From NCBI GenBank assembly GCA_021234155.1, contig JAJEKV010000242.1, forward strand, positions 186,001 through 250,000: a DNA stretch of 64,000 nt, given 5' to 3'. The position numbers and the translations under genes were made by a program. The stretch comes from Isoetes taiwanensis. Lineage: Eukaryota > Streptophyta > Lycopodiopsida > Isoetales > Isoetaceae. The notes beneath the pieces are model-generated. The model searched no databases. It saw nothing but the letters and a program-made list of their open reading frames with translations, and was not told the origin of the DNA. Shown here in pieces: positions 1 to 64,000 of the stretch; within the stretch, counting starts at the first letter, position 1, and every line of letters starts with the position of its first letter.

Positions 1-3000
1 TATGTTTTAACAAAGTCCTTTTTATTTGTGATTTTTCATTTGATTCTTTAAGCAAGCATGGCTTGCCAAAATGTTAGTGGTTTTGATTTCGAAATACTAT
101 AATGTTTCTAGACATAGTTTAACAATGTCTTTTTATTTGAGGTTTTTCATCATAATTTTTTTAAGCTAACATGAGTTGCCAAATTGTTAGTGGCTTTTAA
201 CATGGTTTGGTGGTTGACTTTTTCCCTTTCCTGTTGAGAAAGAATGCTAGTGATTTTTTTGTTAAGGAAGACATTCCTAGAGTAATATGATTCTAAACTT
301 CTTAATGGTTTTTCTGAGGTTTTGTTGGTCGATCTTTGTAATGTAGTAGCTAACATGGTCTATGGTCGAGTTTTTTTTTTTTTGTTTTTATAGTATTTTA
401 TAGTGGTATTATCCAATCTTAAGGAGCATATTTTGAGGTATTATTAAGTACACCATTCATTCCCTACATACTAATATCAAGGATGTTGAGGGAAGAGAGT
501 TATGAATCAACATGTTGTTCACATCGTCATTTGTTGTAGTTGAATTCATTGCTAATAATCATCACCTAAGTGAGCAGTGTGTGTGAATATCAACCACTGG
601 TTCAATAGTAAAAATGCATTTAGGTCTGGTTGTGTCGACTATGAATCATTGATTCAACGATAACAATACATAGGTGCTCAATAATGTTTGACGTTAGATG
701 GTCATTAAAAAGGTTTGAGATAATGATATACCATCAACAAGACCATCATGTTGAAGTAGTTATGAAATACTTGTACTTCACTGAGTGATCCACTTAGTTA
801 TGCCATAACACATTTATGGCCTTCGAGTCTAGGCATATTAAACAAAGATATTCCCTCTCACACAATCACGGGCGAAATTTTTTAAGAAACTGATGGAGGA
901 CTGAAAGTGCTAATTACCTTAACATTTAGCTATTTTTCCATTGGACTGTGGTGTTAGATTGATTTATTTTACCTTGCAACATATGTACTCTGAGGAGCAA
1001 AAATTAAGTCTCAAAACCACATAGTCAGTGTGAAGACATCAAACTGATTTGTAGTTGTGGATTTGCATTATTATCTTTGGGTATTATTATTTTTAAATGT
1101 TAAAGTTTGTTTCTTCTAGATCATTTGTGATCTTGAGAAAAAATGTGATCTAGATGTCATTTGTGATCTAGATCACTTGTGATCTTGTGTTCGCTTCAAC
1201 AAGTCATTATAATAATATGAGTTGTCTGAAGAAATTGACAATATAATATCACATGATGCCAAATCTCGGTGGAATCCGATGCTGCCTTAAGTTTTTGCAG
1301 GTTGTGGTCAAAATTTGCTTTGTTGGTGCAGAGTGGCAGTGCAGAGTGCAATAGTGGCACACAAGGTGACTAAATGGGCAAATCATCTCAGACTATTTTT
1401 TAAATGCTCTAACGTGTAGAATAGCGTGAATGGTGAAGACCGATCTGCATCGCGATTAACGCATATGAGATGCTAACTTATATAGCATCCATGTTCTAGA
1501 TTGTTTTTTGAAATGCAAGGCACAAAGCAACTTCGTTGAACCATACAATATGGTGCAACTTTTGTTTTTCTAAGTTGCTCAAAATAAATTGCTTATAAGC
1601 CATGCTTCAATACATATGAAGTGCCCTCTTGCATTTAAGTTCTATATTCCTAAAATACTAAGACACTGAAAGCATTTAGGTTTTTTAAGTTGTGAGAGAA
1701 ATATTTTAAAGAATATAAGTTTGATTCAAAATACAAACCAAGTTCAAAGGCAAACAATCCACTTGGTTTATTCAATGCTCAACATGAGTAATCCATTTGA
1801 TCTCATATAGAGTTTAGAATAACATATGCAAGAACAAATCTCTTCCAACATGGATTCTCCTTAGATCATTATTGTTTCATCATTCGAACATTATTTGATA
1901 TTGAAATTAAATCGAAACCATTAAAAAAACATTGTAGCTATTTCAATGTAGCTTGGTAATGACTGAGTTGCCTTGAGCATTAACCATCCTTTTATTCACA
2001 GCAAATCGGCATGAACCTATTTCGGAACGGGGAAGAGCGAGAACCATTTAAGTAAAACAATTAGGAATCGACTTATAAAAACTACAACTATACACCTTGG
2101 TTTTGATTTACACAAGTTTGGTGGTTTTGCCTTCTATTCAAATTCAGCTTGGCTCCAAAAGATTGGACCGAGCCTTTTTGGCTAGATAGAATGCGTAAGG
2201 AAACAACTTCATATGTTTGTAATATCTAAAAATTATTTGAACCATTGACACAACTAGAACCATTGGATTTCCAAAGTTAGATAATTGTTCCTAGGTTATT
2301 TTCGTCTACTCTTCTATATACAGAAGAAGTCTAACTTGTTCACATAAGTTTCTCAATGCTTCTTTTTTGCCCCACCTCTGTTCAACTAGCAATTATTATA
2401 TGGTTTTATATTTCAATCTAACTTTCAAGGCTTTTTTACGTTGCCTAATTTGCAAAGTTAGAAAACTTTCATGTTGATTGCTCTTGAATTGTAGATGACT
2501 AACCATATGCAAAACATGTTACTTTCTCTAGTATGGTCTAAGCATTCTACATTATGGATCCAATTGAAAACCAAAAGTTGGTGCTAAGTAGCTTGGTACT
2601 AAGTGCTTCTGAAACACGCACAAGCGCTAATTTGTCCGAATACAAGGACAAGCTGGATGTTAGATTGCCTCATAATCGTTGTGAAGTCTAGAGGAGACCC
2701 TAGCTTTAGGTAAGAGCTAATGGGGTTGTATGGCGCAACATATACGATCGGGTTGCCTAAAATGCAAAGGCACATTACTTTGTTGGCTTCAGAATACTCA
2801 GTTGCCATGCTTGAGATACAAACTATGTATGCACTTTGAGATACGAATTGCTCTTTATATTAAACTAGAACTAATTTTTCACAATTATTATGCATGATAT
2901 ATTTGCCCAAACATGCTTGGCTAGCATGCCTAGTCAATCATAGACAGACACCTGAGTGTTGGCTAACTTTACACCCCTGTTACAAAAGCACTATGGGGCC

Positions 3001-3558
3001 AAATCACAAAAGTTGGATTCTAGGAGGATGCAATGTTATCTTCCTCAACACGTGATTTCAGACTACTTCGAGTTGTTCACATTCTGGATCATTTTCGATA
3101 CTAGTTTATTGGCATACTGTTGTTTTATTCCTACTGATACTTTGTTATGCTTGTTGTTCTAGAGCTCATAATAATAATATGAAGCTCTAAAATGATCTGC
3201 AACTTTTTCATGTGCTTCTCTATAAAGCACAACCATGCTATGTACCTGAGATTTTATAATTAATGGTATTGCTATCAAAAAAAAAAAAAAAAAAAAAAAA
3301 TGTTATCATCCATATCAAAAGAAACAATATCAATGCGTTCTATGAATTTTAAAGGGAAAAATATTGAGACAATACTTTCCATGGTAATGTGTGCACGATC
3401 AACTTCCGTATATTTATAACTCAAGATTGTTAATTGTTTTTACTTTGTATTAAATAGCTTTCGAAGGTAGAAACGCTGGCACGGCAAGTGAGTTAGGGGA
3501 AGAAGCCGTATTCTGCACTGTTGTCGAAGGTCGAATTGGGGATAAGAGTTCGCGTTCG
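1..3558. repeat. Long direct repeat, copy A (left end outside window)
   Basis: This segment is repeated nearly base for base at about 9083-12642. Pairing starts at the first base of the window, so the true left end lies outside and the unit is at least 3.56 kb. It holds no coding region I can support; the short ORFs are not conserved in style. Features shared by both copies include a CTAGATCA/TGATCT-rich stretch near 1115-1185 and a retroposon-like 3' end with poly(A) at 3277-3300. The copies stop matching at about 3558, just after GATAAGAGTTCGCG. It could be one LTR of a giant element, a segmental duplication or an assembly duplication; the sequence alone does not decide. Confidence 0.85.
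3277..3300 (+). repeat. Poly(A) tract inside repeat copy A
   Basis: A run of 24 A follows an AT-rich tail (TTTATAATTAATGG then TATTGCTATC), which resembles the 3' end of a LINE or other retroposon. The same junction is present in copy B with 20 A. The run is therefore inside the duplicated unit and predates the duplication. Confidence 0.8.
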
Positions 3559-3559
3559 T

Positions 3560-5703
3560 CCACCGGTATTGCTATCATCTCCCTGTAGTCGCCAAACATG
3601 GACCTAGAAGAGGTCAAGTTGATACCGCCTCTCTCTTGTCCAAACGTGCTCCGCCGAGGTCTTTGGGTAGGAGGCGCCTCGTTGTTTCCCCTCTGATTCC
3701 CATCCGCTCTTGGAGTGCCATGAACTCCTCCTCTATGGGTAACTCCCGTTGAGCCATCATCACGCCTAATGCTTTAGACTTCTATCTATGATGATGGCGA
3801 TTAACGCGTCGCACCTTCCTTATACCGATGAGGAAGTCTTGAGTCTCCGGCCCGGCGAAGTCATCCAGGTCGGGCTCTTTGGCGTAGGAGGTGTAGGAGC
3901 TCGTCTATCCCGGTAACCCTTGTCCCTGCGCATTCGAAGGTTCTTGATGTCGTGTAGGGTCAGGTATGCTTCTCCTTGAATGATGACCGAGGTTAGGCTC
4001 ATGATGCCTAGCCCAAGTGGTGGAGCTATCCTTGTCGCTCTTAACCCCTCTTCGAAGCTCGGAAGGTGCTCCTCTGCTTGTTGCCTTTCTTGTGTGGAGT
4101 CGACGTCGATGATGTCTTCCACGTCAGACCCACGTCCTTCCTCTTCCTCTTCCTCCTGCTCTGCCTCTTCGTACTCCAGAAGCATCTGCTCCTCTTCGCC
4201 TGCTTCCATGGCCATGGGCTTAAGATCTAGGGGTTGAACAAAGGTTCTCCTATCTGGGTTTGGGCCCTTTGGGACAAGAATATAGCTACAGCTGCAGTGT
4301 AGGAGAAATATCTCCTCCTATTTACCGCTCTGAGACATGTAGTTGGGCATGCGGGTAGCCTTATTTTCTAGATACTTGTCTATCTTTGGAATGTCCTGCA
4401 GAGCTTCACGAAGAGCCATGCTGGGTGCGAAGTATCCTATGCAAGGGGGAAGTTCTACCAAAGAGGGCCCTATCTTGGCATGGAACTCTGTCATGATCTC
4501 TTGGTAGTATGGAGTAGCATTGATGGTGGCATCCACATCGATCTCCTTCTGAAAAGCAATGAAGACCGAGTCGATGTCAGCTTCAGCCACATGAGCAGTG
4601 GCATTGTACCATCGCCTGAATGCAGAGGTTGCCATGATGCTACAGCTGCTGGGGTTATCAAACAGATAAGGAAGCGCCTCTGGGAGCTGAAAAATTGCAC
4701 ATCTGTTACTCTCTTCGTGCTGTCGAACTCTTGTAAGATTTCTCTGGTTAATCTTGCAAAGGTAGCTCTTGGTATTAGTAGTCCATAGCTCCTCTGAAAA
4801 TGACGGATCTCTCGAGCAGCTCTCGCAAAATAGGAGTCCGCCTTTCTCTTCATCGGCTTCTTTGGTGGTGTGGGTCTCTCCGGAGGCAGCTTCAGCGTGT
4901 TCTTGGATGGCCTTCCTCCCTCCACGTATGTCACCTTGTGTTCTTCATAATATTTGGAGTACTCCTCGTACATTTTCATGTACTCGTTGTACTCCTTCAG
5001 CTTCTTCCTGTACTCCCGCTCATGCTTGAGTACATAAGATTCTCATGCCGACCTGCCCTTCTTTGGATCTGTTGTGGAAACCCGGCCATGGGGTATGGGG
5101 GCTGGCTGGCTGCGTGATTCCTCCTCCTCGGCATCCACATTGAAGGTCGAGCCTTCTGGTTGGGCGAGGACCCTTGATTCATCTTAGATGCAGCGATTAT
5201 GTCGATGGCGATGATGGCGACTTTGTCGGGCTCCCCTCCCTTATGCTGACCCCCATTACCGGTATCGACTTTGTCTTGCGCCGGGGTTTCTTGGGCACCT
5301 CTGGATCCTTCCATTTATCCTCCTTCAACTTTTGGCGCTCCTCCCTCAATCTCTTCCGCTCCAGCTTCTCTGCAATCCTCTTCCTCTTTGCCGCTCTCTT
5401 CCTCTTTCCCATCTTCTTCAGCTTATGTACCAGCTCCTCTGGTAGTGCTTCGTCCTCGTCATCCTCGTTCTCGCCTCCATCGCCCTGATTTTCGGGGTTC
5501 TCCTGCTCTTCAGGGTTTTTGGGGTGGTCCTCCTCATCCTGCTGCTCTTGATCCTCCTCCTCAGCATCAGGATTCGTTTCAGGGTTTTCTTCTTGTCTGG
5601 CTCGCTCCTGAGCCTCTCTGGCCTTCCATTGAGCTGCGAGGACCTGGGCGCTGACATAATCGTCTGGTACTACCATCCGAGCGGTTTGTTTGATACGGGC
5701 CAT
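3560..5703 (-). pseudogene. Retrotransposon gag-position ORF with histone-H3-like domain, decayed
   Basis: I read one interrupted ORF from the ATG at 5703 down to about 3820, with coding-like sequence on to about 3560. The N-terminus is MARIKQTARM, very close to the H3 tail ARTKQTARK. Next come an acidic, then a basic coiled segment (5660-5200), and a charged region. At 4814-4725 is REIRHFQRS followed by LLI....F.RL.REI.Q.F, which matches H3 helices alphaN and alpha1 at 17 of 30 positions without gaps. EIRHFQ and LLIP resemble plant centromeric H3 more than canonical H3. A weaker alpha2/alpha3-like part follows at 4640-4480. The C-terminal part is Glu-rich. Breaks: frameshifts near 5200 and 4700, TGA at 5045-5043 (CGA in origin), and TAG at 4320-4318 (CAG in origin). 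It lies downstream of the primer-binding site at 7112-7101 on the same strand, in the place of gag. No pol is seen. H3 homology of the helix part is strong; the function is unknown. Confidence 0.7.
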
Positions 5704-6346
5704 ATTTTGAAATAAGTTGATCGCCTTCCAAGTGCCTAAAAATTGCCTTGTTGGATGGAGAGCAGCTAGCTGGAGAAGGAAAGTGAAAATGAAGAATCCT
5801 AGTGGTCTATTTATAGGTCTGGGGATTTTAGGGTTTGGACCTGCAATTTCATATCATACCATTCTGTAAGGCATTAGTGTTTGTAGGATCAATACATTAG
5901 GTTTGTTTAGGCAAAAAGTGCCCACCACTCACACAGGGCGTGAGAAGCACTTTCAAAAGTTTTGGAAATGCCCAGGGCGCACTCTGTGAGGGGTCACCCC
6001 TTTTTAGCTCAAACTTTCATTTTATAAACAGTTTCTTGATGTTATAACATACAGTTCTAGCTCAAATTCAAGGTTTAAGCTGCCCTGCCTATCAGATTGC
6101 TCTAATTATGCATCTATCTAGGTCAACATGGGTCCACCACTCACACAGTGCGTGAGAAGCATTCTCAAAAGTTTTGGAAATGCCCAGGGCGCACTCTGTG
6201 AGGGGTCACACTTTTTTTGCCTTAATTTTTCAGGATTTTCCTATCTTTCTTCCTGTCCTAGCAGCTCTAAGGATTGGAAAAACTTTTCCCAATTTTCGAG
6301 GTTCATGCTTGGGTTGCTATTCCCAAGACTGGAAGTCTACTGTTAG
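5704..6346 (-). other. Retroelement 5' leader with internal duplication
   Basis: This non-coding sequence lies between the primer-binding site and the gag-position ORF. A block of about 75 bp at 5925-5995 recurs at 6133-6215. Both contain CCACTCACACAG, GCGTGAGAAGCA, AAAAGTTTTGGAAATGCCC and CACTCTGTGAGGGGTCAC. CTCACACAG and its near complement CTGTGAG would form stems in the transcript. A leader role is inferred from position only. Confidence 0.55.
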
Positions 6347-7045
6347 CAGGGATAGGTTCAATACGATGTACGTTTTATATGGAATACGTATGAATTGTAT
6401 GATACGGCACATATTTGTCGTATAAAACGTAAAAAATACGGCAAAAAAAAATTCCGGCGTCGGAAGATTTTCGCGTATGCGAAACCTTCTAAATCGCGTC
6501 TAAAACAAGTGAAAAACAGCGTGCGAGGAAAAAAAACTTTCGTTGCCAAGAACACGAGAGCAAATTCCAGCGTCACGTAAAAAACCTTTTGCGCGCACGC
6601 GAAACGTATTTCAGCGTCATTTAGGTTTTCAAGTTTCAAATTCATAATTTTTTTTCTTGCGTACGAATTTGAAATTTGAATTTCGCGTACGCAAAATCGT
6701 ATAAACAGCATACGCAAAACTTTTTTCGCGTACGCGAAACAGTATAAAGCGGGTAGCAAAAAAAAAAAATTATTACAAATTTGAAATTTGAAAATCACAT
6801 GGAAGAAGGTTTCCGGCGTCTGTAACGCCCCAATATTTTTTTTTTTTTTTCCAGACGCTGTTTTTCTTGGTCACAGACGCAAAAAAACTTCGCAGACGCG
6901 AATCTGAAGGTTTCATGTATGCGAAATTTTTTTTTTCCAGCCGGCGACCTTTTAATACTTCAAATACGTATTTTATTAAAAAATATGTATTTTTTGACTT
7001 TATACGTCAGGAATTTGAATTTTGTACGTATAGAACCTATCCCTG
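6347..7045. mobile_element. hAT-type MITE with 8-bp target duplication
   Basis: The ends are inverted: CAGGGATAGGTTC at 6347 and GAACCTATCCCTG ending at 7045, with similarity continuing inward (ATACG, GTAC). The flanks are the same 8 bases, ACTGTTAG, at 6339-6346 and 7046-7053. An 8-bp duplication and CAGGG termini are the hallmarks of the hAT superfamily. The 699-bp interior has no ORF of its own. It is full of palindromic TTCGCGTACGCGAA-like units and of CG dinucleotides, unlike its AT-rich surroundings. Confidence 0.9.
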
Positions 7046-7100
7046 ACTGTTAGTTCTAACAGGGAATGGTCAGTGCCCGATCTTGGTTTACCAAAATCAT

Positions 7101-7112
7101 GCTCTGATACCA
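7101..7112 (-). other. Primer-binding site (tRNA-Met type) of LTR retroelement
   Basis: On the minus strand this reads TGGTATCAGAGC, the classic plant LTR-retrotransposon primer-binding site complementary to initiator tRNA-Met. It lies 3 bases after GGGGACGTCA, the expected CA end of an LTR (7116). The element therefore runs leftward on the minus strand, into the H3-like ORF. Confidence 0.8.
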
Positions 7113-7115
7113 CCG

Positions 7116-7200
7116 TGACGTCCCCTACTTCTTCTACGATGCTCCCATCGTATCAGAAGGCGGAGTTCATCCCCCTGGCAGCCAAACTGGCAGGACAGTG
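7116..7200 (-). mobile_element. LTR 3'-end fragment
   Basis: About 85 bases from the LTR end match the reverse complement of 29612-29694 almost exactly; they share TACGATGCTCCCATCGTATC (a short palindrome) and AGGCGGAGTTCATC. Similarity is lost inward. The rest of the LTR is missing or replaced, with the hAT remnant beginning near 7295. Confidence 0.7.
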
Positions 7201-7294
7201 TTGGGCAAAGTCTGATGGCCCTATAGGAAAATTTCCTGCTCATGTTAGTCTCAATAGGAAATGGAAAAATTCAACCGGAAACTTCCTGCTGTTG

Positions 7295-8763
7295 CTATTT
7301 TTCAAGGAAGTTACACAACACAAGTTTTAGTTCATATTCATATTTCCTCCACCATGTCATCATCATCTTCATCCTCCTCATCATGAAATATTCCATCTCA
7401 TTTGAACATCCAGTATAAATATGGCGATATTCTGCACTATCCTTCCATAATTTAACTGCCATAGTAAAGTCAAAGTCTTCAAGAGGTGGCCCTTCCATGG
7501 AAATACGAAGTAAAGCATCTGTTCCTTCCGTCTGAAGTCTATTTCTAAACTTACTTTTAATGCGGTTCAATCGACTGAACCCTCACTCACATGCTGCTGT
7601 GCTAGAACGTTGCACAAGTCCAATGATTGCAACCTTTAGAAGCTCAGGAAATTTATCCTTCCATGTATCACTGTAATAAATCATTGTCCAAATGTCCCTA
7701 AAATTTCTTCCAAACCATTCAGTACTTGCTTGCCTCCTAAACACTATAAATTCTTGACATAACTTACCTTTGTCCACAATTGGAGGATGTATACGAGCAC
7801 CTACTTTCTTTTCATTTCCATAAAATTCTCCAATGTTCTTTATCTGCTGAACTCCATAAACTTTCAATTCCTGTTTACCACTAGGCATGTTCATAGGAGA
7901 TAAAATTTTCAAGTCAGAAAGAGTTACCTGATCCTGAAGTCTAGATTCCAATGTACTAGTTATTGCTTTTGCAAAAGCAGTTTGGAACTCAATTGCAAAG
8001 GTAAGATCTTCACCATCTATGTTTCTATCCATCTCCACACTCCTATACATGTGACCTTTTAGTGCTGATCTTAGAGCTGCAAGCATTCCATCATTTCCCC
8101 CAAAGTCAGGAATAACTGGATACTCTTTGCTATCCTTGTCAAATCCATTGAGATCTGACAAATTTTGTTGTGAAAAAGCCTCATCTATTTCCATAATTGC
8201 AGCCCTGCATAAACTAGCAATGCATGTTACATCAACATACTCCTTCTGAAATTCTAAACTTAGATTTGACGTGATTTTCAGAATATCAGCAAGAAAGTGT
8301 AGGATATAAACAATCTTGAATTTCTTCAAGGACAAATAGATGGGCTTCCTGTCAGTATCAACCTCCAAAGCCTTCATCATAGGCTCATATGCATCACATA
8401 CTCTTGCAATAGCACCATGCCTACTAAGCCATCTTGTTTTCACAATTCCTAAAACCTGTAAATTAGAATATTCAAGTGCTACTTGCATGTCATGCAGCTT
8501 CCCTTGCCTCAAAGTGCTTCCAGAGAAATAAGAGGCTACACGATTCACTAATTCATCGACAAGCTTACAAGTTGTCTTTGTGGTATCTTTTTTGGAAGCC
8601 TCCTCCACACACAAATTTGTGCGATGTGCACAACAATGCAAACTAGTCATGAAGGGATTAACCATCTTCAACCTAGTTGCCACACCTGTGTTTTGACCAA
8701 CCATCACAGAAGCTCCATCACTACCAAACCCAATGAACTTTCGGATAACAAGGCACCCAAAGA
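7295..8763 (-). pseudogene. hAT-family transposase-like pseudogene (KIAA1586/ZNF862-like)
   Basis: The reading frame is open from about 8763 to 7295 except for one in-frame TGA at 7585-7583. Just upstream of the first ATG the frame reads FIGFGSDGASVM, followed by VGQNTGVATRLK, NPFMTSLHCCAHRTNLC and KTRWLSRHGA. These are conserved blocks of the RNaseH-fold region in hAT-derived proteins of the KIAA1586 type. The C-terminal dimerisation region reads STAACE, stop, GFSRLNRIKSKFRN and EGPPLEDFD, so the stop sits inside the hATC motif where an Arg codon CGA is expected. The N-terminal BED finger and first part of the domain are missing, and a TAA lies just upstream. It is close to a hAT MITE, but no shared ends show that it mobilised it. 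Confidence 0.85.
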
Positions 8764-8778
8764 TTTAACTATCATAGA

Positions 8779-8866
8779 TAACCACTACAAAACCACTATG
8801 ATAGTGGTTTTCCATGCAAAAATAATTTTCCTTAATAAAATCCACCTATTATAGTGGTTTTTAGAA
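8779..8866. repeat. Palindrome-rich junction
   Basis: The sequence has an AAAACCACTAT arm and its exact complement around a single central base (about 8790-8812), and a second ATAGTGGTTTTTA near 8849. It lies between the hAT remnant and the start of comparable repeat copy B, so it may contain the true left end of the long repeat. Confidence 0.5.
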
Positions 8867-9082
8867 TGGAACTATGGTTTTGCATGCTAGTTTATACTCT
8901 TATGTGGTTAATTGAGACTGATGAAGGTTTTTATCCAGGTCTTTGCTACGAGTTTGGCATGTCATAGTGGTTAATTATGCAATTTGCAACATTGAGAGTA
9001 AGAAAGTAATGCTTAATAGTTTTTTTATACATGTAGATGGTTTTGGGAGTGGTTTTAACTGGCAATACTTCAATGTTCATAT

Positions 9083-12000
9083 ATATGGTTTAACAAAGTC
9101 CTTTTATTTGTGATTTTTCATTTGGATTCTTTAAGCAAGCATGGCTTGCCAAAATGTTAGTGGTTTTGACTGGAAATACTATAATGTTTCTAGACATAGT
9201 TTAACAATGTCTTTTTATTTGAGGTTTTTCATCATAATTTTTTAAGCTAACATGAGTTGCCAAATTGTTAGTGGCTTTTAACATGGTTTGGTGGTTGACT
9301 TTTTCCCTTTCCTGTTGAGAAAGAATGCTAGTGATTTTTTTGTTAAGGAAGACATTCCTAGAGTAATATGATTCTAAACTTCTTAATGGTTTTTTACAGG
9401 GTTTTGTTGGTCGATCTTTGTAATGTAGTAGCTAACATGGTCTATGGTCGAGTTTTTTTTGTTTTTATAGTATTTTATAGTGGTATTATCCAATCTTAAG
9501 GAGCATATTTCGGAGGTATTAAGTACACCATTCATTCCCTACATACTAATATCAAGGATGTTGAGGGAAGAGAGTTATGAATCAACATGTTGTTCACATC
9601 GTCATTTGTTGTAGTTGAATTCATTGCTAATAATCATCACCTAAGTGAGCAGTGTGTGTGAATATCAACCACTGGTTCAATAGTAAAAATGCATTTAGGT
9701 CTGGTTGTGTCTGACTATGAATCATTGATTCAACGATAACAATACATAGGTGCTCAATAATGTTTGACGTTCAGTCTGTCATTAAAAAGGTTTGAGATAA
9801 TGATATACCATCAACAAGACCATCATGTTGAAGTAGTTATGAAATACTTGTACTTCACTGAGTGATCCACTTAGTTATGCCATAACACATTTATGGCCTT
9901 CGAGTCTAGGCATATTAAACAGCATATTCCCTCTCACACAATCTGGGCCAGAAATTTTTTTAAGAAACTGATGTGGAGGACTGAGTGCTAATTACCTTAA
10001 CATTTAGCTATTTTTCCATTGACTGTGGTGTTAGATTGATTTATTTTACCTTGCAACATATGTACGCTGAGGAGCAAAAATTAAGTCTCAAAACCACATA
10101 GTCAGTGTGAAGACATCAAACTGATTTGTAGTTGTGGATTTGCATTATTATCTTTGGGTATTATTATTTTTAAATGTTAAAGTTTGTTTCTTCTAGATCA
10201 TTTGTGATCTTGAGAAAAAATGTGATCTAGATGTCATTTGTGATCTAGATCACTTGTGATCTTGTGTTCGCTTCAACAAGTCATTATAATAATATGAGTT
10301 GTCTGAAGAAATTGACAATATAATATCACATGATGCCAAATCTCGGTGGAATCCGATGCTGCCTTAAGTTTTTGCAGGTTGTGGTCAAAATTTGCTTCGT
10401 TGGTGCAGAGTGGCAGTGCAGAGTGCAATAGTGGCACACAAGGTGACTAAATGGGCAAATCATCTCAGACTATTTTTTAAATGCTCTAACGTGTAGAATA
10501 GCGTGAATGGTGAAGACCGATCTGCATGCTGACAACGTACATGAGATGCTAACTTATATAGCATCCATGTTCTAGATTGCTTGAAATGCAAGGCACCAGC
10601 AACTTCGTTGAACCATACAATATGGTGCAACTTTTGTTTTTCTAAGTTGCTCAAAATAAATTGCTTATAAGCCATGCTTCAATACATATGAAGTGCCCTC
10701 TTGCATTTAAGTTCTATATTCCTAAAATACTAAGACACTGAAAGCATTTAGGTTTTTTAAGTTGTGAGAGAAATATTTTAAAGAATATAAGTTTGATTCA
10801 AAATACAAACCAAGTTCAAAGGCAAACAATCCACTTGGTTTATTCAATGCTCAACATGAGTAATCCATTTGATCTCATATAGAGTTTAGAATAACATATG
10901 CAAGAACAAATCTCTTCCAACATGGATTCTCCTTAGATCATTATTGTTTCATCATTCGAACATTATTTGATATTGAAATTAAATCGAAACCATTAAAAAA
11001 ACATTGTAGCTATTTCAATGTAGCTTGGTAATGACTGAGTTGCCTTGAGCATTAACCATCCTTTTATTCACAGCAAATCGGCATGAACCTATTTCGGAAC
11101 GGGGAAGAGCGAGAACCATTTAAGTAAAACAATTAGGAATCGACTTATAAAAACTACAACTATACACCTTGGTTTTGATTTACACAAGTTTGGTGGTTTT
11201 GCCTTCTATTCAAATTCAGCTTGGCTCCAAAAGATTGGACCGAGCCTTTTTTGGCTAGATAGAATGCGTAAGGAAACAACTTCATATGTTTGTAATATCT
11301 AAAAATTATTTGAACCATTGACACAACTAGAACCATTGGATTTCCAAAGTTAGATAATTGTTCCCTAGGTTATTTTCGTCTACTCTTCTATATACAGAAG
11401 AAGTCTAACTTGTTCACATAAGTTTCTCAATGCTTCTTTTTGCCCTGCTCTGTTCAACTAGCAATTATTATATGGCTTTATATTTCAATCTAATTTTCAA
11501 GGCTTTTTTACGTTGCCTAATTTGCAAAGTTAGAAAACTTTCATGTTGATTGCTCTTGAATTGTAGATGACTAACCATATGCAAAACATGTTACTTTCTC
11601 TAGTATGGTCTAAGCATTCTACATTATGGATCCAATTGAAAACCAAAAGTTGGTGCTAAGTAGCTTGGTACTAAGTGCTTCTGAAACACGCACAACTAAA
11701 ATGTGCATTAAAAATGCTAATTTGTCCAGAATACAAGGACAACTGGATGTTAGATTGCCTCATAATCGTTGTGAAGTCTAGACAGACCCTAGCTTTAGGT
11801 AAGAGCTAATGGGGTTGTAACTGCAACATATACACGATCGGGTTGCCTAAAATGCAAAGGCACATTACTTTGTTGGCTTCAGAATACTCAGTTGCCATGC
11901 TTGAGATACAAACTATGTATGCACTTTGAGATACGAATTGCTCTTTATATTAAACTAGAACTAATTTTTCACAATTATTATGCATGATATATTTGCCCAA

Positions 12001-12642
12001 ACATGCTTGGCTAGCATGCCTAGTCAATCATAGACAGACACCTGAGTGTTGGCTAACTTTACACCCCTGTTACAAAAGCACTATGGGGCCAAATCACAAA
12101 AGTTGGATTCTAGGAGGATGCAATGTTATCTTCCTCAACACGTGATTTCAGACTACTTCGAGTTGTTCACATTCTGGATCATTTTCGATACTAGTTTATT
12201 GGCATACTGTTGTTTTATTCCTGCTGATACTTTGTTATGCTTGTTGTTCTAGAGCTCATAATAATAATATGAAGCTCTAAAATGATCTGCAACTTTTTCA
12301 TGTGCTTCTCTATAAAGCACAACCATGCTATGTACCTGAGATTTTATAATTAATGGTATTGCTATCAAAAAAAAAAAAAAAAAAAAGTTATCTTCCATAT
12401 CAAAAGAAACAATATCAATGCGTTCTATGAATTTTAAAGGGAAAAATATTGAGACAATACTTTCCATGGTAATGTGTGCATGATCAACTTCCGTATATTT
12501 ATAACTCAAGATTGTTAATTGTTTTTTACTGTATTCGTAGCTCGAAAGGTAGAAAGCTGACGCTGGCAAGTGAGTTAGGGGAAGAAGCCGTATTCTGCTG
12601 TTGTCGAAGGTCGAATTGGGGATAAGAGTTCGCGTGCGTCCT
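9083..12642. repeat. Long direct repeat, copy B
   Basis: It is collinear with 1-3558. Most differences are short replacements, often at CAG or CTG triplets, plus one 20-base indel near 11700 and a shorter poly(A) at 12367-12386. Its right limit at about 12642 is the same sequence point as in copy A. No supported gene lies within it. The similarity may extend left of 9083, but the partner sequence is outside the window. Confidence 0.85.
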
Positions 12643-14647
12643 GGACAGATGTTGGCCGGCCATGGCGTTGCCAATTCCGGCTGCTGCAGGTGGCGGGTTT
12701 AGCATGAAGCTGGTCTGTTGCTGATGCTTGCAAGTTCGTGGGTTGGATCGGCAGCGCTTTCTATCAGGGGAGACGCCCTGTTTTGGTCGTTGCTTTGTTA
12801 GTCACAGATCCGATAGGCAGAAGACCTCTGTTATCTTCTCCGGCATCAGCAAACTGGCCTATCCATAGTTGCTGCACATTCCGATGCCAGAGACTGCATT
12901 CCTATCTGTCGTTCCCAGATCCGGTCCTACTTACAAGCACTGATAGCGATTGGGGATCTTGTAGGCGGAGCTCTCTTGATCAGCCCTGATAGCGGCCTCC
13001 TTGGAGAAGTCTGAGTGTGGATCCATTTCTTATCATTGGCGGTTGCGATTGAACACATCTAAACCCATTGTTGTTGTATAGAACAGATTGATCTTTGAAG
13101 GGAAATAGGCCTTGATCAATTCCCTTCGCCCTGAAGCCCTTGGAAATTGCCTTAAGAAAACTGGATGCTCCATAGGTTGGTTGTGGAGACCAAGTCCCTT
13201 GTTCTTGAGCAGAGCTGTTAATAGACTCTAAGAATTAGTTCTTCTGATTTCTAACTGTTGAACTAAGGGCTTTTTGTGGGAGGACCGATGCTGTGAATGT
13301 GCATATGGCACTTCTTTGTTGTAGACAATGTTTCTGTTCTGATACATGTTCATGTTCTAATACAATGATGGCGTTTACTTGTGTCTCCCTACTGTATTTG
13401 CATGCTGCCCAGCCGTATTTTGGTTTGGGACCATGGTTTCTGGGCAAATTGTGCTCCTATTTTTTGGGGTCAATTTGACCCCCTTGTTGATGGTAATCGG
13501 CAGCCCGGATTACGCAAAAAGATATTCCTCGAAGCGGGCCATCGACGGCCTAAAACGATAATGCAACCAAAAAATGATAATAATGGATGAATATCAAAAG
13601 AAAATATATTGGGGCATTGGTAATATATTGGAGCATTGGTTTCCATCTCCCATTTTACCAATGGAAAATAAATTTGAAACTACCTCCCGCGGGAAACAAT
13701 CTAATTTATTCTAATGTATGGACAATTCAGATTAGTACATGTCATCGATCCAAGAAGAAAGATCCGATTGGCGGGATTTTAGGTTACCGCTTCAATCTCT
13801 ACTTCCGCTTCAATCTTTGCTTCCGCTTGAGGTTACACTGCTTCCGCTACATCCGCTTTAATCTGCTTCCGTTTCAATCCGCTTCTTCAATCGGTTTGCA
13901 AGATATGCCTGGTTTTTGCAGAAGTATAGATGAGTTTTCTCACGTCCTTGGCGTCCTCTATCCGAATATCTATCGCTCTTTCTAGCTCAAACAAAGACAG
14001 CTTCTTCGGAACCAAAGGTTGGTTACCTTTGATCTCTAATGGGTGGCTCAGCTTCAGGAAGAGTTTTTGTCACAGGACCTCGCAAACATTGGAGGTTAGT
14101 TGGTCATTCTCGTTTCTGATTTGAGTGGGGCAGCGGGTCTTTGTAAGCATGGATGTGCTAGTGGTTCCATTTTTGGTAAGCAAGACATCAGTACAAGGTT
14201 AACCGAAGGGATTGGGTTAGTTTCAGATGAAGTGGTGATGGGAATGAAGATACAACGGAGTCCTTGTTCTTTATGCAGGTTTCATGTGTTATGCAGCTAA
14301 GCTGTTCATATAACCTAGGTGGGTTAAGCCCCCCAAGGCTTGATATTTCTGTCTTTTGATAGCCTACCAACTATATATATGCGGAATGTATAAATTAAAT
14401 ATATCTCTTTTTGCCTACATCTCGAATTTACTCTTACACAACACGACAATGGCAAGTCACACTAACATGATCAACAAGCATACAAGTAACAAAGATGGGA
14501 ATCTGGATTATCAAAGGGTCTATTCAATCAAAGGAATTGCAGAGTTAATCGAAGAGCCAACACTCTTAACAGTTTACGGGCCTACATTGTATGGGTGTAT
14601 AAGTCAGGGCAAGTACATGGCAGTTAGGACTAAGTTAACAACTACCA
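12643..14647. other. Gene-free region with degenerate tandem repeat
   Basis: I recognise no gene here. At 13787-13895 a degenerate unit close to GCTTCCGCTTCAATC recurs about six times. The part just before 14648 may be the 5' untranslated region or lost ORF1 side of the LINE that follows. No ORF1 zinc knuckle is visible. Confidence 0.5.
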
Positions 14648-15727
14648 ATGAAAGTGATATCATGGAACTTGAGGGGGATTAATGGGACACTAAAACGAGC
14701 CAGAGTACTAGCGGCAATAAGGTCAATGGCAGCTGATGTCATTCTCCTCCAGGAACATAGGCTGCCAGAATTTGAAGCTAGATCTTTGGGAACTTGGGTA
14801 GGGGGGCAATATGACTCGTTTACGTGTGCAGCTCAAGGCACAAAGGGGGGCACTGCTCTATTGTGGAGGGGGCAAAATGTTGTACTCCAATTCAGGGGCA
14901 CAAATGGGAGATGGCAGGCAGTGATTTTTGAGACACGGGGATGTAGGTGGGGTCTTCTCAACATCTACGCTTCTAATAAGCCTGCAGAAAGGGCCATAAT
15001 ATGGAAAGAGATTGAGACCTGGATCCTACAGCAAGAAGTGGAAAATTGGCTCTTGGGTGGAGATCTAAATATGACCGATATCTGGGATCAGAAAATTGGA
15101 CTCCACAGGAACCTGTCAGCTGATGAGAATGCTTCATGGAACTCCTTAATTGTCAATGTGGGCTTTGCTCTGATCCCGCCCTCTAACACATCCTTCTCTT
15201 GGTCCAATAAGCAGAAGCGACATGATCGAGTGTATTGTTTGCTTGACAGATTCTACTTGGTCAACAAGTCAGCGGGTTTCCTAGACAGATGCTTTGTTGA
15301 AGGGGATTTGGCTTTCACCCAGTCTGACCATGTTCCGCAAAAGCTCACCTTTGAGGATGCTCCCACGGGTAATGTGCCCTTTAAGTTTAATATTTCACTA
15401 ATAGGGAAGTCAGCATTTTGTGATGCATTCCGAACCTTTTTAGTGTCCCATCCTCCGGAGAATGGGTTGCCAAGTATGAAGGCCTGGATTCAGTGGGTCG
15501 GGGTGATTAAGGCTTGGATTAAAAATTGGGGTCGTGATAGGGCTAGAGAGTTTAAAAGATCAAAAAATACTATATATGACCATCTCAGAATCACAAAGCA
15601 AGATCTTCTAACAGACCCTTTTAATGTTACCCTTCATTCTTTAGAAGCAGACCTTGAGGGCAGAGCTAAGGCTATCGAAGAGGAAGAGGCCAGAGGGGTC
15701 GCTGTGAGATCCAAAACGAAATGGTAT
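14648..15727 (+). pseudogene. L1-type LINE ORF2, endonuclease part (split element, left piece)
   Basis: The ATG at 14648 opens an apurinic-type endonuclease: MKVISWNLRGING, VILLQEHRLPEFEA with the catalytic Glu, GGDLNMTDIWDQK, and TQSDHVPQ with the catalytic His. About 360 codons are open. A linker then leads to RSKTKWY, where the sequence is cut by the DNA transposon starting at 15728. The continuation TEVDHENSRHFFRL resumes in frame-compatible fashion at 22745. The 5' side has no ORF1, so the element was probably 5'-truncated. Function lost by the insertion. Confidence 0.92.
15721..15727. repeat. Target-site duplication, left (ATGGTAT)
   Basis: ATGGTAT here and at 22738-22744 flank the inserted 7-kb element. 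Joining the flanks once around this heptamer restores the expected LINE reading frame (K-W-Y-T-E), which supports the insertion boundaries. Confidence 0.85.
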
Positions 15728-16326
15728 CCCGGGGGGTTCACCTCTATATAAGGGGCATATGGCATGTCGCGTGCATCAAGTCGAGAAACCCCCTCAGATA
15801 CAAAATGACCCTCCATAGAAACCCCTATGTATAATGGGTCCCATATCGTCGAAGAATCATACCCGATTCCATACTTTTACACCCAGTCTAAGCTCTTCTT
15901 GCCCTACCCTCAACCTTATTTTTACGTCCGAATTTCATTCATGTATCCTACCCTCTACCGTATTTTTACATCCAGTCCGCAAATGTTGCATCCGGTCGGT
16001 ATTTAGGGTTCTTCGTGGGTTTCATTTGAGTTCAATGGTCACTCCGGAAAATAAGAAAGAAAAATACGGAATTTTATTTATTTTAATTAAATCGATTTTA
16101 GGATGACATCATAACGAAATTCATTATTGATTATTGAATAATGAATTTAAATTAATTATTGGTCATGATTTTATTTTCGGGCACGTCTTTTAAGGACGTC
16201 ATTATGGTGAACTTCGCCATCAAATTTGCAATGATGAAGCTCATTCCCTCTAGCGCCCTATTCCTCTCCTTCTCCCGATCCGACACTCCTTCTCCCGATC
16301 CGCCTATTCCTCTCCCACATTCGACA

Positions 16327-16662
16327 ATGGCGCGGATTAAGACCACCTCCCGGTTGCCCACTGAAGAATCCGTGGGCTCTGCTCCACCGAAGGAAGAGGC
16401 CGCGCCTGAGGAAGAGGCCGCGCCTGAGGAAGAGGCCGCACCTGAGGAAGAGGCGAAGGGCACTAAGCTGAAGGTTGTCGCGAAATTTTCCTGCATGGAA
16501 GTGGTGCACATGCAAGATCATGGAGCTCATATCACTGAAAAAGTTCAGCAATGGGTTGATCGGGTGACTCCTGCAGATGAGCGGCTTTTGGAAATGAAAA
16601 TCCGTGCAAGAGGGAACAATCTGTATGTGCTGCTTAGGATGCCACCTCAAGGCGGTCGGTGA
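16327..16662 (+). CDS. Small ORF with H3-tail-like start and PEEEAA repeats
   Basis: This 111-codon ORF runs from ATGGCGCGG at 16327; an earlier in-frame ATG at 16159 exists, but its extension looks non-coding. It begins MARIKTTSR and continues with a Glu/Ala/Pro-rich segment made by an 18-bp unit repeated three times (16389-16450). The rest, KLKVVAKFSCMEVVHM to YVLLRMPPQGGR, is not recognised. It lies 0.6 kb inside the left end of the DNA transposon, on the strand opposite to the large gene. Whether it is translated or belongs to the transposon is unknown. The likeness of its first nine residues to the H3 tail is weak and may be chance. Confidence 0.4.
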   Translation: MARIKTTSRLPTEESVGSAPPKEEAAPEEEAAPEEEAAPEEEAKGTKLKVVAKFSCMEVVHMQDHGAHITEKVQQWVDRVTPADERLLEMKIRARGNNLYVLLRMPPQGGR

Positions 16663-17708
16663 AGCGCCTCGTTAGTCGACCTCCGTTCCCCGCCTCCGTT
16701 ATTTCGATATCGCTAAGTTGTGCCCCGGGTTATGCCTCCAGGACGTCATTAATAATAGCTTAGGTTTTTTTATTTGCCATACGAAATATCCCTGAACTTG
16801 TTTTGTAAAGCTCCTGATCTGTTTTTTTTTTTGTAAAGCTCCTGATCTGATCTGTTTAGGACTGCTTTGTTTTGTAAATGGCCATGAAAACAGGGATGTA
16901 AACTGCCATGCGCAGGTGTGAACCTTCCTTTTGTAAAGTATGTTATTATAATATGAATATGAAGCGGTTTGGACATTGTTCTTGTGTTTTACTTTGTCTC
17001 TTAATATGTTTCTTTTATGTAATGTTATTAACCAAAATCGGACTTCAAACATTGTATGCTTTGTTCTTTCTAAAGTATGATTTTGATTATGTCTTATTGT
17101 CTTCACGTCATGCCCTTAAAGTAGATTGTAGGGGTAACAAGATTCTGTTGTTTTGGAAGCATTTTATTATGCTTACGTAAATCTTCAGAGAAATAAATCA
17201 TGGAGTAATGGAATCAAAAAGGCTTAAAGCACACCTAACTAACTAGTTCCACAAGCAACCAGTATACTTGTTTATTGCATTCAAAGTAAAGTTTAAACAA
17301 GATCCACGGTTTCAGTACAATGCATTAAGTAAAGCAAAGCAAATAGAACATGCGAGATTTATACAAAGCGAGAAAAGTGCTCTTAAACTTAAACTGTTGA
17401 AATGGTAGCTTTAATCATAAATGATCATTGATAAAGTAGTTCACAAATATTCGGCTGAACCTTATGAACTCCCTAGACCATACCTTGCCCTTGTCACCTA
17501 CAAAAAAAATGAAAGAGAAGAGCGGTTAGTAGCGAGAATTCAACCATTTGAAGGCGTCTAATTTAATATTACCCTACCAATGTTACGTTTCACGGACAAA
17601 CTTATTCAATCAGTACTCTGTCATTATCATGCGGATGGTAAATGTTTTTGGCAGGTTCATATCTTAAAGATGCAAGAGATATGATAGACTTCGAGGTCTA
17701 TAAGTCGA

Positions 17709-20700
17709 TTATCGGCGGATCATAAGTAAACCAAGTGGACTTGCCGTCCCTTCTTTGCAATGTTTCTTTGTAATATGCCGATTTAATTGAACTTCAAAAG
17801 GCGGTTTAACTAAGTCCACGGGCTCCCTACTCTCTTTCCATGCTTTGCCGGATTTCCTCCTCATGCTAAGTACCCTACCAAGATACCAAACCTTATGAAT
17901 TGCAGCAGATTTGTTCCTTTTTTCATTTGAAGCTTGTCCGGTTTGTGGTGCCACCGTGATTCCTTGGTTCTTGAGTACCTTCGCACAATCTGGTCCCAAT
18001 GCCGAAAGCGAGTTTGTGCATCAACATTACTTTCTTCAATAGAATATACCATAGTCTTAACCCTCGTCAACTTTGTCCGCCGATAGCCACGGATTCCCAT
18101 TCAAATGACTCACTATAGTTAACTTGAAGATTTTCTTACCTTCCATAACAACATGCCAAGAAACATGAGATGGCTTCCTCCTCTCGCATTCATCTAACAT
18201 TTCGTCAAACACATGTCGTAATTCAGACCTGGCCACATCATCCTCACTAACTACCTCGTTCCTTTGATCTTCACCTTCAATCTCCATGTTCTCTTCCGTG
18301 GCATCGGTCTCATCTCCCAATGTGGTAGAGCTCAGGTCTACCACACGACTACTATGAAACCAATCTTCGGCCTTCCATGGCTCACTAAACCAGCCATCAT
18401 TCTCCTCAATTGTAATGCCAACGCTTGTACACAATGCTTGTGCAGCAGCAAGCCCTTCCTTTAAGGCCTCGATAATCTTGTCATCCGTATCCACGCTACT
18501 GTAATCTGCAAGGTTACAGGTGAGCACATCCCCATTGGTATCTACCTTCTTTTCTAACTCTTCCCAAATGTGTTCTTGCTTAGCATGTCTTTGCAGGAAA
18601 GCAGGAGGGTAGTGGCTGCTTGAAACTCTGAAATATGATTGAGAGCGAGAGGCACTCCAACAAGTCTGCCTCCGTCATAGGCTCTTTCGATTTACGCACC
18701 ATGCCACCGAGCTTTAGAAGAAGTTCTCACATACCGCGTCGATCCAGGTGCCTTTGTAAGGGCAACTCTAAATGCCCGACGAACTAAAATACTTTATTAG
18801 CAAAGCACTGACAAAATGGCATGACAATTGCACGTCTATAAAGGTTTCCGGACTAATGAAGTTCTTACTCAACGAATGCGTCTTTGTGTTAGCCGTCAAC
18901 CACGACCTCCAAAGCCTGTTATGCACCTAAAGTTTTAAAGATAATACCAGATTGAAAGTAGCAAAGCGATTTCAGCTCACCTAAAGAAGAAGGACACCGT
19001 TGCGGCAGCTTTAATCCGAGCCCTCAAGTCCAAAGTAGGTGAGAGGAAGATGTCAATCAATATATGATGCCACGACTTCCAAATAAACTTTGGTGCCCAA
19101 ATTCGCATTGGTGGGCTGCGAGAACCATTGCTTAGTTCGTCCAAGCATTGCTGAACCTTTCTAGAAGCAAGGCGTTGCGCTGACCCTCGTTTGCGATCAC
19201 GGCGCTTCCGTCTCCAAGTTGCAGCCCATGCTTCCCTTGGCATAACTCAAAGACATGGTGTATGTCATTGAGAGTCACTAACTTCGTTCCCTAAGTACAA
19301 CCTTCTAGAGGCACTATCCATGGGATTAACAAGCTTCTTACCGATTTGTGCCGCGAAATCTTGGTCATGAAGCCCATAAACATCCTTATTTCTCGAGGCA
19401 CTTAGTGGCCAACCGTCCCATGAAACCTTGAATGTGCTGTCTGGTGCAGACCTGGATGTATAATCTGCAAACATGCACGCCCTTCTCCTCGAGTCTCCAT
19501 CCGAGCTGTGGCCGATTAGAGGGCCCACAACCATTCTCAAGTGCACATTCCACAAGTCTTGGATTTCTTTGCCAGCGACGTCTAACCTCAAGGTGATCAA
19601 ATCTGTTACATGTCGAATAATGGCAAGAACGAGTCTGGGCAGCTTCCTATGCAAGGGATTCACGATAAGAACTCTTGCATAGTGCGAAATGACATTCTCC
19701 TCGAAGGCATTGATAATTATGTTGTAGCCCTCTTCATCGGAGCCAACTAACACCTCAAATGTGCCATTACAAGCATGGCCTTCTTTCTTTCCACAAAAGC
19801 AGAAGCAAGCGGTCATCTCACGGGAATCCAGCGTATAACCAGCTTTATGGCGGTCTAGATCCTCGACCACAATTTTTGGAACCCCCAAATCCAAGTCTTT
19901 GGCGTTGCATATGTCGAGTGTAGACACGAGCAAGATGCTTGAATGTTTCTTCCCTAAGACCGACCTTGTAAAAGAAGCTTTCTGTGGTGGGCGCATAGTG
20001 GTGGACATACTCGGACACGCAAAATTGAGAGAAAGAAAATTGTGCATTCTTCTCCCTCCCCATATCTTAATTGTTTCAAACAACGCCTTTGTGGTTTCCA
20101 CTGTATCTTCTTTTATGCCCTGGTGCGATTATGTTTTGAGCTATGTCCTTAGAAAATCCCAAAGAGCTGGTTTTCCACTAAATTTACCTTGCCGATGTGC
20201 CTCCACTATGTCTGGCGAGAATCTGTGACATCTTTCTGTTCATTGACTCCTCTAGACTCCCTCTTAGCGACCTTTCTTTCATGGATAATGCGGTAACTCT
20301 CATTTTGGAAAACATTAATTCCTTATGTAACTTCCTTACCTCATGAGCTGCAGAGATTTGGCCATCTTCTTCATCTCAATTGCATTCAAGTAATCTGATC
20401 TAATACATAATTTTGTGGTTCTAAAGCCCCTTGCCACCTTGTCATCGATGCGTCTATGCACTCTCATGTAAAAATCCCTCTCTTCGGAATAGCGACACAT
20501 AAAGAACATTGATAATTTTCAAAGGGTTCACCTTTAAAAGGCCCGACCCTCTTGCATTTCTTATGCCTAAGCGAGCCACTAATCTCTATTAAACCCCTGC
20601 CCGGAGCTACAAATGTATCTTTGCAATGCGGGTTCACAATACCAATGTGTCCCTTCTTTCAGCTCATGCGAGAAAGGGTCTTAAATCCTTAACTTTATCT

Positions 20701-22140
20701 CCATACCTATATTTGTTACGCCAATAGCGGCATAGTAGACCCAAGGGCGTTTACGTTTGCGAATCGACAATGAAACCCTAGATACCCTACAAACTTAAAA
20801 TATAAACCACTTATGAAGCCACTAAGAGTACTCCTTGAGCTGTTACTTGATGAAGCTTGGCTGCTTTCGAGCTTGGAGGAGGGCACGGAGGATTTCTTTG
20901 CTCATGTCAAAATCAGTCCGAATCAACCGAGATTATTCAACATTATAGCAGCTAAAAGCGTAAAACGCGTGAACACTACTTCTAACAAATAAAATAGAGG
21001 TTACCTCTTGCAAAAAAAAGAATGCAATTTTCCTTGTTTGGTCTGCCTTCAGCCCATTTCTTGACACCGCCACCTCTTCTTTGCTTGGTCACTTGACTCC
21101 TTACGTATTCATGGCCGGCATGCACGTGTCTCTTAGATAGAATGTGATCTTTCATGTGGCCATTAAGACATCCGGTTCTTGGAAACAGGTTAGAAGCCTT
21201 TCACACATGGCACAAACAACACGAATGTCATCAAGTTTAGCATATCCACCAACTTTGCCTCTCGTATAGCTTGAACACAACATCAAAATTCTAGTTTCTT
21301 CTTGAAACTTTGCAATGGCAAAGCTAACTAATGTACTTTCTACTAGAGTTTGATTCTCCTTGCAAATGTCCAGCTCCTCCTCAACATTGCAAGACTGATC
21401 CTCCTTCTCCACACCCCCGCTCTCCCTTCTCCTCACACTTGAGGTTGCGCCTTCGTAATTATCGGCATGACCCTTGGACTTCAAGTGGGGCGTTCAAAGT
21501 TACACAAGGTGTCATCTCCACCTTTACCATAACGTTTCTCACATTCAAGACACCAAATAGCAAATCTTGGTTTACCATGGGCATCATAAGAACACAATTC
21601 AAACTGTCTTTTTCGATTCTTTTCATTGCAGCTTTGAACTTAACTTCTTCAAAGCAACTTGCCATTTGGCAACATCAAACCTTGTTGCTAACTTGGATAG
21701 CAACCTATTCTTTTGAAAAATTCAAATCTGATACATCATCTAAAAAGGCGGTATCTTCAACGAGAACAAGTTCATCATCATGATTTACCTCTTCATTGGT
21801 CTGCTCCTCGGCTATGACAGTCTGGTCTACCATCTCAAATTGGAGATTTTGAGATGAAATGTTCTCAACAACAGTCCTCTGCCTTTTTTTGTGCGGGGCT
21901 CTCCAACCACCTTGATAGTAACCTCGTCACCACAAACCTTAAACCTTACCTCCTGCCTTGGCGTGAAGGCCACTCCCCTATCTCCAAGAAATACAAATTC
22001 TTTCTCATCCTCCGGTGGCCGATCTGTCTTATTTCATTGCGGACATCCAAGTAAGTGCATTCTTGGGACACCATCGCGAGGCCAAGGTCAGCCACGATTC
22101 CACAACCTTCATTCACCTTAACAACTATCGTCCTTTCCAT
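17709..22140 (-). pseudogene. Multi-exon transposase-like gene of the 7-kb transposon, decayed
   Basis: Read on the minus strand from MERTIVVKVNEG at 22140. A first segment continues after a one-base shift as EKEFVFLGDRGVAFTPRQE. The next segment (21650-21152) has zinc-finger-like cysteines: LCSYDAHGKPRFAIWCLECE and, later, VCAMCERL with downstream HILSKRHVH. The large exon at 20101-19265 contains GPLIGHSSDGDSRRRACM, FKVSWDGWPLSAS and GLHDQDFAAQIGKKLVNP. That is a conserved block I associate with uncharacterised transposon proteins; the Asp residues could be catalytic. Next is WRRKRRDRKRG (19243-18977), a donor TTTAG|GTGAGC, and an exon with HNRLWRSWLTANTKTHSL (about 18925-18790). The gene ends in 18527-17709 after several breaks. 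Frameshifts and stops make it inactive as written. The family name is not certain. Confidence 0.6.
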
Positions 22141-22737
22141 TTTTTTTCAGCTGACACAAGCAAGGAAACAACAAAGTAATATTAGAGAGCTGCTTACAAT
22201 TTGAATGTATGGCGTTACCGACATGCATGCACAAAACCGATCTTAACGGACCTTACTTAGATGCAAAAACCCTCTAAGAACCAGATTTCCACCACGGATC
22301 TCCACGGAATGGAGGCGAAATGGAGAAAGGGGAAGCTTGGCCTGCAAAAAAAACCGAGCATCAACAATGCAAATGGACTTTAAAATCAAATGCATCAACA
22401 ATGGTTTATGCTGCTAGTCTAACTACTTCCTAATCCGTTCATGACTAAACTCTGTGCTAGATTTTTATGTGGCAGGGACGAAAAAACTTCAAAACATTAC
22501 CTCCGAAACACCAAATCCTAAAACGTTTTTCTGGCATGTGCGCTTCGGATTCAAACCCCTAAAACGTACTCTTACGGCTCAGCAGCTCCAAGAAATCCAT
22601 CCCCGGACCGTGGAAAATGCATACATCTGGGCGCCAAAACGTATGAGCGCCCGCATGTATACGTACTATTTTTTTTCGAAAAAACCCCTCTCCCGTCCAC
22701 GCACATGTATTCTACGGAATACATACGTGAACCCCCC

Positions 22738-22744
22738 ATGGTAT
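22738..22744. repeat. Target-site duplication, right (ATGGTAT)
   Basis: Partner of 15721-15727. LINE coding sequence resumes immediately after it. Confidence 0.85.
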
Positions 22745-25511
22745 ACAGAGGTTGATCATGAGAATTCTAGACACTTCTTTAGACTTGCTGGGGCCAGATT
22801 GGCAGAAAATAGTGTCACTTCTATCATTGATGATCAGCAGAATAGGATTGATTCATATGATAGGATCAGAGCATATGTGAAAGAAAGCTTTCAATGCATG
22901 TTCAAAGAAGACCCCCTTCCCACCAACTATGGCTCCATACTTCAAAACTGGATGGCAAAAATTCCTTGGGGGGGCAAAATCTCTGAGAATGACAACAAGT
23001 CTTTAATGCGTCACCTGGACGATGAAATCTTCAGAACTCTTTCCTCCCTTGCTTCAGGTAAATCTCCTGGCCCTGATGGTTTTCCTCCAGAGTTTTTAGT
23101 GGAATTTTGGGATCTTCTGGGTCCGGCCTTTATTCGGGCAATAAGGGGGGCTTGGGAGGCTCGATATCTACACCCAGCTTTGTCCACAGGTTTTATCTCT
23201 CTGGTCCCAAAGGTGGCTAGGCCACAAAAGCTAAATGAGTGGAGACCTATAGTGCTGACTAATATGCTTTACAAGGTCATCATGAAGATAATTGCCAACC
23301 GACTGAAGCCAATCCTCAATAAGGTCATTGGAAGTCAGCAAACGGCTTTCTTACCAGGTAGGCATGTTTTGGATAACTTTATAGCAGCAAGAGAAGGATT
23401 GCATTGGTATAAACTCTCCAAACAGAATTGTGTTTTACTGAAAATGGATTTCCGCAAGGCATATGATACTCTTCGCTGGAGGGGTCTTCAAGATATTATG
23501 CTACATATGGGTTTTGATGCATCCTTTGTTGAGATGTCTTTAGGTTTCAACAAACTTGCTTCAGCGTCAGTTTTGATTAATGGGCAACCCTCGGGGCTAT
23601 TTGAACTAAGAAAGGGTGTCAGGCAAGGTTGCCCTCTGGCACCCTATTTGTTTTTTATCATAGCAAATTTACTTACTAAGATGGTAGAGTTCAAAATATC
23701 TGAGGGCACTCTCATCGGGTCTTGACTCCACGACTCCAAAAAAGCTTTCAATCATGCAAAGATCATGATGATACGTTCATCTTCCTCAGATATGATGACT
23801 CCAGCTCTGCAGCCTTCCATGAAATTGTAGATGCATTTGGGAAGTTATCAGGGATAGAGCTCAATGCGACAAAATGTGCAGTTATTTGGCCCTTTGATGC
23901 AGATGTTGATCCGAGGGTAAAAGACTTTGGATTTCGAATTCTTAAGGATGAAGCCACAAAATTGCTTGGTATACCCCGGTCCTTTTCGATAATCTAAAAG
24001 GACTCGACCCCTATCTTGGACAACCCGAGAAAGAAAGTCAACTTATGGTCGAGCAAAAGGGCTTGGCGATCGCTGGAAAGATTGCGGTTTGCCAATGCAA
24101 TCCTTGCCGCTTCTCATGTATACTACTCCTCAGCTATGGTTGCGCCTAAATACATTTATAATCAAATCCACACCATCATCAGAAAGTTTATATGGGGGGG
24201 AGGAATGCATAAGGTGGCATGGTCGGTACTATGTATAGATCGAAAGGATGGAGGGATGGGGTGCAAGGACCTGGAAACTCAAGCTTCGGGCAAGCAGTGC
24301 AGATATGTGTGGAGAGCATTACAAAGTATTACCTCCCCAGCTCTGCACTTTGTCAAATATTGGCTTCAACGTTGTACCTTAAAAGGTAAACCTTCTTTAC
24401 CCAGGGAGGAAATGGGTTCCTTCTTTTATAGTTACAAAATCGCCCCAGGCACATCACCAATTATGCGGAAGCTATTAGAGGCTTGGTTAGAAGTGAAAGT
24501 CTTTTTAAGCCAATGGAAGCTCCGAGGGAGGCTGGAAAGTTGAGCATTTTTTGGAACACTCAGATATGGATGAGAAATAACCTCCCTCTTGGTCTCACAT
24601 ACCCCCGCATTTTCCTTAAATGGAGGTCAGCAGGTATCACTAGAGTGGCACATCTTTGGGATGGAGTACGATGGCTCTCCTGGTCTCGCTTTAAAGAAAA
24701 GGTACAAGGTGCAGGGGAGGGTGATAGGAAGATCTACCGTGAAATATGTAGCACTTTGGCTAATCTTTCAGGACAGGATGGTCCAAGTGATAGATGGGCT
24801 TGTAAACAGGAGGAGAAATATGTTGTCAGCACGATCTACTGCCTTCTTTGTGCTGATTCCCCTCTCAAAGCTGCTGACAGGTTGGGAGTTGATATTTTAC
24901 AGGCAAAAACTACTAGCTAGGTCATGGACTTCACTATGCTCAAGAAGGTTGCAGTTTTTCAGATGGTTAGCTTTACAGGGAGGATTGAGCACTATGGAGA
25001 GACTCTATGGAAAGGGGACTCTTCTGAGTGATAGATGCCCGCTTGGATGCAGTACCTCAGAAACCCTCTCTCACTTATTCTTTTGTCCTAAGGTTATGAT
25101 CTTTTGGGATTGGGTGTGTCCGCTCATTGGCACCAATGTTTTGCAATGGCCAGCAATAATTACTGATGGAGATGTTATCTCTGCGTCCCTTCTTAACATA
25201 GGGCTGTGGACAATATGGAAGCATAGATGTGGAATTTCTATGGGAGGACAACAATTTTCCTTGGACAAGATGAAGAATACTTTTAACATGGAGGTGGCAC
25301 TCATGGCTCTCGCCCATCATCGGAAATATGGGCTCAACTATAACAAAAATCTAGACAGGATTGGTAAGATCCAAGGATTTTTATGTGTTTTTAAGTGTCA
25401 TTGGTTACCGAGGATGATATGAGCTGGATATGCAAAGATTGGCTTTATTAACCCCTTTAGGTGGGATATATGTATAACACTTACTCTATAAATTAATATA
25501 ACATATTCATA

Positions 25512-25516
<5 letters not shown>
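22745..25516 (+). pseudogene. L1-type LINE ORF2, reverse transcriptase and C-terminal part
   Basis: Reverse-transcriptase motifs follow in order: SGKSPGPDGFPPEFL, GFISLVPKV, NEWRPIVLTNMLYKVIMKII, QQTAFLPGRHVLDN, LKMDFRKAYD and KGVRQGCPLAPYLF. A TGA at 23723-23725 ends the first frame. The YADD box is broken: where QYADDTFIF is expected (about 23758-23780) a one-base shift leaves HDDTFIFL. Downstream segments (24016-24543, 24589-25422, with frameshifts) hold the connection region and a Cys/His cluster, CPLGC then HLFFC, typical of the zf-RVT domain. The 3' end is AT-rich and ends in poly(A). It is the right-hand continuation of the endonuclease piece at 14648-15727. Confidence 0.92.

Positions 25517-25542
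<26 letters not shown>
25517..25542 (+). repeat. Poly(A) tail of the split LINE
   Basis: A run of 26 A closes the LINE after ACATATTCATACCCTC. The sequence that follows (GGGAAGTAGGCG) is the start of a gypsy remnant. I could not find a matching target duplication on the 5' side. Confidence 0.85.
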
Positions 25543-26082
25543 GGGAAGTAGGCGTAAAAGCATAGCCGATAAGCACGTGAATCGGTAAGGGAATTCTAGG
25601 TTGGAGACAATGTATGGTTGAAGATCAAAGTCAAAGTGCGAAGCTCAGATCCAAGAATTGCAAGAAGCTTGCTCCAAGATGGGTGGGCCATTCAGATAAC
25701 AAAAAGAGTAGGTAGGCAATCCTACAAGTTGGACCTCGCCAAAGACATCTCAAAATCCATAGGGTCTTCCATGTAAAGTCCCCCCAAGAGGCACACTCCT
25801 AATCCAGAGGAAGTATTGGAGACAACTGAGTTACTGGTAATGACGGACGACCAGCTTGAAATCGTCCCAGAGGTTCTTCTTGACAGGGCCTATAAGAAGA
25901 CAAGAAGATCCCAATTTCTCCAATACCTAGTGAAATGGACGCATTTACCTATGGAAGACGCTACGTGGGTACTACAATCAGATTTGGAGAAGCAGTATCC
26001 CCAATTCATGGAGCAATGCAAGCGTCGGCTCGTCACCGAAGTAGTCGACACCGAACTAATAGGTGAGTGGAAGGTAGATTAA
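25543..26082 (+). pseudogene. Ty3/gypsy chromovirus integrase C-terminus and chromodomain
   Basis: The 3' end of a gypsy polyprotein, with frameshifts. KLAPRWVG and ITKRVGRQSYKLDL correspond to the GPF/Y module of the integrase; KIHRVFHV and RHTPNPEEV follow in shifted frames. From 25816 an open frame gives VPEVLLDRAY, FLQYLVKWTHLPMEDATWV and LEKQYPQF, a chromodomain (KWxxxxxxxATWE type) that ends at TAA 26080-26082. Upstream pol is absent, because the LINE poly(A) abuts directly. The 3' LTR should follow, but I cannot delimit it. Confidence 0.85.
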
Positions 26083-29000
26083 AAAGTCTACTTCCGTCCC
26101 ATGGAAGTAGATGACCTTGAGAGATAAGAGGTCATTCAGGCATGCATTGATAGGAAAGCACCTCTAGTCAATGCCTACCACGGAAAGAACACCATCCTTC
26201 ACGCCCTAATAGGGGAAGGACGCCACCCTTCACGCCAAAGGCAACTAAAGGTGTAGGCATGAGTGATCATCCTAGGCATGATAGGGCGCTGTCTCCACGG
26301 CCAAGATGGAAGAAACATAATCTTCCTACGCCGGGAGATTAGCCTTGCATCCATATAAATTGTAATTAATGGGTGGTTCCCTAACAACCAACTTTAAAAT
26401 AATTAAATGTATACTGACATAGTGTTGGACCTGCAGGCCAATAGGAGAGTCTAGCGGCAGGAAGGTCGCACTGCGAAGACTTGCAACACATGTTTTGTCA
26501 TAAGGTGGCAAAAATGTGAAATGAGGTGGGTGTAACATAAGATTTGGAATGGTTAACACTTGGTATTTGTATGGGAGACCGTATTTTGCTTGGATCCCAG
26601 GGTTTGTTTTTTTGGGTTCGAATGCTTTTTTTTAGCAGGGGCCGAAGGGGACTCAGGGTTGCGAACCATGGAGATGGAGGCGGGAGCGGACTTCCAGATG
26701 TCGGATTCGGAGCAGCACGTTGGCGGCTATGCGGAGGCTTAGGGATGATGGTTTTAGGGATGCGAACTCGGAGAGTGGCCAGATATAGCTTGTTCTCTGG
26801 CAGAGGCCATTTCCTTTGACGATTTTTTATGTGGATTGAAGGCATAGCCTTGAAGAGATAAATCGGCAACCTTTTTTCAGGGTTCAGAGCTCGATTTTAA
26901 ACTTGTGTTGGATTTTGTTTGTGCTGTGGCGGTGGAGGTATATAAGAGCCATTTTTTGGGCATACAGGTGGGCATACAGAGCAGCTTGGTTCAGATTTGT
27001 GACAGACTTTATACCTTTGGGCATACAGAGCCGCTTGGTGGCAATGGAGGCATAGAAGAGCCGCTTGGTGCATAGATGTACAGACTCGGTTTGCAGGAGT
27101 TCAGACTTGATTTGCACAGCCTTGGTTGTACAAACTTGGTTTGTTGGAGTTCATGCTGACAGTGATTCAATTGGAACCACATTCACAGAATAGTTTTGTT
27201 CATGAGGACATGGCTTGCAAAATATGATAAGCTGATTATATACCAATTTTTTTCATCTGAACAGAAAGGCAAGGGATGAAGACGCAGGCGCATGGGACTT
27301 GAAAGCTCTCTGCCAGATCAGAAGATCTGCCACTATGGGCTCTACAGCATGTTGAAGCTCTGTTTGGTTGAAAAGGATGAGAGGAAAAAACATGGCTTCC
27401 TCCGCCTTTGTGGTTGCCTATGTTCATGAGACATACATGCTGGATAGCAGAGGTGATAGTTTGAATTACCAAAAGAGGTCCTTTTCATCGTTTTGAAGCA
27501 CAAAGCTTGCGCATTTAGATAGTTATAGAGGCATACAGGAGCTCTGGTAATGCTTGTATTTGCATCTAGTTTTTTGTAGTGGATTTATTTGCTTGCTTTG
27601 ACTAGCTAATGTATACAGGTGAAGGGCAACCAAAGTTCGTGCAGACTTGGTTTGTCGAAGACTGTTGCCTTTGCAGCTACCATGAACACTAAAGCATTCA
27701 ATTTTATAAGTTTGGTGGAACAGTTTAGTAGCTCACACTTTTTTCCCACTGTTTGTTTCTAGTTCATATGTTGTGCTTGTGTTTTGCAGAATATTTTTGT
27801 TATGTGTTTGGAAAAGGGGTATATCAATTGACTTGCATATTGACTTCAAGCAATGGTTTGAGAATCATATGGTGACATGGAAAATGGTATTTGACCCCAT
27901 CATAAATTTGTGCGAACGGTGGACAATTTAGGGGAGAGAATATATGCAAGAATATTCTAAAAATCAATGGCCACAATTTAATAAAAAGGAGAAACAACGA
28001 TAATGTGTTGTAAGAAAACGATACAGAACTTTAATTAGAGAATTTTGAAACTGTGTTAATGATAATGGTGTAAACCATAAAATTTTGTGAATAATAAACG
28101 ATAAAGTAAGAGGGCGAAACAGCCTCTTATCATAGTATGATATTAAACACGGATGTGTTATGATAAATTAAAATATTATCTTGGGGTAATTATGTTGTAA
28201 AACTATATGTATCAAATGTAATTGCAGGGTATACAGGTTTCCAAGGTATAGTATACTGTCACGTCACACGTACATGTCATCATGACAAGTACTTGAGAGC
28301 CGTAAAGGGTTGCACCTAGGGAGCAACCTCGTATGTTGCGCATGTATATTAAACATAAGCAACTAAAACTCCCTTGCCAAGTGGCAATACCCCATTTGAT
28401 CCCTTCTAACCTAACTCTAAATAAGGAACCAAAGGGGAAACCCTAAACCTTTCTTCTTTCGCATTTTGGGCTTTCCTGAGCCATTCCGGCTAAGGCAAGC
28501 TGCTTCAGATTGCTGCCAAGCGCCACCTGAGCTTTTTGCGCATTAGATTCATCAGAGCAGCAGGTCTTTTTAAGAACAAAGGCATGGATTTAACCGGGAG
28601 CTGGAGCTAGCCAAGGGAGGGTAACTTGCGATTCTATTGTGTAAAGCCGCCTCTTAGGCCAAAGAATGAGTTAGGATAGTATGTTAGATCGGTCCATATC
28701 AGCCTTGTAGATCCTAAGATCAACAAATTTGAACGAAAAAGAACCTAATCTTGTATGTTTAGGTAAGATAGATTAAATCTTATTCAAAGATTTGGGTTCT
28801 TTGATGTTGATGATGTTCCATTCTATGCTCTCCCGTGTATGTGGAAGGGGGTGTAGAGACCCCAAACCTTCAAGAGATATGATGATCCTAGATAGCCTCA
28901 TTAATTCCCAATTAATGCCGCCTAAGGGGGACTTGTCCCATCACTGATTGATCCCTCTGGTGTGTAAAACCTACCATGGATCTAAGCTGACTAGGCTTAA

Positions 29001-29611
29001 TGGTTTGCCACTGCGTGTGGGCAAGGCATGAGCTCGACGCCTCTTGGGTGATGCGTCACCTTCAATGAGATTCAAGTCAAATACGGGCAATGGCCCTCTA
29101 GCCGCCTGTGATGGGCATGCATGCCCCTGGAGGCGAGGTGACTCTCCTCCTGCCTCATCGGGACGGGGGAGATGCAACCCAGCATTAGCCCTTTTGGCTA
29201 TGCACCCGGCAGGCTACGGTCTGGTCCCAAGACTCTTCAACCTACTCTGCAAAGTGTGCACGAGAGGGGTGGATGGAGTGGACTATCCAACGGCCATGTT
29301 CATATGCCAGCCCAATCCATTTGCCATGAATTCGGTCTCCATTGACTTCTGGAGACCCAAGCCGTCAGTCGATTCCCTCATGAGTCTGAGCCTTGAGTAG
29401 GATTTCCCTTTGTTGTTGTTACTGATGTTGTTGTTATACATGTTATGTTATGATGTACTCACCCTTCGAGATGACCTTGTTAATATATTGATGTCATGTG
29501 CTCATGTGTATTCACGTTTCCACAGCTAGGACGGTCCCGAGGGAAGACGGGGCAAATGACTCATCCATTCTTCCTCACTGATCCAGTGCTTGGGATTGGT
29601 GTCAGGTGAAT
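26083..29611. other. Gene-free, retroelement-derived region
   Basis: I see no supportable gene. At 26965-27065 the unit GGCATACAGAGC(A/C)GCTTGGT recurs in degenerate form. The stretch from about 28257 (TGTCACGTCACACG) to 29694 could be one solo LTR: its start TGTCACGTC is nearly the inverse of its end GACGTCACA. No target duplication was found. A GC-richer block at 28970-29400 is included. Confidence 0.45.
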
Positions 29612-29694
29612 GGCCCCTGCCAGTTTGACTGCCAGGGGGATGAACTCCGCCTTCTGATACGATGGGAGCATCGTAGAAGAAGTAGGGGACGTCA
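29612..29694 (+). mobile_element. LTR 3' end of the same family as 7116-7200
   Basis: The sequence matches the inverted LTR end near 7116-7200 almost base for base and ends in GGGGACGTCA. The next bases, CAGAAGTCGTGC, are not a primer-binding site, so this is a 3' LTR or solo LTR rather than a 5' LTR. Confidence 0.7.
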
Positions 29695-30449
29695 CAGAAG
29701 TCGTGCTGGGCAATTCAGGATTTGCCATAGTGCCTTTTGGACCTCTACTATTTTGGATCTTCGTTTTAAACCGTGATTATCTGGGTTTTAATCTGTTGTA
29801 ATATTGTAGAGATGATGGTGTTTCAATGTCTGGGATAAGAAATGGCGGAGACAGAATAAGAAAGAGTTCTCACCCTAATGTATATTATTATGCTTTACAA
29901 AACTCCCCTAATGTGGATTACTATATTATTATGCTTTACAAAACTCTTGCAATTCCTTTTCTGTTTCAAGACCCCAAAACACCTTAACCATTAAATTCAA
30001 TAGTTCACAAGATACTTTTCTTTAGACATTGTCACCTGTATTCACCCTCTCTTCAGTTTCCTTCTTTCCTTCCCCATTCTATTTCTTTTTCTTAAACTTC
30101 CCCAGCCTGCCCTTTTCTTTTTCTTTTTGCAACGGGGGGATTCTTTCTCATATACCTTGCTTTTATCCAGATCCAATCCAAGTACCTTTTTGGCCCTTCT
30201 CATTTTATTACAACGTTAAAAACAGTGCTCTGTTGAATGATAGAAAAACAAATAAATAAAAAAGGAAGTATTTAACATTATCAAGATTTAAGACATATAC
30301 GCCAACGAAGTACTACCCCAGTAGAGGTATACATACATACTCGAACAAGAGCAACTGTGTTAAACCTGTCTCAGCCTTCAATTTAGACAAATAGGCAACC
30401 ACATTTTGTAACTAGACATAGTACCATAAACACCTTATGCAAGAATGGC

Positions 30450-32845
30450 CTACAAATTTGCCTGGGCTTCATAGCTATATACACCTCTTCCACTTTTCCG
30501 CCCAAGCCGGCCTGCATCAACATACTGCGCAAGCAAGGGACAAGGTCTATATTTACTGTCACCAAGACCTTTGTGAAGTACACAGATAATTGATAAACAA
30601 GTGTCAAGTCCAATAAAATCTGCTAGTACTAATGGGCCCATTGGCTGATTTGTACCCACCTTCATTGCTGTATCAATCTCTTCTGCAGAACTCACACCTT
30701 CCATGAGCACGTAAAATGCTTCATTTATCATTGGCATCAAAATGCGGTTCACTATAAAACCTGGGAAGTCTTTGGAGGCTACCACAATATCTCCAAACCT
30801 GAATGTGTAAAAATATTAGAAACAGGACATAAAGATGGGATGGTAAAATGTAAGTTCTGACCTTTCTGCAAGGGCTTTTGTGCTGTTAAAGGTCTCTTCA
30901 CTCGTTTCAATCCCTCTTACTATTTCAACAATCTTTATCAGTGTAGGCGGATTCATAAAATGCATACCAATTACCTGCAAATGGAGAAGCAGCATAAATC
31001 TCCTGTACGGTTATCTACTTATGTCATGCCAAAATACTTTGATGTCCCATAGTGAATTGTCAGAGATCACCAGAAGTTGGAAAGAGGAAACGTATATGTT
31101 TGCCTTGCCAATCTGGTATTATTTCCCTGGCAAAATCTTGAGCAGCAATTGTAAATCAAATCTAGCACCTTGGTCCTAAGAATTTAAGCCTGAGAGAGAA
31201 GAATTACATTCTATTGCTTTTTATCAAGGAGACCCTTGCCAACAAATCATTAACATCCAGTTGCAACAAAGAATTTTACTTTCAAATACACAGGTTAAAA
31301 AAATATTCTGCTCCAAATGTGAAAACTGTATAGCAATAATGATCGATCTAAAACCTGTGTAAAGGTCGCCCTGCATCCTGTAAATGACTTGTGCAGGTGG
31401 CAGTACATCTATCAGCAACCTTATGCTCTATCAACCAATATATTAATATATCGGGTACATCGATTGAAATATAAGCACTCTTGAAATAGCCTTGGCAGTC
31501 TCTATCTTGATGACTATAGCCATTTCTCAGAGACCTGTAGTTTATTCATACAGCCATGAATAATTTTCTGCAGAGAAGTGACGGATGACTTTCCATTTTA
31601 CAGCCCCCCACCCAACGTGCCAGATTATAACAATCTGGAAATCAAGGGCCGAGATGCATGCAACGTGGATGCACCATGTTTTTCTTCGGCTCACCTTTTG
31701 CAAGTCTCAAACCAGACACCCCCCTGTTTCTCATTCAATCTTCCCCTACTCGTTTTGCATATTTTGGAAAAAAGGTTTTAAAATAGTGGGGTACATATAT
31801 GCTATTTGCCAATGTCATATCATTATAGCAGGCTGACATGTAAATGGCAAGCTGGACTGGTCAGTAAAAATGATTTGAGTTATCAAACCATGATATGGCA
31901 AGATGACTGATTAAATGCAATATTAAAGAAAGACTCCATCTAAAGGGCATAATGCATTTTTTGGCAGCAGAACTTGACGAGTAAAATGCTCATTCTCGTT
32001 GTTATGTCTAGCATTCATGTTGTATGCTACTCTTTATTCAAAGCCATGACATATTACCTTACCTGCTACAGCCGTTACAGCCGCAAGACGAGTTATAGAA
32101 ATTGAACTTGTATTTGACGCAAGCACTGCAGTAGGCTTCATCAACCTATCAAGGTCTTGGAAAAGTCCTTTTTTAACATTCTCGTCTTCTTTAATTGCTT
32201 CCACAACGAAATCAACAGAGCTTAGATCCTCTAACTTAGTAGTGGTATTTACTCGGGAAAGAGTTGCATCAGCTTCCTCCTGCAAGCATTCTGTCCAAGA
32301 TATATCAGGACTATAAATTGAAAACACACGGACTCCTGCCAGGCCTGCAAAATGTGCAGTTATAAGCAAATAGAACACAGATGCGGATCCAAATCAATTG
32401 CGCTTTATAAATTATCCTCTGGCTTGTAAAAATTATGATTTTAAGTTTTAGAACTAAAAGCTTCTCAAGAAACATGTTCTCTTTTATAAATCCTTTTACT
32501 GAGAGCGGGATTAGCAAAGTGTAGATTAAATAAAATTGCAACAGGTATATGACACGGCTAAGTCCTTACCTGGCTGATGGTACCCTTTTTAACAAAGCGA
32601 GCAAGAGATGATACCATTCTTTCCATTCCTTTGGCTAAGGCAGCTCCATCCATATCCACCATGACTACAGGTAACTGCATTGAGGCAGCCAATTGAGCTA
32701 TACCGGAGCCCATCTGCCCTGCTCCCACCACACCTAATTTTCCAACCTTTGTTCCAGCGCCTGCCATGACCTCGTTCACAAAATCTTGGAGTGAAAATGT
32801 CGAAATATAAAGTTCAGGTTTTAGGTATTTCTTATCTTCACTCAT
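30450..32845 (-). CDS. 3-hydroxyacyl/3-hydroxybutyryl-CoA dehydrogenase, four exons
   Basis: NAD-dependent oxidation of 3-hydroxyacyl-CoA, a step of fatty or branched acyl-CoA catabolism. Exons: 32845-32570, 32279-32058, 30974-30862, 30798-30450. Splicing is in phase and gives 319 codons plus TAG, the family's usual length. Introns begin GT and end AG: donors CAG|GTAAGG, AAG|GTAATA and AAAG|GTCAGA; acceptors TTGCAG, TTGCAG and ATTCAG. The Rossmann motif GAGQMG is at residues 41-46 with the NAD-ribose Asp at 64 (VVMVDMD). The catalytic His is 171 in IGMHFMNPP. The C-terminal domain has [36 protein letters not shown] and [16 protein letters not shown]. It ends in ANL, which fits a loose, non-canonical peroxisomal targeting signal, so peroxisomal location is only a guess. 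An alternative acceptor at 32343 would shift the frame and was rejected. No broken residue was seen. Confidence 0.93.
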
Positions 32846-33270
32846 ATATAATCGAGTGTCAATTTCTGTTTGATAATATTTGTTTGAAAACTATTTATTT
32901 GCGGAGCCCTCCTGTTGACACGTATGTGCAAACAAAATATTAAAATTTTAGGGGAAGAATGCGGCATTTATGGCGGCTACGGCGGCTATGGCGTATGGCC
33001 CTATTTCTTTCCTGCCCTGCAAGCAATCTTTTGGAATCGCCTGTATGAGAACTTGGAATCTATGTATACTCCATAGCTTCGAATCCGTGAGCGGCCAATT
33101 TGTATCGGAGCTCGGAATCTCCCATAGAGCTTCTATCCTCGATTTTCTATGTGAAAGATGCTATAGAAGCGAGCGAGAGAAAATTGCAAACTTGGGAACA
33201 GATGGGCTCGTATTTGAAGCAGAAAGTTGAGAGCTTAGAAGCCTCCACGACAATTCTTACTCAACAGATG
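32846..33270 (+). other. Upstream region of the dehydrogenase with plus-strand coding-like stretch
   Basis: It contains the dehydrogenase's promoter and 5' untranslated region. On the plus strand a frame reads IELLSSIFYVKDAIEASE and then, near 33180-33270, a coiled-coil-like LQTWEQMGSYLKQKVESLE. It has two upstream stops and no clear start, so it could be the decayed first exon of a divergent gene. I do not recognise it. Confidence 0.3.
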
Positions 33271-33902
33271 TAAATTTATATGGCAAGGGCATGAACGGAG
33301 AAACATGGCTCCATGTCTGTGATAAAAGGAAGAGCAAATATTCAAGGGCCACCGGAGTTCTTCAAATTTCCTTCAAATATATCTGGTGACAGAATTCTTT
33401 ACTTCCAAGGGAATGATACAAGTGATGGGGCTAAGAATAGGTATGCATATGCATACAAAAATGCACTGCCAAATGGGCATGTATGGCTTCCGGGAACAAC
33501 GCTAATATCTGACTCCGATTATGACTTCACAAATCCATGGCATTCTATGTATAATCTTATACAGTTTGTGCACAGATGTTGCCAGGTTGATTGTCTATCA
33601 CTGGGGTGAATTGAGGCCTAAATTGGGGTACTGGATATCTAATGTGTTTCAATCTACTGGATTGCCCACTATTCCTGAGAGGTTGAGTTATGATAAAAAG
33701 CTAGTATGTTTTGAGCATGCTGTTGTGAGCAGAATTGGCATTGGAGGTGTTCCTGGTGATGATCTTGCAAAACTTTATGGCCAGGTTCGTTGCATGGCTA
33801 GAAGGAGATGCAATCTTCCAGCACCTAATACAGGACATGATTTTCGTGTTACACTCTTAGTGTGCACTGGTGCTCGAGGATTTACTAATGTTTCAGATTG
33901 AT
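33271..33902 (+). pseudogene. GT61-like glycosyltransferase fragment, frameshifted
   Basis: Two overlapping frames form one coherent protein segment. The first (33313 to about 33580) reads KGRANIQGPPEFFKF, NRYAYAYKN, VWLPGTTLISDSDYDF and NPWHSMYNLIQF. After a one-base shift near 33580 it continues as RLIVYHWGELRPKLGYWI, TIPERLSYDKKLVCFEHAVV and LAKLYGQVRCMARRRCNL, ending in TGA at 33899-33901. The pattern of an NPWH block, a middle helix region and a CFEHAVV block is that of DUF563/GT61-type transferases. No intron interrupts the piece. The N-terminal membrane anchor and the C-terminal donor-binding end are absent. The family call is from pattern memory and is moderate. Confidence 0.45.
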
Positions 33903-34740
33903 TCTTCATTGTAGCCGCGTTTTAAAGAGTTGTATAAGCAATCTTGTGTGCTTCGTCTGTCTGAGAGCAGTTCAGTTTAAATCGACTGATCTTTCCTTTT
34001 TAGGACCCAAAACCAGTTGAAAATCTTCGAAGATATATACTTACTTGGCTTGACACGGATTCAAGCAACTGAACTAAAGAAAGGAAAAGCGAGATTTAAC
34101 AGCAAGAAAGCCCAGTTATGGAGAAGCTCAGACGAGATCTCTGCAGTGGAAACTCTGTCCTGGCGAAGCTCCTAAGCTTTGTAACATCAAGAACATTATG
34201 CCGATAGGTATTATGTTGGTTTGTGCATGCAGCATTTAAAGACAGAGTGCTGCATGAGTCTTGGTTTGAAGCTGGTATAGTGGAACTGCTAAGGATGCTT
34301 TTGATCTGTTGAATTTCAGTTGTTGAAATTCTATGAAACCGAATCAATTTCTTTTTTGGATGAAGTTGCCATGGATTCAAGGAGCATGCAAATTGTTGAG
34401 ACTATTGCACTCGAAGTCCGTATGCTTCTTGTTTCTATTCTTCATTATACCTGCCTTTATGGTATTATAGAACAGGAAAAGAAGAAACAAAAAGTTCTAT
34501 TAAGGCTGCAGGGCACCACTGCTAGTGCATAAGAAAAGTTTTATTAAATCTACAGGGCAAAGCTAGTGCATTTGAGACAAAATGTTATGGTATAATACAG
34601 CTAAGGAATAATAGGACAAAACATTTTTATGCTTCAGATGGAATAAATTTAATTAAACTGCCTGGCAAAAACGTTCTTGTGTTAGTCTTATTTTCAGTCT
34701 CTCTTTCTCTTTGAAGACCACACTTGATTATCACTTTGCT

Positions 34741-34843
34741 AAAATGGAATGCATCTGGGAAACAATGTGTTGGTACTCTTGATGAAAGTAGTATTCTGGG
34801 AAACAATGTATTGGTACTCTTGATGAAAGTAGTATTCTGAACA
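34741..34843. repeat. Tandem duplication, ~47-bp unit
   Basis: GGGAAACAATGTGTTGGTAC, continuing to GAAAGTAGTATTCT, is followed directly by a near-identical second copy with one G/A change. No gene is visible from 33903 to 36941. A possible short first exon (minus strand, MPDQAVHRHLQAV from 35811, followed by GTAAGG) is too short to assign. Confidence 0.8.
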
Positions 34844-35552
34844 AAAGGATGGCAGCAACCACAAATGTTCTATGATTGCAACTCTGAGTTAGGCAGGATG
34901 AGAATCCATGGTCTGTCCCAGATTGCTATTATAATTTCTACTAACTAGGCATAACCCTTTGCATATGTAATTCTGGTAACTTCTTTGATTATAAAACACC
35001 ATTGGAAGGTTAATTGAAGTAGAAATGAAGAGTTTCTCAAATTTGTTCCTCAGCGCATGCATTTTTAAACAAAGAAACAAAAGCAAATATGCTAGAGCTA
35101 GATCGCAGGGCAATGCAATGGATTCGGCCTCCATTGCATATTTATGATCCAGCAAAGCTAATCAGGCATCAATTGTTTTGGTTCCTTTTGGCAAATTACT
35201 AGCTTCAGATTATCATGTTCCAAAGAAAAAAACAACCATAGCCGGATCTCTTCTCTAAAATAAGGAGCATTAGAAGGCCATCTCCATGATGCATATCATA
35301 AATATGGAAAGCTATTGGGTTGATGGGTTCATGTTTTATTCATATGCATTTTGAATAACCATTTTGCATAGATATATTGGCAACTACGGAGGTTAGAATT
35401 CCCCATGCTCAAACACAGTTCAATTTTTGTATGTTCGGAACTTAGATTCTTTTGATTCAATGCAAAACATCTTTTCTGCGAGCACTGAACACAAGGCAAC
35501 AAAATGCAAGTTCAAATTCTGCATGTTCTAGCATGTATAGACGAGTTGGGGA

Positions 35553-35599
35553 AGAGAAACGTTCGCGGCGGCCTTGGCCGCCGCGATAAGTTTCTTGTA
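35553..35599. repeat. GC-rich hairpin repeat, copy 1
   Basis: The perfect arms TCGCGGCGGCC (35563-35573) and GGCCGCCGCGA (35576-35586) surround TT. The outer parts AGAAAC and GTTTCT also pair. The 47-base unit recurs exactly at 42923-42969 in AT-rich DNA with otherwise unrelated flanks. This copy is followed by ACATATATATG and lacks the CTAG seen after copy 2. Confidence 0.9.
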
Positions 35600-36941
35600 A
35601 CATATATATGTAGTTCCCATTTCTGTTTGATTTCTGTTTGAGGGTAATATTTTTTCCCCAGCAAAAAACCTGGGAGAGACACGTGTTTTTGAAAAAGAAT
35701 AAATGAAAATAAAAAGGAAAATTTGATGGGATTCCTTACTTTGGAAGCAATCCTCTGCTCTGGATCTGTCGCGACCGCTTGAAGGTGGCGGTGGACAGCT
35801 TGATCCGGCATTTGCTATATAAGAAGTGCTGCCCACTCTATAATTCTGAAATCGGTTGCTCAAATCGGCTCTGCCCCTTCGATTGCTTCCAAGTAAGTCT
35901 ACTCTTACTTCCAATTGAGTCGAGTTCGATTCCTTCTCTTTTTATGCAATGTTTTCCTTGAATCCAAACACAAACTTGGTATGGCCGTTGCTATGGCGTT
36001 GGTCTGTGCACTAAGGGCATAAATATAGTCTTGCTTGTGAGTTTTGTTCAGAGGTCTTACCTCTTTGTGGAATCAAAACATGAATAGAACACATTGGGAA
36101 ACCGATTTCTAGGATTATAACTGGAGATAACTGAACTACATAATGAAAGGAGCGTACCTGCGAGAACATACACAAATAGAGCAAAAAAAATGGCAAAAAA
36201 AATAAGCTAGGCAGGCAAATACGACTCTCTAGGCACATAGCTGAAGCTTGGGCTTTGCCTGTGCAAAACGACCACATTTGAACTGGCTATGGCAATGGCC
36301 ATGGCATGGAAGGAAAAAAATGGGGCTGGTGGAAAGATGGAATAGGTCCAGATGCGGGGGACTTAGTTCAGATCAATCACTTTTTAGTACAGGGAAAGCT
36401 TTGAATGACAGAGCTCTTATTTGCACATTACTTAGAGTTATGAATTCTATACAACTGCTAGGTACTGCCAGACTATACATCAGGGGATATACATCAGGGG
36501 AATCCCCTTCTCTATTATTTCTCAGAATAAATTGAATGCCAATCGGGGCCGCTTTAGCACAGATGCAAGCCTCTGGTAAGCCACAGCTTTTATTTGAAAA
36601 TGAAATAAGGCTATAGCTTGTGTTGGCCCAAAAGAGTAAAGGACTTTTGAACACAGTAAATTTAACTGTATCCATGAAGGCAACAGGGATTATATATTGA
36701 GTACTTACATGGATTTTCAAGCAGAACCCATATATTCAAGCCAAAGACAAAATATTTCGTGTTGTTGGTACAGAGATTGAGTTTGATAAGAATCTTTAGG
36801 CCGGAATCCGGCTTTCTTGTGCTTCTGCCGCCATAGCTTAGCCGCCAGATCTCTGTGCTACTTCTCTGTGCTTGGCCACAAAAGAGTGGTTGAAGTGGTG
36901 AAATTCTTGAGAGATAATCATATTAATTATGGTTGATGCAG

Positions 36942-36990
36942 GTATGGCATTGGGACCAAAAGTTTTGAAAGACATAGACACCGTTATGAG
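36942..36990 (+). pseudogene. CTP synthase-like single exon
   Basis: A 49-base segment is bounded by an acceptor (GATGCAG) and a donor (GAG|GTAAGCC). It reads YGIGTKSFERHRHRYE. The ERHRHRYE block is a signature of the glutaminase-domain end of CTP synthase (UTP to CTP, using Gln and ATP). No other CTP-synthase exon was found near it, so it appears to be a captured or relic exon rather than a gene. Confidence 0.5.
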
Positions 36991-37012
36991 GTAAGCCATC
37001 TGTATTATATTT

Positions 37013-37135
37013 TTGGGTTGCCCCTAGAGGGGCAAACCCTTGTTTATGTGGGTATGTGGGCATATCCAGGTATATGCCGGCATATGCTTAGCATATGCTG
37101 GTGACTGCTCCAAACCGGGTGCGCAGATGTAAACT
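37013..37135. repeat. Foldback repeat family member 1
   Basis: It starts GGGTTGCCCC, TAGAG, GGGGCAAACCC, a hairpin, followed by GTGGG, GGCATAT and repeated TATATGC words and then GTGCGCAG. Related units occur at 40698-40850, 43052-43150 and, partly, 44387-44455. Confidence 0.65.
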
Positions 37136-37484
37136 CCTCTTTGGTCATCCAAGCCCCATTCTTCCAAGCATAGCATTCCAAGAGCATGGCAGCTAGGGAG
37201 GCTTATCCAAATTTTTTCACCTCAAGCTTAGAAGCCGTGCTCCTTGCATAAGCTCCATTCTAAAATTAAATATACGCCCCGGCTATGGCTTACCTTTGTC
37301 CTTTTCGTAAAACCAAATGGCCGTTGCTTCCCCCGCCTCGCCCTTTGACAAACATCTTGCATTCGTAACTCAATCATCCAAAATTTGTATTTTCAACTCA
37401 TCCAAAAAGTGCGTTTGAGAAGGTTTTGGGCTTGGGCATTGGAGATCTTAGGGTTTTGCCTTTGAAAGGAAGAAACCAGTTTGT

Positions 37485-37784
37485 ATGGTTGTTTCACCAA
37501 TAGCTCCTTTGGAAAGGGATGATACTCATCTTCCCAAACTAGACGATAGATTAGAGTTGTTTGATCCCACTGCCGCACCTCGCTTTACTTTTGATGTGAG
37601 AGCAGCTATAGTGAAACATTGTTTTGAAAAGAATGCTTTGAAATCAATGAGCCATCCGCCCGAGATGTAGCTATTGTTTTGGGTCTTGCAAAGAAAAAAG
37701 ATTTGCAAATAATTGGGCGCCTGGCTCTCTATTGGTTTGCTCAAGGGACAATGTTCTGGTATTTGTTTGTTCGTGGTCATGACG
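37485..37784 (+). pseudogene. Omega-3 fatty acid desaturase first exon, frameshifted (FAD3-like)
   Basis: The ATG at 37485 gives MVVSPIAPLE, then FDPTAAPRFTF, DVRAAIVKHCFEKN and SMSH. These match the N-terminal region of plant omega-3 desaturases (FDP...P.F...D.RAAIPKHC...SM). A one-base loss near 37660 shifts the frame, which then reads ARDVAIVLGLAKK and LALYWFAQGTMFWYLFV, followed by RGHD. That reaches the first half of histidine box 1, HDCGH. A donor GTAAGC follows at 37785, where plant FAD3/7 genes also have their first intron. No later exon with the other histidine boxes is seen, so this is a relic or captured exon. The start MVV resembles the ER form (FAD3). Confidence 0.7.
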
Positions 37785-39039
37785 GTAAGCAAATTTGCAT
37801 TTCTTTATCCATGTAGATGAGCTAGATCAGCTAGTAAACTTCCTTCTTTACTATTCAAGTAACTATTTAGCATCCTCATGATTTGAGATTGTCGGGCTAC
37901 AGATTCCTAATCTTCCTAATGTTTTTTCTTGCTAATACCGCCATGGAAGCTTCTCCAATAACAAAAAGCTCAATGATATTGTAGGGCATGCATTTGTCAA
38001 TCCCGTATCGCTCCATTCAACTTGATACATAATGTTTGCTTTTATCTTCTCGTATTCTTGATTGAGAAACTCCAAGGAGGTGTTGCAAAGACATTCTTGA
38101 TGTTACAGATGGCACAAGACATTATATTAGGAAGAACAATTGCAATTTGGAGCATAACGGCACACCTTATGCAAACTTAACTCATGTCCACATGTAGCAG
38201 AGAAGGAACCACCTGAAAATCTCATGCCATTGGCCAACACACAATGTAAGTTATGAACGCACGGAGATTATGATGTATTAAGTTGCTTTAGCTTATTTTA
38301 ACCAACAAACACATCTGAATTCATCTTCACTTTCACTTTTTAATGTTCTATTCCAGCATTGTAGCTCTGCAATACCATGATTGTTAAGCAGCCCATTTGA
38401 TGCTACAACCATGGTTTGCTTCTCCTTCTAGTCTAGCACATAAAATACAGTTGCCAAAGAATATGGGCATTGTGCTTCTTGATTCTACATTGCTATTTCT
38501 ATGGAGCAACATCCAGGTAAGTCATCATTGGGCTAAAATTTGCAGTTAGAGAGTTGTTGTTTTATTATGTTTATGCTAATATGGTAATCAGTCAAAGGTG
38601 CCGGGCTATGTAGCAAGCATTGACCTAGGATCATATCATTAAGAAGATATGACAATAAGAAGATGCATGTGAATGGATGTATACTTCTTAAACAAGCATA
38701 GATGCAGTTCCATCTGCATAGCATCTTGGTACCCTGTAGTATATGTAATTGGCTCCTGCTTCATTCAAGTTAGGGATCTTTGCCATCCTCCTTTTGAACT
38801 TTGTGGATATGGAATCTTTAGACTAGAAGCCACCGCTTTGGAACATCATTGCAATGCACACAGAGGAGGATAACCAGCTACTTCTCGTTGTCTTTAATTA
38901 TATGCCTAAGCGCCGCCGTAAAATCCTTATTGTATGCACTCGGTAATACTCTAGAAGCATACAACATCTTTTATGGAGCTAAGCAGAGCAAGATGTTGTG
39001 ATTTGAGTTATAGTGGTTGCTGGGATTGCAATCATTTTT

Positions 39040-39275
39040 TTGAGTGCTATGAAAGGAATTTGTGCAGTTGAATATTTTAAGAACATGAAGCAAGAGGGCA
39101 TAAAACGAGATGTAGTGACCTTGGGTCTGCCCTTACACAAGGCAGCACAAGGCAGGCTTGTGCACTACCAGTTTATGAAAGGCAAATTGGAATCTAATGC
39201 CGTCTACCAGCAGAATCTTTGAGAATTTTCATGCCCTGAATATTCTCCTTAAATGTCTTCCAAAGAGGGATGTAT
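39040..39275 (+). pseudogene. PPR-protein fragment, decayed
   Basis: The frame reads AVEYFKNMKQEGIKRDVVTL, followed after a gap by GRLVHYQFMKGKLESNAV. This resembles a plant PPR repeat (..F..M...GI.PD.VT) and the G..IH segment between repeats. After the stop, LPKRDV near 39258 would fit the next repeat. It is short and gapped. Confidence 0.4.
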
Positions 39276-39719
39276 TAAACTGATGCAATTTCGACCTCAC
39301 CTGATTTATTCCTTTCAAATCTATGCTTGATTTTCGAGAAATTTTATATGTCCACTAGGTTTCTAAGTTCGTGTTTTGACAGCTAACACATGCAACACCA
39401 AACTTGTCTTAACACACTTACACAACTAGTTATGCACATTATAACGCAACACTTTCACACAACACAATGTAATTATTCGACAACTTTTTTAAACAATAGG
39501 GAGCTAAAAGGTGACATCACTCTCACACAACACAATATAATTATCTGACAACTTTTTCAAAACACCCCTTACCCTCTTCTCCCCTTTTTGCTCAACCCAA
39601 CCAATGGAAAAAGCTCTAGAAATAGTGGCTTTGATGACTGCTTCATGATCATACATCCCTCCACTAGAAATTGGAAGTAAATATTGTCTTGCTTTTCTAA
39701 TTCATCTTGTGTAATTCTA

Positions 39720-40385
39720 AATTGGCCAATCTTGTGCTCCCTCTGCACCAACCGCAATCCCAACCCCGTGGTGCATTAAAATAAGCACCCCCAAGCACTT
39801 GCCCCATTGACAAATAATCATATACCCAGGCAGCTAGCAATCAACTCCCAGAAAGGCAAAGATTAAAAATAACATACAGGATCAACTAGCTTACCAAAAA
39901 TATTGTAGAAGCATTGCCCAAACTTGCAGTGTAGAACTAGCGTAACAAATATTTGCCCGAACTTGCACCATAGGAATTGGCATAACTTTAACATAAAAAC
40001 CTCGCTATTCACCGCCCCTTTGCACCTGGCCCATTCCTACTCTCCTCCATATCTTATGTAAAAGTTGACTAAGCAAATCCTCAAAGTCCATGTATAAAAA
40101 TTATTAGCATAGCTTCTAAATTGGGTAAAAGTTGACTAAGCAAATCCTCAAAGTCCATGTATAAAAATTATCCCTCTACACCAACCCCAACTCCAACCCT
40201 AGTGGCACATCAAAATAAGTCCCCCTTTGCGCCTGCCCCATCGACAACTAATTTATATAGCTACGCAACTATCAATCAACTCCAAGAAAGAGAAAGATTA
40301 AAAATAACAATTTTTCAAAAACAACTAGTTTGCCAAAAACACCGTAGAAGCGTTGCCCGAACTTGCACTGTAGAACTAGCGTAAT
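39720..40385. repeat. Diverged tandem duplications
   Basis: About 210 bases at 39735-39935 recur in diverged form at 40175-40383, sharing AAGATTAAAAATAACA and TGTAGAACTAGCGTAA. Between them a 67-bp unit with AAGTTGACTAAGCAAATCC, ending in CCATGTATAAAAATTA, occurs twice (40057-40106 and 40124-40173). No gene is visible here. Confidence 0.75.
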
Positions 40386-40697
40386 TCTGGAGCCAATTTC
40401 AAATTTAGAAAACAAAAATAGCAATAAAAAATCGAATTCATTGAATCTTGGAGAACCGGGCTACAATGCGTGCATGTGTTGAGCCCCGATAAAGAAAACT
40501 AAGATACCAATGAAATCATCATTCTTGCTTCTCGTCTTTCGATATGTTCAAGGTTTGAATGGAACCAATGGATTGTGTTTCTTTTTCCTATTTGCAACAT
40601 TCAATTTGTGAGTTATTAGCGTATTTGAATGCCTTGCCTTATGAATTATGAATTGGGCATGGAAATAGCATTCCACTGATATGTTTGAGTCCAGTTT

Positions 40698-40850
40698 TTT
40701 GGGTTGCCCCTAAGGGGAAAACCCTTATCCATGTGGGTTTGTGGCATATTCCAAGTATATGTCAGTATATGCTCGAAAACATGACTTTGAAGTGTGATTT
40801 AAGCCATTTCACTCTCGGGTCACGGAGGGCAACCCTCCGTGCGCAGCACC
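40698..40850. repeat. Foldback repeat family member 2
   Basis: GGGTTGCCCCTAAGGGGAAA opens the unit, as at 37013. It ends with CGGAGGGCAACCCTCCG, a second perfect hairpin, then GTGCGCAGCACCTTG, which is shared with 44398-44420. Confidence 0.65.
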
Positions 40851-42045
40851 TTGTTTATCAAGTTATATCCTTGAAAACCATGAAACTGTTTGCCTATATT
40901 GGATGCCTATGAAGCAAATGAATTGGATTATGCATATGTAAAGGTTCGTTTGCTTCATTTTGAGAACTTCCTGGTTGTTGTAGACTTCAATTTAATATAT
41001 TTTAAACTTCCTGCCAGTTCTTAGCTCTCTTAATTTTTGGATTCAGCTATATTGCAAAAATGTGTATATTTAGTGGTCTACATCTGTAGGTAACAGCATC
41101 TACATGGACAACACCCTACTTGTGAGTGATTTATCACATGTTAACATTGTTTTATCGGATCGATCACGCATGAATATCTGAGTCTGTGCTTTATTTCAGC
41201 AAATAGAGACATACTTTCCTGTTGCTACACACATATAGATATGTAAATCAGCTGAACAGTCAACATGGAGAATCTCTTGCAACCAGGATTGAGTTCTTTC
41301 TGTAAAATGCTCTCAGGTCATTTATTTTTTATCGTCTTTTTTCAGTGTATATTTTTTTTTACCTGTTGTTGTGCACTAGTTACCATATATGGTGAAGTTG
41401 GCCAACATCCTATAATTGAATCAAATGTTCTGTCTTTGAAAGAGGATATGCTAGGATTCATCAGGAATAGGTTCATGACATATTTTATGCCAAACAAAAA
41501 AAACTTAGGAATTCCAATTATGTGTATACTAGGTTTTTTTATTGCATAAGAATAGGTGGCCTTTTATGAATTTTTAAGATAGAGATATTGGATCAGACAC
41601 ACTAATATTGCATGTGACTGCATGTTTTATGGAGAATGGTAGAAGACAAAGTCTATATGCACATCATATGAGCCCTTCAATTGGTTCTCCAGGAGTCGTT
41701 ACCACGAAGGTCCTTTGCATTATTTATAAATTCCATTAAGCCTACCCTAAAAGTCTCAAGTAATTATGTTAGGGAATCAATCACATGCTTCTGTTGTTCA
41801 AGGCTTTAAATGCAAAGGAATTGTTCTGGTGAAAAACATTGTTTCACATGTCATCAACATTGAAACAAAAAATTCAGATACTTTGTTTTATTTTGGATGG
41901 TGTAGCAACATTCATATGGGATTAAAGCACAATTAGTGATATCCTGAGCAAAGGAATTTACCGTAGAGTTCTTCACAAAAAATTGATGTTTTGTGCAAAG
42001 TAGTCTATCATGAACAAAGTAGTCTCTTCATGAATAAAAATTAAG
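40851..42045. other. Gene-free region
   Basis: AT-rich sequence in which I see no gene or clear repeat. The 94-codon ORF at 41265-41549 has a hydrophobic middle but no recognisable domain, and its base composition is like the flanks. Confidence 0.5.
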
Positions 42046-42049
42046 GCAA

Positions 42050-42285
42050 AAAACGTACAAGGGTTTAGTCTAGTAGTAACACACTAGGTCTAGCAACTGT
42101 AGGTCTTGAGTTCGAAACCGCCCACAATCGCACTTTGAACTGGGTGTCAAAACCCACAAATGTAATGTAAAGTAGTTGGGGGCAGAGCCCAATCAACTAA
42201 TGTAGTGTGGTGTGGTCACATGTCCAGTTGGATGCTGCCTAGTGGCGTGACGTAAAAATACTATCTATCTATTTATTGTGTTGAA
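42050..42285 (+). mobile_element. tRNA-derived SINE
   Basis: An A-box-like TTTAGTCTAGTAGTAAC is followed about 35 bases later by a B-box-like GAGTTCGAAACC, the spacing of a Pol III promoter. A non-tRNA body and a simple-repeat 3' tail (CTATCTATCTATTT) follow. It is not a functional tRNA gene, since no full cloverleaf is seen. No target duplication was identified. Confidence 0.65.
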
Positions 42286-42922
42286 TAGTTTGGGATTTGC
42301 ATCTTTTTTTTTCCTGAATGGTTAAACATTGATATCTAGGTTTATTAAGAATAAAGATGACACTTAACTAACTACCTGGATTGTCTTTTAAAAGTCTAAA
42401 AAATAATGTTGTGACAGCATAACTATTTATGCATCTTTTGTTGGAGGAATTACTTATTACATAATATAAGAGACTAGAATCTTCTATTGAACCATCGAAA
42501 AAGGCAAATAAAATGGAGAAGCAAATAAAAATGGACAGAGCCTTTAAGGAATCTATTGATCAAGAAGAAATTTTTGTCACTGTATCAAGTCACTCATTTG
42601 TTGTTCCGCCTTGCAAAGTTCTTATCATAACCATACAAGTTTAGATACCCGAGGTTCTATGCATCCATTAGATCTTGCATGGTGAGGTTGGGAACAACAT
42701 TTCATCCAAAAAGATTAAGCATTAGGTCCAACTTTTCAATGGTGAAGGTAGTATGACGATTATGGAAGTATCTAAGGTTGAAGAAAAAATGAGAAGTTTA
42801 ATGTCAACTCTAGATCGCGTGTTTTGAATCCGCGGTCATAGCAGCCATAGGTATACTGGGAATACAATGGTTTTTGACCGCAACACTAGTAAGTGATTAG
42901 GTAGAGGATAGAGGGTTGAGAA

Positions 42923-42973
42923 AGAGAAACGTTCGCGGCGGCCTTGGCCGCCGCGATAAGTTTCTTGTACTAG
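42923..42973 (+). mobile_element. GC-rich hairpin repeat, copy 2, with Helitron-like 3' end
   Basis: The 47-base unit is identical to 35553-35599. Here the hairpin (42933-42956) is followed by 13 bases and then CTAG|T at 42970-42974. A GC-rich hairpin 10-13 bases before CTRR, inserted before T, is the defining 3' end of Helitrons. No 5' TC end or Rep/helicase gene was found. A small inverted-repeat element is the alternative. Confidence 0.45.
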
Positions 42974-43051
42974 TAACGTGTGCCCTTATAGATTACATAA
43001 AAACTGATAAAATCATATAAATATAGTAAATGGGAGAACTTTTTTTTTTTT

Positions 43052-43200
43052 GAGTTGCCCCGAGCAGGGCAAACCCTTGCTCAGGTGGGTTTTTGGCATA
43101 TTCTAGGAATGCTGGTATATGCTTGAGATATTCCGAAAATCTCTCTAAACTTGCTAGCGCCCTTAAACTGCCGGTCACCCTCGTTACTGTGCGAGGCCTG
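43052..43200. repeat. Foldback repeat family member 3
   Basis: GAGTTGCCCC, GAGCA, GGGCAAACCCTTGC followed by GTGGGTTTTTGGCATATTC and TGGTATATGC, as in the units at 37013 and 40698. Confidence 0.65.
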
Positions 43201-43542
43201 TAGTTGCTCTTCTTACCGTGTAACTGGAACAAGATATGGCAGACCTACTCGAACTGGGCAATTATTCTGCTTACATCTTTCGTTTTTTTGCAGTAGCTCG
43301 ATTAGAACCTAGTCGTTCATGCTTCTGTTCTCAAAACATCAGTGCACCTTAGCATCAGTTCTGTTGCATTTTTCATATCCCTTTTTTACTGTGTATTAAT
43401 GTTTTTAAGCTTGCCAGATAATGCATGTAGAGCAAACAGAGCAAACCGCAACTGTGGTAAACTTCTTTCTTATTTATCTATTCAATAGCTCGTTGTTCCC
43501 CTTGTGTTGACATTTGATGTAACTTTATTTCCTTTTCTGCAG

Positions 43543-44005
43543 GCTCCGATTTCTTAGAGATCGATGGAGAATGTCAGGAAGAAGGTGAGATTGATGTGTG
43601 AGCAAGGATATTTGTCAGAGTATTCTATCCACGACTTTTTAGAGGTCGTTACTGCAAGAGGGCAACAACTAATGGAGAAGCCTCAGGACTTGGTCAGCAG
43701 CCGGGCATGTGTTGCAGACCTTTGAGAATTAGAAAATGCATGTCCTACAGACAAAGATCGACCTCAATTAATCAGCAACCCTTTAGGCGTTATTGAGCAG
43801 CAGTGTGTGACCACAGTTGAAGAGGAATCACCTAACACAAATAAAAATTTTGAACAATCCTGGGCTATCAGCGGGGAAGCTGTGACATTTTTTGTCCCAG
43901 CATTCACAAAACCAACTCGAGGGCCTCGGCAAAGTACTCTGAAATATCTTCTTGAACTGACCCAAGTGAATGGTCCAAGATTTGCCTTCTTTTCAAGTCC
44001 AGGTA
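43543..44005 (+). pseudogene. Unrecognised gene exon with one premature stop
   Basis: A strong acceptor (CCTTTTCTGCAG) precedes GSDFLEIDGECQEEGEIDV. After a one-base shift the frame runs from 43564: CEQGYLSEYSIHDFLEVVTA, then DLVSSRACVADL, TGA (43723-43725, expected CGA), ELENACPTDKDRPQLIS, and GEAVTFFVPAFTKPTRGPRQ to GPRFAFFSSPG. A donor (CAG|GTACAC) follows at about 44005. A likely next exon, 44150-44245, reads AHAALMAEIRAKRHPAAYTL. Intron signals and even amino-acid use indicate a former host gene. I do not recognise the family. Confidence 0.5.
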
Positions 44006-44386
44006 CACAAAAAAAAGTAATGCATACGATACTTTTATTTTCACATATTCTTCTATGCAAAAGAATTTGAAAGAAGAATAGGGAGGGGAAGAGAAAGCGT
44101 TGCTTCTGGATCCTGGCAGAAAAAACTCAGGGTTTTGTTTTTCTAGGTAGATTATGTACTTGGAACCAAAGGCAATGTGAAGCACACGCCGCATTGATGG
44201 CAGAGATCAGGGCTAAGAGGCATCCTGCTGCATATACTCTATTGTAGGTACTACTTATCTCCTTATGTTTACTTCAATTTGCAAGCTATCATATAATGTA
44301 TAATACAGAACAAGTAACCCAAGCACTGGTCAAACCTGAACAAACCCATTTTCTACAAAAATCATGAAAACACAATCTCGGGCCAC

Positions 44387-44455
44387 CGAAGGGCAATCCC
44401 TCGTGCGCAGCACCTTGTTTTTTTACGAGGTTTGCCCAAAGGGAGGTGCAACATT
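44387..44455. repeat. Foldback repeat family, partial member 4
   Basis: GGGCAATCCCTCGTGCGCAG and CACCTTGTTT match the end of the unit at 40698-40850. GTTTGCCCAAAGGG follows. Confidence 0.5.
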
Positions 44456-44639
44456 TCTTGCAACTCTAAGGTGTCCCATATTGGATAGGTCAGCTTATAA
44501 AATTCTCTCGTTGATATATCTATTTTCCAATCTCGCATCAAGAAAAATAGAAAATAACTATGTTGTATGTCTTCTTCGACTCCTCACGCGAGTTTTTTAC
44601 CGCCATCTAAAGGGTTCTCAGTTGCAGGATTAATTATCG

Positions 44640-45502
44640 CCTTCAACTATGCCCATCCTCACTCGAGTTTCTTTATGGCCGCCATTTGGGGTGTATTATC
44701 ATTTGGAGTGTCTCATAATCCGTAATTAGACCAACCATATAAAGCATACCTCTCTCACTAGTTCTGTCCCATATAATGATACCATAGTTTCTTACCTTTA
44801 ACCATATAATTTCGAAAGGTGAGAGTGGAAGTCCATGTAGATTCAATTTGGTGAATAAGTACCCCATAAATTCACATTTGTTTGTGCTTAAACATGGCCC
44901 TCAAATTAAGCAAACTCGTCTAATCAACTAGCTTTAACATATAGAAAATTGCACGTAGACATTATAATTCAAAGTTGAGATCAAAATTTATTAAGATGTT
45001 GCCTCTACTAAACTTCCAGTCCTGTGGACCAATTAATGGGATGCAAGTGGAACTACACATAGTAGTCTAAATTCAATTTTATAGTCATAAACTTTCATAT
45101 TTTTCTTTGAAATTATTGATTTCATGACATGGGACATTTTGAGAATGTCCCATGTCAAAACCTCGTTATATAGTATGCCAAATTTTGTACAAGAATATTT
45201 AGCATAATAACAGGGGGTTACTTTTATATTTTTATACGCTTTTTCACATGGTTTCTCTATGATTTCATTGCTGTATTTGTGCAGATGTACTAAAAAGTAT
45301 TTCTAGAGTGCACTCTTTCTAAGTCGTTGATTTTGAATAAGGAATACAACAATCTTGTAGTTGCGGTCTCTCAAAGATTTGAATCCATGCAGATGTGCAT
45401 GCAATTATTTTAGAGTTTGAACAATTTACTTTAGGGTTTCAACAAATTTATTTTAGGTTTTCAAAAGTGGGGCCTTTTTCCATGACTCTATTATATCTTT
45501 AA

Positions 45503-45539
<37 letters not shown>

Positions 45540-47000
45540 ATCGGGCGAGAATCCGGATATGTCGGCATAAGGTGTGTAGCTGAGCTCTGATTGTGGGAGA
45601 AGGAAAACAAATTAGGTATTCTTAGGGCAACGCCCTTGTAGATCCTTTCTCCAGTTACAGCTGCAGTCAGACATCTCGGGCCAGGAACAATTTCTCGGTA
45701 GTTAGAAGGGGCTTTACGAATCTTTGTTGGCTTTTATGAGCTCTAGTTTTATACGTTTTCGGCTGGCTCCAGAGGTCGGCAAGGCGCTTCCAGGCTAATA
45801 ATCCACACAGCCATCATTTCCTCAGCCTTATGCTTCACATCTAGTTTCGGTAAAAATCTATAGATGTTCAAACTTGGAGGCAATGGCAAATTACACAGAT
45901 GGATTTTCTAGGGCTTTTACCATGATGTATAAAGTAGAATATGGGTTCTTGCTTAGAGAAATGCAACAGGAAAAGCAATAGTGCAAATGCTTCGTTAAAT
46001 AGATGAGCTCTTCATTAAACACCAGCAAGAAGAATGGATGCCAACTAAATTCAACTTGGGTTGCAAACTCATGGGCATTTGTTTGATACAACAGTCTCGA
46101 AATATTTTCTTAAAGATGGCGGATATAAGATAAAGCAGGGGTCTGCAACACAGGTCCCCAATTCTCAAGACTTTAAGGCTTCAGACTTATATTATCAGAG
46201 GTAATTGTTTTTTATCACTATGTGCAATTTAAGTTAATAGCATGAACTTTGTAATCCAAGACCAAGTCCTGACATCAAAACTCTCTTTGTTACAAATACA
46301 GTCTTGTTTTCGCTTTCACAACTCCAAAGAAAGCTTTACATGGGTTGGTAAGCTTTGCAGATCTAAGGCGGCAGGTGACAGCAACCATAGTCTTCCTGCC
46401 CCTGTGGAACTGATGAAACTTCCATTTTGAGCCTCTCACGAACCCAAAGCTACCACTATCTCTACTCTACCATGTAGCAACTTGTTTTCTATGTATGGGG
46501 TTTGGCTCCTATATATTATCATTTGCGCTTTAGTAATGCATTTCTAGATAAATGCTTCACAAATCCAAAGCACTACAGTCTCCCTAATGCTCCAGATGAA
46601 ACAACACAAGATAGCAACAAAATATGGGCCAGGTATCTTTGGTGATCGAATCTGGGCAGTATATAAATAAAAAGTTGTTTGTTAAAAAACATGTTTTATT
46701 TGCCATTTTGCTGGGCGGCAAAGGCCCATTGCTAAATCTGTGCCTGAATTTAGGATGTATGGCCACGAATACTTCCTGGATTTGTGTTGTGGCATCAGTT
46801 GTTCCGAACCTAGGAAATATTGCAAGTGGTGGCTATGGCTTACGAAGTCCTGTGCCTTTAAGTTTACACATATCTACATTCAAATCCCAGGAGGTATATC
46901 AGATGAAAATAGAGTTTCCTGGCCATAAAACGCCATGCTTTGTATCTAAAAGTAGCCGTGCTTGCTGTACTTGATTGTCACAGCATGAAGGTGGAGCATG
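44640..47000. other. Gene-free region with poly(A) tract
   Basis: I see no supportable gene. A run of about 38 A lies at 45500-45537 after ATTATATCTTTAAC and probably marks a retroposon 3' end, but its body is not recognised. A 15-bp unit (GCATGAAGGTGGA) is repeated three times at 46982-47018. Confidence 0.5.
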
Positions 47001-47004
47001 AAGG

Positions 47005-48070
47005 TGGAGCATGAAGGTGCAACTTATGTATCTTGATGATGTTTCACCAAAACATACATTTGCTAGTATCGGCAACATTTACATGCTACTGCATAGTTTA
47101 CGTGAGAAACACATTCTGCGTGTTAATCTTGAAAAGACCAAGCTTTTGGTAGTTCAATCTTTCGTCACAATGTTCCCCCTATGCACTATGATTTAGAAGT
47201 TGAAGTTGTAGATAGCTACAAGTATCTTGGTGTAGAATGTCAGAAGAACACACTTTGGGAACAATGTATTACCAAAGCGGGGGAATCCCTGGATGGAGAG
47301 CACTCTATGCAATGCAAAACAATTGTTTTCTTAAGAAATTCATGATTGGCCACGGAAAGCCCACTTGTTTTGGGCTTTGGTAGAGCTGTTTTCTTGTATG
47401 GTTACGGAAGTGTGGGGGCACGCCATTAGTGCTAGTGCTTGGGAGAGCCGAGGCGGGTGCAAAGTCCTTTCTCACTTACGACCTTGGAGTTAAAACAACG
47501 GTGCCCTATGCTATTCTTTTTACAAGAGCGGGTTTTGGCCTCTTCAACATTACGCTATGAGCGCCATCTCCACTATATACGCAAGGTGCACCACATGGAT
47601 GATGTTAGGTATCTGTTCTTGCACTTGCCATGGCTGAATCTCCTCGGCGTTTGAAAGCGATGTTGGAAAGAGCATTGCACTACATGGTTTGCCCGTTGGG
47701 TTGTGCAACGAGCCTTTGCTGATGCTTGCAGTTCGATCTGAGCTTTTGCAACAATATCTTAATGGTCGTTTTTTCTCAAAAGATATGGGGCCTTGATTAC
47801 TTTGGCCCATGAAGTGGCGGTCATTATCATGCACACATAAATCCCACTTTGGCACCGGGGCTCCAAGCTTATTTGCTTGCTTCATTGTCGGGGAACAAGT
47901 TTGTAGCTATTGCATCAATAATTACGGGGTCCCGCAGTGCCACGGTTGAGGCGGGTAGATGGGAGGCGCCGCAATTGCCTTGAAGCGAGACTATGTGCCC
48001 GTTGCGATTCACGGGTTATTGAAGATGAAAGCCATACTCTTACGAAGTTGCCACGCTTTTTGAGATAGTC
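47005..48070 (+). pseudogene. Non-LTR retrotransposon C-terminal fragment (jockey/I-like)
   Basis: Several frames in order give QLMYLDDV (an RT YxDD box), LHSLREKHILRVNLEKTKLL, VDSYKYLGVECQ, and AVFLYGYGSVGARH. RRNCLEARLCARCD and then VIEDESHTLT follow; the last is the Cys/His-like tail (R.C..C....IEDE.H). The order fits the RT palm to C-terminus of a LINE distinct from the L1 copies in this window. It is heavily frameshifted, and neither end of the element is visible. Confidence 0.6.
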
Positions 48071-48348
48071 AGGAATCATTTTCGACCTTAGCATTCCATT
48101 CCACGCTTCCACAACTTCTTAAGCACCATCATTGCATGACTTGGCATTATACATACTTGAGGTTCTAGATAAGCGTGCGCAATTCGCAGCCCTCGTAGTC
48201 ATTATCTAAGCTTGTCTAGTATCATCATTCTCGCAAAGGTTTTTCCTTGAAAACCTTTCGAGACAGGGGTTTTTTAATCCTAGTAGTAATGATTGTACTA
48301 GCCCATTGTATGGGTCCCATGACCTATTGGTCTCCGTGGATGTTAAAA

Positions 48349-48376
48349 AAACTATTCTATTCTATTCTATTCTTTC
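48349..48376. repeat. TTCTA microsatellite
   Basis: About five pentamers of CTATT within AAACTATTCTATTCTATTC. Confidence 0.8.
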
Positions 48377-49108
48377 GAAGATGTCGCTGTAGACAAGGTC
48401 GATGCTCAATATGTTGCTCGGATCTCGGGCAGATTTGAGAACGGTTGGAAGAATTAATAAGTTAATTGATTAGGATTTTTAGATAGTAGGTGCATGGAAC
48501 TAATTGAGTGGATGCTGCAGTTGAGTCCTATAATATCTTCTCCTTCTCCGACTGGGACATGCTGCTCTTCCTTGAACACTTGTGGATCCGACTCTTGAAT
48601 CATATACTGTTGTAAATGAATAGAATTATTAAATCTTGACAGAGTATACTTACCACAGTTCATGAAGACATATAGTTAGGTAGTTTCAAATACTACTCTG
48701 AGGTGCAAATCATTCTAGTGACGTGATTATGCATTATTTGCAGCAGGAATAGCAATGTATGCAGTACAGTCCATCCTTCCAACTTTTGGTAGAAAATGTT
48801 GCTCTGTACCACACAGTATAGATCTACGATCTATATTTCACTATCTTCATATTGCAATTGTAGATCTATACTCATTATCTTCATGTTCTATATGCTGCAA
48901 TTGAAACCTTGAAATGAAACTGAGGAATTGAAGAATATGGTGGTTTGATTGGCAAGGTTACATATTGTGCGTACTTGGATTTGCAAAATCATGTGTCTCC
49001 CGATTTTTTAAAAACATGATAGCACCGGATCATGTGCGTTCATATTTTGTCATGGCAATCTTTAGGGGACATTTTACCATGGCCACATGTTTCATTGAAA
49101 TTTTGTTT

Positions 49109-49122
49109 AAGCATTTATACAT
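49109..49122. repeat. LINE target-site duplication, left
   Basis: AAGCATTTATACAT, identical to 51510-51523. It flanks the poly(T) end of the inserted minus-strand LINE. Confidence 0.9.
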
Positions 49123-51509
49123 TTTTTTTTTTTTTTTTTGTTTGGAGAAAAGGAAGATTTATATTTATCATAAGAAAGTTACATCTGATACAGTATCAGA
49201 ACCATTGAGGTTCACAAAAGTGCTCTTAGCACGAGGGAAAGAACAAGCGAAAACCAAAAAATGGGGATAGGAGTCCTTTTTACGGCCGTGTAGGCCGCAG
49301 TAGCTCGATCGGGGAGGAAGGATCTTGTACGAAAGTCAAATCCGAGTCAGGCTCTTCTTCATCAATGATCACCAAGTTAAAACCCACCGGGTCTATCGCC
49401 AACCAATCTCATTCCATTGGTGGGAAGGCAAAGAACCAAAAGGGGCTGTTTAATGAAAAGGATAATGGCTTCCCCATTAGTCTGTAAAAGCTTTGTGGTG
49501 GTAAAACATATATCCAAGTGAGAGAATTGATCCTCAGTTAACAGCCTTTCATAGCAAAATAGGAATCTGTCAAGGATGTGAGCTTGATAACCATTGAGCA
49601 AGAAAGGCTTAAGCTTCTTGAGGTCTTCATCGATGGAAGGGGATAAGGCCCAATGTTCTTTGGTTATTAAAGATTTACATGCTTAGCAGCAAAATTAGAC
49701 AAGTCGAGGGAAGATTAGGCTTCTGGTTCATCCCTCGTTGTAAGGGCAATTTAACTCACGAAAACCATGTAATGATCATCAAGCAATAAGCATATCATAA
49801 CAAACAAAGACATTGTATAAACCAACAAATTTCCCTATTGATGACCATGCACAATCGGCTTTGTCTTGTTTCTTGTTTTTTATGAGCCATAGCATTGCGG
49901 AGATCTCGATCGAAAGGCTACTTTCATCCAAGCTATATCCACCCTTTGATTTGAATAATTAACCATGTTCTGTGTTTCCAAATAATCCGAGAGCGGTTTG
50001 CCTAATGGTGTTCAAGAAGTTGTTTGATCCTTTCAAAAGGTCCATGATGTTGGCCCAATTCTTGAGATTGTGCCCTTTTGATGCGAGATAAGCATCCAGC
50101 CACCTCCAAAAATCCCGATTTTGGGGCAATCAAACATATGACTAATAGTCTCGAATTGTTTCCACAAAGTTTACACATAGGATTGTCCGAAGGTCTTTAC
50201 ATCTCTTTAAACATATTATGATTGGAGGGAAGAGCATTGTGGATACACCTCAAGTGAACATTTGCATTTTAGGTTGTGAATAGGATCTCCAATTATTTCT
50301 CAAAATTTTCATGAGGTGTTTATTGGGAACATGCCAATTGGCAGCCTGGGTCAAGGATTTGGATGGGGCAAGAACTCTATAACCTAAAGCAACTTTGTCT
50401 TCGGGTACGAGTTCATAATATGCCAATCAGGATTCTTTGGGGTTTGACACTCACTCTGGGTACTAGCAACAGCCATAATTGTGTCAAAGATTACTTTGTC
50501 TATTTTCTTGCCCTTGACTATCTGTTTAATACTTTCCCAGCTGCTCCATTTACCTCCTTCCCCGGATGTTTGCGGTGAGTGACTCTGCCTCTTTCCATTT
50601 TTTCCATATCGTGGGTGTTTGAGAGCCCGGTTGGACATCATTTTCTTTAGCAAAAATGGGTGACCGAATTAGGGAAAAATTGGCACTATCAAACCCAATA
50701 TCCTTATGCTCAAAACCCTCTGCAACAAGATTCCAGGCCTCAAAAATTTTCCTCATAAGAGGGGAAGTATTGGGGGCACTCTTGAACTGGTAGTACATAG
50801 AATCTGGGATGTGATGAGCATATTTCTTCATACCAAAAGGTCTACTATTTTGTAGCCAATATCTAATGAACTCCATGGCAGGGGAGTTCCAGCCATTATA
50901 GCTTTCGGACATATTTAGCGCCCAAAGCCCTCGCTGTGCTTATGAAGAATTTTCAACCCCGGACCACCTTCCTTTTGTTTGTGAGTGATTTCCTCCCACC
51001 TAACAAAATGCATTCCTTTCGGATGTATTCCCTCGGACATTTTCTATGTCATTATAAGATTCTTTATTAGCAATGAGAGCCGAGGAGAAATAAACATGGG
51101 TGCTAGCTAACACCACATTTGCAGTAAGAACTCTACCAAAGAAAAGATAAATTGGGGAAAGGGAAAGAAGTTTCTTCCTAATTACGCTCACAATAGGCCT
51201 CCACACCTCTTTATTGGGAAGGTTAATGGCTAGGGGAAGACCAAGCGGGGTGATGGCACGATTAGGGGGTTAACTTTGATACCACCAAATTATCTAAATC
51301 CTCGGTGGGGTTCTCGAGAGAATCCGCATTTGTTTAGATTGAGGTGGACCCCACGAAACACTAGCAAAATTTTGAATCTTTGTTGACAAGGCATCAAATT
51401 GAACTCGGTTGGCTTTTAAGAGGATAAAAGTATCATCTGCATACTGCATGATGGTAAGCTGTTTGTCTGACCCTGGCATTTGCAAACCTTGGATCTGTTG
51501 TTGCTGTTG
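49123..51509 (-). pseudogene. 5'-truncated L1-type LINE
   Basis: Minus-strand insertion of 2.39 kb bounded by a 14-bp target duplication, with its poly(A) seen as poly(T) at 49123-49139. It starts inside the reverse transcriptase: QLTIMQYADDTFILL (an intact YADD box) at about 51460. It continues with ASTHVYFSSALIANK (51000-51206) and EFIRYWLQNSRPFG, then NTSPLMRKIFEAW (50550-50912). Motif order and wording are close to the LINE at 22745-25516, so they belong to one family. Frameshifts separate the segments; the piece is dead. Confidence 0.92.
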
Positions 51510-51523
51510 AAGCATTTATACAT
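51510..51523. repeat. LINE target-site duplication, right
   Basis: AAGCATTTATACAT, the partner of 49109-49122. Confidence 0.9.
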
Positions 51524-51740
51524 GTTACAGATTGAACAGGTTGGTTATCATGAACTATATAGTAATTTTATGCACTCTTCGTCAAGTCGAATAATGCCAA
51601 GCTAGTTTGGGGAAGATGGATGAGTGAACAAATATGCAGGCTTGGTATTATAATATTCCATGCACTCTAAAATTAATACATGTGCATTATAGAGAGAATT
51701 CTTAGGCACGAGCACCTATAGAGATATACATAACATCCCT

Positions 51741-52276
51741 ACGCAATTCCTAAGACCCCGAAGGGGCCAAAAAATAATTAAGTTACACAAACCATTACAT
51801 CCAACACTTTAAAATTAAAATCCCCCTGAAACCCCCTTTGGTTTGGGTGCATATTCACACGGGGCATGATCACATTGAGAGCTGTCGGATGAGCATATTT
51901 GCCTATTATTCCTCGATCTAGACCGTAGATAATGATTCTCATTTGTGGAATATACTTCTACAAGTTTTTGTATACTGTATAATGAGGTTTTCAAAATACT
52001 ATAAGGTTTGAGGCAATGTACTACATGGTGTTGATTTTGTACATGTATTGTAGAAGAATACCCCACAAACGAGGATCGCTATCTACGGTCTAGATCAAGG
52101 AATATTAAGTAAATATGCCCATCTGACAGCTCTCGATGCCCAGAGTCACTCCCCGTGTGCATATGCATCTAAACCAAAGGAGGTTTCAAGGGGAATTTAA
52201 TTTTAACGTATTGGATGTAATGGTTTGTATTAATTCAAAAAAAAAAAAAAAAATGGTCCTTCGGGGCCTAAGAAAA
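51741..52276. repeat. Large inverted repeat (~200-base arms)
   Basis: The left arm at 51741-51935, reversed, matches 52074-52276. Both share ATCTACGGTCTAGATC, TTGGATGTAATGGTTTGT, and a terminal CCTTCGGGG hairpin followed by CTTAGG or CCTAAG. The right arm has an internal A-run at 52239-52253. The arms are diverged, so they are probably two copies of one small element in opposite orientation. Confidence 0.8.
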
Positions 52277-53157
52277 GGTGGTGTATAAATTAGAGAAAAG
52301 GGTATATATAGATATACAGAAATCGCCACGAAAATACTAGAATAAACAAAGAAACAATATAACTTATAAAAAAAACAATGAAATACAGGAAAGAAATAAT
52401 AAGAAAGATATCCCGAGCAATAAGAAATAGTTTTGCAAGTTTGACATTGAAGTTTTACATGACCCATATTTAAGGGTTCATAATAGGTCCACTGGTTTCC
52501 AAATTCAGAAATATAACATTTGAATATCAATGTCAAAATATAACATTTAAGAGAACTATTGGCATTAAAAACCACCATGGTTTACAAGCTTGATACAAGA
52601 GACATCATTGACCAATTAAGCTTCCCATTGTAAAAATCTCCTTTGTATACGAAGCCCTTGCAAACTGCAAGGATGGGAAAGAGTACCATGTGTCATGCAG
52701 AAGCCAGCCATTGATTTCCATCAAATAAATTTTAAAAATTTAACAAAGCAAACAAACAGTTTTAAACCAACAAGCTTTATTCAGCACTGCACATGCCAAA
52801 CCTGATCACTTCAATACTGCACATGCCAAACCTGATCACTCTGAGACATTTGAATGTGACAAGCATCTTAGACAGACTTACAGAATCTGTAGAGATTATA
52901 ATAAAGGGGTGAAAATTGAAGTTTGCGTCAGATATCATGCCGTGGACCTGCATATATTTTATAATCCTTCATTCTTGGTTAGAAACTACAAAGCACTGAG
53001 ATGTACACAAAGCATTTAATAAAATAAATATAATAATACAGTTCACTATAAACCCATGGAAGCAGGGGCATGAGCAACAAAATTCAGATGACAATTAGGA
53101 GGCAGTGTTGAAGAGGCCATGGAAGCAGGAAACTGAGAGCAAGATTGCATATCGGCG

Positions 53158-53529
53158 GTGGTAACCATGGAGGCCGAAATGCATGATCCCAGTTACGGGA
53201 CTGAATTAAAAAGAATAAATCACGTGATGCCACATTCCATTAGAAAGCTTACTGCAAGGGCTTTCCAACGCACCAAAATCACTCGAAACGGACACCCGAG
53301 GTGGGAGATATCTGAGATTGAAGCAACGCCAAAACTAATGGTAACCATGGAGGCCGAAATAGATGATCCCAACTCTGAGACTGAAGTAGAGAGAAAATTA
53401 CCTGATGCCACACATTTTTGGGAAGATTACTGCAAGGGTTTTCCAACGCACCAAAAATCGCTCAAAACGGACACTCGAGGAGGGAGATATCTGAGATTGA
53501 AGCAGCGCCAAAACCCTAGCCCCAGTTAG
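53158..53529 (+). repeat. Tandem duplication of ~181 bp with open frame
   Basis: The sequence from 53158 is repeated from 53339 with about 85% likeness. One frame stays open for 123 codons across both units (MVTMEAE starts each), but the second unit shifts its wording (FQRTK against FPTHQKS). TTTCCAACGCACCAAAA is a word common in plant repeats. It is probably non-coding repeat DNA and not a gene. Confidence 0.6.
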
Positions 53530-55390
53530 CTGCGGCATCACCAAATCAGCCAAGCCTTTATCTAATATTCACATACAACTACACAATCTGTTTTTTTTAG
53601 CCTTTTATCTAATATTCACATACAACTACACAATCTCTCCTTTTTCTAAAAATCAACGGCCCGTACAAAAGCCACAAAGAAAACCCGCTGTTATTGTGCT
53701 ATATATAGACTCGGTACATAAACCTTTCTTGATTTCTTGTAACCATATCTTTTATGTTTTTAATGAGCTTATTTTTTTATTGGTTTCATATCATTTTAAA
53801 CTTTCATAATATGCTTTTCTGGAGGACAGTTATAGAATAATTTTTTAATCTATATGACGAAATATTAGTCATTATTACAAGTTCCCTAAAATTGAGATCA
53901 AAAGTGAAAGTTCAAACATCAAATTCAAGGCCGACCAATATTTTTATGGGATGGAGGAACTTGTCAATTGCTTGTATATCAAATATTACCTCAGCCCAAG
54001 TTATTGTATTATATTTTTAATAGCATTCGAAGTGGAGCGAAGCGCCTAGAGGCAGTGTAACTAGCTCACTTCTAATTCTAATGCCTTCGATTCCCTGATT
54101 TCGCCTACAGATTGCCATTTTGGCTTCCTTTGAATCTAAATCGGCCCTACTAAGCTAGTTGCTGACTAATTCTTGGGTTTTGACTGGGCTAGATCTATTC
54201 TAGGCCTGGCTAAATCTCCCTAATCATGATCTCTCACGCTTCCCCCTCGTAGAGGGTAAGCCAATGTACAATGGCTTCATGCTCTCATGAATCATCCCTG
54301 CTCTTTTTGGGGCTCCAAGCTTTGTACATGGCAACACTAGATAGCTGCTACTTACGCAACCCCTACCTCTTCTTCCTTTAAATTGCTACGAATTCGGATG
54401 CTACCACTGTTCAAGCATCTGTTGACTTCTTTGTTTTTAGGAATTTCATCTTTGTTGCTCGTTGTTTGCACGAAGGCTTCAAGTTCATGTGGTCCTTCGG
54501 TGGTGGAAGAAGCTCTGGCCTTTGGCCCAAAGCTATTTTTGCATAACTGGAGCTTTTATTCTTTACTGCTGCATTTCTCTTGGATTTCTTCACTTTCTAG
54601 CTGAAATAGAAGCTTGGACTTTCAGTTTGGCCCAGGATCTTGTTTTAGCTGAGGTATTTTCTTGGGGGCCTGCTATCATTTGCTTATAGTGGCCCAATAT
54701 GTGGCAGCAGCTATGACTCTGCAAAGTCTGTGGGCCTCTTTCCTATATGATCTTACTCGTGGCATGAAGATTTTCTGCCTGAGTGTATTTCTCCTAGTTT
54801 AAAATCAGTCTGTATTCCTTATTTTGGCCTAATCTTTGCATGTTGGGAGGCTTTAAGTTCTGCCTACAAGAGGGATTTTTTCGATTCTTACAAACAGAGG
54901 ATCTCTATTTTGGAGACTTTGCATAAGCTTCTACTACAACGAAGCTGGATTTCTATTCTGGAGATTTTGTAAAAGCTTCTATTACAAAGAAGCTGGATAT
55001 CTGTTTTGGAGACTTTGCAAAAGCTTCTGATACAACGAAGCTAGAGTTGGGCGTGCGCTCTTTTGATCTGATTTTGCGGGTGCTAATACAATACACTAGT
55101 GTCCAAATATTCATTGTTTTTCTGGAGGCGGCCTAAATCTCCACTATTTACTTGGCGCTAGGTTCCTTTGGCCAAACTATGGGTCTCAGTAGTTTCTTCG
55201 GTGCCATCTTCCTTTCTAAAAATGAGTGGCAATTCATGGGCATCCCTTGGCCAAATTTTATAGAAGAATAATAGTCATTGGCATCGGATCTTCCTATTCA
55301 AATGATCCCTACACCAACGCAAGCCAATCCGTGCACCAGTTTTAGGCTTTACCCCCCTAACTCCCGCTTATAGAATCTTTTCTCCATCTC
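53530..55390. other. Gene-free region with a triple tandem repeat
   Basis: I see no supportable gene. At 54900-55045 a ~58-bp unit containing TTTTGGAGACTTTGCA, AAAGCTTCT and ACAACGAAGCTGGAT is present three times in diverged copies. Confidence 0.6.
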
Positions 55391-55455
55391 CAGTGGCTCC
55401 TGTGCTAATCCCTATGGGCAGCACCAGCTTCCTTCTGTCAGTCAACTTGTTGCCA

Positions 55456-56133
55456 GGGGACTGTCATGAGCCTCCGAACAGAATACCGAAAATGTACGAA
55501 CGAACCAAGAACATGTGCAAGAATCAAAGGAAGAATCTCATATATCAAGAGCATAAAGTACAACAATGCCCAAAGGGCACGTGGAGATGCTACCACATGA
55601 TCAACAATAGACAAGAGCGCAGAGGCTCAAGACTGCAGGAGCAAGGACTAGAACGAGAACCGATTCGAAACCTCGGCTAGGTTAAGGCAAGGCCATGCTC
55701 CCAATATGGTGAGCAAGGCGCAAGGCCAAGACTAGGAGAAGAGACCCATAACTGGTGTTGAACCGGAATGGTTCTGCAAGAATGAGTGGCCTCTATATAT
55801 GGGGCCAACCTAGGAACCAACGGACCAGATCGCGCCACTCCAACGGGCAAGATCGTGCCAAGTGCGCGCATGCACGCACCTTCTGGAATGTTCCAAACGG
55901 TGGCTTCTAGAATATCCTGGAACACTGTCCCTGGAATGTTCTGGAACCGTCAAGATCGACGGACTAGATCGCGCCACTTCAACGGACGAGATCATGTCAC
56001 GTGTTGAGCACACACGTGGCTTCTAGAATATTCGGAAACATTTGGAGATGATGCATAATAATATGAAGCACTAATATTTACAAGAAACAAAGGCAGCCCA
56101 CTTGGTGAAGATGTGTGACTCATAATTAAGAAG
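55456..56133 (-). mobile_element. LTR with heat-shock elements, copy 1 (inverted)
   Basis: It is the reverse complement of 58075-58735. On the minus strand it contains the HSE cluster (55881-55947), a TATA box near 55790-55800 and a transcribed part, and runs into the shared leader ending near GGCTCATGA. The 5' end is truncated at about 56133, inside the tRNA-like part. Its sequence differs from copies 2 and 3 by scattered changes. Confidence 0.8.
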
Positions 56134-56948
56134 CTTGATAAGGATGGGAATGGCTCTACTATGGGTGTCTTGAAGGGTGGAGTGGGCCACCTACCACAAG
56201 AAATAATAAAAGGGATACTATCGGTGCCTTAAAGTGGGACATTGGTACCAGAGAAAAGTGAATGGGGTTGACAACATTAATGTGGAGAAGGTGGTGGGCA
56301 TAGGTGGCGACACTTTTGAGGGCAATAGTCCATTTTGCACAAAAAACAGTGGGGATGGGACGGGCTCAAAAAGCAAGGAAGACAACCCTCCTCTTTTGAT
56401 TGGAATTTGAACTCTAGAAGATGTGACTACGGTTGCCATGTTACATAAGTATGGTGCCATTAAAGTTAATGATGGGTCGCATGGGGTGATGGAAAAAAAG
56501 TGCAACGGCCCAAATGGAGGCAGGGATGCATATCCATGGGAAAGGAAGGAAAAGTCAAGATGCGGTACATGGTGTGGGGGATGACCTTACTCCTAGGGAA
56601 AGTACACCATCAATAAATGGGTTCTTAGGGGGCAAATGTCCTTGCGATCGACTAGGAAGTCCCTTTGGAAAAAGAGGTAGGTTATATTCCCCAAACATGT
56701 ATGTGTTTCTTATGGATAACTTTATGTTCAAATATATGGGTGAATGTTACCACCCATAGGAAGATGTTTAGCAAGGGGTGTGAATCTTTTACCACCCATA
56801 TGCATTTTCATTAGTACCGGCCGACCTTTTACCCACTGGCAGGATCTGTGCTTCACCTTAATTATTATGGTTTCAAAAACCATATGGTCTACTTAGGTGC
56901 AGGTGTATCTGTGTTAGGTGGTGTCTGTTAGGCGGTGGCATCTTATAT

Positions 56949-57650
56949 GAGAATTGTATTGTGGAATCTTAGGGGAATCAAAGGTAACTCTTAAGAGGGC
57001 CAAGGCTTTGACGGCTATGCATTCTATGCAGGCTTTATTCAAGAGCATAGGTTGGGCGATTTTGAAGCTTGTTCCCTCGAGGGATGGATGGGTTGTGGAT
57101 ACAGTTCACTTATTTCCAAAGGCATATGGGACTAAGAGGGGTGTAGGTGCCCTTTGAAAGGGTCTCACACCTAAGTCCACCTACACAAGCACTATGGGCA
57201 GATGGCAAACTCTTATATTTGAAATGCAAGGGGTGAGCTGGGGGTTGATAAATGTTTATGCCTCCATAACCCTGCTGAAAGAGCCTTGTTATGGAGTAAA
57301 ATTGATAATTGTGCTATGAGGCAACTAGTGGACAACTGGGTGCCGGCAGGACATTTTAACATGACGGATACTTGGGACCAAAAGTTAGGGGTCAACCATA
57401 ACCTCCAGCTTCAAAAAAAGACGGCTTGGGAACACCTACTGGATGATATCAGGCTACTACTTGTACCCCCATCTAATAAGTAGAAAGGTTAGAACCGGGT
57501 CTACTGCCTCCTTGACCATCTTTATGTTGCTAATAGAACAGTTAGCTTTATGGATCGATGTTTTGTAGAGGCAAATTTGTGTTTCATTTAGACCATATTC
57601 TGCAAGTACTCTTGATGTGGACCTGGCAGTCGTAATAGTCACTCTGGGCA
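56949..57650 (+). pseudogene. L1-type LINE endonuclease fragment
   Basis: MRIVLWNLRGIKG at 56949 is the usual start of L1 ORF2. GHFNMTDTWDQKLG (57350-57395) and NRVYCLLDHLYVANRTV, then MDRCFVEANL, follow in other frames. Wording and order match the endonuclease at 14648-15727, so it is the same family. There are several stops and shifts, and sequence after the endonuclease is lost. 56134-56948 has no recognisable gene; it could hold the decayed end of ORF1. Confidence 0.75.
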
Positions 57651-57977
57651 TGTAATATGGCGGCTAGGATGACCGCCAAACTACCCAAGTATTTATGATG
57701 CCAAAAGGACAATGATGGTTGGGACGTGATCGGTAGTGATACACTCTGCCCCAACAAAATGTTGCTCTAGGATAGTACGCTCCTTCAAGGGCCACTCCCA
57801 CAACTTCGCTCTTGTACCCTTAAGCCAACCACAAAGCAGGTTGTTGTTTTGCAGATAATAATAAAGTATTTTAGCAATGGCCTTTCGGGCTCTTGTGAGT
57901 GCTGAATTTCCCTCTCCTCGATCTCTTCCTGCTCCAACACTTCAACTCTAGCCACCACTGGAACCACCTAGTCCCTG

Positions 57978-58738
57978 TGATGACCATATCAGTACTATAC
58001 TCGTAGGTACAAGATGGTCATCACACAGATGCAAAAGGTAGTTGTAGGAAATGAGATTCAAACTCATAACTTCTTAATTATGAGTCACACATCTTTATCA
58101 AGTGGGCTGCCTTTGTTTCTTGTAAATTTGGTGCTTCATATTATTATGCATCATCTCCAGATGTTTCCGAATATTCTAGAAGCCACGTGCGTGCTCAACA
58201 CGTGACATGATCTCGCCCGTTGAAGTGGCGCGATCTAGTTCGTCGATCCTGACGGTTCCAGAACATTCAAGAGATAGTGTTCCAGGATATTCTAGAAGCC
58301 ACCTTCTGGAACATTCCAAAAGGTGCGTGCATGCGCGCACTTGGCACGATCTTGCCCGTTGGAGTGGCGCGATCTAGTCCGTTGGTTCCTAGGTTGGCCC
58401 CTATATGTAGAGGCCACTCATTCTTGCAGAACCATTCCGGTTCAACACTAGTTATGGGTCTCTCCTCCTAGTCTTGGCCTTGTGCCTTGCTCACCATATT
58501 GGGAGCATGGCCTTGCCTTGATCTAGCCGAGGTTCCGAATCAATTCCCGTTCTAGTCCTTGCTCCTGCAGTCTTGAGCCTCCGCGCTCTTGTCTATTGTT
58601 GATCATGTGGTATCATCTCCACGTGCCCTTTGGGCATTGTTGTACTTTATGCTCTTGATATATGAGATTCTTCCTTTGATTCTTGCACATGTTCTTGGTT
58701 CGTTCGTACATTTCCGGTATTCTGTTCGGTGGCTCATG
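57978..58738 (+). mobile_element. LTR with heat-shock elements, copy 2 (5' LTR plus leader)
   Basis: It starts TGATGACCATAT; its first 47 bases can fold, because ATGGTCATCA is the inverse of the start. Next is a tRNA-like inverted stretch, then G-box words (CACGTG cores) and the HSE cluster at 58256-58320: TTCcaGAAcaTTCaaGAg, TTCcaGGAtaTTCtaGAA and GAAcaTTC. A TATA-like CTATATGTAG is at 58401. The first ~680 bases match copy 3; 80 more match copy 1 only, and could be leader. No clear primer-binding site was found. Confidence 0.75.
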
Positions 58739-60722
58739 ATAGTTTGAACCAGAATCCCCATCATGTTCCGGTCTAGATCTTAAGGTCTTGTGATTCCTAG
58801 CTTCAGCATGAGGTTGCTCTTGATTATGAGGCTTTATCTCCTCCTCCAAGTATGGTTCAAGTTTGTATCTGGATTCGATTCCTTGTTCTTGTTCGAAGCT
58901 CAAGTCCTGGTTCCTGTTCTTGTTCCTGCTCTAGTCTGAGTTCAAATTCCTATTCGAGTCTAGGTTCTTACCCTTGCTTGGGAGATATTCAACCGATTCC
59001 TTGTTCTTGTTCAAGCTCAAGTCCCCGGGTTCCCTGTTCTTGTTCCTGCTCTAGTCTGAGTTCAAATTCTATTCGAGTCTAGGTTCTTACCCTTGCTTGG
59101 GAGATATTCAGCTTGATAATGGATGCAGCTTCTCTGTTGATAGATTCAATCCCTATTACTGATGTGGTTAGTATGGAGATCTAGTTTTCTTTTCTATAGA
59201 AGAAGAGTTGCGGGCTTGTTCTTGGTGGTCATGGACGAATTATCTGGGTCCCCCTTGCTTGCTCTCTTGTTATAGTTGATCTCCTACTCCTACTTCCACT
59301 TCCTAGTTCTAGCTCTCACTGCTAGTTCTAGTTCCCAGTTAGTCCATGGCTCTATCTCTTGATGCTAGGCCCCGAGATAGCCCGATCCTAGTCCTAGTCG
59401 GATGGCCCCAGAGGTCCAATTCCAATTCCGATTCTAGTTTTGTAGCTAGTTTCAAGACAAATTCTAGTCCGAGGTTCTAGCTCTCAATGCTAGTTCCACT
59501 CGATTCGGTTTCTAGTTCTAGCTCTTGATGCTAGAAGTAGTTCTATTCTGCTCAGATTCGAAGTTCGAACTCTTGTTCAATTTGATTTTGTGCTCTTCTA
59601 GTGCTCTTCATAAGGTAGCCTAGTGGCAAGGTTGCAGAAGGATGATGGCAACTCCTTCACATTTGGTTCAATCTCCTTGTTATACTTCATGGCGGCCTAG
59701 TGGCAGGGCTGTAGAGGAATGGTGGTAGCTCCCTCACATTTCGGTAGTTGTTGCAAGTAAGGCTTGTGCCCATGATGTTTGTTTCAATACATCAGCTTGG
59801 CGACCATTATGGCAGGCTTCATGGATTGTATCACCGGGTTGGTGCCAAAGACTTCGCTGTTCGGATTCCAACCATCCATGGGTTGGTGCTTTCGATCCTA
59901 CGGCCTACATTTGATTCCAACATTCGCCTCCTGTCGATGCGATGGGTAGCTACTTGTGTTGCAAGCCTTAGATCATGGCCATAGCCATGTTGCAGTCTTC
60001 TATAGAAGATTACTCTGTTTTCATGATGAGATTCCTAGTGAATTCTTTAGTTCCAGCTCCTAATTTCCAGTCCGAGAATGAGTTCGAGGCCATAGATACA
60101 GTCATCCTGGATTTCAGTCATTGATCAGGATCATGATGGTTGGAGGCTTCTATCATCTATATATGCTTGAGCCTTGATACGATTCTTCTTGTCTAGAATG
60201 CTTCATGGCGACTCGAAAGTGGCAGGCTGTGAGGGATGGTGAGAGCTCCCTCACAATTCTTTCTTCTTCGATCGGTGTTCTTCAAGGTATTCGAGTGGCG
60301 AGGCTACAGAGGGATGGTGAGAGCTCCCTCACATTTTATAGCTCCTGCGGCACGGATATGATGATTATGCTCCCATTGCGATGCATCGGTTCGCAATGAT
60401 TTTATAGCCTTCATGGGTTATGGTCATTGGTTGGTGTCAAGACTTCGGTTCGTTCGGATTCCAACTACCCATAAGTTGGTGATGAGGTCTCAGCCTTCTC
60501 AGATTTCAACCATTGACTCAGTACTGTACAATTAGTGCTCACTTATGCTTGTAGTTTGAGATCATGGTCTAAGCGTTACTGCTATCGAGTATGATTCAGT
60601 TTCATAAAATTCATATCATTGTTAGGGTCGAGGGTAATTACTGAAGATTCAAGCAGGACATCTTCAAAAGCAGACATACAAAACCTCATTTCGAGTTTCA
60701 ATGGTTCCTTTGGTGCCATCGT
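58739..60722 (+). mobile_element. Non-coding interior of a non-autonomous LTR element
   Basis: There is no gag or pol. Two 115-bp tandem units (58880-58995, 58997-59110) contain TTCTTGTTCCTGCTC and TTCTTACCCTTGCTTGGGAG. A pyrimidine-rich degenerate CTAGTTCTAGCTCTTGATG region follows (59270-59540). Four modules of the type GTGGC(A/G)GGCT...GGATGGT...AGCTCCCTCACATT occur near 59625, 59695, 60205 and 60290. The apparent Ser/Cys-rich ORF at 58852-59082 is a by-product of the tandem repeat. Confidence 0.6.
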
Positions 60723-60740
60723 AAGAAGGGGGGGGGGGTA
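60723..60740 (+). other. Polypurine tract
   Basis: AAGAAGGGGGGGGGGGTAG lies directly before TATGATGACC, the start of the 3' LTR. This is where the plus-strand primer of an LTR retrotransposon should be. Confidence 0.75.
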
Positions 60741-60742
60741 GT

Positions 60743-61427
60743 ATGATGACCATATGAGTATTATACTCGTAGGTACAAGATGGTCATCACACGGATGCAA
60801 AAGGTAGTTGCACGAAATGAGATTTTGAACTCATAACTTCTTAATTATGAGTCACACATCTTCACCAAGTGGGCTGCCTTTGTTTCTTATAAATAGTGGT
60901 GCTTCATATTATTATGCATCATCTCCAGATGTTTCCAAATATTCTAGAAGCCACGTGCGTGCGCTCAACACGTGACATGATCTCGCCCGTTGAAGTGGCA
61001 CGATCTATTCCGTCGATCCTGACGGTTCCAGAACATTCCAGAGACAGTGTTCCAGGATATTCTAGAAGCCACCTCCTGGAACATTCCAGAAGGTGCATGC
61101 ATGCGCGCACTTGGCACGATCTTGCCCATTGGGGTGGCGCAATCTGGTCCGTTGGTTCCTAGGTTGGCCCCTATATATAGAGGCCACTCATTCTTGCAGA
61201 ACCATTCCAGTTCAATACCAGTTATGGGTCTCTCCTCCTAGTCTTGGCCTTGCGCCTTGCTCACCATATTGGGAGCATGGCCTTGTCTTGATCTAGCCGA
61301 GGTTCCGAATCGGTTCCCGTTCTAGTCCTTGCTCCTACAGTCTTGAGCCTCTGTGCTCTTGTCTATTGTTGATCATGTGGTAGCATCTCCACGTGCCCTT
61401 TGGGCATTGTTGTACTTTATGCTCTTG
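60743..61427 (+). mobile_element. LTR with heat-shock elements, copy 3 (3' LTR)
   Basis: It is the best preserved copy. HSEs are TTCcaGAAcaTTCcaGAg (61026-61043), TTCcaGGAtaTTCtaGAA (61050-61067) and TCCtgGAAcaTTCcaGAA (61074-61091). The TATA box CTATATATAG is at 61171-61180. ACGTG words lie at about 60953 and 60970. The match with copy 2 ends at 61426, where a new TGATGACCATACG begins. Confidence 0.8.
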
Positions 61428-61516
61428 TGATGACCATACGAGTACTATACTCGTAGGTACAAGATAGTCATCACACAGATGCAAAAGGTAGTTGCACGAA
61501 ATGAGATTCGAACTCA
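61428..61516 (+). mobile_element. Extra LTR start / tRNA-like SINE piece
   Basis: The first ~85 bases of the same LTR start again: TGATGACCATACGAGTACTA, then AGATGCAAAAGGTAGTTGCA and GAGATTCGAACTCAC. On the minus strand, GAGTTCGAATCTC is a good Pol III B-box. This block may therefore be a SINE that is part of, or inserted into, the LTR. Confidence 0.55.
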
Positions 61517-62600
61517 CGTGCCACTTTCTCCATCCACACCAATTTCTGTGTCATCCAACTACTTTCTAGTCTCCCCTCCAAGAACTCATTAAAGTTGTCA
61601 TCCCTGTCCATCTTATTTTTAGTGCCAGTATCCTCATCTACACTATTTTTTGTACTCTTAACTACCTCTTCGTCAACCCCATCAATTTGCGTGCCACTTG
61701 CCCCTTCTGTCATATTTACCGTGCTATCCTTGTAGCACCACACGATATCCTTTTTTTTTTTTTTTTTTTTTTTTGAGGGGAGGGGGGTGTAGCATTAAGA
61801 GAGGGCTCGCTTTCCTTAGTGCCTATCCCAATATTCTCCTTTTGTGGGCCATCCAAACCAGGGTTCAAAAAATACCTAGATAAACCCTTTGGTTTGTCTG
61901 GTCCACTTTAGAAATTGTTGGTCGAAATTTTTGGATGCTGGAAAAAATCCGATAGAAAACAACGTATTTTAATGTAAAATCCGGTATATTTGTATCTTTT
62001 TATGAATATATCTGGTACGTATTGTATATAGGCGGAAAATTATCTGGTGAAGGCTGCGGAGTTTTTTGAACCCTGATCCAAACCAATTTCTGGTCTCCCC
62101 TCCAAAAGCTCAATAATGTTGTCGACCCTGTCCACCTTATTTTTTAGTGCCAGTGTCCATATCTATACCATTTTTTGTGCTCTCATCTATCTCTTTGTCA
62201 ACCCCATCAATTTGCGTGCCACGTTCCCCCACCATCATATTTACCGTGCCATCTATTGCAAACTTTAGCGCCACATGATCCCTTCTTGGAGGGGAGGCTT
62301 ATTAAGAGAGGGCTCACTTTCCTTTGTGCCTATCCCTATCTTCTCCTTTTTGTGGGTCATCCAAACCACTTTCTGGTCTCCCCTCCAAGAGCTCAATAAT
62401 GTTGTCGACCTTGTCCACCTTATTTTCAGTGCCAGTGTCCACATCTATATCATTTTTTGCACTCTCATCTATCTCTTCGTCAACCCCATCAATTTGTGTG
62501 TTCCTTTCCCCCTTCATCATATTTACCGTGCCATCTATGCAAACTTTAGTGCCACATGATCCCTTGGGGGTCTCATTAAGAGAGGGCTCGCTTTTTTAGT
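61517..62600 (-). repeat. Acidic-repeat coding relic, three units
   Basis: Three units (about 61540-61745, 62087-62280, 62350-62565) read on the minus strand as variants of QIDGVDEE, then a Lys-Asn segment, DTGTKNKMD and LEGRLESSW. Each carries GTAAATATGATG and CACATGAT or CACACGAT words at its start. A poly(T) run lies at 61752-61774. The phase is lost between units. It may be the acidic tail of a LINE ORF1 or another gag-like protein. Confidence 0.45.
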
Positions 62601-62619
62601 GCCTATCCCTATCTCCTCA

Positions 62620-64000
62620 TTTTGTGGGCCATAGAGAACACTGTCCCTTACGAGGGACACGATCTGGGTCAATCTTGCTCACATCCACATGCACTACCCT
62701 AGTCAGAGCTGGGGCCTGTCGCCCCCCCTCTTGTTCCTCGCCCACCCCTTCGACCAACCTGCCTAGGCAATTTATGGGGGACTAGAATGGAACCTCTGGT
62801 TACACAAATTACATGTTGGTGGAATTCCTTAAAGTCTCATGTCAAACCATTCAGCTTTCCTATCGAATCTTGTAAATGCCACCCCTGTAGGTATTGGTCG
62901 CAGACGGTCTACCGTGAGGCACACCCATCCCAGGGAGTTTGGTTTGAATTCGGCTCCAACAAATTCTCCAACCTGTCAACAAATGGCCTTTAGAGCTGCA
63001 ACACTCCAATATTCTGCACTCAGGCCTGCATGGGAGGTCCACACTGGAAATTGTATCATATTTGAACATCTACCTTTAAAGCATGGTCTCCATTTCTACA
63101 CAATGAATTTTGCGTGCTTACAAGCAAGCACTCCCCTACGAAAGAGCGTACCTACCTCTTTTTTCGTGTTTGCCTCAGTAACAAAGTAGGGAGATCAAGC
63201 CATTTGACTATAGGGAAGTCTTCAACATGGCACACTCTTTCAAGAGTTCTCCTAACATCAATTAGGTCAATGTATCCCTGGATCCCTCTTCCAGTCAAGG
63301 CCATATTGCCAAGCTCTCTAATACTGTCTACGACCTCTAGTATACGCAGTGAAACTCGCTCAATCGGCATCCTTCCTGTAGCTTTGTTTTCCCCCTCAGC
63401 CACATGAGGTCCATTACTTTCCACTTGGGTATTCTCACTACGTTGCTTCAAGGCATTGTCTTGAGGCAAAGGGAATTCCTTTCCTCATAGATCGTCACCT
63501 TGGTTGGAGCATTCCTCAGGCCCACCTTGAAGAGGGACATTATCACCATTCAAGCTAGCTTCATTAAGTGATCATTCAGGGACAAGTTACAAACGTTGGA
63601 GTTGGCTTTAACTTGGTCAGATATTTCAGACTAACCACATCCTTGTATGTTGGTACCCTCAGCGAGATTTCTCGATCACCTCATGGAAGCAAAGCCTGGT
63701 CCCGTGCTTGTTGGGGCTTGGCGCCTCCCTTGTCAATGCTCAAGGTATCCATACAACATGCAACATTCTCCTTGGAAGGCTCATAGACATCTATTGGATG
63801 GGCCATGGCTTGTAGATCAGTGGCCACCGCTTAAAAATGTTCTTCTTTGAGGAGTGGAACTCGCCCCTCAATACTTAGAGCATCATGTTGGAGCATTGAA
63901 CCCATGCCAGAAGTAGACACATTTTGATTGAGAGCGCAACAATTTTTCTTATATTTGAAACCTTCATTACATCACCATATATATCGCCTTCAATCATAAC
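62620..64000 (-). pseudogene. Possible LINE ORF1-like fragment, decayed
   Basis: On the minus strand, VWTSHAGLSAEYWSVAALKA, then GEFVGAEF and SLGWVCLTVDRLRPIPTGVAF (63040-62850, with a stop), resembles the VWVRLPGLPLEFW...L..IG module of plant LINE ORF1 (DUF4283). Upstream, 63469-63152 gives RVSLRILEVVDSIRELGNM and DVRRTLERVCHVEDFPIVKW, which I do not recognise. Strand and position next to the acidic repeats suggest one relic running off the window's right edge. Confidence 0.35.

Follow-up and report, generated by a model that had tools for sequence, protein, structure and literature searches.

A decayed coding region with histone H3-like tail and helix segments, tentatively at the gag position of an LTR retrotransposon, in Isoetes taiwanensis

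Capture of histone H3 by a mobile element has been described in Dothideomycete fungi, where hAT DNA transposons carry it (PMC6710886). Those elements resemble the locus described below in combining a mobile element, H3 sequence and decaying copies, and by analogy we regard them as the nearest precedent. They differ from it in being DNA transposons with a near-plain H3 gene as cargo, whereas here the H3-like sequence appears at an LTR-element gag position, in a chimera with a large insert. Plant chromoviruses offer a second comparison. As described in PMC3605345 and PMC2864245, they have, as here, a tRNA-Met primer-binding site (PBS) near the LTR, at most 3 bases from it in Beta vulgaris (PMC3605345), and a chromodomain links them to H3. 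In these elements the chromodomain of the integrase recognises H3 tails, whereas the element proposed here would carry an H3 tail itself, and the chromodomain in this window belongs to a different copy than the H3-like element. Extra or host-derived coding sequence is likewise found in the plant LTR elements Bs1 and Retrosat2 (ORF0; PMC13317346, PMC7264820, PMC3485330 and PMC3726574); the word "histone" is absent from the main texts of these four papers. Our search of the open-licence literature, which leaves most subscription papers outside, returned no H3-carrying LTR element in plants. Viral contigs and bacterial and archaeal genomes held no relatives, a result of little weight given that these collections contain few if any plant sequences.

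The window analysed here is a stretch of 64,000 nucleotides of Isoetes taiwanensis (GenBank assembly GCA_021234155.1, contig JAJEKV010000242.1, positions 186,001 to 250,000), for which a first-pass annotation had reported one open reading frame at 3820-5703 with an H3-like domain. Its coordinates held and the coding strand is minus, but the single frame did not survive: the region consists of five pieces, A to E, spread over three frames and interrupted by an in-frame stop (Table 1), so that this copy is dead and cannot make a protein. Frame A is open from 5853 to 5197 and that of piece C from 5042 to 4491. The four longest minus-strand ORFs of 3450-5853 total 774 aa, whereas none of 500 dinucleotide-shuffled versions exceeded 547; 2 of these 500 contained an ORF at least as long as the longest, of 218 aa. 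No Pfam gag family such as Retrotrans_gag matched pieces A-E at E<=10, nothing in NCBIfam rose above cutoff for the five pieces, and searches for Rfam families and tRNAs gave 0 matches and no tRNA, respectively. Piece A also gave two weak hits below the Pfam cutoff, to CDC45 (0.0012) and PFF1_TM (0.0018), which we attributed to its charged composition.

Table 1. Features of the H3-like region and of related sequences in the window.
Feature	Position	Strand	Details
H3-tail-like start, MARIKQTARM	5674..5703	-	8/10 identical to H3 1-10
Piece A: H3-like tail followed by acidic and basic/coiled sequence	5197..5703	-	169 aa: 37 K/R, 40 D/E
Piece B: disordered-looking linker	4997..5314	-	another frame than A
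Piece C: helical/coiled stretch, then H3 αN-α1 (REIRHFQ...LQEF, 4814-4725)	4725..5042	-	third frame
Possible α2 remnant, ...LPEALPYLFDNPSSCSIMA	4630..4707	-	frame-aware alignment; frame of A and D
Piece D: ends at in-frame stop	4318..4944	-	A's frame
Piece E: acidic, beyond the stop	3820..4317	-	D's frame; 166 aa: 20 K/R, 32 D/E
Possible further remnant of coding region	3562..3773	-	minus ORF 3450-3773; cut at 3.56-kb repeat edge, 3561
Two ~100-bp direct repeats in leader	5908-6008 and 6119-6220		89% identity
Non-autonomous nested DNA element, 699 bp, in leader	6347..7045		19-nt terminal inverted repeat, 95% complementary
Primer-binding site, TGGTATCAGAGC	7101..7112	-	exact; sole window site at <=1 mismatch
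80-bp terminal piece of probable LTR, last 80 bases before PBS	7115..7194	-	79/80 identical to 29616-29695
Second copy of LTR end	29616..29695	+	98.75% identity
Chromodomain remnant	25867..26016	+	Pfam Chromo PF00385, E=4.1e-8; lies within 25777-26082

The minus-strand frame from 5703 opens MARIKQTARMVVPDD. Its first ten residues, MARIKQTARM, which had been noted at first pass and were confirmed at this position, score higher against H3 1-10 than any other of the 127,940 positions on both strands, and at the residue frequencies of the window the expected number of positions that match the H3 start at 8 or more residues by chance is 1.2e-4. The start departs from H3 at two sites, T3I and K9M (H3 numbering), the second of which leaves A7-R8 followed by a methionine, an H3K9M-like arrangement seen in one decayed copy. 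A1, R2, K4 and R8, which many readers of the H3 tail use, are all present. Residues 10-13 are V V P D, as against S T G G in H3, and residues 11-44 of the H3 tail find no match beyond chance (183/500 and 200/500 shuffles). Both tblastn and phmmer included a stretch in which the H3 tail would resume at GG (residue 13 on); shuffles placed it at chance level and we discarded it. Another tail-like start elsewhere in the window, MARIKTTSRL (16327-16662, plus strand; 6/10 identical), was also rejected, since chance alone would be expected to supply 0.25 positions that match at 6 or more residues. The short ORF behind it continues into EEAAP repeats.

About 296 codons after the tail start, and in another frame, REIRHFQRSYGLLIPRATFARLTREILQEF aligns with αN-α1 of H3.3 at 17 of 30 residues without a gap, just as the first-pass annotation had aligned it. 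The Pfam histone profile that it had suggested as a check scored the open frame of piece C above cutoff (PF00125, E=3.2e-6; score 27.8 bits, cutoff 26.4; residues 61-113 of the translation of 4491-5042), and no other piece put to Pfam matched this family. In the PDB, piece C matched S. pombe cnp1 best (E=4.5e-6) and found 168 distinct sequences (chains) at E<=10, with all 60 of those listed being H3 or cnp1. Searching the window by tblastn with H3.3 gave E=4.3e-7 over H3 13-88, the next match being at 0.17, and none of 300 letter-shuffled versions of H3.3, and none of 300 of Arabidopsis CENH3, reached the αN-α1 score. Retained residues comprise R49, E50, I51, R52, Q55, S57 and L60-I62, followed by F67, R69, L70, R72, E73, I74, Q76 and F78, with R63 replaced by P (H3 numbering throughout). 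A predicted model of piece C, made from the single sequence and weak, reached a pLDDT of 70.7 and had no PDB match.

Support for an H3 fold ends at αN-α1 plus a weak α2. A frame-aware alignment crosses the frame change into ...LPEALPYLFDNPSSCSIMA, where the end of H3 α2 would lie. With αN-α1 held fixed, the H3.3 score was reached by 1 of 500 shuffles when run to the end and by 2 of 500 over α2 alone, and the CENH3 score by 9 of 500; unanchored, the figures are near chance (10/300 and 17/300 for H3.3, 88/300 and 76/300 for CENH3). We therefore treat α2 as possible and unproven. H113 is not kept in this stretch, and α3 did not appear in the frame-aware alignment or shuffle tests of the H3-like region. 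Piece D matched no Pfam family of any kind at E<=10 and no histone in the PDB (best E=0.71, creatine kinase), and its single-sequence model was unusable (pLDDT 40.9); piece A likewise showed no histone in the PDB (best 0.12, Axin-1). Of the idea that both tail and fold of H3 had been captured, the tail start and αN-α1 therefore stand; the complete α1-α2-α3 fold does not, with α2 weak and α3 not seen.

A suggestion that the segment might be CENH3-like fared less well. Over the same 30 residues, H3.3 shares 17 identities, yeast H3 18 and S. pombe cnp1 18, while rice CENH3 shares 17, Arabidopsis CENH3 15 and human CENP-A 15 (yeast H3 and cnp1 letters taken from the PDB match). EIRHFQ and LLIP resemble plant CENH3, and F.RL.REI.Q.F resembles H3. 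With centromeric variants at 15-18 of 30 and H3 at 17-18, CENH3 is not preferred; H3 fits these residues equally well, and we do not call the segment CENH3.

The H3-like pieces lie downstream of TGGTATCAGAGC on the same strand, as had been proposed, with 1.4 kb between this site and the ATG. We take TGGTATCAGAGC to be a PBS of the initiator tRNA-Met type. A site within one mismatch of it also occurs in 22 of 100 shuffles, so that what lends it force is its location next to a repeat end: an 80-bp piece that ends 2 bases from the PBS recurs in opposite orientation elsewhere in the window. The rest of this LTR is missing beyond 7194, where hAT-like sequence starts. Within that neighbourhood, a 393-aa ORF at 7583-8764 (minus strand) has no Pfam family at E<=10 and resembles a hAT-type transposase; between it and the H3-like ORF stand the LTR end and the PBS. 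Half of the leader between PBS and ATG consists of a 699-bp element flanked on both sides by the 8-bp ACTGTTAG and bounded by inverted ends CAGGGATAGGTTC, which we take, from the 8-bp duplication, to be a hAT-like MITE. Without it the leader would measure about 0.7 kb.

A PBS beside a probable LTR end, as expected of an LTR retrotransposon, is present; a retroviral-type Gag was not recognised. Self-comparison of the window disclosed no second LTR 3' of the H3-like element, the pieces put to Pfam contained no pol domain (the region is cut at 3561/3562), and six-frame translation of the window held no CCHC knuckle. Since gag family, CCHC, pol and second LTR were all sought here and not found, "Gag" is used as a statement of position. 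A chromodomain remnant precedes the second copy of the LTR end by 3.6 kb, and other repeats may intervene. This arrangement hints at a chromovirus and may link the chromodomain remnant to the H3-like element.

The reading that we favour, tentatively and with a little less than even confidence, is that the locus is a decayed and truncated LTR retrotransposon with its coding strand on minus, whose gag-position protein was an H3 chimera acting as a chromatin tether or tail decoy. The element would probably be Ty3/gypsy and possibly a chromovirus. We infer that the tail, αN-α1 and the sequence around them on the PBS strand once formed a single element protein. Its order would have been the H3 tail start ARIKQTARM, an acidic, basic and coiled stretch of some 250 residues, αN-α1, a possible α2 and an acidic extension. 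That two distinct segments of H3 follow each other on one strand as they do in H3 counts for such a protein; the tail and helices now lying in different frames, in one copy, count against it. With α3 and the greater part of the H3-H3' interface unseen and H113 lost, normal H3-H3' contact looks unlikely, which would speak for tethering or decoy action more than for replacement of H3 in nucleosomes. Most likely, by this reading, the H3 parts tethered the element protein to chromatin and offered a decoy tail to host proteins that read or write the H3 tail, which would have kept the element particle attached to host chromatin or sheltered within it. A structural protein with an H3 tail and helices would amount to histone mimicry by a retrotransposon and would open a direct way to learn how elements escape silencing or choose chromatin. 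The analysis covered a single damaged copy, and H3 capture across a whole element family would be a further supposition.

The main alternative is a host gene. A variant H3 gene (or one like CENH3), or a retrocopy of it, whose tail has expanded, which happens to lie downstream of a scrap of LTR and is now a pseudogene, would be at home in a patchwork of nested repeats such as surrounds this locus, and would account for pieces without gag or pol signature and for the tail-then-helix order of H3 being kept at both ends. Its start methionine would nevertheless have to fall on the PBS strand at a leader-sized distance, and an acidic C-terminal extension and a tail insert of about 250 residues are not known from H3 variants; we consider this origin unlikely, if a serious contender. 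An H3 fragment inserted into the ordinary gag of this copy alone strikes us as distinctly improbable: two ordered H3 segments, one of them at the start codon, would require two events or an insertion within a captured H3, and an unsystematic look found no target duplication around the segments, even though the H3 tail lies far from the helices and further insertions, including the 699-bp element, are nested nearby.

Two other explanations dispense with H3 altogether. The weak or unseen α2-α3 would suit a histone-fold relative other than H3, such as an H3-like chaperone or TAF-type fold, with a convergent tail; against it stand the helix segment, identical to H3 or cnp1 at 17-18 of its 30 residues, and a tail that indicates H3, and we judge it very unlikely. 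Resemblance by chance in an unrelated protein would be in keeping with α2 and the mid-tail, each of which is near chance by itself, and is nearly excluded by the above-cutoff Pfam score, the tblastn match, the absence of equally good shuffles and the independent match of the tail.

LTR elements are silenced through methylation of the H3 tail, and the methionine at tail position 9 raises a more specific version of the tail decoy, which we regard as a long shot. Here the gag-position protein would be a free-standing H3K9M-like decoy whose mature N-terminus, ARIKQTARM, traps plant H3K9 methyltransferases. Such trapping would lower silencing of the element, while the H3 helix and charged regions would hold the protein on chromatin; if so, chromodomain-bearing relatives would read H3K9 methylation while the decoy protein blocks it. 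In a decayed copy, the K-to-M change could be a later mutation, one base away from AAG. In fission yeast, according to PMC5030085, H3K9M binds Clr4 more tightly with SAM and dominantly blocks H3K9 methylation, and a crystal structure of G9a contains the peptide ARTKQTARMSTGGKA. Residues 1-9 of that histone are ARTKQTARM, compared with ARIKQTARM here, and position 10 is V here; phosphorylation of S10 or S10D weakens H3K9M binding in tests on the true H3 sequence (PMC5030085). If the decoy idea is right, a parallel would be found in the VANC proteins of VANDAL elements, which are element-encoded and counter silencing; as described in PMC10398659, they do so by sequence-specific DNA binding and without histone mimicry.

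The H3-like region is bracketed by direct repeats of 3.56 kb, at 1-3561 and 9084-12641, that are 96.8% identical by self-comparison. We rejected them as LTRs of this element, since inspection by eye showed that neither strand has a PBS at the inner edge. They are probably the product of a tandem duplication of a unit of about 9.08 kb, the first copy of which is cut by the window edge, and a further copy of the H3-like region may thus lie just upstream of the window. Elsewhere, LINE-type ORFs at 14639-15751 and 22445-23725 (both plus strand) match an endonuclease (PF03372) and a reverse transcriptase (PF00078), and a poly-A run ends near 25543. A long imperfect palindrome occupies 51787-52228, with a 76% match to its own reverse complement, and direct and inverted repeats, several of them 94-95% identical, are densely clustered at 55460-62645.
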